Positions 1-55,169 of a stretch of 55,169 nucleotides of DNA are shown one piece after another. The stretch spans positions 1 through 55,169 of the forward strand of contig JAUIEW010000005.1 in NCBI GenBank assembly GCA_030429365.1, given 5' to 3'. Source of the DNA: Phycisphaerae bacterium (GTDB lineage: Bacteria; Planctomycetota; Phycisphaerae; UBA1845). Numbering within the stretch: position 1 is the stretch's first letter; the number at the start of each line of letters is the position of its first letter. Under the pieces are notes generated by a model that had not been told where the DNA came from, did no database searches, and was given only the letters and a program-made list of their open reading frames with translations. Position numbers and translations under genes: made by a program.

Positions 1-2
1 TC

Positions 3-926
3 GTCCAGACCCATGTGACTCGCAATGTAGGTAGCGTGAAACTCTGCATCTTGACCTGATTCATTTTTGATATTCAGCATCATGGTTCCGTCACGTGGGG
101 CAAGATCGTTGTCATCTCGGAAGCCCATCTCCTCTGTTGCGTGATCCGCGTAACCCGCCATCATCATGCCGCCGAATCCCGAGGCACCGCCAATACGGCC
201 AGCGACATCGTTGGCTCGAGCGGCCATGCCACCCGCGGCTTGGCCTTGGAAATGAGGGCCCATCATGCCCATACCATTTCCGTGCCGGTGACCACCGGGG
301 CCACCGTTCTGAAGGTGGAACTGCATGCCCTGACTCTGAATGATGAGCTCTTCGGCATCGCCGTCGCCATCGAGATCGTCCACATCAGGCATCAGGAAAT
401 GCTCGTACTCGCCGCCGCACTCGAAATCCAGCCCAAGAAAACCAGGCACAGCCATCGTGTTCGGTACGGTGTCGCCGCTCTCAAGCGTGCAACCAACTTC
501 CCCTGGCGTTTCCATTGGTCCCATGCCAACCATTTCCGCGCAGGGGATATTGACGGTCATCTCGCCGCCTGAATTCACGTCTACGTTCATCATCTGTTCG
601 GCAAGCCCTTCGTGGCGCGCAAAGTAACTCAGTCGGAATTGGCAGTCTTCGTCTGATTCATTGTGAAGGCGTACAGTCATCTGGCTGTTCGATGAGGCGA
701 GATCCGTCGAACTGTTGAAGCCCATCTGACTTGGGGCGTGGTCACGGTAACCAGCCATACCCATGCCACCGAAGCCATTCACGCCACCAACACTCGCTGC
801 GACACGTTCCGCTTTGGCTGCGACATCATCGACATTGGCATCGCTCGATCCAGGTATCGCCATACACCCCCCCATCAACAATGAGAAGGTAACGAGCCCA
901 GTCGTTCCGATCGTTCTGGCAAACAT
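3..926 (-). CDS. Putative lipoprotein with two tandem homologous repeats; C-terminus runs off the left edge
   Basis: Own reverse-strand translation (absent from the ORF track because it has no stop in the window): MFARTIGTTGLVTFSLLMGGC (lipobox) ... VAASVGGVNGFGGMGMAGYRDHAPSQMGF ... and again NDVAGRIGGASGFGGMMMAGYADHATEEMGF. Open for 308 codons. Confidence 0.8.
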   Translation of the reverse strand, partial: MFARTIGTTGLVTFSLLMGGCMAIPGSSDANVDDVAAKAERVAASVGGVNGFGGMGMAGYRDHAPSQMGFNSSTDLASSNSQMTVRLHNESDEDCQFRLSYFARHEGLAEQMMNVDVNSGGEMTVNIPCAEMVGMGPMETPGEVGCTLESGDTVPNTMAVPGFLGLDFECGGEYEHFLMPDVDDLDGDGDAEELIIQSQGMQFHLQNGGPGGHRHGNGMGMMGPHFQGQAAGGMAARANDVAGRIGGASGFGGMMMAGYADHATEEMGFRDDNDLAPRDGTMMLNIKNESGQDAEFHATYIASHMGLD

Positions 927-1004
927 TGAGAATCTCCAAATAGGCTGAGGTACCTGCAGACCGTCGATTCCGACGCGGAATCGGCGAGCGAGGCAACGCG
1001 TAAA

Positions 1005-1337
1005 TCACGAAACTGAAGGGCGCTTCGACTCTTGGTTGAAGCGCGTTCTAATGCACAACATGATGCCCTCCAGACCCGGCTCTGCGATCTCATAGAATGC
1101 GCAGCGTCCTTCCCGCCGGCTCGTCAACAATCCCCGGTCCTTCATCAAAGACAAATGTTCGGAGGCCATGTGACTGGGAATTCCGCACGCCTCTGCGAGT
1201 TCACCGACGGTGTATTGTCCCCCGAGAAGCATCTGCACGATGCGAAGCCGATGCGGGTGAGCAAGCGTTCGCAGGCAATGGGCGGCTTGCTCTAACGTAC
1301 CAAGGTCGAGGAGTTTGTTGATCTCGGCGCGGGTCAT
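1005..1337 (-). CDS. ArsR-family HTH transcriptional regulator
   Basis: 110 aa; RTLAHPHRLRIVQMLLGGQYTVGELAEACGIPSHMASEHLSLMKDRGLL is a typical ArsR winged helix. Confidence 0.88.
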   Translation of the reverse strand: MTRAEINKLLDLGTLEQAAHCLRTLAHPHRLRIVQMLLGGQYTVGELAEACGIPSHMASEHLSLMKDRGLLTSRREGRCAFYEIAEPGLEGIMLCIRTRFNQESKRPSVS

Positions 1338-1340
1338 TGT

Positions 1341-1365
1341 ATCGACACATCGTCACATCTCGACA
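1341..1365. promoter_or_regulatory. Possible ArsR autoregulatory site
   Basis: atcgacacatcgtcacatctcgaca lies just upstream of the ArsR start; contains repeated TCGACA and ACATC units. Confidence 0.25.
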
Positions 1366-1566
1366 TTTTAGATAGCTTAATAGCGGCAGCCGAGTTGCCG
1401 CAGTGACGCTCACGATCATCCGTGTTATTCCAAAGATTCGATGCACGGCGCCGTGCTTTTCTTCCCGATGATTTAATTTTTTCTTGGGTGGTCCAGAATC
1501 GGTAAACACCGATGGCGGACAAGAGCATTCGGAGTTCCGTTACGGAGCGAGATGGGAATGCACGAG

Positions 1567-2421
1567 CTAGTGGCCGTGGCCATCGGAGGGCTTTGATCGA
1601 GGCGCGATGGCGCTCATCACGCCGGCCAGTTGATCATCGTCAGTGATGCGACTCAGAACACAGTGGCAAGTTGATGGGTCGGTCAAGTGCACCATTCGCC
1701 ACTCGCCAACCTGAACGGAGTGTCCTCGGTGCTTTCCGACGACACATGGATAGTCAATGTGTGTGCCAAAATTCTCTTGCTTTACCGGAGGGTGAAAAAT
1801 CGTAGCTAGAAACTCTCCATCACCGCGCGTGTAGGATGCGGCAATTCCCTGCGAGCCGCCGAATTTGAGGCGGTACGTTCTCGCCCGCCGCCACTCGCCC
1901 GGTAGCTCGGCGGGTATCTCGAAATCTAAATCCGGGGCGCTGCGCCGAGCGTCGGCAGGGTCAATGGGCCGACCGTTGTGGTGTGTGATGAAGCGATCGA
2001 AAGCCTCTACAGCACCCTTTGAGATTGAATCTAGCAAGATGGCGAAGTCGACAGTGGCAGCTTGTGCGGTTGCGCCACGAGTTATCCAGAATGCCGCAAA
2101 TCCGACAAGGCCTATGGCGGCGGCAATGCTCGCGGCTGCCCGGAATTTTCTGAAGTTGCTCGGTCCAGGAATTCGCCGGAGATGCTCCGGGTCGGTAGAC
2201 GACGCCGCGGAATCGAGCGAAGTCTCGATGGACTCCCAAAGCCCTGGCGGCGGATTGACGGTCTTGACCGCAGCAATCTGGTCGTGGATTGAAGTAAGGG
2301 CTGCGAGCTCAGACGTACAATGTGGGCATTGTCGGACGTGGCTTTCGATCTCGGTGCGCTCCTTCTCGGAGAGCTCCGCATCTAAATAACGGCCTAGTTT
2401 TTCAAGTTCAATGCACGACAT
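1567..2421 (-). CDS. Anti-sigma factor with zf-HC2-like N-terminus and one TM helix
   Basis: MSCIELEKLGRYLDAELSEKERTEIESHVRQCPHCTSEL; TM IAAAIGLVGFAAFWI; directly downstream of the ECF sigma gene. Confidence 0.85.
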   Translation of the reverse strand: MSCIELEKLGRYLDAELSEKERTEIESHVRQCPHCTSELAALTSIHDQIAAVKTVNPPPGLWESIETSLDSAASSTDPEHLRRIPGPSNFRKFRAAASIAAAIGLVGFAAFWITRGATAQAATVDFAILLDSISKGAVEAFDRFITHHNGRPIDPADARRSAPDLDFEIPAELPGEWRRARTYRLKFGGSQGIAASYTRGDGEFLATIFHPPVKQENFGTHIDYPCVVGKHRGHSVQVGEWRMVHLTDPSTCHCVLSRITDDDQLAGVMSAIAPRSKPSDGHGH

Positions 2422-2455
2422 GGCAGGGCCCTTCTAAAACTCCCCGTCTCGTCCC

Positions 2456-3016
2456 CTACAGTATTTGATGCTTGGAGGGGGCATCTTCTTCCGGAGAATA
2501 GCTGTTTTTTAATACGAATCGAAGCCGCTCGCGTGCACGGTTGAGCCGCGATGCCACCGTGCCCTCAGCACAGTCCAGCGTCTCTGCAATCGCCCGGTAG
2601 TCATGCCCCACATCGTATCGGAGCAGGAGCATGGTTCGATCAAGAGGTTCGAGCAAGGCCAGAGCATCTTCAATGTCCATTCGCACGTCTGCGGCCTGGT
2701 TGTCAGATACCGAGTCAACCGCTTCAGTCGCAGGTCCTGACGTGCCAGCGTCACGGCCTTTCCTTCGAAGGTATTGCAGCGCCTCCGTGACTGCAATTCG
2801 ATGAATCCATGTAGCGATGGCTGCCCGGCCATCGAATTGACTGATCCGCGTGAAGACTTTCAGATAGGTCGCTTGAGCAAGATCGAGCGCTGTCTCGGGC
2901 TCCCTTGTCATGCGCAGCAGGAGCCGATAAACACGAGTTGACGTCTGGACATACAACTCATGCCTCGCCTGTCGGTCGCCGCGGCGACATCCATCCAGGA
3001 TCTCGGCTTCGGTCAT
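2456..3016 (-). CDS. ECF-type RNA polymerase sigma-70 factor
   Basis: 186 aa with sigma-70 region 2 (LDLAQATYLKVFTRISQFDGRAAIATWIHRIA) and region 4 (LRYDVGHDYRAIAETLDCAEGTVASRLNRARERL). Confidence 0.9.
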   Translation of the reverse strand: MTEAEILDGCRRGDRQARHELYVQTSTRVYRLLLRMTREPETALDLAQATYLKVFTRISQFDGRAAIATWIHRIAVTEALQYLRRKGRDAGTSGPATEAVDSVSDNQAADVRMDIEDALALLEPLDRTMLLLRYDVGHDYRAIAETLDCAEGTVASRLNRARERLRFVLKNSYSPEEDAPSKHQIL

Positions 3017-3134
3017 TTCCTCGACTCCGCTGGTGTCGCGGGTAACTTGAACACAACACCCGCAACAGGCGGAAGATACAGCATTTTGCAGGCACAGAAC
3101 AGGGCCTGCCGGTCATCACAATGGGATACATGCC

Positions 3135-3863
3135 ATGCATTGGAAGAAAAAGAGCTATCTCGCACATCGCTGGCTAGGGCTCCTGATCAGCGTTCAGCTT
3201 CTGGCTTGGAGCGTTGGCGGACTGGTATTCAGCCTGATGGATATCGAAACCGTGCGCGGAAATCGTGATCGAGTGACGGCTGCACCGTCGGTCATAAACC
3301 CACTGGCCGACATCCTAACGCCGGAACAAGCTGTGGCAGCGGCGAGACGCGCATTGGGCGATGTCGACGTGAGCGGACTCGTGCTGCGCTCACGCGAGAG
3401 TCAGCTCGTTTTCGACGTTCTGGGCGTTGAGAGTCGACCGCTCGCGGTGGTGAACGCAAGTGACAGCAGGGTATGCACTGATATCGGAGCCGAAGAGGCC
3501 AAGCGAATTGCCATCGCCGACTTCCAATTCACGGCCCAGGTCGAAAGTGTGGAGTTGATCGAGGATGAAGCGCCTCTCGAATACCGTGGAAAACGATTGC
3601 CCGCTTATCGCGTGATTCTTGATCACGCGAAGGCACCACACATCTTTGTCTGCGCGGTTACCGGCGACGTGCAGGCGCGGCGCAACAGATCGTGGCGCAT
3701 CTTTGACTTCTTTTGGATGCTTCACATCATGGACTATGGCCAACGTGAAAATTTTAATCATTGGCTGTTGACTGGCGCTAGCGCGATGGCTGTAGCCACA
3801 TCGGCGACGGGTATCCTGCTTTGGGGGCTGCGGTTGAAGCGCAGAAGGCGAGCGGCAACATGA
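3135..3863 (+). CDS. PepSY domain membrane protein
   Basis: N-terminal KKSYLAHRWLGLLISVQLLAWSVGG helix, repeated PepSY-like segments, C-terminal TM helix. Confidence 0.75.
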   Translation: MHWKKKSYLAHRWLGLLISVQLLAWSVGGLVFSLMDIETVRGNRDRVTAAPSVINPLADILTPEQAVAAARRALGDVDVSGLVLRSRESQLVFDVLGVESRPLAVVNASDSRVCTDIGAEEAKRIAIADFQFTAQVESVELIEDEAPLEYRGKRLPAYRVILDHAKAPHIFVCAVTGDVQARRNRSWRIFDFFWMLHIMDYGQRENFNHWLLTGASAMAVATSATGILLWGLRLKRRRRAAT

Positions 3864-3894
3864 ACGATGAGCAGGCATTGTTATCATGGCCGCC

Positions 3895-5343
3895 TCATTT
3901 TCGCTCAAAGGCGAAGAACGTGACATCATCATGGAATGAGCTTGATTGCTGAAACGCGACCACTCTATCGACGATTGCCACCACCTGATCCTGCAGACTG
4001 GCATCTGCGGTGCCTTCAATAGCACTCTGCAGACGATCGCGCCCGAAGATTTGCTCGCTGTGATTGAATACCTCATGAACGCCGTCAGTGAACAAGTACA
4101 CGCGGTCACCCACCGCCAGTGTGCTGCGCGCGGTTTCGTAGTGCGATGATTCGTCGATACCGAGAGGTAAGCCTCCGCAGCCCAGTCGCTCAAGCCGTCC
4201 ATTCTGTCGCAGCACCATTGGGGAATCGTGACCTGCGGAGATGACCGAGAACCGATCACCGTCAGCGTCGATGCAGAGCAGGAGACTGGTTGCAAACTCG
4301 CCTGGATCGCCGATCTCGACCAGTTCGCGGTTCATTTCATTGGCCATTTTCTCTGTGTCCATACCCGCCCGGGCGCATTGTCGAAATACCGTTCTTAGCA
4401 ATGCGGTGTTGAGTGCCGCCGGAGTGCCGTGTCCAGACACGTCAAAAAGCGCCACCATGATCCGTCCATCGGGGAGTTCGACCACGTCGAAAAGATCACC
4501 ACCGATACTCTCCGCAGGTTGGAAGAACTGCGCGAAATTGAGTGCTGGGGAGTCCGGCAAGCGCTTGGGCAACAGGCTGCGTTGTATATCGCGAGCTCGC
4601 TGCATTGCGGCTTGCTGAGCACGGTCGTAGATGTGTAGCTGGTCTGCCATATCGTTGACATTCTTCGCGAGGAATCGGATCTCCCCAGATCCGCGGACCG
4701 GCGCACGTGCCAGAAAGTCGCGTGAACCGATGGATGCGACGCTGCTGCACAGGTCTGCAAGCGGTCGTCGCACCCAGCGGCGAAATGCAATCGTGCTGCC
4801 TGCGAAAACCACGAGGACAAGCACGGACGTGATGGCGACTGTGCGATTGCGCGTTGCCGCAATCGCAGCACGTACCTTCTCCAATGACTGGGCTATGATT
4901 AGGCGCTCTCCACCCGCGAACTTGGTGGTCGCGGCGAGAAAGGGGTGGTCATTTACGTCGAACACCAACTGGGATCCATCGACTTGCGCAATCATAGCCG
5001 CTTCGAGGTCGTCGTCCGCCCGATCATGAGCACGCGTGACAATGTCGCCGTTCGTGCCGACAACAATGATGTGGTGGCCGGGCGATGCCGTGGGCTCCAT
5101 CTGGTGGCAGTAATCATCGACGAAATGTTGGAATTCGTGTGGAGACGGAAGTTGGGCATGGGCGACGCGCAAAACGCGCGCTTCTTCGGCGAGGCGTGCG
5201 TGAAGTGTAGTCACTGCGCGTTGGCGTTCCGTTCGATATTCAACCAGAGCGAAGACCACGAAAACAACGGCCATCAGAATATTAACGATCACTGCCCCTC
5301 GAAAAAACAGTGTATCCCACCAAGGGATCAGCGATGTATTCAT
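3895..5343 (-). CDS. Membrane-bound SpoIIE/PP2C-type serine phosphatase with HAMP-like linker
   Basis: ORF 3895..5397; start at 5343 preferred (gaaggtg upstream of ATG). Two TM helices, ARDIQRSLLPKRLPDSPALNFAQFFQPAESIGGDLFDVVELPDGRIMVALFDVSGHGTPAAL. Confidence 0.88.
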   Translation of the reverse strand: MNTSLIPWWDTLFFRGAVIVNILMAVVFVVFALVEYRTERQRAVTTLHARLAEEARVLRVAHAQLPSPHEFQHFVDDYCHQMEPTASPGHHIIVVGTNGDIVTRAHDRADDDLEAAMIAQVDGSQLVFDVNDHPFLAATTKFAGGERLIIAQSLEKVRAAIAATRNRTVAITSVLVLVVFAGSTIAFRRWVRRPLADLCSSVASIGSRDFLARAPVRGSGEIRFLAKNVNDMADQLHIYDRAQQAAMQRARDIQRSLLPKRLPDSPALNFAQFFQPAESIGGDLFDVVELPDGRIMVALFDVSGHGTPAALNTALLRTVFRQCARAGMDTEKMANEMNRELVEIGDPGEFATSLLLCIDADGDRFSVISAGHDSPMVLRQNGRLERLGCGGLPLGIDESSHYETARSTLAVGDRVYLFTDGVHEVFNHSEQIFGRDRLQSAIEGTADASLQDQVVAIVDRVVAFQQSSSFHDDVTFFAFERK

Positions 5344-5534
5344 TACGGTAACACCTTCGTTAACGTGAGAGCTGCTGTCCCATTTCCAAGTCGCCAAGGA
5401 CGGTTTCTTCTATTGATTGGATGCGACGGTGCCCCGAATCCTTCCAATTCGGTCGCGGGCGATCGGCATTTGGCGAAGCTTTGCGGAATTGGCACGGAAG
5501 AAACCTGTGTCCAGATTCATCAAATAGAATAGAC

Positions 5535-6206
5535 ATGTGTGCAAGAGCGAGAAGAACACAACATCGGGCGCGCGGTCACCGGAAGAACTCGCGGAGTCGA
5601 GTTTGGCTTCCATTGACGGTAATCGCCGGGGGACTGGCTGTGGCGGGAGTGTTCGGTTGGCTGGCGTCTCCAACTCCTGTCGTCGATCCCGAGCTCCCCG
5701 CCTGGTTACCCTTATGCCCGGTGGGAGCCTTTCCTGTGAATTTCACTCAGCGCCTGGAGACCGGCGAAGGTGTCATCTTTTTCTGCTGCCCTCGGTGTAT
5801 CGAAAAGTACAGAGCGGCACCAGAGGAATACAACGAAGCCGTAGACGCCCAGCATGCAGTTCTCGCGAAACTTCCAAGAGTCCAGGTGGCGTGTCCGATC
5901 TCTGGTGACCTTCCTGATCACACAATCTCACGTGCAACGAAGGCAGGTGACATCATTTTTTGTTCCACAGAATGTGCTGCCGAATTTGAAAGGGACGGTG
6001 ATTCGTTGCCCAATCCTGCGGCCGTATTCACTTATCAGACAACCTGTCCCGTGAGCGGGCGGCCCATTGATCCAACGTGGGCGATCCCCGTGAAGGAAAG
6101 TGTTTCTGTCTATTTTTGCTCTGAACAATGCATGTTGCGCTATCGGGAGTCTCCGGACCACTACCACGACGCCCTTGTAACGCAAGGATTTCGAGGTCGG
6201 TTTTGA
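5535..6206 (+). CDS. Membrane-anchored protein with three TRASH/YHS-like Cys-cluster modules
   Basis: ATG at 5535 in frame with ORF 5421..6206; CPVGAF...FFCCPRCIEKY, CPISGD...IFCSTEC, CPVSGR...YFCSEQCMLRY. Confidence 0.75.
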   Translation: MCARARRTQHRARGHRKNSRSRVWLPLTVIAGGLAVAGVFGWLASPTPVVDPELPAWLPLCPVGAFPVNFTQRLETGEGVIFFCCPRCIEKYRAAPEEYNEAVDAQHAVLAKLPRVQVACPISGDLPDHTISRATKAGDIIFCSTECAAEFERDGDSLPNPAAVFTYQTTCPVSGRPIDPTWAIPVKESVSVYFCSEQCMLRYRESPDHYHDALVTQGFRGRF

Positions 6207-6252
6207 ACATGGAAGTGCGCAGTGCGAGTGCAGCTGCATAAGGAGAATCACA

Positions 6253-6828
6253 ATGTTCTATCGAAACCCACTGATGATTGGATTCGTTGCAACTACGATT
6301 GCCGCAATCGGGATGCTTGGGTGTAGCCGGCCGGCTGAGGGATGGGTACAACAAGTTCGTGAAGGAGGGCGGGCGCCAGATTTTGAGTTTAGAGATGAAG
6401 AAGGTCGTCAACGGAGATTCCATGAAATCTGTGGAGAATTGACAGTTGTGATGTTCTCAAAGTGTCAAGGCACGACTCATGCCCCCGTTTCGCCGATTCT
6501 CTATGATCTGCTCACCGATTCGAAGCGCTACCCCGAACTTGACATAATTGGTGTGGCTGTGCATTGGGGTGTGGAGGGTTGCCCGGCAGGCGGTGACTGC
6601 CACTCGATCGAGCAATCCTGGCGCGTCCTGAGTATCTGCGACGGGCGCGGAGCGGTCCGTAGACTCTATGGCGTAGGCGAATCTGAAAGCTTGGTTCTTC
6701 TTGGTTCAGGTGGCCGAGTCCTTTCAGAAGCACCGGCGAGCAATCCGGGGAAGGTTCGCAATCGTCTCGCTGACGAAATTCAAAAACTGGACGCAGAGCG
6801 CATTGCGAGGGACATTGAGGACGGCTAG
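6253..6828 (+). CDS. Thioredoxin-fold/SCO-like lipoprotein
   Basis: Lipobox IGMLGC; GGRAPDFEFRDEEGRQRRFHEICGELTVVMFSKCQGTTHAPVSPILYDLL. Confidence 0.6.
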   Translation: MFYRNPLMIGFVATTIAAIGMLGCSRPAEGWVQQVREGGRAPDFEFRDEEGRQRRFHEICGELTVVMFSKCQGTTHAPVSPILYDLLTDSKRYPELDIIGVAVHWGVEGCPAGGDCHSIEQSWRVLSICDGRGAVRRLYGVGESESLVLLGSGGRVLSEAPASNPGKVRNRLADEIQKLDAERIARDIEDG

Positions 6829-6967
6829 ATGGGCGATCCTTCTGTCAAAATTCTCGACTTTTGGGGAAGAATCTTGCCCGCATGCGCATCTAATGGAGCA
6901 GAAGGATGACGGAGAAGGCGTGCGTGCGCCCAAAGGTTACGTCCCGATTACGAATGGAGGATCCAAC

Positions 6968-7690
6968 GTGAATAGATTTGTGAATGGTCTGACCGCGCTG
7001 CTTGCGGCAACAGTTCTCTCAGGATTATCTTCACCTTATGCGGTGGCTGGCGATGGTCCCGACCATGGCAAGCACGGAAACGCAGGTCAGGCAACGCAGC
7101 CAATGTGCCCTGTCATGGGAGATGAACCGGCCAATCTAGCTATCAGCACGCCTACGGACGATGGCCCCGTTTTCTTCTGCTGCACTGACTGTATTTCGAA
7201 ATTTCAAAAGAGCCCCGCCAAATATGCTGAAAAGGCTTCGGCGCAACGAAAAGCCCTTGACGGCCGTCCGCGCGTTCAAGTCACTTGTCCTGTGTCGGGC
7301 GACGCGGTTGATAAGAAGGTGTTCGCAGAGCGCGACGGAGAGAAGATCTATTTCTGCTGTTCGGCCTGCGTCTCAAAATACCAGAGCGATCCGAAAAAAT
7401 ACGCCGCCAAGCTAGCGAACAGTTTCACTTATCAAACCAAGTGCCCGGTCATGGGAAACACGATCGATCCGACATCCTTCACGAAACTCGCAGACGGTCG
7501 CACGATTTACTATTGCTGCGATGGATGCGAAGGCAAGTTGTTTGGGACGCCAGCCAAGTACGCCAAGAATCTCGCTACGCAGGGATTTCAATTCAACTGG
7601 TCGAAGGTGAAGAAAGCAGGCGATGTTGGTGAGGCAGCTCACAAGGGGGGGCATGAAGGACACGATCACAGCGGTCATGATCACCCGTGA
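6968..7690 (+). CDS. Secreted protein with three TRASH/YHS-like Cys-cluster modules and His-rich C-terminus
   Basis: GTG start at 6968 preceded by ggagg with 7-nt spacing; signal peptide; CPVMGD...FFCCTDC, CPVSGD...YFCCSAC, CPVMGN...YYCCDGC; tail HKGGHEGHDHSGHDHP. Confidence 0.8.
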   Translation: MNRFVNGLTALLAATVLSGLSSPYAVAGDGPDHGKHGNAGQATQPMCPVMGDEPANLAISTPTDDGPVFFCCTDCISKFQKSPAKYAEKASAQRKALDGRPRVQVTCPVSGDAVDKKVFAERDGEKIYFCCSACVSKYQSDPKKYAAKLANSFTYQTKCPVMGNTIDPTSFTKLADGRTIYYCCDGCEGKLFGTPAKYAKNLATQGFQFNWSKVKKAGDVGEAAHKGGHEGHDHSGHDHP

Positions 7691-8607
7691 AACGAACCAC
7701 GACTCGAGAGGCCGCCCGCTTTCATATTGGACATTGCCCGTTCCTTCCCTATAGCCGGGAGCGAACAGTCGTGTGCAGAAGTCCTCGCACACGCGGTATG
7801 CTCCAACGTAGAATCGATCCCGTGAACCCAGAGGGACGCTGGAGACGAGGCCTGGTTGTAGTGGTAGTTCCGATTTTCGTTGCACTTGTCGCCACGCAAG
7901 TTCGCGCTGGTGAAGATGGTACGGGCTTGAACGCGATGTGCCCAGTGATGTCGGAAGAGAAGGCGGACTCCTCCATCACCATGCAGTACGAAGGGAAGAT
8001 CATCGCGTTTTGTTGCGATCGCTGTGTGGAAAAGTTTGCAGCCAACCCGCAGCGATACCTTGGTCGCCTGCCGCAGTTCGCATCGGCGGAGCACGGGCAC
8101 CCCGCACCGAATGAGAATGCACCCCATATGGGTCATTCGCCCAGCGGCGGGACCGATGAATCGGATGCCGGGGGTCGCACGCCGCTGTTGGCTCGCCTGC
8201 ATCCTGCCATTATCCATTTTCCCCTGGCGGGAATCCCGCTGGCTTTACTGGGCTTCATCGTCTCTGTCGTTTCACAACGGGCTTCGTTTGCGCATGCAGA
8301 CGTGCCCGCGCTCATCGTGGGTGCGACGGCGGCGGTTGCAGCTGTCATCACCGGCAACATGGCGCACGAGGCATCTAAGTTTGGCACGACTCTCGCCGCC
8401 GTCGCGGAACGGCATCAGATTCTTGCAACAACATCAATGATCCTCGCCCTTGTCCTTGTAGCAGTTCGAATCTGGCGGTGGCGCATGTTGACAGTAATTT
8501 GGCGCTGGATTTACGGCTCTGCTCTGCTTATTGAAGTGGTGTTGCTGACGATCACCGGATACCTTGGGGCCAGTCTCGTCTATGGTCCGGAACACTTGCG
8601 ATGGTAG
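7687..8607 (+). CDS. TRASH/YHS-like module fused to DUF2231-like four-TM domain
   Basis: CPVMSEEKADSSITMQYEGKIIAFCCDRCVEKFAANPQRY then RLHPAIIHFPLAGIPLALLGF and further TM helices. Confidence 0.75.
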   Translation: MKRTTTREAARFHIGHCPFLPYSRERTVVCRSPRTRGMLQRRIDPVNPEGRWRRGLVVVVVPIFVALVATQVRAGEDGTGLNAMCPVMSEEKADSSITMQYEGKIIAFCCDRCVEKFAANPQRYLGRLPQFASAEHGHPAPNENAPHMGHSPSGGTDESDAGGRTPLLARLHPAIIHFPLAGIPLALLGFIVSVVSQRASFAHADVPALIVGATAAVAAVITGNMAHEASKFGTTLAAVAERHQILATTSMILALVLVAVRIWRWRMLTVIWRWIYGSALLIEVVLLTITGYLGASLVYGPEHLRW

Positions 8608-10208
8608 CGAACCAACATATGGTTTCTAAAACAAGATTTCGACCACAACACTTCGGCGCCTTTTGCTCGGCGATTATTGTTTGCGCCGCATCCGCATCGA
8701 TGGTCGGTTGCCAGGCGCCGCAACGTTCAGTGCCTCTCGACGATTTGGAGACGAACCACAAAGACCGTTCCTTTCGTTCCAACCGACATGAAACCGCTGC
8801 CACCGAGGAGCCGACGGTCGCCGTACCACGCCTAGATGGTTCGTCCACGCTCGGCGATTACCTTGCCTATGCAGCTCTGAACAATCCGGGTCTCGAAGCC
8901 GCTTTTAATCGCTGGAAGGCCGCCGTTGAACGCGTGCCCCAAGTTACATCGCTCCCCGACCCGCGGTTCACGTATCGTTACTTCATCCGTGAGGTGGAAA
9001 CGCGAGTGGGACCGCAGAAGCAGGCGCTGGGGCTTTCCCAGACATTTCCATGGTTTGGCAAACTCGCTCTTCGCGGCGATGCGGCGGCGGAAGCGGCCAA
9101 TGCCGAACGACAGCGTTACGAAGCAATCAAGCTAGCCTTGTTCTACGAAGTTAAGGACGCCTATTTCGAATATTACTATCTGGGTAGAGCCATCGAGGTT
9201 GTACGGGAGAACCTCGAGTTGATCGAGTACCTCGAAAGCGTCGCCCGCGCTCGCTACAGGACAGCCGCCGCATCGCACCCGGATGTCATTCGCGCCCAAG
9301 TCGAACTCGGCAAACTCGAAGATCAGCTTAGCGCCCTGCGCGATCTGCGCGGCTCCATCGTGGCTCGACTGAACGCGGTCTTGAATCGTCCGACGGAAGA
9401 AGACTTACCGTTTCCCCTAGAGATTGTCGAAGAGTCCTTGGTGCAGAGCGACGCCGAAGTCTTGGCAGTAATGGCCGACCGGAATCCGGAACTGCGGGCG
9501 CTCGATCACCGGATCGAACAGGCAGCTTATGAAATCGAACTTGCCAAAAAAGAATACTATCCGGATCTGACCATCGGCGTGGATTATACCGACGTTGGCT
9601 TACCTCCCCGCGCACCTGGGCAGGGGTTCGCCAACCCTGCGGCGCTGCGCAGCGCGTCGCGAATCGGCGGCGGCATGGGCGATTTGATCGATGGGTATTC
9701 GATCGGTCGGAGTTTTCGTCGCGGTAATCGGCCAGGCGACGCAGGACAAGATGTCTGGATGGTATCGCTGTCGATGAACGTTCCAATTTGGCGCGATAAG
9801 TACGCGGCGGGTGAACGCGAAGCTCGAGCTCGCCGATTGGCTGCGGCGGGTGATCGCAGTCAACGCGAAAATGACTTGTCAGCCTCCGTCAAGCGGGCAC
9901 TCTACGAATATCGTGACGCCCAACGCAAGATTTCGCTTTATCGGGACACGCTCATTCCCAAGGCCAAGGAGTCCATCGAGTCGACGGAGACAGCCTTTCG
10001 CGCCGGCGAGGCAACGTTCCTGGAACTTGTCGACGCCGAACGTTCGTTACTTGATTTTGCGTTGTCGTACGAGCGTGCGTTGGCAAATCAGGGGCAGTGG
10101 TTGGCAGCGCTGGACCGGTTGGTCGGTGACACGTTGCTTCGAACGACCCACGCGACCAATACAGAGCAGGCGCGCGGAATGAACTCCACGGAATCGAGCG
10201 TCAAGTGA
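8601..10208 (+). CDS. TolC-family outer membrane efflux protein (CusC-like)
   Basis: 535 aa, lipoprotein-like N-terminus (SMVGC), OEP repeats (NNPGLEAAFNRWKAAVERVPQVTSLPDP). Confidence 0.88.
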   Translation: MVANQHMVSKTRFRPQHFGAFCSAIIVCAASASMVGCQAPQRSVPLDDLETNHKDRSFRSNRHETAATEEPTVAVPRLDGSSTLGDYLAYAALNNPGLEAAFNRWKAAVERVPQVTSLPDPRFTYRYFIREVETRVGPQKQALGLSQTFPWFGKLALRGDAAAEAANAERQRYEAIKLALFYEVKDAYFEYYYLGRAIEVVRENLELIEYLESVARARYRTAAASHPDVIRAQVELGKLEDQLSALRDLRGSIVARLNAVLNRPTEEDLPFPLEIVEESLVQSDAEVLAVMADRNPELRALDHRIEQAAYEIELAKKEYYPDLTIGVDYTDVGLPPRAPGQGFANPAALRSASRIGGGMGDLIDGYSIGRSFRRGNRPGDAGQDVWMVSLSMNVPIWRDKYAAGEREARARRLAAAGDRSQRENDLSASVKRALYEYRDAQRKISLYRDTLIPKAKESIESTETAFRAGEATFLELVDAERSLLDFALSYERALANQGQWLAALDRLVGDTLLRTTHATNTEQARGMNSTESSVK

Positions 10209-12431
10209 CGGACCCAGGAAACAACGAATCCATGCAAAAATGGAAAACCATTCTAAAGCGGGTCATGCGCGTACTTGCCCGAATGCCCGTCCTCATCCTT
10301 CTGATACTGACGTTTGTCGTTGGGTACAGTTTTAGTTCTGCCGTCAGTCGCAATCGGGCTCCAATATCGGTTGACGCAAACGCCGATCGTGATGCCAATG
10401 ACATTGAACAAATCTGGACGTGCTCGATGCATCCCCAAATTCAACTGCCTGATCCAGGCAAATGTCCAATTTGTGGAATGGATCTGGTGCTCGCAGACGA
10501 ATCACCGAAGCACGCATCGAACAAAGGGAAGACAAAAAAACAACCGCTGTATGCGTGTTCGATGTTCTGCCTACCGCCCCAGCCCAATCCCGGTAAGTGC
10601 AAAATCTGCGGGATGGACATGGTGGAAGTAGACGTCGAATCAGGCGCAGACGATGAATCCAGCGTGCAGCGTTCTTTGAAGCTGTCGCCTACCGCGCAGA
10701 GCCTGGCGGAGATCCAAACTCAACCGGTTGCACGAGAATTCGTCAACGCAGAAATCCGCATGGTGGGAAAAATAGATTACGACGAAACGCGCCTCGGCTA
10801 CATCACCGCGTGGGTTCCCGGTCGTCTGGAACGGTTGTACGTGGACTACACCGGTATTCCAGTCAAGAAAGGCGACCACATGGCTTACCTGTACAGTCCC
10901 GAGTTGGCCACCGCGCAAACCGAACTGCTCCAAGCGCTAGAGCGGTCTGGTGGTTCCACCGGACAAGGGTCACTGGTGAATAAACGGGCCGCAGATTGGG
11001 TGGAAGATATCCGCGACAAGTTCCGTCTCTGGGGATTGACAGACGAACAGATCGCCGAGATCGAGGCCCGTGGCACCGCGTCGGATTACATGACGATCTA
11101 CGCGCCGATGGGCGGCATCGTAATTCACAAGACTGCGGTCGAGGGCATGTACGTCGAAACCGGTTCTCGCATTTATACCATTGCTGACCTCTCCCGTGTG
11201 TGGATTCAACTTGATGCTTACGAATCCGATCTGCAATGGTTGCGCTATGGGCAGGAAATCGAATTCGACACTGAAGCGTATCCGGGCGAGACGTTCACCG
11301 GTCGTATTGCCTTCATCGATCCGATCCTCGATGCGCGAACGAGAACCGTCAAGTTGCGAGTTAACGTAGAAAACCCAGACGGTCGTCTGAAACCTGAGAT
11401 GTTTGTCCGCGCGATTGTCCATTCTAAAGTCGCCGAAGGCGGACGCGTGGTTGATGCGGAGCTGGCCGGTAAATGGATCAGCCCGATGCATCCGGAGATT
11501 ATTAAAGACGAACCCGGCATGTGTGACGTATGCGGTATGCCCTTGGTTCGGGCTGAGTCTCTGGGATTCGTATCGGTCGAAACAGGGGACGCGGTTGCTC
11601 CGCTGGTGATCCCAGCGTCAGCGCCGCTAATTACTGGTAAGCGTGCCCTGGTCTATCTTGCTGTGCCCAACGAACCCGGAAGGTTTGAAGGGCGCGAAGT
11701 CACGCTCGGTCCGCGCGCTGGCGACCACTACATTGTGCTCGAACACCTGCGCGAAGGCGAGCAGGTTGTCGTGAATGGAAACTTCAAGATCGACAGTGCG
11801 ATGCAGATTATCGCCAAGCCGAGCATGATGAATCCCTCGGGAGGTGGGCAACCGCCAACGCATCAACACGGTGATACACCGCCACCCGATTCTGCCGAAA
11901 CGACCTTGCCCCCTCCACGCGCAGCTGTTTCGGGAACGGTTGAAACGGTTCCAAGCCCAGCCGCGTTTGTCAATCAGCTTGAGCCGGTTTTCCTGGCATA
12001 CCTGCAGTTACAACGAGCGCTCAGTCGTGACGCACTCGACGATGCGATCGTCGCAGCGAAACAGATCGACTCGGCCGCAGAACAGGTAGATATGGGGCTC
12101 CTTGTCGGAACTGCCCACAATGCTTGGATGAAAGAACAAGAGCAGTTCTGTTCGCTCACCAAACAAATCGCGACATCATCATCGATCGAAGACGCCCGTT
12201 TTGGATTTGCGATGTTGTCGGAGAGCATGATCGTGATCGCCAAGCGATTTGGTTTACCTTCAACGCTGCACCGATTCCACTGTCCGATGGCCTTCGATGG
12301 TCGGGGCGCAGACTGGCTGCAAACGAAAGAGAAAACGGAGAACCCGTTCTTTGGGTCGGCGATGTTCCGTTGCGGTAGTCGAGAGGAAACGATTGCGCCC
12401 TCCAGCCGTATCGACAAGGACGGAGGCGCGC

Positions 12432-12445
<14 letters not shown>
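10205..12445 (+). CDS. CusB-like RND periplasmic adaptor with three heavy-metal-binding motifs and DUF3347-like C-terminus
   Basis: CSMHPQIQLPDPGKCPICGMDL, CSMFCLPPQPNPGKCKICGMDM, SPMHPEIIKDEPGMCDVCGMPL; C-terminal FHCPMAFDGRGADWLQ...NPFFGSAMFRCGS. Confidence 0.88.
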
Positions 12446-16358
<3,913 letters not shown>

Positions 16359-16685
16359 GCCAAACTATTGAAATCGGATAAGTTCGCAGAATGCAGATTT
16401 CTGGTCGTATACAAAAGCAGGTAGCCACAAGCAACGAGGCGGTGATTGCGGCGTGAGTAGAGTTGATGTGCTGCATTTCCATCCCTCTTTCCGCGTCGAT
16501 TCACTGCTGCCCTAGTAAACGCCCGTATTCGTCCGGTGAACCGCGTTGGGCGGGATTGGGCCTGACCTGCTTATAGGCCAGGAGGCGTTCAATAATCGGT
16601 GTTGAGCTTGAGGTGGTTTCAGTCATGGTCCACCCCTCTCGCGCATTCGGCCATCCGAAAGAGCGACATGCCGTGGCATCGAAGT

Positions 16686-17040
16686 TTAACATGAATGAAA
16701 CGCGTTAGGTGATCGACGCTTCTTGCCTTTACTGCGCCTTATTGGGGCCAGGGTTCTAAGATCGTGACGGATATCAACCATCTCACAATTCGCATGATCG
16801 GTTAGTTCATATCGGCGTAGGCTGAAACTCCCCGCAAAGCCAACGAGGACCAGATGACCACCTGCCTTCAGGAAACGACGACAGGGCGCGGAATAGCCAT
16901 GGTCGTGGGATAACAAAACGATCGTTCTCGGGCCAGTCATCGCCACAAACCGACGACGAGCGGTTCGATTTCGGCTTGGGTGGGCCGTTAGGAGGTAATC
17001 GAATTTTGGCCGGACGTAGCGATCGACGGTTTGTCGGTGA
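16686..17040 (-). pseudogene. Fragment resembling the C-terminal half of a NYN/LabA-type domain
   Basis: Open frame upstream of ORF 16686..16946: VDRYVRPKFDYLLTAHPSRNRTARRRFVAMTGPRTIVLLSHDHGYSAPCRRFLKAGGHLVLVGFAGSFSLRRYELTDHANCEMVDI; no N-terminal half recognised. Confidence 0.4.
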
Positions 17041-17328
17041 TTTCAGTTATGCTCTCCTCGTCATTCGGTCGCGGCTGGTCCGCGGTTCCAGGTCCGAAAA
17101 TGGATGATTACTGGGCTGGATGGCTCCCCTAACGCATCCCCCAAGTTATTCATCGCGCCGGGGCAGATGGCCTTCTCGCTTGTGTCAGATTGGCGAGGTT
17201 GACTATAATGGCTTCTAGTGGAGAAGGCAGCCGGGCAACCTGCACTTCCAAGGTCAGAGTCATTCTTGATTCAACATCCGGCGGTACGCGGAAGGCACGG
17301 CGCTTCCATTCTGGGAGAGATGCCGTAA

Positions 17329-19425
17329 TTGCTATTCTCATTGCTCGGGTTTTGTTGCGGGGGAGTGTCCGCTTCCGCGAGGAGAAGAATATTGTTTTTC
17401 GAACGAAGCAACAGAGTCACTGGAATCTTTCGTAAGTCATGCGTGCTCGTGATCGCTGGGCTCGTCTTCGCATCGGCACCACAGGCCCGCGCAGAATCTG
17501 TGGCTCGGCAGTGGAACGAGGTCATGTTGGAAGCGATCCGCAATGACTTCGCCCGGCCGACCATGCACGCCCGAAATCTTTTCCACACGTCGATGGCGAT
17601 GTACGACGCGTGGGCTGTCTATGGCGAAAACGAACTCCCGTATCTCACCAATGAGATGCACCCACCCAATCCACTTCTCGTACCTGGTGGTCCAACGGCG
17701 ATCAACGTGCAAGCCGCTCGCGAAGAGGCGATCAGCTACGCGGCCTATCGCGTCCTTTCATGGCGGTTTGCAAACTCACCTGGAGCGGGGATCAGCCTTC
17801 CCTTGTTCGACGGCTTGATGGACTCATTGGGATATGACCGGGACATCACCACGACCGGACTTAACACGCCAGCGTCTGTCGGGAATCGCATTGCACAGAA
17901 CGTGATCAACTTCGGATTGGCGGACAATTCGAACGAAGTGAACGATTTTGTCAATCAGTTCTACTTCCCCGTGAATTCACCGCTACTTCCGGACCTCCCG
18001 GGCAATCCAAATCTCTTCTTCCCTAATCGATGGCAGCCGCTGTCGCTTCAGTTTTTCATCGACCAAAGTGGGAACCCAATTCCATTTGGATACCCCGAAG
18101 CGCTCAGTCCCGAGTGGGGTCAGGTTTCCGCCTTTGCCCTCAAGCCGTCTGATCTCACAATCTACAACCGAGACGGGTTCGATTACTGGGTCTATCACGA
18201 TCCAGGTCCGCCACCGATGCTGGGAACGGCCACCGAAGCTGCCTACAAGGCTGGGTTCGAGCAGGTCGTTGAGTGGTCGGGTCTGCTCGTTGACACCAAC
18301 GGCGCAACCATCGATGTCTCACCTGCGTCGCGGGGAAACAACACGCTCGGTACCAACGACGGGAGCGGATACGCCCTCAACCCGGTAACCGGTCAACCTT
18401 ACGCGCCGCAGGTTGTGCCAGCCGGTGACTACTACCGTATCCTCGCCGAATTCTGGGCTGACGGTCCGGACTCTGAGACCCCGCCCGGAACTTGGTATGT
18501 GTTGGCCAACTATGTGTCCGACGCCCCCGGACTCCAGAAACGTTTCCAGGGACAGGGTCCGGTGTTGGATGACCTCCAGTGGGACGTCAAGCTCTACTTC
18601 GCTTTGGGAGCCACCATGCATGACTCGGCTGTCGCCGCTTGGGGCGTGAAGGGTTGGTACGACTACATCCGCCCGGTTTCGGCGATTCGCTACATGTGCG
18701 ATTTGGGTCAATGCAGCGATCCCCAGGCAGCCTCCTATCACCCGCAGGGCATCAACCTGAAACCAGGTGCCATCGAATTGGTCACACTGAACACCACCAC
18801 TGTCGGTGAGCGGCATGAGCACCTCGCAGGCAACGAAGGCAAGATCGCAGTGAAAGCCTGGCGAGGACCGGACTACATCGCCAACCCCGACACGGACACC
18901 GCTGGCGTCGGTTGGATCCTTGCCGAGAACTGGTGGCCCTACCAGCGACCAAGTTTCGTGACACCCCCGTTTCCCGGATACGTCTCAGGGCATAGCACGT
19001 TCAGTCGAGCGGGGGCCGAGCTAATGGCGCGATTCACCGGTTCACCCTACTTCCCGGGCGGACTCGGCGAATTCCTCTGTCCGCAAAACGAATACTTGGT
19101 GTTTGAAGATGGTCCGAGCGTCGACGTGACCCTGCAGTGGGCCAGCTACTACGACGCCTCCGACGAGTGCAGCCTCTCGCGGATTTACGGTGGTATCCAT
19201 CCACCGGCTGACGATGTTCCTGGTCGTCTGATGGGCGCCGTCATTGGTGGCGACTCGTTCAAGCTCGCCGAGGATTACTTCGAAGGGACCGCATTTGAGG
19301 CGGTCAAGGATTGCTTCACCGGACCTGGTGAAAAAACCACCGGGGAATGTGTCCGAGCTGACCGAGATGGCGACTTGGACGTGGATCTCGAGGACTACAG
19401 CGCGCTCATGCTTGCGAACGAGTAA
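17329..19425 (+). CDS. Secreted vanadium-dependent haloperoxidase/PAP2-like protein with dockerin-like C-terminal Ca-binding segment
   Basis: SVARQWNEVMLEAIRNDFARPTMHARNLFHTSMAMYDAWA; active-site-like PFPGYVSGHSTFSRAGAELM and YGGIHPPADDVPG; tail RADRDGDLDVDLEDYSAL. Start uncertain (TTG at 17329 or later). Confidence 0.8.
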   Translation: MLFSLLGFCCGGVSASARRRILFFERSNRVTGIFRKSCVLVIAGLVFASAPQARAESVARQWNEVMLEAIRNDFARPTMHARNLFHTSMAMYDAWAVYGENELPYLTNEMHPPNPLLVPGGPTAINVQAAREEAISYAAYRVLSWRFANSPGAGISLPLFDGLMDSLGYDRDITTTGLNTPASVGNRIAQNVINFGLADNSNEVNDFVNQFYFPVNSPLLPDLPGNPNLFFPNRWQPLSLQFFIDQSGNPIPFGYPEALSPEWGQVSAFALKPSDLTIYNRDGFDYWVYHDPGPPPMLGTATEAAYKAGFEQVVEWSGLLVDTNGATIDVSPASRGNNTLGTNDGSGYALNPVTGQPYAPQVVPAGDYYRILAEFWADGPDSETPPGTWYVLANYVSDAPGLQKRFQGQGPVLDDLQWDVKLYFALGATMHDSAVAAWGVKGWYDYIRPVSAIRYMCDLGQCSDPQAASYHPQGINLKPGAIELVTLNTTTVGERHEHLAGNEGKIAVKAWRGPDYIANPDTDTAGVGWILAENWWPYQRPSFVTPPFPGYVSGHSTFSRAGAELMARFTGSPYFPGGLGEFLCPQNEYLVFEDGPSVDVTLQWASYYDASDECSLSRIYGGIHPPADDVPGRLMGAVIGGDSFKLAEDYFEGTAFEAVKDCFTGPGEKTTGECVRADRDGDLDVDLEDYSALMLANE

Positions 19426-19528
19426 GCGTGTTTTCTATCGCACTTCTAAATCTGCCCTGCGCTTGCCAATACCGGCGCACAAGTGCGAGTAATTTGCGAT
19501 TGCTCATCACGGTGTATTCCAGGTTTAA

Positions 19529-19816
19529 TCGGGCGAACTCGCGCAAGGTCACGGCAAAGTCGAAGCCGGACGGGAAGGCCACCTCGTAGTCAAGCTGCCC
19601 AATTACGACAAGGGTGAGACAATCGTCCGCGCCTGGTTGGGCAGCGAAGATCGTACGCTTTCGGTCGTCGGCAATGGCGCATACGCCCCGTCACACGACG
19701 ATTACGATGTGCATGCAGTCGCTCCGGACCCGCTACCGGGAAACGTCATGTGGTGGATCGAGATTGAAAAGCCCGATGGCACCAAGCTGGTCGGTTCGAT
19801 GAAGTCGTCGAGGTGA
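19529..19816 (+). pseudogene. Start-less C-terminal gene remnant
   Basis: Open frame after TAA (19526-19528), no start: SGELAQGHGKVEAGREGHLVVKLPNYDKGETIVRAWLGSEDRTLSVVGNGAYAPSHDDYDVHAVAPDPLPGNVMWWIEIEKPDGTKLVGSMKSSR*. Not in the ORF track. Confidence 0.55.
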
Positions 19817-20194
19817 TTGGATTGCTTGGTGATTGTTGCCACTGCCCTAAGCCGGCTTCGGTGTAAACATTGAGTTTGAAATTCGGAAGATTCCGCTCTA
19901 CGAAGCCTGGGCTGATGAAGTCGTGCGTTTACACGATGAATAAACTATGGGCTGGGCCGCAATTGCCCCGGGGATTTCCCGTGAAGATATCACCCGAATA
20001 CGTTGCGATGGCCTACAAATTCGGAAAGACCGGCGAACCATATGGTCATCGGGCGAAGTCCAATGGCGATTTGCCTCCGCATATTCCGAGGGCCAAGGTA
20101 GGCTAGTACGGTGTACTATAATCCGAAGAGTCGAGCAAACAATGGACTTAAGATGTTCGACGGGGGTTTGCTCGGCACAAAATACTTCGTGCAG

Positions 20195-20250
20195 AACCGG
20201 TAATCTGGGGTCCCCAAAGTTGCCGGTTACGCCAAAGTTGTTTGGCGTAA
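20195..20250. repeat. Adjacent inverted repeats/stem-loops
   Basis: aaccgg(20195-20200)...ggggtcccc...ccggtt(20223-20228), then perfect 10-bp ttacgccaaa-gttg-tttggcgtaa (20227-20250). Confidence 0.65.
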
Positions 20251-20562
20251 TGCGTCTGGCGACTAAGGGAACAACATGCGACTCCTTATTGGTCGATGCG
20301 AGAAATCGCCCGGGTATACACGATTTCGCACAGCGTTGCGTGAAATGACACACCGCGTGGCTTGGGAAGGCACTGATATGTTGATCTTTTGGAGGAGCGA
20401 GATGGGCCACCCGCACCAGAGGCGATCGAACTCACTGAGACGTGCTCAGCACTCCTCAGCGGGCGATACGGAGTGACCGTAGACTAATATAGACTTAGGT
20501 ATATTTTTTGGGGCAGGTCAGTGGCACCAAGTCACCTATTCGCCTGGTGCCGGAAGAGTTTA

Positions 20563-21654
20563 CTACGAGCGTTCCTCGCCGGTCCGCGAGGACTCATTCC
20601 TCGATATTATTGCAAATACCCTGTCAACGAATCGCTTGCTCTCGTCGGTATTGATCCGAGTTAGTTTGATTCCGACTTTGTCTTCGCCTGTACTTAACCG
20701 CATAACCTTGCGTCGCGAATACACGATGATGAGCAGGCAGCCACCGAGCTCAAGCAAGAACAAGACAATCGTAAGCGCTGTGGAATCGCGAAACGGCTGA
20801 AGCCGATTCAATGATCGGTTCAGCCAATACGCAACATTCTGAAAGAGAACTCCAATCAGCATGATCAGCCCAAGCGTGAATTGCGTACCGCTCAACTCCT
20901 GGCCGACCACAATTGCCTTGGTCCGATTCAGCCAAACGACCTCGAGGAGGTTATCTATGACCTTCTTCTGGAAACTGAATAACCGATGGGTGGTGAGGAC
21001 CAACCGTCGTTTGTACCCGAAAATCCAACCAAACAAACCCAAGTCCCATATCCCGGCTTCAAACACGTCGCACACTTGCTCCCCTTGAAGGAGTTGGATG
21101 TCTGGAGTGTATTTCCCTTCAAATGTAATCTCACCAGTCCGGGAAGACGTTGGATCTATTCCGACTTGGCTCTCTCTTGCGGCGGATTGGAGTTGCTCCA
21201 ATGCAAATGAATTCTTGGCCGCATCCTCAGCTTTTCTGCGCTCAGCCGCCCTTAACTCTCGCTGCTTCTGCGCTTTAAGTTTCCTTCGCTGATACTCTTT
21301 TTGAAAGGCGGCCAGTTTCTTTTCGGTTCCACAGTGGTCACATACAATTCGAAGATTGCCGTCCGGCTCAAGACCCTGAAGTTCGACACAAAAGAGTGCG
21401 TGACATTTCGGGCAAGCAACTTCGTTCTTTCGGTCGATCTCCTGAACCGTATCCTCCGCAAAGTGATCTTCATGCCATTCCAGTTGCTCCTTTACTGGGG
21501 AAACCTCTTCATAAAGAACAGCAAGCGCTGAATCGAGCGATTCCGGGATTTGCATCTCGGCTCCGCACTTCTTGCATCGCGCATTTCGTCCGGCATATTC
21601 ATCCGGGACGTGGAGATTGTGAGCACACTCGGGGCACGCAAAATCGATTGGCAT
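20563..21654 (-). CDS. Zinc-ribbon membrane protein with PH-like segment
   Basis: 363 aa; FACPECAHNLHVPDEYAGRNARCKKCGAEMQIPES, second ribbon CPKCHALFC...CDHCG, then KRRLVLTTHRLFSFQKKVIDNLLEVVWLNRTKAIVV and two TM helices. Confidence 0.75.
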   Translation of the reverse strand: MPIDFACPECAHNLHVPDEYAGRNARCKKCGAEMQIPESLDSALAVLYEEVSPVKEQLEWHEDHFAEDTVQEIDRKNEVACPKCHALFCVELQGLEPDGNLRIVCDHCGTEKKLAAFQKEYQRRKLKAQKQRELRAAERRKAEDAAKNSFALEQLQSAARESQVGIDPTSSRTGEITFEGKYTPDIQLLQGEQVCDVFEAGIWDLGLFGWIFGYKRRLVLTTHRLFSFQKKVIDNLLEVVWLNRTKAIVVGQELSGTQFTLGLIMLIGVLFQNVAYWLNRSLNRLQPFRDSTALTIVLFLLELGGCLLIIVYSRRKVMRLSTGEDKVGIKLTRINTDESKRFVDRVFAIISRNESSRTGEERS

Positions 21655-22010
21655 GGGTTGACTCCGCAGAGAATTCTAAGCACTTGCCTGGCACCGCTTT
21701 CCAAACGTCCTCAATTCATAGCAGTGCAAACACGTCCACGATGCATGTCTTGGACGTTCGATTAAAGAAAGGTGAACTCCAATGTCCTTTGTGCAACGGC
21801 ATCCATGTTTGGCGCAGATCCCGGTGTTTTGGCCGTCACATCAAGCCCCTCGCCGAATTCCAATTGAGTTTGAGGACAACCAAGCCAGATCGACGCAAGT
21901 TAACGCATCGTACAATATGGCCGGATTCGCGTTCCTATTTCTTGCAGCAATTGAACATCAACAGTATATCACACTATCTGCAAACAACTATTTAAGCTAG
22001 GAATCCGACT

Positions 22011-23108
22011 ATGCGAACATTCGGTCAAACGCGAAGTGTTCTGGCGTTTTGCTTTGGTGCGATCTTCCTCATCCATGCAAGTTGCACGCAACGTGCATCG
22101 CACGAACAAGCTGCACATCTGGACAATCGCCGCAACACCATGACGCATTATAAAGCAGCAAAAGAACGACGCTCAAGCAATAAGAGATCTAACAATCGAT
22201 TCCAAGACGACCGGGTCAACAACTCTCAACGCTCATCAGCTTGGAAACAGTCAGCAAAGTCGACTACGGGATCGCGTTATTCGAATGGTGGCGATTCTCA
22301 GTCTCGCGACAAGAACAAGCGGGGGCCGGCGAATACGGGCACGTGGGCAAGCGACTCAATGGGCGGCGGGCAATCATCCCAAGCGTCGATAGATGCTAAG
22401 GCGTCTGCCAACTCGGGACATGCACCATCATTGAACAGTTCATCACCTAAGTACGCGGGTAAACATAAGTCCGAGCGAGAAAGTTCAATTGGCGCAACGG
22501 ACGGAAGTGATATCGCCAATGCCAAATCCTCCAATGCGGAATCAATGAGTAATCGTGGGCAACGTTCAAACGGATCAGCCAATTCGCAAGAACGCAAACC
22601 GGTCCCGGTAAGACCGCCGCGAGAGGTTGAGATTTCCGAGACCGGTGCTCCCCAGATCGCCTACCCCGAGGCTCCTGTTGCACCAGCAGTTTCTTCCGCG
22701 CAGATCGATGCGCTGCAACTTCCGGCGAACGATCCAAGACGGCCAGTGGTCGGAATCTGGGAGCAAATCTCGGGAGGCAATAGCGCGGATTTCGCCGAAG
22801 GAAATTACAGCCGTACGGTTCTTCTGTTTCGCACCGACGGTATCTTGGAAATCGTGCGGTGGTACGGCGACAAGTATGAGATTCGAATTGACAGCAAGCT
22901 GTCTTACACCATGATTTCCGGCGGGAAGATTCGGTTGAATTCAAAAGGGAAAACAGGCTCAAAAAAAGCTTATTCGATTCCGCTCGGCAATGGAAAATCA
23001 ACGACCGTGCGGCCCGCGACTGCGCGGTTTCCGGCTGAGTTGAAATTCAGCGCAAACGCCGACCAACTGGTTCTCGCGGAAAAGGTTTACCAAAAAACCG
23101 AGAACTAG
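22011..23108 (+). CDS. Secreted protein with long Ser/Asn/Lys-rich disordered segment and small C-terminal domain
   Basis: 365 aa; signal peptide; low-complexity region; C-terminal VVGIWEQISGGNSADFAEGNYSRTVLLFRTDGILEIVRWYGDKYEI; AGGA upstream of ATG. Confidence 0.7.
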   Translation: MRTFGQTRSVLAFCFGAIFLIHASCTQRASHEQAAHLDNRRNTMTHYKAAKERRSSNKRSNNRFQDDRVNNSQRSSAWKQSAKSTTGSRYSNGGDSQSRDKNKRGPANTGTWASDSMGGGQSSQASIDAKASANSGHAPSLNSSSPKYAGKHKSERESSIGATDGSDIANAKSSNAESMSNRGQRSNGSANSQERKPVPVRPPREVEISETGAPQIAYPEAPVAPAVSSAQIDALQLPANDPRRPVVGIWEQISGGNSADFAEGNYSRTVLLFRTDGILEIVRWYGDKYEIRIDSKLSYTMISGGKIRLNSKGKTGSKKAYSIPLGNGKSTTVRPATARFPAELKFSANADQLVLAEKVYQKTEN

Positions 23109-23115
23109 CAGTTCA

Positions 23116-24015
23116 TCACTGCGTCACGAAACCGGTGCCAGGACACAGTATCACGCTGGAATCAGCGCTCAACGGAATGACATCGTAATCGTATCCGCTT
23201 GCTACAGCGATTTGTCGTAAAGTAAGAAACGCATCGTAAGAATCGGGCAAAACGATCATGTAGAGAAAGTTTGAGTCCCGGGGTGCGAGTTCACGCAAAC
23301 TGGTCCACCGCGCCGAGTCGCCAAGGCGTTCGTCGACGTTCATTCCAGCGCCCCGGCGCAGTTTGACCTGCGTGCAACCGTTTCCTACTTCAACGTAATC
23401 GATGTCCCTTCTTACGGCATCAATCACGGGCCGGAATCCGCCAGATTCTCCGTCGAGAATAAATAGACGATCTGATGACAACACCAGATGGACCGGCCGA
23501 AGCTGTGTTGCTTTTGACAGTGGTAGCCGCGCATTGAGTTTACGCACGGACTGTTCCCTTTGAATTTCCTTTTCCAACTGTTCCACTTCTCTCTTGAGAT
23601 CACCTGTTCCTTTTTCAACCACCTGCATTTTTTGGTCGACCGTATTCTGTTTGTCTTGCATTTTCGCAAGTGCGTCCTTGGCTTCTGCGAATCGGGTTTT
23701 CGCTGCCTCAAGATCGGCCGCGATACGAGTCAGGATTGTGGTCCATTTGGTGTCGGGCTCGGTCACGAGGTTTTCCAAGTAAACAGCCAGATCGAGCTTT
23801 CGTGCTGTCTCGGCACTGGCCTCATCGAATTCCGTTTGCAGGGACACCATGTGGGCTGCTGATTTTGAAGTTTGCTGTGTCACTTGCCCCGCTTGCCCAC
23901 CGGTCAGAAGGCACAGCAGAATTGCAATGAACATAATTCCACCGAACATGTTGGTGATTGTGTCCAGCATCATGTCCATGCTATCGTCTGCTTGAGAGCC
24001 TCGACCTCGCATCAC
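23116..24015 (-). CDS. MotB/ExbD-like single-TM coiled-coil protein (second of pair)
   Basis: N-terminal MDMMLDTITNMFGGIMFIAILLCLLTG then coiled coil; start overlaps previous stop by 4 nt. Confidence 0.7.
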   Translation of the reverse strand: MMRGRGSQADDSMDMMLDTITNMFGGIMFIAILLCLLTGGQAGQVTQQTSKSAAHMVSLQTEFDEASAETARKLDLAVYLENLVTEPDTKWTTILTRIAADLEAAKTRFAEAKDALAKMQDKQNTVDQKMQVVEKGTGDLKREVEQLEKEIQREQSVRKLNARLPLSKATQLRPVHLVLSSDRLFILDGESGGFRPVIDAVRRDIDYVEVGNGCTQVKLRRGAGMNVDERLGDSARWTSLRELAPRDSNFLYMIVLPDSYDAFLTLRQIAVASGYDYDVIPLSADSSVILCPGTGFVTQ

Positions 24016-24836
24016 TTATTCTCCGACGCGAGTTCGTTGTATTGAAGAACCGTCCAGTCTTCCGGTAACAAGTCGAGCCCTTGAGCAAATCCAAGATCGT
24101 CGATGAGTTCCCACATGGCGTCTCGCAGTTCGACGCCAGACGGCTTCAAGACCAACAGGACATAGTGTTGTTCCGCAGAATAACTCCGTAGCCACTCACG
24201 GACCGCTTCCATGCGCAGGGTTCGATCCATATGTGCCAGCGTAATGACACCCTGTTCGGATCCAACAACGCCGACGCGAATGGCATTGGCCGATGCGACG
24301 ACCAGTAATGGGGATTTGGCTGCATTTTGGTTGAGAAAGTACGTGAGGCCGCGGTTCGCGCGTACAGCCCGAAGTTCCGCAACGAGCCGTTCCTTCTCCT
24401 GCTCCAATTCCGCTACTTTTTCGAGTTTGGCGCGCGTTTCGTCGTCCGAAACCGTTTCCTTTAGCGACTCAAACCCAGCCCGAAGCTCCTCATCAGCCTG
24501 CTTAGTTTGTTTGTACAGATCCGAAAGTTTCTGTCGTTGGGCAGCAACGTGCTCGATATCGACGCGCGAATCTCGCGATTCATCGAGCTTCTTTTTCGCC
24601 CGGGCAATGCGTTCATCTAACTGCTGCTCTTCAATTGTCACGTTTTGCAGATCTTGCTCCAGCGCTTCGGCGGCTGAATCCGTTTCGACTGCCGGTGGTG
24701 CGCTTACCATGGCGTTGGTCAAGTGAAGGCACATAAGCATGACAATGAGCAAGAGTATGCCAATCACCGCGGTCATGATGTCCTGGAACGCGAAGAAGCT
24801 TACCGGCTGCTCTTGTTGATGTCGTGATCGGCGCAC
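24012..24836 (-). CDS. MotB/ExbD-like single-TM coiled-coil protein (first of pair)
   Basis: GTG at 24836 just after the upstream stop; SFFAFQDIMTAVIGILLLIVMLMCLHL (cf. MotB ADFMTAMM-type entry) then coiled coil. Confidence 0.7.
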   Translation of the reverse strand: MRRSRHQQEQPVSFFAFQDIMTAVIGILLLIVMLMCLHLTNAMVSAPPAVETDSAAEALEQDLQNVTIEEQQLDERIARAKKKLDESRDSRVDIEHVAAQRQKLSDLYKQTKQADEELRAGFESLKETVSDDETRAKLEKVAELEQEKERLVAELRAVRANRGLTYFLNQNAAKSPLLVVASANAIRVGVVGSEQGVITLAHMDRTLRMEAVREWLRSYSAEQHYVLLVLKPSGVELRDAMWELIDDLGFAQGLDLLPEDWTVLQYNELASENK

Positions 24837-24840
24837 CTCA

Positions 24841-25734
24841 TCAGCCCCCCGAGTCTTCCAGTATACGAAGCCGATTGACAATGTTGCGTTGGCAGTACTC
24901 TTTGCAATCGTCAAGAAAGCCTTCCTCAGCCCGGCGCACGAACGTAAGTATCAACTGCACGCCAAGAGCACCGAGCAGACCTTGCAGGGTGGTTTCAAAA
25001 GCTACGGAAAGGCCGCCAGTAACTTGTTGCAGGGCGGGTTTGATCGTCTCGATATCGTTCGCAGCCGAAAGCACTTGTCCGAACTCCCCAATGGCAGCCG
25101 AAAGCCCAAGCACCGTGCCGATGAAGCCAAGCACCGGGATCGCCCAAACCAATCCTCGGACGACGGTATAACTCGAATCGAAAATCGCTTCGTCGGTGTT
25201 GGCTTGAGATTCGAGTACTTCTCCAACATCACTGATGCGCCTCATGTTGCGGAGATTGGAAAGCGCGAGCTGCACTCTGTTGAACAGGACAAAATCACGA
25301 GGCCGATCGACGCGCTCAAACATATCCTCCAACACCGATTCCACGTTCAAAAGCGAGAGCGTAAACGTCGGATCATCGGGAATAATGCGTATCCTTAGCG
25401 CTTTTCTTTGAGCTCGAAGCTTGAGCACTTTGCAACCGAGTATGAGCAGCGACCATGTCGTCAAAACCACAATGGCCCGGGGCACCCAACCGCGTTGCGT
25501 GAGCGATTGGGTGATGTAATGGTCCGGGATCAGGGCAAGCCCGCCATAGACCGCAACTGTGATGATCCCGGCAAGTACGATCACGGTAAGCTGAATCGGT
25601 TGCGTGTACCTACCAGCCGGCAGGCCGATTCGACGCTCGGGATCGACCCGATGAAACGCGAGCTGGGGCATGTGGCCCGATTCTTCATAGGCATATTGTT
25701 GATTGCGGTTTTCGCGCGGCATTGGTGGTCTCAA
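24841..25734 (-). CDS. MotA/TolQ/ExbB-family proton channel-like protein
   Basis: 297 aa; FDSSYTVVRGLVWAIPVLGFIGTVLGLSAAIGEFGQVL...GLSVAFETTLQGLLGALGVQLIL. Confidence 0.85.
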   Translation of the reverse strand: MRPPMPRENRNQQYAYEESGHMPQLAFHRVDPERRIGLPAGRYTQPIQLTVIVLAGIITVAVYGGLALIPDHYITQSLTQRGWVPRAIVVLTTWSLLILGCKVLKLRAQRKALRIRIIPDDPTFTLSLLNVESVLEDMFERVDRPRDFVLFNRVQLALSNLRNMRRISDVGEVLESQANTDEAIFDSSYTVVRGLVWAIPVLGFIGTVLGLSAAIGEFGQVLSAANDIETIKPALQQVTGGLSVAFETTLQGLLGALGVQLILTFVRRAEEGFLDDCKEYCQRNIVNRLRILEDSGG

Positions 25735-26036
25735 TCGAGTAGCTCAACATCCATGGGGTCGTCGTCGGCGCGTGCAAATGACGGCGGCACGGGAGGTGGC
25801 TGCGGTTCTGCGGCATTGGGATGAACGGTTCTTGAGGCGTCCACTTGAGCCCCCGTATCCTCCAGGTATTGCCATCGAGGCAATTCGTGAAGATGGAGCC
25901 ACGTTTGCTGATCGGCAGAAACGCGGTGCAATGGCCCGATCAATCCTTGATTGGCCTGCCGGGTGATTTCGTCGGCTGTAAATGGACCGCTGATTCGTGC
26001 GCGGTACTTGACAAAGAGTTGGCCATTCTCATTCAT
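25731..26036 (-). CDS. GYF_2/DUF4339-like small protein
   Basis: QLFVKYRARISGPFTADEITRQANQGLIGPLHRVSADQQTWLHLHELPRWQYLE fits the GP-x-S/T-x-x-E-I...G...W pattern. Confidence 0.65.
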   Translation of the reverse strand: MNENGQLFVKYRARISGPFTADEITRQANQGLIGPLHRVSADQQTWLHLHELPRWQYLEDTGAQVDASRTVHPNAAEPQPPPVPPSFARADDDPMDVELLD

Positions 26037-26042
26037 CGAGTA

Positions 26043-28985
26043 CTACTCCGAGTTGGCGGCTTGCATCCAGGGCGGGCGCTGAAACAGCGGCGTTCCAACT
26101 GCGGGACGGTTACCCGGAACTAACGTTACTTCTCCATTCGATACATGTCCACACGGCTCAAAATCGATCCGACCGGAATCGTTGAGACGAACCACGCCGA
26201 CTTCGCCGTCAGGAGTACCGTCTAGGATCACATGCGTATCGTCGTTTGTCCAAACGAGTCCAACAGGATTCAAAGGCTTCGCCCGCAAATGCAGCTTCTG
26301 AAAAGCTTCGTCCGATTGCTTGATCAAGGACTCTAAGTTCGGAAGTTCATTTAACATTTCGCTTGCGGTCCGGCTGGCATTCTTGACGCTCCCGGAATTG
26401 ACATGGGGCCACGGAACTTCGTCGAGCGGCCACCGTCCGTACTCGGCTTGTTCGACCTTCACGAGGAACTCGCCAAGCTCCGTAAAATCAAGATTCTGAG
26501 GCCAGGTTTCCTGAAGGTGCCACGCAATCAAGATTTGAATCATTCTGAGTCGCAAGACAACATTGATCTTTCGACCGTTCGCAATCTTGCGGGCAAGGCT
26601 GAGGTGCGACGTCCGCCATTTGGATGGCCCAATACCCCTGAGGAATCTAAGTGCATTCTTCGCATAGGTTGCGATGGGGGCATCTTCGATTCTTGGTTTC
26701 GGCTGAACTGGGACTCTTTCCTGATCGCGCTTCTCCGGATCGTCGAGGCTTTCCAGGGATTTGATGACACCGGTCATTCGGCAAAGCGAATCGTCGCAAC
26801 TCATTTCACCCAAAAGATAGAATTGCCGTCGATCGCCATCAGTTGCCTCGATCGTCGCTTGTTTGAGTCGAGCCATCCACGAAGGTGGCTCAAAGAGTTG
26901 TCGGAGCCGTGACGTTCCCGAGTCCTTTGGATCGAGCGCCTTGACGGCATGCTCAAAATACCCAGTCAACTGTTCGCTGAAATCCTTGCCGATCACCGAG
27001 TCAACGGTTCTTGCTGCTTGTGTCGTTGCGTCGAGACACGCTTTGGCTTTCTCGGCATTGTTGACACCGATATCCCCGTTCCACGTGTCTACAAGGGTGT
27101 TCCAATCGTGCAGTGTCCGCCACGCCGGCTCGTTCCGAAGCACCTTCTGCAATTCAACCGCTTCGGGGCGTTCCGGAAAGGTGTCGACGAACGTTTGTTC
27201 CGCTATCGCCAGCCTGGCGAGATCCGGAAATGAGTCGCGAACGGACCCGAGCGAATCGCCAGCCTCATTCAAACGGGATTTCCGATCTCTTCTGGCGCTT
27301 AGGTCTTCACGAAGCTTGAGAAGCTGTTCGCCAACGGCAGAGATGAGTTCATCCGACACGTTTTTTGTTCGACGCAATTCATCATACTGCCTGGCAAGCT
27401 GTTCGAGTCTTTTGACAGCCTGTTCATAGGGGAGCTCGCTCTCGATAATCTCGCGATATTCGTCGTTGAGTGTCGTAAACCGGGTTTGAAAATCCTGGTC
27501 CAGCCCAGATTGATGATCGCGTCTGGCTTTTGAAATTGCGTTACGCAGATTGGCGACATCGAGCTTCTCATCCTCGAAACGAGCCAGCCTTCGAGCCTCG
27601 TCCAACACGCTGTCTATTGAATGGTCGAGCGGATCCGCCACTGCGATTTGATTGATACAGGCTTCGAGATTGCTTCGCCTGGCTGCGTCCTGTTTAACCA
27701 GCGCATCGTGCTCTTCGCGCCGAGTAACGATCTCCGCTTCATTCCAGAGTTCGGGTTTGCCCCGCTGCAATTCATCGAGCAACTTCTGCGACTTTCTCGA
27801 ATCTCCGCTTTCAAGTGCGGTGTCAAGTTGCGTCACCCAGGTGCCCAACGTTCGTGCCCGATCCTGCTCTCCGAGCCACCACCAGACGGATGTGCCTGAA
27901 ATTGCAATCGCTGCGATAACGGCAAGTGCGATGAGCCTCGTGCGGACCCGGCTCTTGGACGAATGTTCGTCTTGGCGCGAACGATAACGAGACACCAACG
28001 CCTTGGGAATCTCCCGTTCGGCACGCTTCAATCGTTCGTAGAGCGGCTCAAGCACATTCGCCGGTTCGCCCGAGTCCAGCAATTCTTCCAACCGCGCGAG
28101 ATCGTGTTGGAACTGGATCGCGGACTCGCGTTCGTTCTCGCGCTTGTGCCACCAGTTCAGTGGCTCCTTCGCGACATCGGTAATTGCGCTCGAAGGGGAA
28201 AACCGCGTGTCGCCGCTGAGTTGTTCCCATTCGACGACAGCCGTTCGCATCGCCGATTCGTTTTTTGCCGCATGCGCTTCGGACATTGCATTCGATATTC
28301 TTGCAAACTCAATCATGGCATGCTGATACTTGAGCTTGTGTACGGACTCCCCGAGGACCTGCAGCAACCGGTCAGGAGGTTGAGAAATCCACTCGCGGTG
28401 CATCAACTCGGTCTGGAGCGATTCAAGCGCCTTGAAATTCCGATCGGAAATCGCAAGTTTGGCCTCTTTTTCGATCTCGGTCAGCCGATAAGCTTCCAAC
28501 TCGCCTCGTTGCGTTGGCCAAGCCGTGTTGTCCGGATCTAATTGCTCAAGCGTGAGCAGCATTTCAAGTCGGTCAGCGATTGGCGCGCTGGCCAGAGCCA
28601 GCATTCTGTATTTTGCAAGATGCGGAGCAAGCAATTCTTCGCGATCGTAAGCGTCACAAAGATCGGCGGCTGCGTCGAGGTCGGGACGCGGAACATCGAC
28701 GATGCCATTGGCTTTGCAAAGCCGATCCCAGGAGCCCCATGCGTATCCCATTGAAAGCTGAGCGACCGTCTCGATGGCATCGGGCTGCTGTTCAACCAAC
28801 CGCAACGCTTCGCATTGCAAACCCTTTCGCAACCAGGCATGCGCTCGATCGATCCGCTCATTTGCCGCAACAAGCGCAACCCGATACGCCCCAACAAGTT
28901 CGTTCAACTCGGTGGTTGATGCCAAATCAGGCTGCGCAACAATGCGCCTGATCTGTCGGCACAGGCTGTTCAGGGAACTGTTCAT
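26043..28985 (-). CDS. 980-aa helical/coiled-coil protein with one internal TM helix
   Basis: Long heptad-rich helical segments on both sides of TM RLIALAVIAAIAISGTSVWWWLG; 4-nt overlap with upstream gene. Confidence 0.75.
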   Translation of the reverse strand: MNSSLNSLCRQIRRIVAQPDLASTTELNELVGAYRVALVAANERIDRAHAWLRKGLQCEALRLVEQQPDAIETVAQLSMGYAWGSWDRLCKANGIVDVPRPDLDAAADLCDAYDREELLAPHLAKYRMLALASAPIADRLEMLLTLEQLDPDNTAWPTQRGELEAYRLTEIEKEAKLAISDRNFKALESLQTELMHREWISQPPDRLLQVLGESVHKLKYQHAMIEFARISNAMSEAHAAKNESAMRTAVVEWEQLSGDTRFSPSSAITDVAKEPLNWWHKRENERESAIQFQHDLARLEELLDSGEPANVLEPLYERLKRAEREIPKALVSRYRSRQDEHSSKSRVRTRLIALAVIAAIAISGTSVWWWLGEQDRARTLGTWVTQLDTALESGDSRKSQKLLDELQRGKPELWNEAEIVTRREEHDALVKQDAARRSNLEACINQIAVADPLDHSIDSVLDEARRLARFEDEKLDVANLRNAISKARRDHQSGLDQDFQTRFTTLNDEYREIIESELPYEQAVKRLEQLARQYDELRRTKNVSDELISAVGEQLLKLREDLSARRDRKSRLNEAGDSLGSVRDSFPDLARLAIAEQTFVDTFPERPEAVELQKVLRNEPAWRTLHDWNTLVDTWNGDIGVNNAEKAKACLDATTQAARTVDSVIGKDFSEQLTGYFEHAVKALDPKDSGTSRLRQLFEPPSWMARLKQATIEATDGDRRQFYLLGEMSCDDSLCRMTGVIKSLESLDDPEKRDQERVPVQPKPRIEDAPIATYAKNALRFLRGIGPSKWRTSHLSLARKIANGRKINVVLRLRMIQILIAWHLQETWPQNLDFTELGEFLVKVEQAEYGRWPLDEVPWPHVNSGSVKNASRTASEMLNELPNLESLIKQSDEAFQKLHLRAKPLNPVGLVWTNDDTHVILDGTPDGEVGVVRLNDSGRIDFEPCGHVSNGEVTLVPGNRPAVGTPLFQRPPWMQAANSE

Positions 28986-31267
28986 TCAGCGTTCCCTTTG
29001 TCATCATCTGAATTGCCATCGTCAGTTTCAGATTTGTTTGTTGCGGTTTGATCTGGCCTTGCTGGTATCTTGAATACAAGTTCGATGATCGGAAGCCCAT
29101 AGGCGTTTCTTATCACCAACGTTTCAGTGAGCTTGTCACCTGACCGAATATGCGAATTGATGCGACGCAGTATTTCAAGAATTGGTAATTCTCCTGCCTC
29201 TTCCCCGGGCAAGTTCCTCGATATTTCTACGTCTATTTGGTTTGGCTTACCATTCTTGAATGTGGACTCGGATATCGCAAGGACAGTTTCATCACTAGAT
29301 CGCCCAAACCGAATGATCTTCTCCGACTCCTCTTTTCGTTCCTCTTCACTGAATTCCCATGACCACTCATTCTCAAAGTGCGGAATGCCGATACTCCAAT
29401 TCTCAAATTTGCATTCATTGGCAGACCAGTCGCTTGGGATCGAGTTATTCTTACTGGCAGGTTCCGCAAAAGTTAATTCGCACGGAGAGGATGTTATAGA
29501 CGTGCCAAGCCACATAATGGCAAGCGCGTAACCGGGTCGAGTTGGATGCTTGAAGTAGAATCCGCCTAGCGGCTTGGGTGTAAGACTAGGTGATAACTTC
29601 AATAACCTAAGTTTGATTGCACCCGCTTCAACGGCCTTAATATTAACAAGCGACTTTGGCGGCCCTACGTTTGACATCGAAGTGGTCTTGTCCGCATATA
29701 ATTCGGCGCCTTTGAATTTCAGCACTCGATCTGTCACAGGGCTACCATTTGCATGAGCCAACGAAATGATTTCGAGTTTTCGATTAGCCGACATCCATTC
29801 AACCGGAATATCCGCTATCCCGTCGCTTGAGAAAATCGCTGGCGCAAAGCTGAACTGTTCCGGTTCTATTTCATCCTGCTCTGCAATTGCAATTGTAATT
29901 GGCGAGTTTACGTCCTTGCTCGCTGTGGGGGATTGCGCGTTCTCGAGCCGCACTTCCAGTTCTGCCTTCTCAATAGATTGCACGTCAGGCTGGTCGTCCT
30001 TGGCGATCGATTGAGTTGCCCGATCATCTGCCAATGGAATCTCGCCCTCATTTTCTTCCATGTGAATCCTGGTGGGCAGGGTGGCCACCGATGGACTGTT
30101 TGTGGATGCGTCTTCAACGTAGATGCTGGAGCCGGATGCCGATTCCTGCGCATTGTCGCCAACTTCACCGTCATCCTCGCGAACTTCGGCCATTTCCAAT
30201 TCGGGTTCTGAATCGGGTACCGACGATCGAAATGCGATCGCACCAATAATGAGACCGAGAAGGAACGCAACCGCGCTGCATGCGGCAATGACCCGCTTGT
30301 CATTCTTGACTAGGATGACCGAACTCGGTGCCGAAGCAGTACGCTCCTTCGAGAGCAACTCCTCCGACAACGCCATCTGATCCAAGGCATCATCTCCACC
30401 AGGAGCCGCTTGAGGCTTCGGGGCGACCAGTTTCTGCGGTGCCGCCTGCGTCGGTTTCTTCAACGCAACAACGCGGCCGGCTCGCGCGTTGTTTGCATAT
30501 TCGCATTCGGGCAAACTTGTTCGTGCCACAAGGTCGATGGTGTTGGAATCCGTCATTCCGGGTATGGCCATCGGGCTCTCGGTCGACGAAGGGACACACC
30601 GCAATGCACATGTTATCCCCGGATCGACTTCGCCCGTGACCGCAGTCGAGAAAGTCAGTTTCCACCTGGCGGCCGGCGGTACGAGAGCTGTTACCTCATT
30701 GAGAAGCTCGAGAATGGGCCAGTTTTCGGGATGCCTTAGATAGATTGGCCCGCCCGGGCGCTTGATCCACGAATGCAGCGGCCAACCGGCCCAACCTGCA
30801 TCGCCCGTTAGTTTCTGCCACGTATTGCATGGACGCGCGACAACCTCTTGATTCGGCAAACCCTCGACAGCTTCGAGCAGCCGCGGTTCTTCAGCCCACT
30901 CCTGACGAAAGAGCCTGCTCTGCCCAAGTAGTGAGGCCGGACCTGCAGGACTTAAGGATTGCCCCGGCAATACAATGTGGTGCGCGATGCGATTCGAGCG
31001 TCCTGTGTAATCCGGCGAACAGGGTGCTATGCGCGACAATATACGCACGGTAGAATTGCCTCGCTGAAGAATCGCGAAGCGATTAACGATTCGCGAACTT
31101 TCACCGCCGGTTCCTTTTGACTGCGAGCTTTGACTATAACCCGAAAGTCGTTCCAGCGACTCGACCAGCCATGCAGGCATTCCCTTGGTGTGGGCAACAG
31201 TTGTAAAACCTCTGGTTCCCGGCTTCAGACCGCGAGGCACCGACGTGTGGATCAATTCCATGATCAT
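28982..31267 (-). CDS. GTPase-associated protein 1-like (GAP1-N2-like) with TM helix
   Basis: N-terminus MELIHTSVPRGLKPGTRGFTTVAHTKGMPAWLVESLERLSGY...RIAPCSPDYTGRSNRIAHHIVLPGQSLSPAGPASLLGQ; TM VIAACSAVAFLLGLIIGAIAF. Confidence 0.75.
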   Translation of the reverse strand: MIMELIHTSVPRGLKPGTRGFTTVAHTKGMPAWLVESLERLSGYSQSSQSKGTGGESSRIVNRFAILQRGNSTVRILSRIAPCSPDYTGRSNRIAHHIVLPGQSLSPAGPASLLGQSRLFRQEWAEEPRLLEAVEGLPNQEVVARPCNTWQKLTGDAGWAGWPLHSWIKRPGGPIYLRHPENWPILELLNEVTALVPPAARWKLTFSTAVTGEVDPGITCALRCVPSSTESPMAIPGMTDSNTIDLVARTSLPECEYANNARAGRVVALKKPTQAAPQKLVAPKPQAAPGGDDALDQMALSEELLSKERTASAPSSVILVKNDKRVIAACSAVAFLLGLIIGAIAFRSSVPDSEPELEMAEVREDDGEVGDNAQESASGSSIYVEDASTNSPSVATLPTRIHMEENEGEIPLADDRATQSIAKDDQPDVQSIEKAELEVRLENAQSPTASKDVNSPITIAIAEQDEIEPEQFSFAPAIFSSDGIADIPVEWMSANRKLEIISLAHANGSPVTDRVLKFKGAELYADKTTSMSNVGPPKSLVNIKAVEAGAIKLRLLKLSPSLTPKPLGGFYFKHPTRPGYALAIMWLGTSITSSPCELTFAEPASKNNSIPSDWSANECKFENWSIGIPHFENEWSWEFSEEERKEESEKIIRFGRSSDETVLAISESTFKNGKPNQIDVEISRNLPGEEAGELPILEILRRINSHIRSGDKLTETLVIRNAYGLPIIELVFKIPARPDQTATNKSETDDGNSDDDKGNAE

Positions 31268-32535
31268 GATCCGCCTCCACTTGAAGCTCGCGATGCACTG
31301 GCCTGAGGACCCAAATGCGGTTCAACGTAACCCAGCGCACAAGCAATCGGCGCGAGCACCCACTTGGGACGAATGTCTTGCGGACGATAGCCTTTTTTCA
31401 TCGCATCGCCATCGCGAAATTCCTCTGCCGGCCCTCCGGTTGCGCTAACCGGAACGTAAATCACGCGGCTGAACGACGATTCAGCGATCGAAACGACTTC
31501 AGGTGAAGTCCTTGACAGCATCGCTCGGCAGTCCTTCGACGTGTATCCAATCGAATTGAAATCGAATTTACCGACGCCATTTGAATCGGCACGTACAGGT
31601 TCGTCTCCATTCAGCTCACGACCGAGGAGCGGTGCCCACACATCGGCCTTTGCAAGGACGATCATCAGAAGCGCTTTGTGTTTCTCATTGGTAGGCAGAC
31701 CAAGCGACTTTCGGATCCGCACGATGGTTTCGTTGAGCACAAGCTCCTGACGAAGGGGACTGTCGTCGCAGTTATCGACTGGCTCTCCGGCAAGCGATCG
31801 AATTTGTGCACGGATACGTGGGTCCTGCGTCGGATCGAGTAGAAAGAAAACGATGTCCGAATGCGTTAAGTGTTCGGTCACCGGCTCGCGCATCGATTCG
31901 TTTCCAGGCAAGAAGTGCTCACCCGCGTTGTCGTATAAAACCAGTACGTGTCCACCAGCGCCATTGGCCCCAGGATTCGTAATCGTGAATTGAAAGGGCT
32001 TGGGCAAGGTAAGTACCTGCTCATCGATCCGGACAGAATGATATAGGCGCGAACTTGCTACGTCGGTTTTCTCAAGGCGCACTGGCTTGTCGGGCCGAGA
32101 TGCAAGAAAGAGTTTCTCCTCTTGTTCGTGGAGCAATGTGTTAGCCGCCGGGTCGGCATCGGCAATCGTCCAGCCGAGCTGGGGCAACGCTCGACGCAAT
32201 CCGTTGGTCATCGCCGCGAGGTAGTATGATTTGCCCGACGAAGGTGCCCCCACGATCGATATCGTGACGAGGGGAAGTTCCAGAATGGACCGGGGGATCT
32301 GCAAGTGACAACGCGGACAGGCAACGTCGCGGCTTTCCGATCCATTTGGATCGATCGCATGCCCGTTAGAAGTGAATCGGCTTGGCAGGAAACGAACAAA
32401 CGCATCGTCACCCAGCACCGGATCGCCGCGGAGCGAGTCGTGCGAAGCGATAAACACGCAATCCCACGGACGAAATCGGTGCCAACAGTGCGGGCACCGA
32501 ATCCACTTTCGCAATTTCAGTTTCTTTTTGGCCAC
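31264..32535 (-). CDS. Zinc-ribbon P-loop GTPase (double-GTPase/TRAFAC-like, partner of GAP1)
   Basis: N-terminal CPHC...CPRC; Walker A GAPSSGKSY; switch/Walker B-like VLVLYDNAGEHF; NKxD-equivalent LAKADVW. Confidence 0.8.
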   Translation of the reverse strand: MAKKKLKLRKWIRCPHCWHRFRPWDCVFIASHDSLRGDPVLGDDAFVRFLPSRFTSNGHAIDPNGSESRDVACPRCHLQIPRSILELPLVTISIVGAPSSGKSYYLAAMTNGLRRALPQLGWTIADADPAANTLLHEQEEKLFLASRPDKPVRLEKTDVASSRLYHSVRIDEQVLTLPKPFQFTITNPGANGAGGHVLVLYDNAGEHFLPGNESMREPVTEHLTHSDIVFFLLDPTQDPRIRAQIRSLAGEPVDNCDDSPLRQELVLNETIVRIRKSLGLPTNEKHKALLMIVLAKADVWAPLLGRELNGDEPVRADSNGVGKFDFNSIGYTSKDCRAMLSRTSPEVVSIAESSFSRVIYVPVSATGGPAEEFRDGDAMKKGYRPQDIRPKWVLAPIACALGYVEPHLGPQASASRASSGGGS

Positions 32536-32563
32536 TTCATCAAGCTCGCTGTGTATTGCAGAT

Positions 32564-33547
32564 TTAATCGAGGATTACAGAGTCCGATTTCCAGTTGTCT
32601 CCGCCCGTGGGCCAAAGTGAACAAAGGTAGCTGGATCTCAAGAATACGCCAAATGCATTCTGCGCCTCAACCCAGGCAAGTACGGTGAATTTCGATGTAT
32701 CAGCACTAAACGTCACGATGACGTCGCTATCGTTAAATCGCGGAAATCGAGCCGTCGACGGGGCTTTCAGCCTTCTCTTGACGAATTCCTGCGACATGAT
32801 GTAAGCATCCAATTTGAGCTTTTCCGCTGCCGCCTCGCGCTGACGGCGTTCACGTTCTTCGGCTGCACGTTGTGCCGCAGCCCTTCGCCGAGCCTCAGCC
32901 GCCTCGCGCTTACGTCGCTCTTTTTCCTCACGCTCTTTTCGCTCGGCAACGAGCCGCGCCTTTTCCTTCTGCCTAATTAGTTGGCCGTCAAATAGTACCC
33001 AACCCTCTTTGAGTTTCTGCTGATATTCCTTTTCGCGTGCCTCGAGTTTTGATCGCGTCATTGCAACCGTGTCGGCAAGCTCCAAGATTTGAACGCTTTC
33101 CAAAGTCGTCACGTCAAGTTCTGTCGATGCAGTTTCCAGGTCGCTTCGCGCGCCTGAAAAATCGTATCTTTCGAATTTCGATTGCGCAGAATTGACTCTG
33201 TTATCGACAAGCGTCGCAAGCCTAGCACTTTCTTCTGCATCCCTGTGATCTGCGGCTTTGTTGAAATAAACTATCGCGGAAATTGCCAAGACAGCAACAC
33301 CAATCATCGCCACCGTCAGCCGAACAATCCAATTCGGCGATGAGCGAGTGAGCATCGGCGCCGAGTCAATGTCAACTTCGGAGTACACAGTATCGTTTAA
33401 AGAACCGTCCGCGCTTTCATGAGTGTCCCCAGGCACTGTTGCAAGCGTCCCGCACAATGGGCAACGGAAACTACGCCCCGCAGCACTTAAAGGAGCGCGG
33501 AGTTGCTTCCCACAAACGGAACAGTCAAAGGAACATGTTTCACTCAT
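32564..33547 (-). CDS. Zinc-ribbon / TM / charged-helix protein with small C-terminal domain
   Basis: CSVCGKQLRAPLSAAGRSFRCPLCGTLATVPG; TM VRLTVAMIGVAVLAISAIVYF; KEREEKERRKREAAEARRRAAAQRAAEERERRQ; SQEFVKRRLKAPSTARFP...VEAQNAFGVFLRSSYLC. Confidence 0.75.
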   Translation of the reverse strand: MSETCSFDCSVCGKQLRAPLSAAGRSFRCPLCGTLATVPGDTHESADGSLNDTVYSEVDIDSAPMLTRSSPNWIVRLTVAMIGVAVLAISAIVYFNKAADHRDAEESARLATLVDNRVNSAQSKFERYDFSGARSDLETASTELDVTTLESVQILELADTVAMTRSKLEAREKEYQQKLKEGWVLFDGQLIRQKEKARLVAERKEREEKERRKREAAEARRRAAAQRAAEERERRQREAAAEKLKLDAYIMSQEFVKRRLKAPSTARFPRFNDSDVIVTFSADTSKFTVLAWVEAQNAFGVFLRSSYLCSLWPTGGDNWKSDSVILD

Positions 33548-33885
33548 TCTAAAGTGTTCGCATTGGGACAGCTGCTACGCAGGGCTGTTGGCAGCAGAAT
33601 TCCAGACCAATCGAATTGTACGCGAGAGTGGCGATCACATTTATTACAGTAAAGTAGCAGTGCACTAAGATAGCAGACGACTCTTGCAATTGCACGCCCG
33701 CACAAGTCGTAGTCGCGCGACGTGCTGATTGTTAGCTGAATGACCGAATAGGTGCCCTCGATGCCAATCAAGTATAAGAAGAAATTCAGTTGCTGTCCGG
33801 CGAAATGGAGATAACTGCGTGGGGAGTGCAATTGCGACCCGTCCCTTGCGCCTGATACCGTGCCCTCATAATAGTGAAGACTTTT

Positions 33886-33917
33886 CTTGGTTCGCCAATG
33901 ACTGCGTGCGAACCAAG
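33886..33917. repeat. Perfect 10-bp inverted repeat with 12-nt loop
   Basis: cttggttcgc-caatgactgcgt-gcgaaccaag. Confidence 0.7.
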
Positions 33918-34097
33918 TGGTTACTCAGATACTTCATCAATCGATCAAAACCTTCGTGCCTAAAGGCGTGTAACTGGCTTCAACTTCAATCCGCTGATCG
34001 TACAGTTCGCGGACTTGGCAGTCAGAAGAGCGGCAAACGGCCAACCGGGCTTGAGTCATGCAATTCAAAGGCCGCAGTTTCTGCGGAATAATGCAAA

Positions 34098-35087
34098 ATG
34101 AAGAGTGCCGCACATTCCAGAGATACGAGCGATCCACTTTCGACCATGATTGAAGCCCTTGGGCTGGAAGTGGCCGCGATCAAGAAATCGGGCGGCTCCA
34201 TATCAATTGAGCTAATGGCTGGCACGTTCGTAGCACTCACCGGCGGGCAGTACCTTTACAAGTTCCCACTGACTGAAGAACTCCAGTTGCGGGACGACAC
34301 GCCGATCCGCATCCAGTTCAGACAGCAGGAAGTCGATGGCACCGTCGTTTCGCCGAAGGATGGCATTCTCGTCGTGGCCTTAGAGGAAGACCTCGGCCCG
34401 ATGCTTGCTCGCGTTCGCCTGTTCGCGGACGACTCTTTCCTTGTGCAGCGACTGAAGGACCGGCTCGGTGAAGTCCAGTCGGGTGAGGCCCAGTTCAATG
34501 CAGCGTCGGCGGATCGCGTAATCGAACAGGGCGAAATTCAGGCGTGCAGCGCCGACATCGCGGATGAGTTACTTCACGGCCAACCTCTGTTAAATGAGGT
34601 GCAAGTCGAGGCGGTTCGACAGTCGCTGGCCAGCAATGCCACGTTCGTATGGGGACCGCCGGGTACCGGCAAGAAGACAGCTCTTGCCCGCATCGTTGAG
34701 GGGCACTACTTCGCGGGCAAGTCGGTCTTGTTGGTCTCGAACTCGAATATCGCAGTAGACACCGCATTGGAGAAGATGGCCGACCGATTGAAATCCGACG
34801 AGGGGTTTCAATCCGGTTCTGTGATTCGCTTTGGCCCCGTCGTCAAGGAAGAGCTTGCTTAGAAGTACGGTGATCAAGTCGTATTGGATAAAGTCGTTGC
34901 CCGCCTATCGAAGAGTATCCAGCAGAAACTCGCGGTGGTCCAGTCCGAGGCAGCCACGGTGGCACGGGATGCCGACCACTTGCGTACTGCGATCGCTCAG
35001 CACCAAGAAGTCGCAACGTTCGCCGAAACGTTGCCCCGTCGGTGCGAACGCGATCGCGCACGCCCCACCGGTTCAATTCCCATTTGA
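34098..35087 (+). pseudogene. Decayed UPF1/AAA_11-like SF1 helicase N-terminal part with in-frame amber stop
   Basis: EVQVEAVRQSLASNATFVWGPPGTGKKTALARIVEGHYFAGKSVLLVSNSNIAVDTALEKMADRL; TAG at 34860-34862, same frame continues KYGDQVVLDKVVARLSKSIQQKL to 35087; no downstream helicase motifs. Confidence 0.75.
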
Positions 35088-35428
35088 GACTAATCAAGAG
35101 GTTCGATCCAGCCGAGGTCGAATAGCACACGGTTTAAGAGGTGAATTGAACGTTGTTCTGATTGCGCGCCCAGACATGTCGACTAAATTGTGGCATGCCA
35201 AGTGATACTTGAAGACAAATGCCTGCTTTATGGTGCAACAGATAATTATCCGAATTCGTCCGCACTTGCGTGCAATATCAAACAGGACACAAGACCACCA
35301 AATACTTGGGAATTACCTGCAATACGGTTCCCCATTGAGCGCTATTGCAACCTTGTTGGAGCGATACGTTTGGGGCGACGAAAAGCCGCTGATAGCTAAG
35401 AAAACGAGCACTCAATGTTACAACCACG

Positions 35429-35456
35429 CCCGGCTGTGGTCGCCACCACAGCCGGG
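35429..35456 (-). terminator. Hairpin directly after the recombinase stop (terminator-like, no U-tract)
   Basis: Perfect 12-bp arms cccggctgtggt-cgcc-accacagccggg. Confidence 0.5.
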
Positions 35457-37490
35457 TCATGTTGTTTCAAATATGTCCGGCCTATCGGTGTGTGGTCGCC
35501 AGCGACCTGGACGAGCGGGCATTCCCTTGACCTTAATATAGGCGTCGTTCAATCCTCGCTCCGCCATTGCCCGCCCGGTTCGAAAAGCCTTGTTTGCAGT
35601 GGTTTCGGGCAACCCCAATCGGTTCCCTGCCTCCCGAATGCTCAGGCCACCAACAACCAGTTCAGCCATTGTCTTCGCATAGCTGATGCGCTTGGGCACC
35701 TTGAAGAGGTCCACCGCCATCGAAAAGGAACTTACGGACGCAATGTTGGTCAGAGAATCGTCACCGGTCCGGTCGTCCAGCAGCTGTTGCCACTCTTGGG
35801 GGAGAAGACGAAGAATGTTCAGGGTGAAATGTGCCCGCAGATGTAACGAGTCGCCATCAAATCGATGATATGGGACCGCACGTAATTTCCCATCGATCAG
35901 CCGTTTTAGGATGGGGGCAGCCTTCGAGTCAAAATCATCCAGAAGTTCACTTTGAATCGTTTGAAGAAGGTGCTGAATTTCTTCATTTGAGGGTTTTGGA
36001 ATTTGTCGTTGATTGCGTTCGACAAGGAAGTCGATTTCCGATTTGTTTTCCTGCAGTTCCTTTTCGCGGCTACGCAGTTGGGCTACCAACTGAGGAATAT
36101 CACCTCCTTTCTCAATCGCCTTTGTGAGGTTCGTGCAATTCCGCTGCAACTCGGTTTCCTTGCTTCGCATCAATGCGATCCGCCGATCAACCTCGGGAAT
36201 TCCTTGCTCAACAAGCTGGATAACCCGGGCACAAAGTGCATCAAAGCAGCCCTCCTGTGCCACCAGCGCCTCGACAATTGATGCCGCGAGATTGCGGTGA
36301 ACCGTTTCCAATTGAAGGACACAGCGGTTCCAACACCGCTCACCATTCTTGCGGTAGATGTTGCTTGGATGACGTGAATTGGCGCAACGATATATGTTCC
36401 CCTGGCGGTACATTTTCGCATCGCAAACGCCACAGAAGAAAAATTCTGAAAGTGCCGTGCGGCTGTTCCGATTCGAGGAGTGTAGCGGATTGCCGTTGCC
36501 TGAACTTGGATTGGTGTTGACGTTGCGTTGATCGATCGCCCGGTTCGCTGCGTCCCACAGGGACTTGGGTAGGTGGGCCAAATGCGGCATATCTCGATAG
36601 AGGATTTCATCGTCAGGTGATGGAACTTGAACGCTCTTGCCGAGCTTATATTTCTTCACGCTCCGACGCTTGCGGTACGCTTCGACGCCGTAATAGATCG
36701 GGTCACGAATCAGCCTGATGACGTTTGCTTCAGTCCATTGGGGTACTCGTGAGCGTGCGCTTTTTGGGAACCCCGACTCCGTAAGGTATTGAGCAATCAC
36801 CCACGGCATGTTGTTGCTCGCGCACGTTTGGAAAGCGTGTTCGATGACTGGTGTCCAACGAGCGTCCTTCTGGTCGCGGAACGGTCCTTTGGCGGGTTCT
36901 CGATCTGTCGGCGGGACGGTGGGAACACGAACGTAACCCGGCTTCACTGCACCCACGGCATAACCATCGCGCCAGAGTCCTTCCATGGCGCGAACGATGC
37001 GCTTCCGCGTTTCGGCATTATCCATTTCCGCTTTCATGGAAGCGAAATGGCTGCCCATGCGCCAACGCTCTTCATCTTCGTTTGTGTCGATGTGGCTGTT
37101 GATGGCAATAACTCGCACACCCGCATCGACGGCCGCTTCGATTAACCCCATCGCCTGCGTGGAGTTTCGATACAGGCGCGAGAGGTCTTCAGCGACGATC
37201 ACATCGCACCCACCCGATTCGATGAGTTCCCAGACCTGGTCAATGCCGGGGCGATGCGCATGTTCACCCGAGAGCGCTTCGTCATTGAGGAGGATAAGCT
37301 CCGCGTCTTCGAGACCCATCGTTTCAAGGTGTTTGCGGCACATGGCAACCTGGTCACCAATTGATCGAGGCGATTGCTGGTCGGTGCTGAACCTAGCGTA
37401 GATGACGATGCGGATACGGCGGCGTGATGATGTCGTTGCGATCGGGCACGCAAGCAAAAGAGGTGGTTTCGCAGGACAGGGTTGGCCCAT
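35457..37490 (-). CDS. Large serine recombinase
   Basis: RIRIVIYARFSTDQQSPRSIGDQVAMCRKHL resolvase domain, recombinase domain, zinc ribbon FFCGVCDAKMYRQGNIYRC, coiled coil. ORF opens at 37691 but ATG at 37490 is nearer the catalytic domain. Confidence 0.88.
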   Translation of the reverse strand: MGQPCPAKPPLLLACPIATTSSRRRIRIVIYARFSTDQQSPRSIGDQVAMCRKHLETMGLEDAELILLNDEALSGEHAHRPGIDQVWELIESGGCDVIVAEDLSRLYRNSTQAMGLIEAAVDAGVRVIAINSHIDTNEDEERWRMGSHFASMKAEMDNAETRKRIVRAMEGLWRDGYAVGAVKPGYVRVPTVPPTDREPAKGPFRDQKDARWTPVIEHAFQTCASNNMPWVIAQYLTESGFPKSARSRVPQWTEANVIRLIRDPIYYGVEAYRKRRSVKKYKLGKSVQVPSPDDEILYRDMPHLAHLPKSLWDAANRAIDQRNVNTNPSSGNGNPLHSSNRNSRTALSEFFFCGVCDAKMYRQGNIYRCANSRHPSNIYRKNGERCWNRCVLQLETVHRNLAASIVEALVAQEGCFDALCARVIQLVEQGIPEVDRRIALMRSKETELQRNCTNLTKAIEKGGDIPQLVAQLRSREKELQENKSEIDFLVERNQRQIPKPSNEEIQHLLQTIQSELLDDFDSKAAPILKRLIDGKLRAVPYHRFDGDSLHLRAHFTLNILRLLPQEWQQLLDDRTGDDSLTNIASVSSFSMAVDLFKVPKRISYAKTMAELVVGGLSIREAGNRLGLPETTANKAFRTGRAMAERGLNDAYIKVKGMPARPGRWRPHTDRPDIFETT

Positions 37491-37682
37491 GGGATTCGAC
37501 GAATCGCTCGGCTGGATACCGATTTCAAAGCCCCACCGCGAAGCCCCATCATGGTGTTGGCCCTGATAGCGCGGCGTTGAACCAAAATAGACCAGAGACA
37601 ATACTGCCAAAAATAACTTGATTGCGGGTGCGTTCATTTCGCAATCCTCCATTGCGTTGGAGGCGCCCGCAGACGGATTGTC

Positions 37683-37703
37683 GTTTGGCACAGTGTGCCA
37701 AAC
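37683..37703. repeat. Perfect 21-bp palindrome upstream of the serine recombinase
   Basis: gtttggcaca-g-tgtgccaaac. Confidence 0.75.
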
Positions 37704-38036
37704 TTCCTGACTATTCGTGAGAATCCTTGACCTTTCCTGACCAACGACATCGAAACATAACGTTCGTCAAGAAAACAGGTTATGCCCCTAATCCGTTGCT
37801 AGTCAATGACTTGCAGAAACCGAGAAACCGAATCCCTCCCTCTCCGTTTTTTTCAATGGGGCGTTTTGTGGTGGCTTGGATTTTCCAGTCACCGCGACAC
37901 GCCCCATTTTCTTTTGGGTCGGGCTGCATTTGGTCAACGACACGATCCGGCACTATCGTCAATTGAAACGTAAGAACTCGGCGGCGTATCGCGTCTTATG
38001 GTTTGGCGACGATGGGCCTTTGGTGGAGACTTGAAG

Positions 38037-38441
38037 ATGGAACGTTCACACCGTGCATTTCTGGATGGCAATTCGCTCGCTGTGGCCGGCGCGTCCAACG
38101 ATCGCGAGAAGTATGGCAATATCGTGCTTCGGCGGTTGGCGGCCAGCGGTCGCGAGGTGATGCCGATCAACCCCAAGGGCGGAACGATCGAAGGATTGGA
38201 AGCGTATGCATCGGTTGCCGATTTACCGTACGTTCCAGAATCGCTTTCGGTGGTGACGCCGCCATCGGTGACCGAGCATGTCATCAAGCAGGCGATTGCG
38301 GCGGGCGTGAAGAACATTTGGGTGCAGCCGGGTGCGGTGCATGAAGGTGCGAGCGCTGAAGCGCGGGCCGCAGGCATCAATGTCATCGACGACGGCGCCT
38401 GCGTGCTGGTAGTGCTGGGTTTGGAACACGTGCCCGACTGA
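38037..38441 (+). CDS. CoA-binding domain protein (YccU-like)
   Basis: GNSLAVAGASNDREKYGNIVLRRLAASGREVMPINPKGGTIEGLEAYASVADLP; ATG at 38037. Confidence 0.88.
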   Translation: MERSHRAFLDGNSLAVAGASNDREKYGNIVLRRLAASGREVMPINPKGGTIEGLEAYASVADLPYVPESLSVVTPPSVTEHVIKQAIAAGVKNIWVQPGAVHEGASAEARAAGINVIDDGACVLVVLGLEHVPD

Positions 38442-38496
38442 TCACGTGCCCCGCCCCCTGGCACAGTAAGTATCGCTTATTCGTGACTTCTCTTGC

Positions 38497-41400
38497 TTAC
38501 GACGCCTGAATCGCTTCGGCGTGTTGCTCCGACGATCGAAGGTACGTGTTGGCGTATTCGCTGACTTCAAACACGACGCTCAAGACGACCGGAACGAGCA
38601 GGAGCGTAAAGACCGTCGAGACCGCCAATCCACCGACGACCACCGCGCCGAGACCTCGATACAGTTCGCTACCCGAGCCGGGCATGAGCACCAGTGGCAA
38701 CATGCCGCCAACGCTCGTCAGCGTACTCATCAGAATCGGGCGCACGCGACTTCGAACGGCTTCTGAAATCGCCGCATTGCGCGACAGGCGTTGCGTTCTC
38801 TCGTCGATCTCGCCGTTAAGCAGGTTCAGCGTCTGGTGGACGATGAGGATTGCGTTGTTGACCACGACGCCGGCCAGGATGACGAAGCCGAGGATCGTCA
38901 ACACGTCCATGTTCTGCACCGGCATGTAGCGGTCGGCCAGCGACCAGTGATGCACGAGCGCCAAGCCGACGAAACCGCCCAACGTCGCGAGCGGAACGGA
39001 GGCCATGATGACCACCGGATAAGTCCAACTCTGAAACAACACCACCATCAACAGGTACACCACGAACAGCGCCAGAAACAGCGAGCTACTCAGTACGCCA
39101 ACGATCGTGCCGTCGCCCAGCAGTGCCTTGCGGATCGCCGCAAGGTTGCCGGCTGTCCCGGCTTGGTTGACGACAACCGACGGATCGATCTTGTTTGCCT
39201 GGCGCAGTTGGCCGACCGTCGCCGCGACTTTTTCGACTGCGGACTGAAGGGCCAACTCGGCTGGCGGGGTAAACTGAAGGGTGACCGCCCGCTGTCTGGA
39301 GACGTGCTTCACGCGAGCGGGTTCGCGGATGTACTGCACGTCAGCCAGTGATTCGAGGTCGACGGTATTTCCTTCCGGCGTGGCGATCGGCGCGTTGAGC
39401 ATCGCTTCGATCGGGTTGGCTTCGATCGCGGATGGCGAAATGATCTTCAAGTCCTTCAGTTCGCTGCCGTATTGGAACTGTCGCGGGAGAATCCAGCCGT
39501 CACCATTGACGGCTACCGCGTAACCCACGTCGCGGCGTGACATGCCGAGGTCGCGCAACCGCTCATCGTTTGGCGTGACGCGCAACTCGGGCGTCGGCAA
39601 CATGAAGTTGGCGGGTTCGGGTCGAACGGTTCCCGGACCGAATTCACCCATCAGCGCGAACATCAGCGACATCGCCGACGCATTCACCTTTTCGAGGTCG
39701 TCGCCAATCATGTCGATCTTGATCGCCGAGCCCGATTGACCACCATTGCGAAACAGAGGGAATTGGAAGGTCAAGCCGATGACGTCGGGCGCAGTTTGCC
39801 CCGCGACGGCGCTATTGAGCAGATCGACCGTGTCGATGATGCGCGAGCTATCCTTCGCAATGCCCGCGTGAAACACCGAACCACCCCACGCCACGAGGAA
39901 GTAATGGTCCAAACCCGGCGGGATGATTTCGCTGCCGTCGGCGAGTTTGATCGGCTGCCTTCGGTCTTCACCCGGCTGCCCGTTGGAGTTGGCGAAGGAC
40001 TCGGCTTTGAATTTCCGTTCGGTGACTTCCCACACCGGTCGAATGTTTTCTTCGAGCCGATCGCCGATCTTGGAAAGCTGCTCAACGTTGTATCCCGGTG
40101 GAGGGATCAGAACGCCGAACACGATGTTGCGGTTTCCGCGCGGCAGGTAGTCCATCGGCGGCATGAGCAACGCGATTCCTGCGATCGTGCCCACCGCAAA
40201 CAACGCGATGGTCGCCAGGCGTCGCGTCCACGATTGGTTGAGCCAACTGATCAACTTGCCAACGTGCGCGGGCAGATCGACGAGTCTCCGAAATCCGTTG
40301 CGAAGCTGCGACCAAAAACCCTGCGGTTTCAAAACCGATTCGCGAGCCGATGCGTCAACCGATTTCGGACGGCGCAGAATCAGAGCTGCCGCCGATGGAA
40401 CAACCGTAATCGAAACGATCATGCTCAATCCGACGGCGGCCATGATTGCCAAGGCGATGTCGCGAAAAAGTTGGCCAGCCGTCTCTTCGATCAACAAGAT
40501 TGGTAGAAACACCATCAGTGTCGTGGCAGTCGAGGCCACAACAGCCCCAGCCACTTCGCGCGTTGCTTCGACGCTGGCGGCACGTACGGACTTGCCCATC
40601 TCCAGGTGTCGGAAGATGTTTTCGATCACGACGATTGCGTTGTCCACCACCATACCGGTTGCAAACGCGATACCCGCAAGTGAAATGATGTTCAGCGATC
40701 GTCCTAGTCCGACCAGGATCGCGAGCGACGCGATGACCGAAATCGGAATGGCAATGGCGATGATGCCGATCGTTCGGAGTGATCTCAAAAACAATAGCAG
40801 CGTGATGACCGCGAGCGTACCGCCCACGTAAATGTTGCTTTGCACCAGCGAGATGGCATCGTTGACGTAGGATGATGCGTCGTACGTCTGGACGAGTTCA
40901 AACTCGCCGTTGATGCCCAGGCGCTTGGCCTCCTGCTCCAAGAGGCCGCCCTTCGAGTTCATCGCGCGAACTTCGTCCTGGATGGCCGACATCGTTTCCA
41001 GCAGGTTGGCACCGTGCGCGAGCTGGAAGTTGATAAATGGCATGAGCACGCCGCGCGCCCGCACCCACTCGGTCATCTCTTTGTAGGTCGGCACGATTTC
41101 GGCGACGTCGCGAAGGTACACAGGACCGGCTGCATCGCGACGAATCACCATTTCGCCAACGCGCTCGGGATCGTGGAATCGGCCAACCGCGCGAACGCGA
41201 ATGTCGCTCTTGCCATCGGGCAGCAGACCGCCGGAGAAATTCTCGTTGGTGACTTCGATGGCGTTGATGAGCGCAGCGTAGGTGATGCCGCGCTGGGCGA
41301 GCGCCGCGGGATCGACGCGAATCTGCACCTCGGCTTCACGCGCGCCGCGAATTCCCACTTCCGACACACCTGGGATGCGTTCGAATCTTGGCTTGACGCG

Positions 41401-41886
41401 GCGGTTGATGAAATCGTAGAGCGTCGTCGCGTCGAAATTCGGATCGGATGAACTGAGTCCGATCCACGCGATGTAGTCGATCGATTCCGGATCGACATCT
41501 TCGATCACCGGCTCATCGACGCCGACCGGATAACCAGGAACCTCGCTGAGTTTCTGATCGACCTCGGCGACGGCTTGGCGGATGTCGGTCCCGGTGCGGA
41601 ATTCAAGGCGAATGCTGCCCGAACCGGCTTGGCTGACACTGGTCATGGAGACCAACCCGGTCAGTTCGCTGAGTCGTTCTTCCTGTTCTTCGATGACGTC
41701 GGATGCGATCTCAGCGGCTGACGCGTTTTCCCAGAACGTCGACACCGAGACGACGACCGAGTCCACGGTGGGGGTCATCTGGATCGGGACGCGTGAGCCA
41801 GCCAGCAGCCCTGCCAGGACGGCGAGAATCACGCCAACCGCGACGGTGATGGGTTGTTTGACGGCTTGTTCGATGAGTCGGTTCAT
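38497..41886 (-). CDS. Efflux RND transporter permease (AcrB-like)
   Basis: 1129 aa; MNRLIEQAVKQPITVAVGVILAVLAGLLAGSRVPIQMTPTVDSVVVSV and repeated RND TM blocks. Confidence 0.92.
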   Translation of the reverse strand: MNRLIEQAVKQPITVAVGVILAVLAGLLAGSRVPIQMTPTVDSVVVSVSTFWENASAAEIASDVIEEQEERLSELTGLVSMTSVSQAGSGSIRLEFRTGTDIRQAVAEVDQKLSEVPGYPVGVDEPVIEDVDPESIDYIAWIGLSSSDPNFDATTLYDFINRRVKPRFERIPGVSEVGIRGAREAEVQIRVDPAALAQRGITYAALINAIEVTNENFSGGLLPDGKSDIRVRAVGRFHDPERVGEMVIRRDAAGPVYLRDVAEIVPTYKEMTEWVRARGVLMPFINFQLAHGANLLETMSAIQDEVRAMNSKGGLLEQEAKRLGINGEFELVQTYDASSYVNDAISLVQSNIYVGGTLAVITLLLFLRSLRTIGIIAIAIPISVIASLAILVGLGRSLNIISLAGIAFATGMVVDNAIVVIENIFRHLEMGKSVRAASVEATREVAGAVVASTATTLMVFLPILLIEETAGQLFRDIALAIMAAVGLSMIVSITVVPSAAALILRRPKSVDASARESVLKPQGFWSQLRNGFRRLVDLPAHVGKLISWLNQSWTRRLATIALFAVGTIAGIALLMPPMDYLPRGNRNIVFGVLIPPPGYNVEQLSKIGDRLEENIRPVWEVTERKFKAESFANSNGQPGEDRRQPIKLADGSEIIPPGLDHYFLVAWGGSVFHAGIAKDSSRIIDTVDLLNSAVAGQTAPDVIGLTFQFPLFRNGGQSGSAIKIDMIGDDLEKVNASAMSLMFALMGEFGPGTVRPEPANFMLPTPELRVTPNDERLRDLGMSRRDVGYAVAVNGDGWILPRQFQYGSELKDLKIISPSAIEANPIEAMLNAPIATPEGNTVDLESLADVQYIREPARVKHVSRQRAVTLQFTPPAELALQSAVEKVAATVGQLRQANKIDPSVVVNQAGTAGNLAAIRKALLGDGTIVGVLSSSLFLALFVVYLLMVVLFQSWTYPVVIMASVPLATLGGFVGLALVHHWSLADRYMPVQNMDVLTILGFVILAGVVVNNAILIVHQTLNLLNGEIDERTQRLSRNAAISEAVRSRVRPILMSTLTSVGGMLPLVLMPGSGSELYRGLGAVVVGGLAVSTVFTLLLVPVVLSVVFEVSEYANTYLRSSEQHAEAIQAS

Positions 41887-41923
41887 GCTTGGGGTCCTCT
41901 CCGACTGTCGGCAACGATATTCG

Positions 41924-43063
41924 TTAATCTTCCTTGGCTTGGGCGAGCGACGCCCCTGGCATCAACCGTTCATTTCCTTCAACGATGACACTATCGCCGT
42001 TTCGCAAGTCATCTGATTCGACGACGGCGCGGTCTTCCCAATTGAAGAGGACAGTGACGGGCGTTCTCGCAGCGGTTGTGTTCCCGTCCGGGCTTTGCAT
42101 TGTGCGGTAGACGTATGCTTCTTTGCCGTTGCGAGTGACAGCCGCCTTGGGAACCGTGAGTTGCTTGGCTTCTTCGCCGGTTGGAATCCATGCTTCAACC
42201 GACATGCCCGGCGACATCAGATCGTCCGGGTTTTCCAAAGTGAGCACGACGCTGAAACTGCGCGCTTGCGGATCGACATCGGGAATGATGCGCAGATTGG
42301 TCGATGGAATCGTTTGCCCAACACCAATGACGTCGGCATAGATCTTGTCGGCGTACTGCGCGACGGGGTCGGCGAATCGCTCGGGAACTTCAAGGCGCGC
42401 TTCGATGGCCCCCGTTGAGACGAGCGTGACGATTGGTTCGCTCGGCACCAGCCATTCACCCGGATCGACGTGACGGGTCACAACACGCGCGTCGAATGGC
42501 GCTCGTACGGTCATGTCGTCGATTCGAATGCGAAGCAGTTCGGCTTGATGTTGCCCTTCGAGGATGGCCCGCTTGGCGGCTTCCACCCGCGCTTGGGCGG
42601 CGCCGAATTCCGACATGGCGACTTTGAGTTCGCGCGCGCTGGCTTCGAGCCCTTCGCGCAGATTGGTCAGGCGGTGCTTTTCAAACTCGGCGAATTCGAG
42701 TTCGGATTCTCGCTCGACCAGTTCGCTTTCAGTTCGCGCGACTCGCGCCAAGGTTTCTGCGAGTTGCGACTTGAGCCGTCGGGCGTCCAACTGTGCAATG
42801 ACTTCTCCTTCGGCGACGCGCATGCCCTCGTCGGTCAGAATGCTGACCACTTGGCCCGCTTCCTGCGAAGCAACCGAGGATCGTGCGACGGCTTGTAAAC
42901 TCCCGGTCACGCGTCGATGCTCTTGAACGCTTTCGATCGAAACGGACTCGGTGCGCACCGGTGTTGGCGCTTGTGCGAATGCCGGCGCTGCCACCATCAG
43001 TACCGACGCGATCGACGAGATCGCGATGAAGGTAGGGGACTTGGGTTTGGCGTACATCGTCAT
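41924..43063 (-). CDS. RND periplasmic adaptor (AcrA-like)
   Basis: 379 aa membrane-fusion protein (VASQEAGQVVSILTDEGMRVAEGEVIAQLDARRLKSQLAE). Confidence 0.9.
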   Translation of the reverse strand: MTMYAKPKSPTFIAISSIASVLMVAAPAFAQAPTPVRTESVSIESVQEHRRVTGSLQAVARSSVASQEAGQVVSILTDEGMRVAEGEVIAQLDARRLKSQLAETLARVARTESELVERESELEFAEFEKHRLTNLREGLEASARELKVAMSEFGAAQARVEAAKRAILEGQHQAELLRIRIDDMTVRAPFDARVVTRHVDPGEWLVPSEPIVTLVSTGAIEARLEVPERFADPVAQYADKIYADVIGVGQTIPSTNLRIIPDVDPQARSFSVVLTLENPDDLMSPGMSVEAWIPTGEEAKQLTVPKAAVTRNGKEAYVYRTMQSPDGNTTAARTPVTVLFNWEDRAVVESDDLRNGDSVIVEGNERLMPGASLAQAKED

Positions 43064-43077
43064 CGCTCCTTGCTGAA

Positions 43078-43092
43078 TAGACCGGTCGTCTA
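43078..43092. promoter_or_regulatory. Candidate TetR operator upstream of the RND adaptor
   Basis: tagaccggtcgtcta; shares gacc(g/a)gtcgtctagt with 43723-43740. Confidence 0.6.
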
Positions 43093-43117
43093 GTGGGTAT
43101 CCAAATAAAAAAGGTGC

Positions 43118-43711
43118 CTAAATACGCGGCAGCGTGTTGGTGATGCGTTCAATGAACTGATTGATCGCGTCGGTGTTTTGATCGATTTGCATGCGGAGCG
43201 TGCAGCCCTCCCATGCATTGACGAGAAAGTCCGCGAGTTGTTCGGGATCCTGGGATTCGCTGACCTCGCTGGCTGCTATGGCTTCTGTCAGCACCCTCGC
43301 GAGTTGTGCAGACCAATTGGAATACGCGTACTTGATCGCCAACCGCATCGGTTCGCTGAGTTGCGCCACCTCCAATGCCAGCTTTGCAATCACGCATTCC
43401 CGCATGGGGCCGTGTTCAACGTAGTGATCCCGCATCGCGCCGAAAAGATTCTGAATGCGTTTCAACGGACTCAGCTGGCGGTTGCTGAGATGGTCACGAA
43501 TGAAATCCGCGTGGGCGGCGGCTGACTCTTCGATGACCGCGACGCCCAGGTCTTCTTTCGACTTGAAGTAATGGTAGAACGAGCCTTTGGGGACGTCGGC
43601 TAACTCCAGAATCTCCTTCAAGCCGCAACCATTGAAGCTCTTCGCGGCGATCGACGTCGAGCCGGCTTCGACAATGCGGTCTTTCGTGTTGGTCGTGGTC
43701 GGCGTCATCAC
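43118..43711 (-). CDS. TetR/AcrR-family regulator
   Basis: TKDRIVEAGSTSIAAKSFNGCGLKEILELADVPKGSFYHYFKSKEDL. Confidence 0.9.
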   Translation of the reverse strand: MMTPTTTNTKDRIVEAGSTSIAAKSFNGCGLKEILELADVPKGSFYHYFKSKEDLGVAVIEESAAAHADFIRDHLSNRQLSPLKRIQNLFGAMRDHYVEHGPMRECVIAKLALEVAQLSEPMRLAIKYAYSNWSAQLARVLTEAIAASEVSESQDPEQLADFLVNAWEGCTLRMQIDQNTDAINQFIERITNTLPRI

Positions 43712-43722
43712 AAGACAAGTAT

Positions 43723-43740
43723 ACGACCAGTCGTCTAGTA
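43723..43740. promoter_or_regulatory. Candidate TetR autoregulatory operator
   Basis: acgaccagtcgt palindrome within acgaccagtcgtctagta, just upstream of the TetR start. Confidence 0.6.
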
Positions 43741-43847
43741 AGTCAAATCGTTGTTTTTTGCGCTCTGAAGCCTCTTCTGTATCGGGATCGGTCTCGGAGA
43801 GGCTGCGCTGGCACCTTCTGACGGCCCATTGAGATGCGAGCGTCTGG

Positions 43848-44396
43848 TTAGGGGAGGACCGTCAAGTATTGCGGCGGGACGTGGTCGGTCAGCCAGACCT
43901 GGTTGCCGGTGACGAAGAATTGGTGTTTGTCCTCGTGCATCCGTCTGGCGTCAATTGAAAGGAGCACGGGCTTGCCGTGTCGCATCGCCACCGCGAGCAT
44001 CGTGTCCTTGTCGGTGGAAAGGTGCACGTGATGCCTAGCTCCCTTAAGCAATCCTTGTTTCAGGATTGAGTCCAGGTTGCGGGTGGCTGTCCCGTGATAC
44101 AGCGTGTCTGGTGGGGTGGTGGTTTCGTAGCCGAGGTCGATGTCGACAGAGTGTCCTTGTCGGGCGCGAATGCGTTGGCCTTCATCGTCGAACTCAAAGC
44201 GCTGCTTGGTGTTTTCGGCAACGACCTGCTCGATGAGCGCCCGCGAATAGACTTGACCATTGCGGGCGAAAGCGTCGAGCAGTTCGGAAACAGCGATCCA
44301 GCCTTCCGGCTCCAGCGTGATGCCGATTGAATCGGGCCGATGGCGAAGCACGTAGCTCAGCGACTTGCTGATTTGTTTGAGATCTTTCGTGTTCAT
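43848..44396 (-). CDS. kptA: RNA 2'-phosphotransferase (Tpt1/KptA)
   Basis: LSYVLRHRPDSIGITLEPEGWIAVSELL...LYHGTATRNLDSILKQGLLKGARHHVHLS. Confidence 0.92.
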   Translation of the reverse strand: MNTKDLKQISKSLSYVLRHRPDSIGITLEPEGWIAVSELLDAFARNGQVYSRALIEQVVAENTKQRFEFDDEGQRIRARQGHSVDIDLGYETTTPPDTLYHGTATRNLDSILKQGLLKGARHHVHLSTDKDTMLAVAMRHGKPVLLSIDARRMHEDKHQFFVTGNQVWLTDHVPPQYLTVLP

Positions 44397-44938
44397 GATT
44401 TTTCTGACTCGATTGTCGCCCTAGCCGCGAAAGCGCCGGCTAGGAGTTTCATGTCGACTGTCATATGGTGGCACTTTTCGGAATCCAGCCAACCGGTAAG
44501 ATTTTTCAATGGGACTTCGTGAATTCTGATGGACTCCGACCCGACTCCGCCGCCGTCGCCAACTTTCGTAAGTCCACGCGCCAGGAAAAACGTGATCGCT
44601 TCATCCGTGATCCCGGGCGAAGAATACGCAGTATTCATTCGCGTCCATCGATCGGCGACGTACCCCGTTTCCTCGGAAAGCTCTCGCTGGGCCGCGTTGA
44701 GCAGGGTTTCCGAGTCATCGATGTCGCCAGCCAACCCTGCCGGCAACTCGATGACCGGCGCATCGACCGGTGGTCGATACTGTTCGACGAGGACCATCCG
44801 ATCGTCGTCGTGAAGCGCGACAATGGCGACCACGCCGGTGGCCTTGGTGCGCGTGGCGTACTCCCATCTGCCGCGCTTGGCCAACTTGAGAAAGCGTCCT
44901 TCAAAAACCGCTTCAACAGCGCTGTGTTCTGGCATCAT
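44393..44938 (-). CDS. Nudix hydrolase, ADP-ribose pyrophosphatase-like
   Basis: Nudix box GDIDDSETLLNAAQRELSEETGY; VEQYRPPVDAPVIELPAGL. Confidence 0.85.
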   Translation of the reverse strand: MMPEHSAVEAVFEGRFLKLAKRGRWEYATRTKATGVVAIVALHDDDRMVLVEQYRPPVDAPVIELPAGLAGDIDDSETLLNAAQRELSEETGYVADRWTRMNTAYSSPGITDEAITFFLARGLTKVGDGGGVGSESIRIHEVPLKNLTGWLDSEKCHHMTVDMKLLAGAFAARATIESEKS

Positions 44939-46152
44939 GGTCTCCCCGTCGATCCGTCGTGCAGGTGTAAATTGGCGGTGTCCTTGCCGTCGATTTTGAT
45001 CAAGCGGTCAGGGTGTTGGTATTGGGCGACGAGGTAGCGGGTCAGGTCGACTTTCAACTCCTGCATCGACTTGAGATACATGGACCGTTCCGCGTTCTTG
45101 GCGCGTTCGTGATCCATCTCCAATGCGTTGAGTTCTTTTCGAAACGCCACGGACTGCTGATGATCTTCGGCTTGCTGTTTACTCAGTTCTTCGTGGGTGA
45201 GGCGGTTCATGAGCTGTTCGTGTTCGGTTTGCTCACGTTCAATCTCCCGCTGCTGCTTGGCACGCTGGGCTTCACGAACGAGCTTCAAGTCGGCAAGTTC
45301 CTGGGCCTGACGTTCCGTTTCCGACTCGAGCTGCAACGCTGTGCGCGCTTCGATCGCGTGGTCGTGCATGGCCTGCAGCTTCGGATTGGCTTCATAACCG
45401 CGGTAGACGACCTTGTTGATCTGATATCCGATTCGTTCAGCCCGCGCGGTGAGGTTTGGATACGTTTCCAACGCACTTAGTTTCTCGGTGTCGCGCTTGA
45501 ACACGATGAATTCTCTGCCGGCTGCGAAGTCAATCACATCGGCTGTGACCGCGTTGACAAAATCCGCCACCGGATCGTGCGTTTGATCAAGCATCCGGTC
45601 AATGTCGACCAACTCAAAGAAGATCATGGCCTGCACCGTAAGCAGTGCGTCGTCAGCCGTCCGTACGTCGTCCACATTGACGTAAGTCTGGTCGGGAATG
45701 ACCCTCAACTTCGTGAACCGCAGCGCGTATGGAATCTTCTTACGCGGGTTGGCCGGGTCGGAGCCGTGCCAGACGAATTCGTGCAGCCACTCGTTGGGTT
45801 CCGGCATGTATTGAGCCGGTCCCCGAAGCACGCGGCACGACACGTCGTCATTGTCGCGACGATAGACGATGACGGCTTCGTTGGCGTCGAGCGGAACAAG
45901 TGGCTTGGTCCGTACCGATTTGTGCTTGATCGGGTCGAACCAGACTTCGTTGGGCCCTAGGATATGCACCGCCGACCCGTCGAGTTTCTGAATGATCAAG
46001 TACTCGCCAGCTTCCGCGTGATAACGCTGGAGCGGTTCGACCGATTCGCGGTACAGCCACAGTTTCTGTGGGCCGTCCACAAATCGAACGCATCCATCAT
46101 TGCTCCAGATGGCGACCTTTTCGCCTTGTCGAATGGTTGTCAGTCCGATCAT
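44935..46152 (-). CDS. SPFH/Band 7-like protein
   Basis: 405 aa; DLADVRTADDALLTVQAMIFFELVD-type band-7 core (VNVDDVRTADDALLTVQAMIFFELVDIDRML) followed by coiled coil. Confidence 0.65.
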   Translation of the reverse strand: MIGLTTIRQGEKVAIWSNDGCVRFVDGPQKLWLYRESVEPLQRYHAEAGEYLIIQKLDGSAVHILGPNEVWFDPIKHKSVRTKPLVPLDANEAVIVYRRDNDDVSCRVLRGPAQYMPEPNEWLHEFVWHGSDPANPRKKIPYALRFTKLRVIPDQTYVNVDDVRTADDALLTVQAMIFFELVDIDRMLDQTHDPVADFVNAVTADVIDFAAGREFIVFKRDTEKLSALETYPNLTARAERIGYQINKVVYRGYEANPKLQAMHDHAIEARTALQLESETERQAQELADLKLVREAQRAKQQREIEREQTEHEQLMNRLTHEELSKQQAEDHQQSVAFRKELNALEMDHERAKNAERSMYLKSMQELKVDLTRYLVAQYQHPDRLIKIDGKDTANLHLHDGSTGRP

Positions 46153-46155
46153 GGG

Positions 46156-47010
46156 TCACACTCCTTTCCGCGAGCCCGCGAAGGCTTGCTGAAATGGCTT
46201 GATCACGTTTCCGTTCGGTTTATCGAGGACGGCGAATACGACCTGCTCAAAGCACTTCGCGTACGCACCGTTTCCAGACAAGTGTTTGGCGAACAGTTTT
46301 GCGATGTCGGCTGGGTGATTTCGAAACACACCGCACCCCCACGCGCCGAGGACCAGATGTCGGTATCCGCAGTTGGCAGCGACCGCGAGCACCATGGCGA
46401 TGCGCCGATCCATTGTGGGGATGATCTCGCGGGCGCGGTTGCGTTCATTCTTTTGGACCGCGCCCGCGTTGGCCGCCGGCGCCGTCAGGAACGCCACGTC
46501 GTAAGGCGTATCGAGCAAGTCGCCCGCATCATTTCGAAAGACGGTGACGTTTGGGCTTAGGATCATGTGGTCCGTGTACAGGGCCGTCCCGCATCGTCGG
46601 TTCACGTCGTAGTATTCAGACGCCGCACACAGCGATGCGTACAACCCGGACGACCGTGCGAGGCTTTCCTCTTGTGCCTGGCTGCCACCGAGAAATCCAC
46701 CGCCGGGGTTCTTGGCGGACGCGAAGTTCAAACACAGCACGCGATCGTGTCCCTGTTGGACGACGAGACGGGCGGCTGCACTGAGCGTTGTTTCGTTTCG
46801 CACATCAAAACGCGTCTCGCCGGATACCAGTGACGGTGCGGTTGCGATCAGGCTTGCAAGTTCTTCCGGTTTGAAAACGCGCGTGATTGAGACGGACTCT
46901 GAAAGAGCCTTCGCGATGTTCGCGCGTGAACCGGGCCGAGGCACATATTCGCCGCGCTCGATGATGGTCAGCGTTTCCTGCGCGATGGTTTGTCGTGCTT
47001 CTCGATTCAT
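46156..47010 (-). CDS. TIGR02452-type microbial PARG-like protein (macrodomain-related)
   Basis: VLCLNFASAKNPGGGFLGGSQAQEESLARSSGLYASL...LVLGAWGCGVFRNHPADIAKLF. Confidence 0.9.
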   Translation of the reverse strand: MNREARQTIAQETLTIIERGEYVPRPGSRANIAKALSESVSITRVFKPEELASLIATAPSLVSGETRFDVRNETTLSAAARLVVQQGHDRVLCLNFASAKNPGGGFLGGSQAQEESLARSSGLYASLCAASEYYDVNRRCGTALYTDHMILSPNVTVFRNDAGDLLDTPYDVAFLTAPAANAGAVQKNERNRAREIIPTMDRRIAMVLAVAANCGYRHLVLGAWGCGVFRNHPADIAKLFAKHLSGNGAYAKCFEQVVFAVLDKPNGNVIKPFQQAFAGSRKGV

Positions 47011-47636
47011 CTTGCACCTGTTTTGCCTTCACTTGTCGCAGCCTTTGCGCCGGCTTGGCACATTTCCTCAATCGCGCGCTTGCAGTCGCCTTCTTTCAAC
47101 TCAACGCCGCGGCATCCTTCGGTTATCAGCCGCGTGGCGAATCCTTCTCTGATGGCATCGAGTACCGTGAACTTCACGCAATAGTCGGTGGCCAAACCCA
47201 TGACATCCACGCTCGTGACGCCGCGCTTGCGCAAGAGACTGGCGAGGACGGTTTCCTTTTGATGGCCGTTGTCGAAGAAACCGCTGTAGCTGTCGATATT
47301 CCTGTCGGTTCCTTTGCGAACGATTTCGTTGATGCGATTGCGATCAAGGTCGGCGCAGAGTTCGGCGCCACGCGTGCCCTGGACGCAGTGTGCCGGCCAC
47401 AGAACCTGATCGAGCCCGTCCAGCTTGATCACGTCGCCCACCGAAAAACCGTCGTGTTCGCGGGCGAATGACTGGTGATCGGCTGGGTGCCAATCCTGAG
47501 TCGCCACAACGAATTCGTACGAAGGCATCAGGCGATTCGCAACGGCAATGACCGCATCCCCATCCGCAACAGCCAGCGAACCGCCGGGTACGAAGTCGTT
47601 TTGAATGTCAACGAGGATCAGGGCTTTCATCTTCAA
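47007..47636 (-). CDS. pncA: Nicotinamidase
   Basis: [26 protein letters not shown]...[15 protein letters not shown]...[19 protein letters not shown]. Confidence 0.92.
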
Positions 47637-48322
47637 ATCTCAAAGTTAAAACCGCCGCGTGTCTTTCGGTCGTACTTGGCTTTGTCGAATCGGTAGAGCT
47701 TCGCCGCCCGGTGGGCCACGTCTTTTTCGATCTCTTTCAACTCGACAAGGATGTCCATGCTCAGGATTTTCTTGCGAAAGTTTCGCTTATCGAGTTCGCG
47801 GTCGAGCACGACTTCGTAAAGGTGCTGCAGACTTCGCAGCGGAAATTTCTTCGGAAGCAGTTCAAAGCCAACCGGTTGATAGCGGAGTTTGCCCCGCAGT
47901 CGATCCAGCGCCGTATCCAGAATCTGATGGTGGTCGAAGGCCAGATCCGGTAGATCGCTGACCGCAAACCACGCGGCATTGCGTGCGTCGGTGCTGGCTT
48001 GCACGCGGTGCCCTTCGAGGTTGACGAGCGCGAAGTAGGCCACCGTGACCACCCGTTCGCGCGGGTCGCGATTGAGCGCGCCGAAGGTGTAAAGCTGCTC
48101 GAGGAAGATGTTGGTCAATCCAGTTTCTTCCTCCAGTTCGCGGCGGGCGGCATCATCGAGGGTTTCTTCCACGCGGACGAATCCGCCCGGAAGCGCCCAT
48201 CGGCCCGCATAGGGTTTCAGGTCGCGTTCGATGAGCATGACCTTCAAGTCGTCCTCGTCGAGCGCGAATACGACGATGTCGACGGTCAGTGCCGGTCTTT
48301 GGAATTCGTAGCTATAAGGCAT
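47633..48322 (-). CDS. nrtR: Nudix-related transcriptional regulator NrtR
   Basis: Nudix-like N-domain ([30 protein letters not shown]) plus C-terminal winged helix; start at ATG 48322. Confidence 0.85.
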
Positions 48323-48357
48323 TGTGAATCCTCTTCGTGTACTAGTCACACTTAGTA

Positions 48358-48376
48358 TAGTGTCAAATGAACACTA
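48358..48376. promoter_or_regulatory. NrtR-like operator between nrtR and nadE
   Basis: tagtgt-caaatga-acacta, perfect 6-bp arms, 7-nt spacer. Confidence 0.75.
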
Positions 48377-48427
48377 AGGCAAGTGGTCGTTCGATTTTCA
48401 TTCGTTGGCTTCGAATCATGCCGACAC

Positions 48428-50425
48428 TTACGTCGATCGGTCGTCGTTTTCCGGCACAAGTTCCCTGAGTTCGCGGCGGAATCCACCCGAAAGAATCGGG
48501 AAGCGGCACCAGGTCTTGGGATCGAGGTTCTTGTCGTCCACATGAAAACTCGGGGCGAACCGTTCGCGTTTCCATTGGTTGCGGCTCCAGAGCTTGAAAA
48601 ATCGCACCACCCAGTGGGTCAATATCTTCACATCGTATTGGGGAAACTGGGTTTGAAGATCGGTGAGCGCCTCTGCCGGTGATCGCTTCTGGCCAATCGC
48701 CTGATGCTCGATCGCGTCGAGCACGTCGTATGGCATCAAGTCGTCTTCGTCGGTCTGATTTTGCGATTGCGGCCTCAACTCCGCGGTTGGCGCGAGACGA
48801 TTGACGACGCCGACGGCTCTCATCGGGCCTATTCCTGCGGGGCCAGTCTGCTCAAGCCACGATAACCATCGTCGAAGGAACGCCTTGTCGATGCCCGCGA
48901 TGGGACTGATGCCGCCGCACGTGTCGCCATCCATCGTCGTGTAACCGACTGCCGCTTCGGAGCGGTTGCTGGTGGCGACGAGCAATTTGTTTTCGAGATT
49001 CGCCAACATCCAGATGCCGGGGGCGCGCACGCGGGCTTGGATGTTTTGCAGCGCGATGTCGTCTTGTTCCCAGGAGAGTTTGCGGCCAACCGCGCCCTCG
49101 ATCATTTCGACGTAGCCGCGGTTCAAGGCGTCGACATCGAGTTCGAGGTGTCGGGCGCTGACCGCCTCCGCGACAGTGCGGGCTGCATCTCGCGTGGTCG
49201 ATGAACTGTTGCGCGTTGCCTGGTAAGCGGTCGTCAGTATGGCGTCGGTCAAGCCGTCGCCGTCCTTCATCGGGCGTGGATCAAACGGAATGAAGCCGAA
49301 CGCCTCGCACATCCGCGGCATCCCGAGTTCTTTGATTCCGAAGTCAACCATCAACCGGATCAACGCGACGCACGCCGTCGAGTCAGCCCCGCCGCTGAGC
49401 GACACCACGAATCCGCGCGAGCGCGATTTGCGCGCGTAGTCGAAAAGCCCCAATGCGATCGCCCGCGTGAATTCCTCTTCGTCGCGAGATTCGGATTCTT
49501 CCCAGGAGGCTTCGCGGTTGGGTGGCGCGGCTGGCTGCGCCTGAGGCAGTGTGAACTTGACATCGACGAGTCCGGCGTCTGGTTCGATGCTGGGTTGTCG
49601 GCTGGCGAGTTGGGCACGCTGGGTGCGGGTCGCGTCGATGTCCACGACTGCATCGGTGAGGTCGATGGATTGAAAGGAAAACCGGGGTCCGCTGGCGACG
49701 ATGGTTCCCGATGATCCGATCAGTGCCCCGCCGTCGTAGATCGCTCTGCCGGCTTCGTTGCCGACAAGGTTGCTGTAGACGTAGGTGACGCCGAACGCGC
49801 GCGAACCGTCGGCAACGAGTCGCTTGCGGATGGCGTGTTTGCCGAATGCGAAGTGGCTGGCGCTGGGGTTGAGAATCACATCGACACCGCGATCGGCCAG
49901 GGACGATCCGGGTCGATTCGCAGCCCACGCATCTTCGCAAATTTCAAACCCGACGCGGACGCCATCCAGATTGAACACGAGGTCGCCGAAGGGTACGTCG
50001 GTGTCGTCGACATCGATCTGTGCGACAGCCCGTTGGGGCCAAGCGCGAAACCACCTGGGCTCGTAGTGCAAACCATCGCCAGCCAAGTGTTGCTTGGGCA
50101 CAATGCCAACCACGCTGCCGTCCACGACGAAGACGCACGCGTTGAAGAGCAAACCCTGATGCATCACGGGCAGGCCAAGCGTCACGGCGATGCCGCGCGT
50201 GGCCGGTAACAATTCTTTCAGCACGCGCCGGGCCATCCGCCGGGTCGCCGGTGCGAAGAATGCGTCTTCGCAACCGTAACCGCAGATGCAGAGCTCCGGG
50301 AGGCAGAGCAGCGACACTTTTTTTTCGCGTGCCAAGGTGAGCGCCGCGCGAATGTTTTCTGAGTTGTTATCCCAATCTAGAGGCGTTTGATTGAGGATCG
50401 CGGCTCCAACGTGAATGAGATGCAT
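48428..50425 (-). CDS. nadE: Glutamine-dependent NAD+ synthetase
   Basis: Nitrilase-like N-domain (LLCLPELCICGYGCEDAF) plus NAD synthase PP-loop SLSGGADSTACVALI. Confidence 0.93.
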   Translation of the reverse strand: MHLIHVGAAILNQTPLDWDNNSENIRAALTLAREKKVSLLCLPELCICGYGCEDAFFAPATRRMARRVLKELLPATRGIAVTLGLPVMHQGLLFNACVFVVDGSVVGIVPKQHLAGDGLHYEPRWFRAWPQRAVAQIDVDDTDVPFGDLVFNLDGVRVGFEICEDAWAANRPGSSLADRGVDVILNPSASHFAFGKHAIRKRLVADGSRAFGVTYVYSNLVGNEAGRAIYDGGALIGSSGTIVASGPRFSFQSIDLTDAVVDIDATRTQRAQLASRQPSIEPDAGLVDVKFTLPQAQPAAPPNREASWEESESRDEEEFTRAIALGLFDYARKSRSRGFVVSLSGGADSTACVALIRLMVDFGIKELGMPRMCEAFGFIPFDPRPMKDGDGLTDAILTTAYQATRNSSSTTRDAARTVAEAVSARHLELDVDALNRGYVEMIEGAVGRKLSWEQDDIALQNIQARVRAPGIWMLANLENKLLVATSNRSEAAVGYTTMDGDTCGGISPIAGIDKAFLRRWLSWLEQTGPAGIGPMRAVGVVNRLAPTAELRPQSQNQTDEDDLMPYDVLDAIEHQAIGQKRSPAEALTDLQTQFPQYDVKILTHWVVRFFKLWSRNQWKRERFAPSFHVDDKNLDPKTWCRFPILSGGFRRELRELVPENDDRST

Positions 50426-51915
50426 TATTCCAACTCCGCCAATGAGAGGAATTGATCGCGTGCGTCATCGATCATGCGGGTGCGCAGTTTGTGCAACTGC
50501 GGTTCAAGCCCGACCGGGTATTCATGCGGATTTGCGAACCGTCGTGTGCCCGGGTGCAACTTTGCGATTTCTTGTTGAGCGCGCTGGCGCGAGACTTCGA
50601 GCGGCTCGTCATCGTAAACGATCGTGCCTGCTCGCGCGATGGGGACCAGTAAGTCGCGGGCGCTCGCGTTGGCGCTGATTTTCTTACGACGCGTGGGATC
50701 TTTCGGGTCGACAATCGCGGGGGATTTGCCGGCGCCGGTGAGTTCGTCAAAGATCATGTCGGCGATCATGCCCTGCCCATTTTCGAAGCGTCGGACCTGC
50801 AAAATACCGGGGATGCTGGTCTTGATGACCTGCTCGGAAAGCTTGAGGCGATGGGCCCACGCGCCGTCTGCTTTTCGAATTGCGCTGAGTTTATACACGC
50901 CACCCAATGCCGGCTGATCGTATGACGTGACCAGTTTCGTCCCGACGCCCCAGACCGCGATGGTCGCGCCCTGATGCTTGAGGTCCTGGATGAGATGTTC
51001 GTCCAGGTCGTTGGATGCCACGATCACTGCGTCGCCGAAACCAGCTTCGTCCAGAAGTTGTCTGGCTTCGATGCTCAGGTACGCAAGGTCTCCGGAATCG
51101 AGCCGAATACCGACCATGCGGTGCCCGCGCTCGCGGAGTTGGCGTCCGACTTCGATGGCGTTTTGCACACCGGCGATGGTGTCGTAAGTGTCGACGAGGA
51201 ACACGCAGTTGTTTGGCATCGCTTCTGCGTATGCTTCAAACGATTCGGCTTCGTTGGTGAAGGACATGACCCAACTGTGGGCGTGCGTGCCTCTGACCGG
51301 GATGCCGAACAGTTTGCCAGCCAGCACGTTGGACGTTGCAGCGCAACCGCCGAGGTACGCTGCTCGGCTGGCGGATAGCGCGCCGTCGATCCCCTGGGCG
51401 CGCCGCAATCCGAACTCCAGGACATCGTCGCCGTCCGCGGCTGCACAGACCCGCGCCGCTTTGGTGGCAATGAGTGTTTCGAAGTTGACGAGATTCAAAA
51501 GTGCGGATTCAAGGATTTGGGCATGGATGAGGGGGCCGCGAACACGGATGAGCGGTTCATTGGCGAACACGGCTGACCCTTCGGGAATCGCGTCCACGTC
51601 GCAGGCAAAAGTCATTTCGCCGAGGTACTTCAAGAACGCGGGTCCGAAGAGCGGTTGGCCATCGTTTCCCACCAGCGTGGCCAGATACGCGAGGTCGTCG
51701 GGTGCGTAGTGGAATTCGCGGATCAAATCGACCACGCGGGCCAGACCTGCCGCAATCGCGTATCCTCCACCAAACGGCGGCTTGCGGAAGAAGAGATGAA
51801 AGACGGCTTGCTCGTCAGCGCGGTCGAGTTTCCAGTAACCGTGGGCCATGGTGAGTTGATAAAGATCGGTCAAGAGGCCCAGAGGCGTTCGGTATATGGC
51901 GTCTAGCTGGCTCAT
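50425..51915 (-). CDS. pncB: Nicotinate phosphoribosyltransferase
   Basis: LLTDLYQLTMAHGYWK...ALSASRAAYLGGCAATSNVLAGKLFGIPVRGTHAHSWVMSF. Confidence 0.93.
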   Translation of the reverse strand: MSQLDAIYRTPLGLLTDLYQLTMAHGYWKLDRADEQAVFHLFFRKPPFGGGYAIAAGLARVVDLIREFHYAPDDLAYLATLVGNDGQPLFGPAFLKYLGEMTFACDVDAIPEGSAVFANEPLIRVRGPLIHAQILESALLNLVNFETLIATKAARVCAAADGDDVLEFGLRRAQGIDGALSASRAAYLGGCAATSNVLAGKLFGIPVRGTHAHSWVMSFTNEAESFEAYAEAMPNNCVFLVDTYDTIAGVQNAIEVGRQLRERGHRMVGIRLDSGDLAYLSIEARQLLDEAGFGDAVIVASNDLDEHLIQDLKHQGATIAVWGVGTKLVTSYDQPALGGVYKLSAIRKADGAWAHRLKLSEQVIKTSIPGILQVRRFENGQGMIADMIFDELTGAGKSPAIVDPKDPTRRKKISANASARDLLVPIARAGTIVYDDEPLEVSRQRAQQEIAKLHPGTRRFANPHEYPVGLEPQLHKLRTRMIDDARDQFLSLAELE

Positions 51916-51927
51916 GGTCGGCTCCTT

Positions 51928-51950
51928 CTTAGTGTCAATATTACACTAAG
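51928..51950. promoter_or_regulatory. NrtR-like operator upstream of pncB
   Basis: cttagtgt-caatatt-acactaag, perfect 8-bp arms, 7-nt spacer. Confidence 0.8.
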
Positions 51951-52155
51951 TTGGCGTGGATGGCAAACCGGGTATGGTAAAACCGGAGAGGGCATGTTGC
52001 CTGCGTTGTTGGAATTCTGGTAACACTATGTCATTAATGGTTTTATGTGCGTTTCCTAGGTGTTTGGCGGCTGTTGTGAATCTTGACAGGATTCGGCAGC
52101 GGTTGTTCTATCGCTCCAGTGAGTTTGATGGTTTTTTCCGATCGGAGCTTGAATC

Positions 52156-54906
52156 ATGTCTGTTCTGTTGAACGACGACATCGCGCATTTGGACATGCTC
52201 CTTGAGCAGGTGGTTCGCCGCGGGTTGGGCGATGCGTCATGCGCCACCTATGCGGAGTTGGTTGATCTTTGCAAACGCGCCCAAACTGCGGACGAGAGTT
52301 CCGATGCTGCCCAATCCAAGTCCCCGGAGCAGAACCATCTCAGGGATCAAGCCGCTTCGATCATCGCCAAGCTCGATGTGGCCGACATCCGCAATTTGCT
52401 CAAGACGCTCACGCTGCGATTTCATTTGGTCAACAAAGCCGAGCAGGTTGAAATCATTCGCATCAACCGGCAGCGCGAACGCGACGCCAGTGCCGAGAAA
52501 CCGCGGGCTGAATCCATCGCCGACGCCATCGCCCAGTTGAAGCGGCGCGGTCTGTCGCTTGATCGCGTGCTGAAAGTCCTCAATCGTCTCGACATTCAAC
52601 CGACCCTGACAGCCCACCCGACCGAAGCGCGCCGGCGCAGCGTGCTCCGCAATCAGAAGCGGGTGGCCAACGCGTTGCTGCTACGTCACGACAAAACCCA
52701 AGCGGCTGCGGAGGCCAAGCAAAACGCCGAGCAGATCGTGCGCGACGTGTTCTTGATGTTCGCCACCGATGAGGTGCGGGCGGAGCGGCCCCACGTGATC
52801 ACGGAAGTGCGCAACGGCTTGTATTTTCTCAACGGCGCGATCTGGGATGCAGTACCGCAACTTTATCGCGACCTGGGCGGCGCGCTCGAAACGCATTACG
52901 ACGCCACGCCGCCGATGTCGAGCTTCCTGCGGTACCGGACGTGGATCGGCGGCGACCGCGATGGCAATCCGCTGGTCACCAATGAAGTGACGCGCGGTAC
53001 GCTTCGTGAGCTTCGACAAGCCGTCATCGATCAATTCATCGCCCAGTTGACCGAATTGCGCCACGAACTTTCCATTTCGACCAAGTGTGTCGACGTGTGC
53101 CCGGCACTGTTAGCCGCCATCGACGTGGATGAACAGCGTTGCCCGCTGAGTGAGTCGGATCGAAGCGATCTGCAGTTTGAGCCTTATCGCAAGCGTATTT
53201 TGCAGATGATCGCAAAGCTGCGCGACGCCCGCGGCGATGCCAGTGCCTACACCGCGTCGCAGTTTATTGCGGACATCGCGCTGATGCAGACCTGCCTGGA
53301 TGAATGCGGCTTAGCTGTCATTTCGCAAGGGCGTCTTCGCGATTTGCGCGTTCGGGCTGAGGCGTTTGGATTGCATTTCGCGTCGCTTGATATTCGTCAG
53401 CATAGCGACGTGCATACTGCCGCCGTCGCCGAACTGCTGCGCATCGCCCGCGTGCACACCGACTATGAATCGCTTGGTGAAGATGGTCGTTGCCGGTTGC
53501 TTGGCGAGCAACTTGAAGATCCGCGTCCGCTGCTGCCGCGCGAGGCTGAAGTCTCCGAGGCGACGCGCGACCTGCTCGATTTGTACGAGACGCTTCGCGA
53601 GACCAGTCGAATCACCCCCTCGGCGATCGGCAGTTATATCATCAGCATGACGCACGACGTGAGCGACATGTTGACGGTGCTCGTGTTGATGAAGGAAGCC
53701 GGCTTGTGGCGGATGCGCGGCGGGCGGGTGGAGGCCTCGCCCGATGTGGTGCCGCTGTTTGAAACCATCGACGACCTCGAGCGGGCGCCGGAGTTGATGA
53801 CACGACTTGTCACTCATCCGGCGTATTCCAAGCATCTGGAAGCGAGGCGCCGGCGGCAGGAAATCATGCTCGGTTACTCCGACAGCAACAAGGACGGTGG
53901 TTATTGGATGAGCAACTGGGCGCTGCAAGTGGCTCAGCGAAGGTTGGCGGCTGCGATGCATGAGCAGCAGATCGATTTTCGCTTTTTCCATGGCCGCGGC
54001 GGAACGGTCGGTCGCGGTGGCGGCAGGGCGAACAGGGCGATATTGGCCAGCCCGCCTGAAAGTCGCAACGGTCGAATTCGCTTCACCGAGCAGGGCGAAG
54101 TCATCACGTTTCGCTATGCGCTGCCCGCGATCGCGCGGCGTCATGTCGAGCAGATCGTTCACGCGATGATCATCGGAACAGTTGAGATCGGCGCAGAGGC
54201 ACAAGCGGATGCATCGGGCGGCGGGGATGATGCGAAGATCATGAGTGACATTGCGCGGCACTCGATGGAGGCGTATCGCAAACTGGTCGAGCATCCGGAT
54301 TTCTGGGCGTTTTACACGGGTTGTTCGCCGATCGAGCACATCAGTCGGCTGCCCATTGCGTCGCGGCCCGTGTCGCGCTCGGGTGGGGCGGTTGGGTTGG
54401 ACAACCTGCGAGCGATTCCCTGGGTATTCGCCTGGACGCAGACGCGGTATACGGTTCCTGGCTGGTATGGGCTGGGAACGGCCATCGAAATAGTGACGTC
54501 TGAGGATTCGGGTGCGCTGGCGACGATGCAGCAGTGGTATCGCGAGTGGGATTTCTTCCGAACGGTGATCGACAATGCTCAGCAGGAGATGGCTCGGGCG
54601 CGGTTGATCATCGCGCAGCGCTATGCTGCATTTGTCGAGAAGGGATTGCATGAGACGATCGTCGCGGAGTTCGCCCTTTGCAAGAAGGCGATTCTGGCGA
54701 TTACGGGTCAGGGAAAATTGCTTGATAACAACCGGGTGATTCAACGGGCGATCCACGCGCGCAATCCGTATACGGACGTGTTGAATCTGCTTCAGATTGA
54801 ATTGATGACGCGCTTTCGTGATGGTTCGGATGATGAGGAAGCCGTTCGCGCGGCGCTGTTCTTGAGCATCAACGGTATCGCGGCGGCTATGCAGAGCACG
54901 GGTTAG
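52156..54906 (+). CDS. ppc: Phosphoenolpyruvate carboxylase
   Basis: 916 aa; LTAHPTEARRRSVL, IGGDRDGNPLVT, MLGYSDSNKDGGY, FFHGRGGTVGRGGG. Confidence 0.95.
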   Translation: MSVLLNDDIAHLDMLLEQVVRRGLGDASCATYAELVDLCKRAQTADESSDAAQSKSPEQNHLRDQAASIIAKLDVADIRNLLKTLTLRFHLVNKAEQVEIIRINRQRERDASAEKPRAESIADAIAQLKRRGLSLDRVLKVLNRLDIQPTLTAHPTEARRRSVLRNQKRVANALLLRHDKTQAAAEAKQNAEQIVRDVFLMFATDEVRAERPHVITEVRNGLYFLNGAIWDAVPQLYRDLGGALETHYDATPPMSSFLRYRTWIGGDRDGNPLVTNEVTRGTLRELRQAVIDQFIAQLTELRHELSISTKCVDVCPALLAAIDVDEQRCPLSESDRSDLQFEPYRKRILQMIAKLRDARGDASAYTASQFIADIALMQTCLDECGLAVISQGRLRDLRVRAEAFGLHFASLDIRQHSDVHTAAVAELLRIARVHTDYESLGEDGRCRLLGEQLEDPRPLLPREAEVSEATRDLLDLYETLRETSRITPSAIGSYIISMTHDVSDMLTVLVLMKEAGLWRMRGGRVEASPDVVPLFETIDDLERAPELMTRLVTHPAYSKHLEARRRRQEIMLGYSDSNKDGGYWMSNWALQVAQRRLAAAMHEQQIDFRFFHGRGGTVGRGGGRANRAILASPPESRNGRIRFTEQGEVITFRYALPAIARRHVEQIVHAMIIGTVEIGAEAQADASGGGDDAKIMSDIARHSMEAYRKLVEHPDFWAFYTGCSPIEHISRLPIASRPVSRSGGAVGLDNLRAIPWVFAWTQTRYTVPGWYGLGTAIEIVTSEDSGALATMQQWYREWDFFRTVIDNAQQEMARARLIIAQRYAAFVEKGLHETIVAEFALCKKAILAITGQGKLLDNNRVIQRAIHARNPYTDVLNLLQIELMTRFRDGSDDEEAVRAALFLSINGIAAAMQSTG

Positions 54907-54956
54907 GGCTTCGACGGTTCACGTTGAGGTTTCGCCGACCGAAAACTCTCAATGAA

Positions 54957-54979
54957 CACTGGGTGGCAAGCACCCAGTG
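54957..54979. terminator. Hairpin after ppc (terminator-like or repeat)
   Basis: cactgggtg-gcaag-cacccagtg, perfect 9-bp arms; no T-tract. Confidence 0.5.
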
Positions 54980-55022
54980 ATGCACGTACAGGTTGATTGA
55001 TTTTCAATGAAAAGGGGATGCG

Positions 55023-55169
55023 ATGGGCAAGGCAGCAGCGGGGCAGGCGACGTGGTCGGCGGTTGAGGCGTACGTGAAAGACTGCGTGATCATGCCGGAC
55101 GATGCGCTGGAGCGTTCGCTGATTAAGAGTGCGGAAGCGGGCTTGCCGGAAATTCAGGTGCCGCCGGGT
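55023..55169 (+). CDS. Start of an O-methyltransferase-like gene (truncated by window end)
   Basis: Own translation: MGKAAAGQATWSAVEAYVKDCVIMPDDALERSLIKSAEAGLPEIQVPPG; open to the edge. Confidence 0.5.
   Translation, partial: MGKAAAGQATWSAVEAYVKDCVIMPDDALERSLIKSAEAGLPEIQVPPG

Follow-up and report, generated by a model that had tools for sequence, protein, structure and literature searches.

Does a run of same-strand genes in a planctomycete contig encode one membrane machine in which a GTPase governs an ion-driven motor? The window (the whole stretch of DNA analysed, 55,169 nucleotides of Phycisphaerae bacterium contig JAUIEW010000005.1) had been given an initial annotation that joined a zinc-ribbon GTPase and a GAP1-like protein to a MotA/ExbB-like channel and two MotB-like subunits in an eight-gene membrane operon. 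Here, we describe the operon, its distribution and its likeness to known systems.

The operon and its GTPase/GAP1 core

The ORF list of the window gave eight open reading frames, all on the minus strand, from 33547 to 23116. The gene junctions first annotated hold, with four 4-nt overlaps (31264/31267, 28982/28985, 25731/25734, and 24012/24015) and one near-zero junction (24836/24841, provided that g7 starts at GTG 24836); g1 and g2 are 28 bp apart, and g4 and g5 are 6 bp apart. Transmembrane (TM) segments were predicted in g1, g3, g4, g6, g7, and g8, in agreement with the earlier count of at least six TM proteins and a membrane location. All eight genes and their strand were recovered as annotated, and only the membership of g1 (32564..33547; 327 aa) was not conserved. 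This zinc-ribbon protein, with one TM segment (71-99) and a coiled coil, had a homologue in the near-identical genome L067 only; it was rejected as a core part and is treated as accessory.

The zinc-ribbon GTPase assignment was borne out for g2 (31264..32535), which carries N-terminal CxxC-type zinc-ribbon motifs and matched DO-GTPase2 (PF19993) at 28.4 bits in a Pfam profile search (cut-off, 27), as did 13 of 15 g2 homologues. Its motifs are Walker A GAPSSGKS, DNAGE, KxD, and S(A); P-loop residues G96, G101, and K102, together with D202-E206, K296, D298, and S364, are invariant in 15 homologues. The GAP1-like assignment of g3 (28982..31267) is likewise sound (GAP1-N2 [PF20013], 82.7 bits; GAP1-M [PF20014], 24.4 bits; cut-off for the latter, 24), with both domains on the cytosolic side of a TM segment (323-351) and a variable ectodomain beyond it. 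The GAP1-N2 protein gene adjoins and overlaps the DO-GTPase gene, and such adjacency is the mark of a GAP1-N2-type DO-GTPase system.

The cytosolic half of GAP1 is near-constant and the periplasmic half hypervariable; neighbouring paralogues can share 96-100% identity in one half versus 4-25% in the other. For the N-terminal residues 1-240, dN/dS was 0.01-0.05; for the ectodomain, which changed fastest in almost every close pair examined, it was 0.2-0.5, with dS largely high or at or near saturation. Positive selection on the ectodomain is undemonstrated, since dN/dS is below 1 and dS partly saturated, and these values point to replacement or recombination instead.

The third core gene, g4 (26043..28985), encodes a 980-aa one-TM scaffold with a cytosolic helical solenoid and a periplasmic helical and beta part, and it was present in nearly every relative with enough sequence. 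It was aligned across 57 sequences, and its AF2 model (mean pLDDT, 85.5) matched nothing in the PDB at an E value of 0.001 or better (Foldseek). Next to it, g5 (25731..26036) encodes a small GYF-domain protein of the GYF-only form, which scored 18.3 bits against GYF_2 (PF14237), below the cut-off, with orthologues reaching 81 bits. In relatives, the GYF module is fused to proteases (PrsW, trypsin-like), a kinase, a T2SSE ATPase, or TM regions, and PilM/PilO-like genes can replace the motor beside the GTPase core.

The motor and its linkage to the core

The channel subunit, g6 (24841..25734), belongs to the MotA/TolQ/ExbB family, as first proposed (MotA_ExbB [PF01618], 39.8 bits); it has 3-4 TM segments, and its channel threonines T207, T248, and T249 are invariant in 14 homologues. 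A PDB profile search with g6 returned no direct match. Downstream, g7 (24012..24836) has a TM segment with an invariant FQD, a coiled coil, and a C-terminal domain, and g8 (23116..24015) has a TM segment with an invariant LD, a long helical stalk, and a C-terminal alpha/beta domain. In both, the single TM segment is N-terminal, and the Asp is invariant in both families (31 and 36 homologues, otherwise ~27% identical), aligning Asp on Asp when the two are compared (hhalign E, 1.8e-23). Neither matched the Pfam MotB, ExbD, or OmpA models, and PDB profile searches gave generic coiled coils only. Resemblance to ZorB/MotB/ExbD was weak (hhalign E of 0.02-0.04 to ExbD and MotB, in the expected segments), and Foldseek with g8 (PDB, BFVD) returned nothing at an E value of 0.001 or better, with TolR 5by4 at 0.18 suggestive only. 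Position, TM segment with invariant Asp, mutual homology, and this weak resemblance suggest that g7 and g8 are MotB-like paralogues; the earlier claim of two MotB-like subunits keeps its single TM, invariant Asp, and mutual homology, while no profile or fold comparison reached significance.

The g6 subtype is bimodally distinct: among 392 planctomycete genomes, 20 scored at least 330 bits and all others 239 or less. GAP1-N2, found in 8% of planctomycete genomes, occurs in 16 of the 20 genomes with the subtype versus 15 of the 372 without it (P ~1e-16), so that the homologues co-occur rather than lie scattered, an outcome on which the initial annotation had staked its proposal. Every copy of the subtype adjoins MotB1 and MotB2, nearly all adjoin g4 or the remaining core, and the subtype is almost confined to the GTPase/GAP1 neighbourhood. 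The GTPase-GAP1-g4 core recurs in Planctomycetota, Lentisphaerota, and Kiritimatiellota, and the linkage persists despite changed gene order (L072, L087, L089, L094, and L125). With a recurring core, a nearly exclusive MotA subtype, and a linkage that outlives rearrangement, the cassette is a real system.

The cassette is also mobile and sporadic; 1 of 40 family members carries it, and in same-genus (sister) genomes it sits in unrelated flanks. In the window, a large serine recombinase (35457..37691, minus strand; Resolvase and Recombinase domains) lies just before the point (37829) where synteny with the sister genome G405 restarts. No plasmid or phage carriage was found, bar one weak, distant Rhodococcus plasmid match. 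PADLOC detected no defence-island enrichment (114 flank versus 114 control proteins), a crude scan because housekeeping helicases and kinases also match, and nucleases and other canonical killing domains were absent from the motor cassettes. These last two results, the lack of a significant MotB match, and the ectodomain dN/dS below 1 were counted against the reading preferred below.

Known systems and rival explanations

GAP1-N2-type DO-GTPase systems were described by Kaur et al. (2020; PMC7159879). They share with the cassette DO-GTPase2 with zinc ribbon(s), GAP1-N2, GAP1-M, TM-bearing partners, planctomycete GYF-trypsin and GYF-TM-rich proteins, and variable modules; their FNIII, tubulin, HSP70, and kinase themes were not seen in the cassette. 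A MotA/ExbB/TolQ, TolR/ExbD, PilM, or stator component is nowhere mentioned in the published text, and relative to it the cassette adds the constant and variable GAP1 halves and the motor. Since FNIII repeats are a described component and had no Pfam match among the operon proteins, the cassette is filed as a variant rather than a typical member. A conflict role for GAP1/DO-GTPase is a computational prediction only, with no experimental study found in the literature searched. The open-access text searched also yielded no description of a GTPase/GAP1 and motor combination, in line with the earlier remark that no experimentally described system of this composition was known. Both halves are known families.

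Zorya shares an inner-membrane MotA/MotB-family motor, an accessory operon, and weak ZorA/ZorB profile similarity, whereas the cassette has two MotB-like subunits and a GTPase and GAP1 in place of nucleases. The Zorya features compared were a ZorC/D/E-type effector, the ZorA tail, and a peptidoglycan-binding ZorB (PMC11890865); no ZorC/D/E, long ZorA cytoplasmic tail, or OmpA/peptidoglycan-binding domain was detected in the operon proteins. With NCBIfam scores far under the cut-offs (ZorA_2, 15.9 bits against 100; ZorB1, 15.5 bits against 400) and no effectors, Zorya membership was rejected; at best, Zorya is analogous in function. The 5:2 motors TolQR, ExbBD, and MotAB share the MotA_ExbB core with conserved TM threonines and a single-TM partner with an invariant Asp; the cassette differs in its paired MotB-like paralogues, helical stalks of 100+ residues, and tie to a GTPase core.

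In Myxococcus, MglA controls gliding and type IV pili alike, and GltJ carries GYF and zinc-ribbon domains. The Agl-Glt machine (AglRQS, MglA) shares with the cassette one TolQ-like and two TolR-like subunits, a GTPase, and GYF and zinc-ribbon adaptors. A surface-motility or adhesion motor of that sort, its GTPase positioning and switching a TolQR-type motor with such adaptors and its ectodomains acting as adhesins, is an unlikely explanation. The count of MotA-like AglR and MotB-like AglQ and AglS, the latter two with a conserved Asp, is matched by g6-g8 (PMC9389320, PMC3169522), and the alternative partners of the GTPase core (PilM/PilO-like genes, a GYF-T2SSE ATPase) recall the dual control by MglA; however, AglQ and AglS carry clear ExbD domains (PMC3169522), which g7 and g8 lack. 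The GTPase is of another family (DO-GTPase2, with no MglA match in Pfam or PDB searches, leaving an MglA-type GTPase unsupported), Glt models matched no operon protein, and the very sporadic, mobile cassette has no recognisable Glt outer-membrane genes and no conserved outer-membrane or adhesin gene. For the cassette, a conflict role is more likely than a motility role.

Another regulated envelope machine (Tol/Ton-like remodelling, protein or polysaccharide secretion, or envelope stress), with GAP1 ectodomains sensing diverse ligands, is distinctly improbable; the envelope-spanning architecture, the Pil/T2SS-like alternative outputs, and GYF adaptors carrying PrsW and trypsin-like proteases would suit it, but hypervariable ectodomains and mobility are unusual in housekeeping envelope systems, and GAP1-N2 is in just that small minority of planctomycete genomes. 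That the GTPase-GAP1-g4 and MotA-MotB-MotB sets are separate functional modules merely travelling together is very unlikely, for although some genomes have the core but no motor (the complete genomes G167 and G307; most Lentisphaerota searched) and related triads exist without the core, this MotA subtype almost never does, and the genes overlap tightly and stay linked through changes of order. Among culturable carriers, Rhodopirellula solitaria, Stieleria tagensis, and Aporhodopirellula aestuarii have the motor-type cassette, and Oligosphaera ethanolica has the core but no motor.

A proposed GTPase-switched envelope machine

In the reading we prefer, and hold at close to even confidence, the cassette encodes a mobile inner-membrane machine, switched by a GTPase and driven by ions, whose target of recognition lies in the periplasm or on the cell surface. 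Its receptor would be GAP1, the exchangeable ectodomain sensing and the conserved cytosolic GAP1-N2/M half engaging DO-GTPase2. The GTP cycle would act through the g4 transmembrane scaffold, with GYF adaptors, on the MotA/TolQ-kind motor, probably a MotA pentamer round an axle made of two distinct MotB-like chains. The long periplasmic stalks of these chains may then perform mechanical work or open a route for ions. The gene set, its conservation and exclusivity, the invariant channel Asp, receptor variability, mobility, and output swapping were observed here; physical coupling, 5:2 stoichiometry, ion flow, signalling direction, and biological role are inferred.

A role in recognition or conflict would suit the patchy mobile distribution and the hypervariable ectodomain, and, because outputs are exchangeable as well, conflict (phage defence or interbacterial) would be the likeliest use. 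A bolder form is doubtful: a G-protein-switched rotary ion motor, the first of its kind, in which exchangeable receptors and a GTPase gate a MotA motor whose axle is a MotB heterodimer, serving as a mobile, receptor-swapping immune or kin-recognition device of the PVC envelope whose core can alternatively drive a type-IV-pilus-like inner-membrane complex.

The cassette may be a novel type of device that recognises and responds to something at the envelope. The conserved channel Asp and Walker A are simple, decisive mutation targets, and the constant and variable GAP1 halves give a direct handle on what GAP1 senses. Should the coupling be real, G-protein switching would be joined to an ion motor of the 5:2 type in a setting other than the known gliding machine, and motor-based envelope systems would range beyond Zorya, Tol, Ton, and gliding.

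Operon structure and the conserved core

The window makes up the entire contig C408 of its genome. The initial annotation's eight minus-strand open reading frames (ORFs; 33547 to 23116) were borne out, with 4-nt overlaps at 31264/31267, 28982/28985, 25731/25734 and 24012/24015, other gaps short, and transmembrane (TM) segments predicted in six of the eight proteins, as expected of the membrane-rich operon described. Pfam searches upheld its GTPase (DO-GTPase2, 28.4 bits), GAP1 (GAP1-N2, 82.7 bits; GAP1-M, 24.4 bits) and ExbB-like channel (MotA_ExbB, 39.8 bits), all above curated cut-offs; GYF_2 was below threshold for the small fifth protein (g5) and strong in its orthologues. "GAP1" stands for GTPase-associated protein 1, a name that does not denote a proven GTPase-activating protein. 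The GTPase motifs (P-loop, DNAGE, KxD and S(A)) were invariant in 15 homologues. Nearly every full-length copy of the scaffold g4 measures about 960-1020 aa; its model (mean pLDDT 85.5) shows a helical solenoid in the cytosol, a single TM and, in the periplasm, a portion of helices and beta structure, with no significant match among PDB folds.

GAP1-N2 (PF20013) was found in 31/392 Planctomycetota genomes. Regions around these matches were examined together with 80 loci from a GTPase-alignment search of GTDB genomes, taking the longest ORFs as genes in relatives (start sites may be wrong, and some genes that overlap others were lost); absence near contig ends means little because many relatives are MAG contigs. 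The suspected gene neighbourhood proved conserved, GTPase-GAP1-g4 being a recurrent core in Planctomycetota and beyond (Lentisphaerota/Victivallales, Kiritimatiellota and records labelled Verrucomicrobia). About 40 loci had the arrangement GTPase-GAP1-g4-(GYF)-MotA-MotB1-MotB2; L139, its MotA ORF missing from gene calls, counts as motor type. Several loci had altered gene order yet kept the linkage, with the motor upstream on the opposite strand (L072), upstream (L087, L089 and L125) or inserted between GAP1 and g4 (L094). Two Thermoguttaceae/Planctomycetales loci had one MotA followed by two successive MotB1-MotB2 pairs (L087:4582-9270 and L089:4829-9245). F00, a TM, Gly/Pro-rich, vWA-domain protein of about 370 aa, adjoined the cassette in 13 loci (including L036, L059, L065, L110, L134, L142 and L143).

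Scores from a MotA profile run against all 392 genomes were bimodal, with 20 genomes at or above 330 bits and all other matches at or below 239. MotB1 and MotB2 adjoined MotA in 20/20 high-scoring genomes, and g4 or the remaining core lay near MotA or on a broken contig in nearly all (G171 was the exception; G364, G348 and G056 were divergent). GAP1-N2 occurred in 16/20 of these genomes versus 15/372 others (P about 1e-16), confirming co-occurrence. Lower-scoring MotA relatives were stand-alone MotA-MotB-type clusters without the core. Such MotA and MotB-like clusters, without GTPase or GAP1, were seen in many planctomycetes (L154-L162; MotA about 440-660 aa in most, with an N-terminal zinc ribbon in L154). 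GTPase-GAP1-g4, with or without the motor, is a conserved system.

Motor subunits and alternative outputs

MotB1 (g7) and MotB2 (g8) are paralogues along their full length (hhalign E 1.8e-23), each with within-family mean identity of about 26-28% and an invariant Asp at the TM start (FQD in 36/36 g7 and LD in 31/31 g8 homologues). In MotA (g6), Thr207 and Thr248/249 are invariant within the conserved TM region. In the g8 model (mean pLDDT 84), the TM helix runs on into a pair of long helices, and the C-terminal domain is alpha/beta; its best biologically sensible PDB match, Escherichia coli TolR, was not significant (E 0.18). In hhalign comparisons, the Asp of the MotB plug region aligned with that of g7, and ExbD with the C-terminus of g8 (E 0.02-0.04), a likeness that is suggestive only. 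By analogy with the 5:2 family (PMC9389320), a MotA pentamer may surround a g7:g8 heterodimer.

Complete genomes G167 and G307 carried a motorless core. In Lentisphaerota, the core was followed, with no motor, by PilM_2-like (609 aa; 58.7 bits), PilO/T2SSM-like (288 aa; weak match) and, read by eye, perhaps PilP-like (217 aa) genes downstream of g4 (L073, L079, L080, L082, L090, L098, L104 and others). Two Lentisphaerota genomes had their MotA copy in a second, complete motor-type system, the system first detected there being motorless. GYF proteins were fused to trypsin (L124), PrsW protease (L101) or T2SSE ATPase (L033), a kinase-GYF protein lay upstream in L102, and other loci had TM-rich GYF forms. 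A second, motor-less GAP1-N2/DO-GTPase system type was seen in L055-L064 and the window's own genome (L066; G000:C270:7369-7677).

GAP1 variability and cassette mobility

Three genomes of one genus had two GAP1 genes per cassette, flanking the GTPase gene on either side. Within a genome, paired residues 1-240 were 91-100% identical (mostly 96-100%), but only 4-25% identical beyond about residue 420; the GTPase-side half of GAP1 is thus constant and its outer half exchangeable. Between two of these genomes, dN/dS was 0.01-0.05 for GAP1 1-240, 0.04 for MotA and 0.07 for the GTPase, with much of the ectodomain at or near saturation. The ectodomain diverged fastest in nearly all close pairs of motor cassettes compared (83% versus 90-98% for remaining parts between the window and its near-identical relative L067); the outlying MotB2 of L134-L142 may reflect paralogue choice. 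Lentisphaerota GAP1 alongside the alternative output was about 300 aa, without an ectodomain. Proteins with signal-peptide-like N-termini, in part mutually unrelated, lay between GAP1 and g4 (L094:13710, L133:4084, L134:13574 and L142:13601) and are possible detached ectodomains.

The cassette's MotA occurred in 1/40 genomes of the window's family. Cassette flanks in three same-genus genomes had no protein in common, and further genomes of that genus lacked the cassette. Within the window, synteny with sister genome G405 resumed at 37829, just past a large serine recombinase (35457-37691), and the matching G405 contig had no cassette beside the breakpoint; L067 carried both cassette and a related recombinase. 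The cassette was not found in sequenced plasmids and phages, bar one weak distant plasmid match. Between operon and recombinase lay an apparently truncated AAA_11 helicase-like N-terminal fragment (34098-34862) weakly similar to Mokosh MkoA. Elsewhere, the window encoded outer-membrane efflux, CusB/HlyD (heavy-metal-binding) and RND pump genes (8601-16358; first gene 83% identical in sister genome G406) and a gene that weakly matched domains of the vanadium-chloroperoxidase type (DUF6851 and VCPO_2nd; 17329-19425).

Candidate function

The gene set fits a receptor, switch, transmitter and PMF-driven output, in which the GAP1 ectodomain would be the receptor, the GTPase the switch, g4 the transmembrane transmitter and MotAB the output. 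The main rival is a motility motor resembling Agl-Glt, the Myxococcus gliding machine, where GltJ has a zinc-ribbon/GYF architecture and MglA a dual role (gliding and type IV pili). A 1 TolQ:2 TolR arrangement is common to Agl-Glt and the cassette motor (PMC3169522, PMC9389320). Neither a nuclease nor any other canonical effector was present in the cassette, and its flanks gave no defence-island signal; both points count against a simple defence label. The available text on GAP1 systems (PMC7159879) names no MotA, ExbB, TolQ, TolR, stator or PilM component. The system's fast ectodomain replacement, mobility and modular outputs fit the conflict-system logic put forward there for GAP1 systems.
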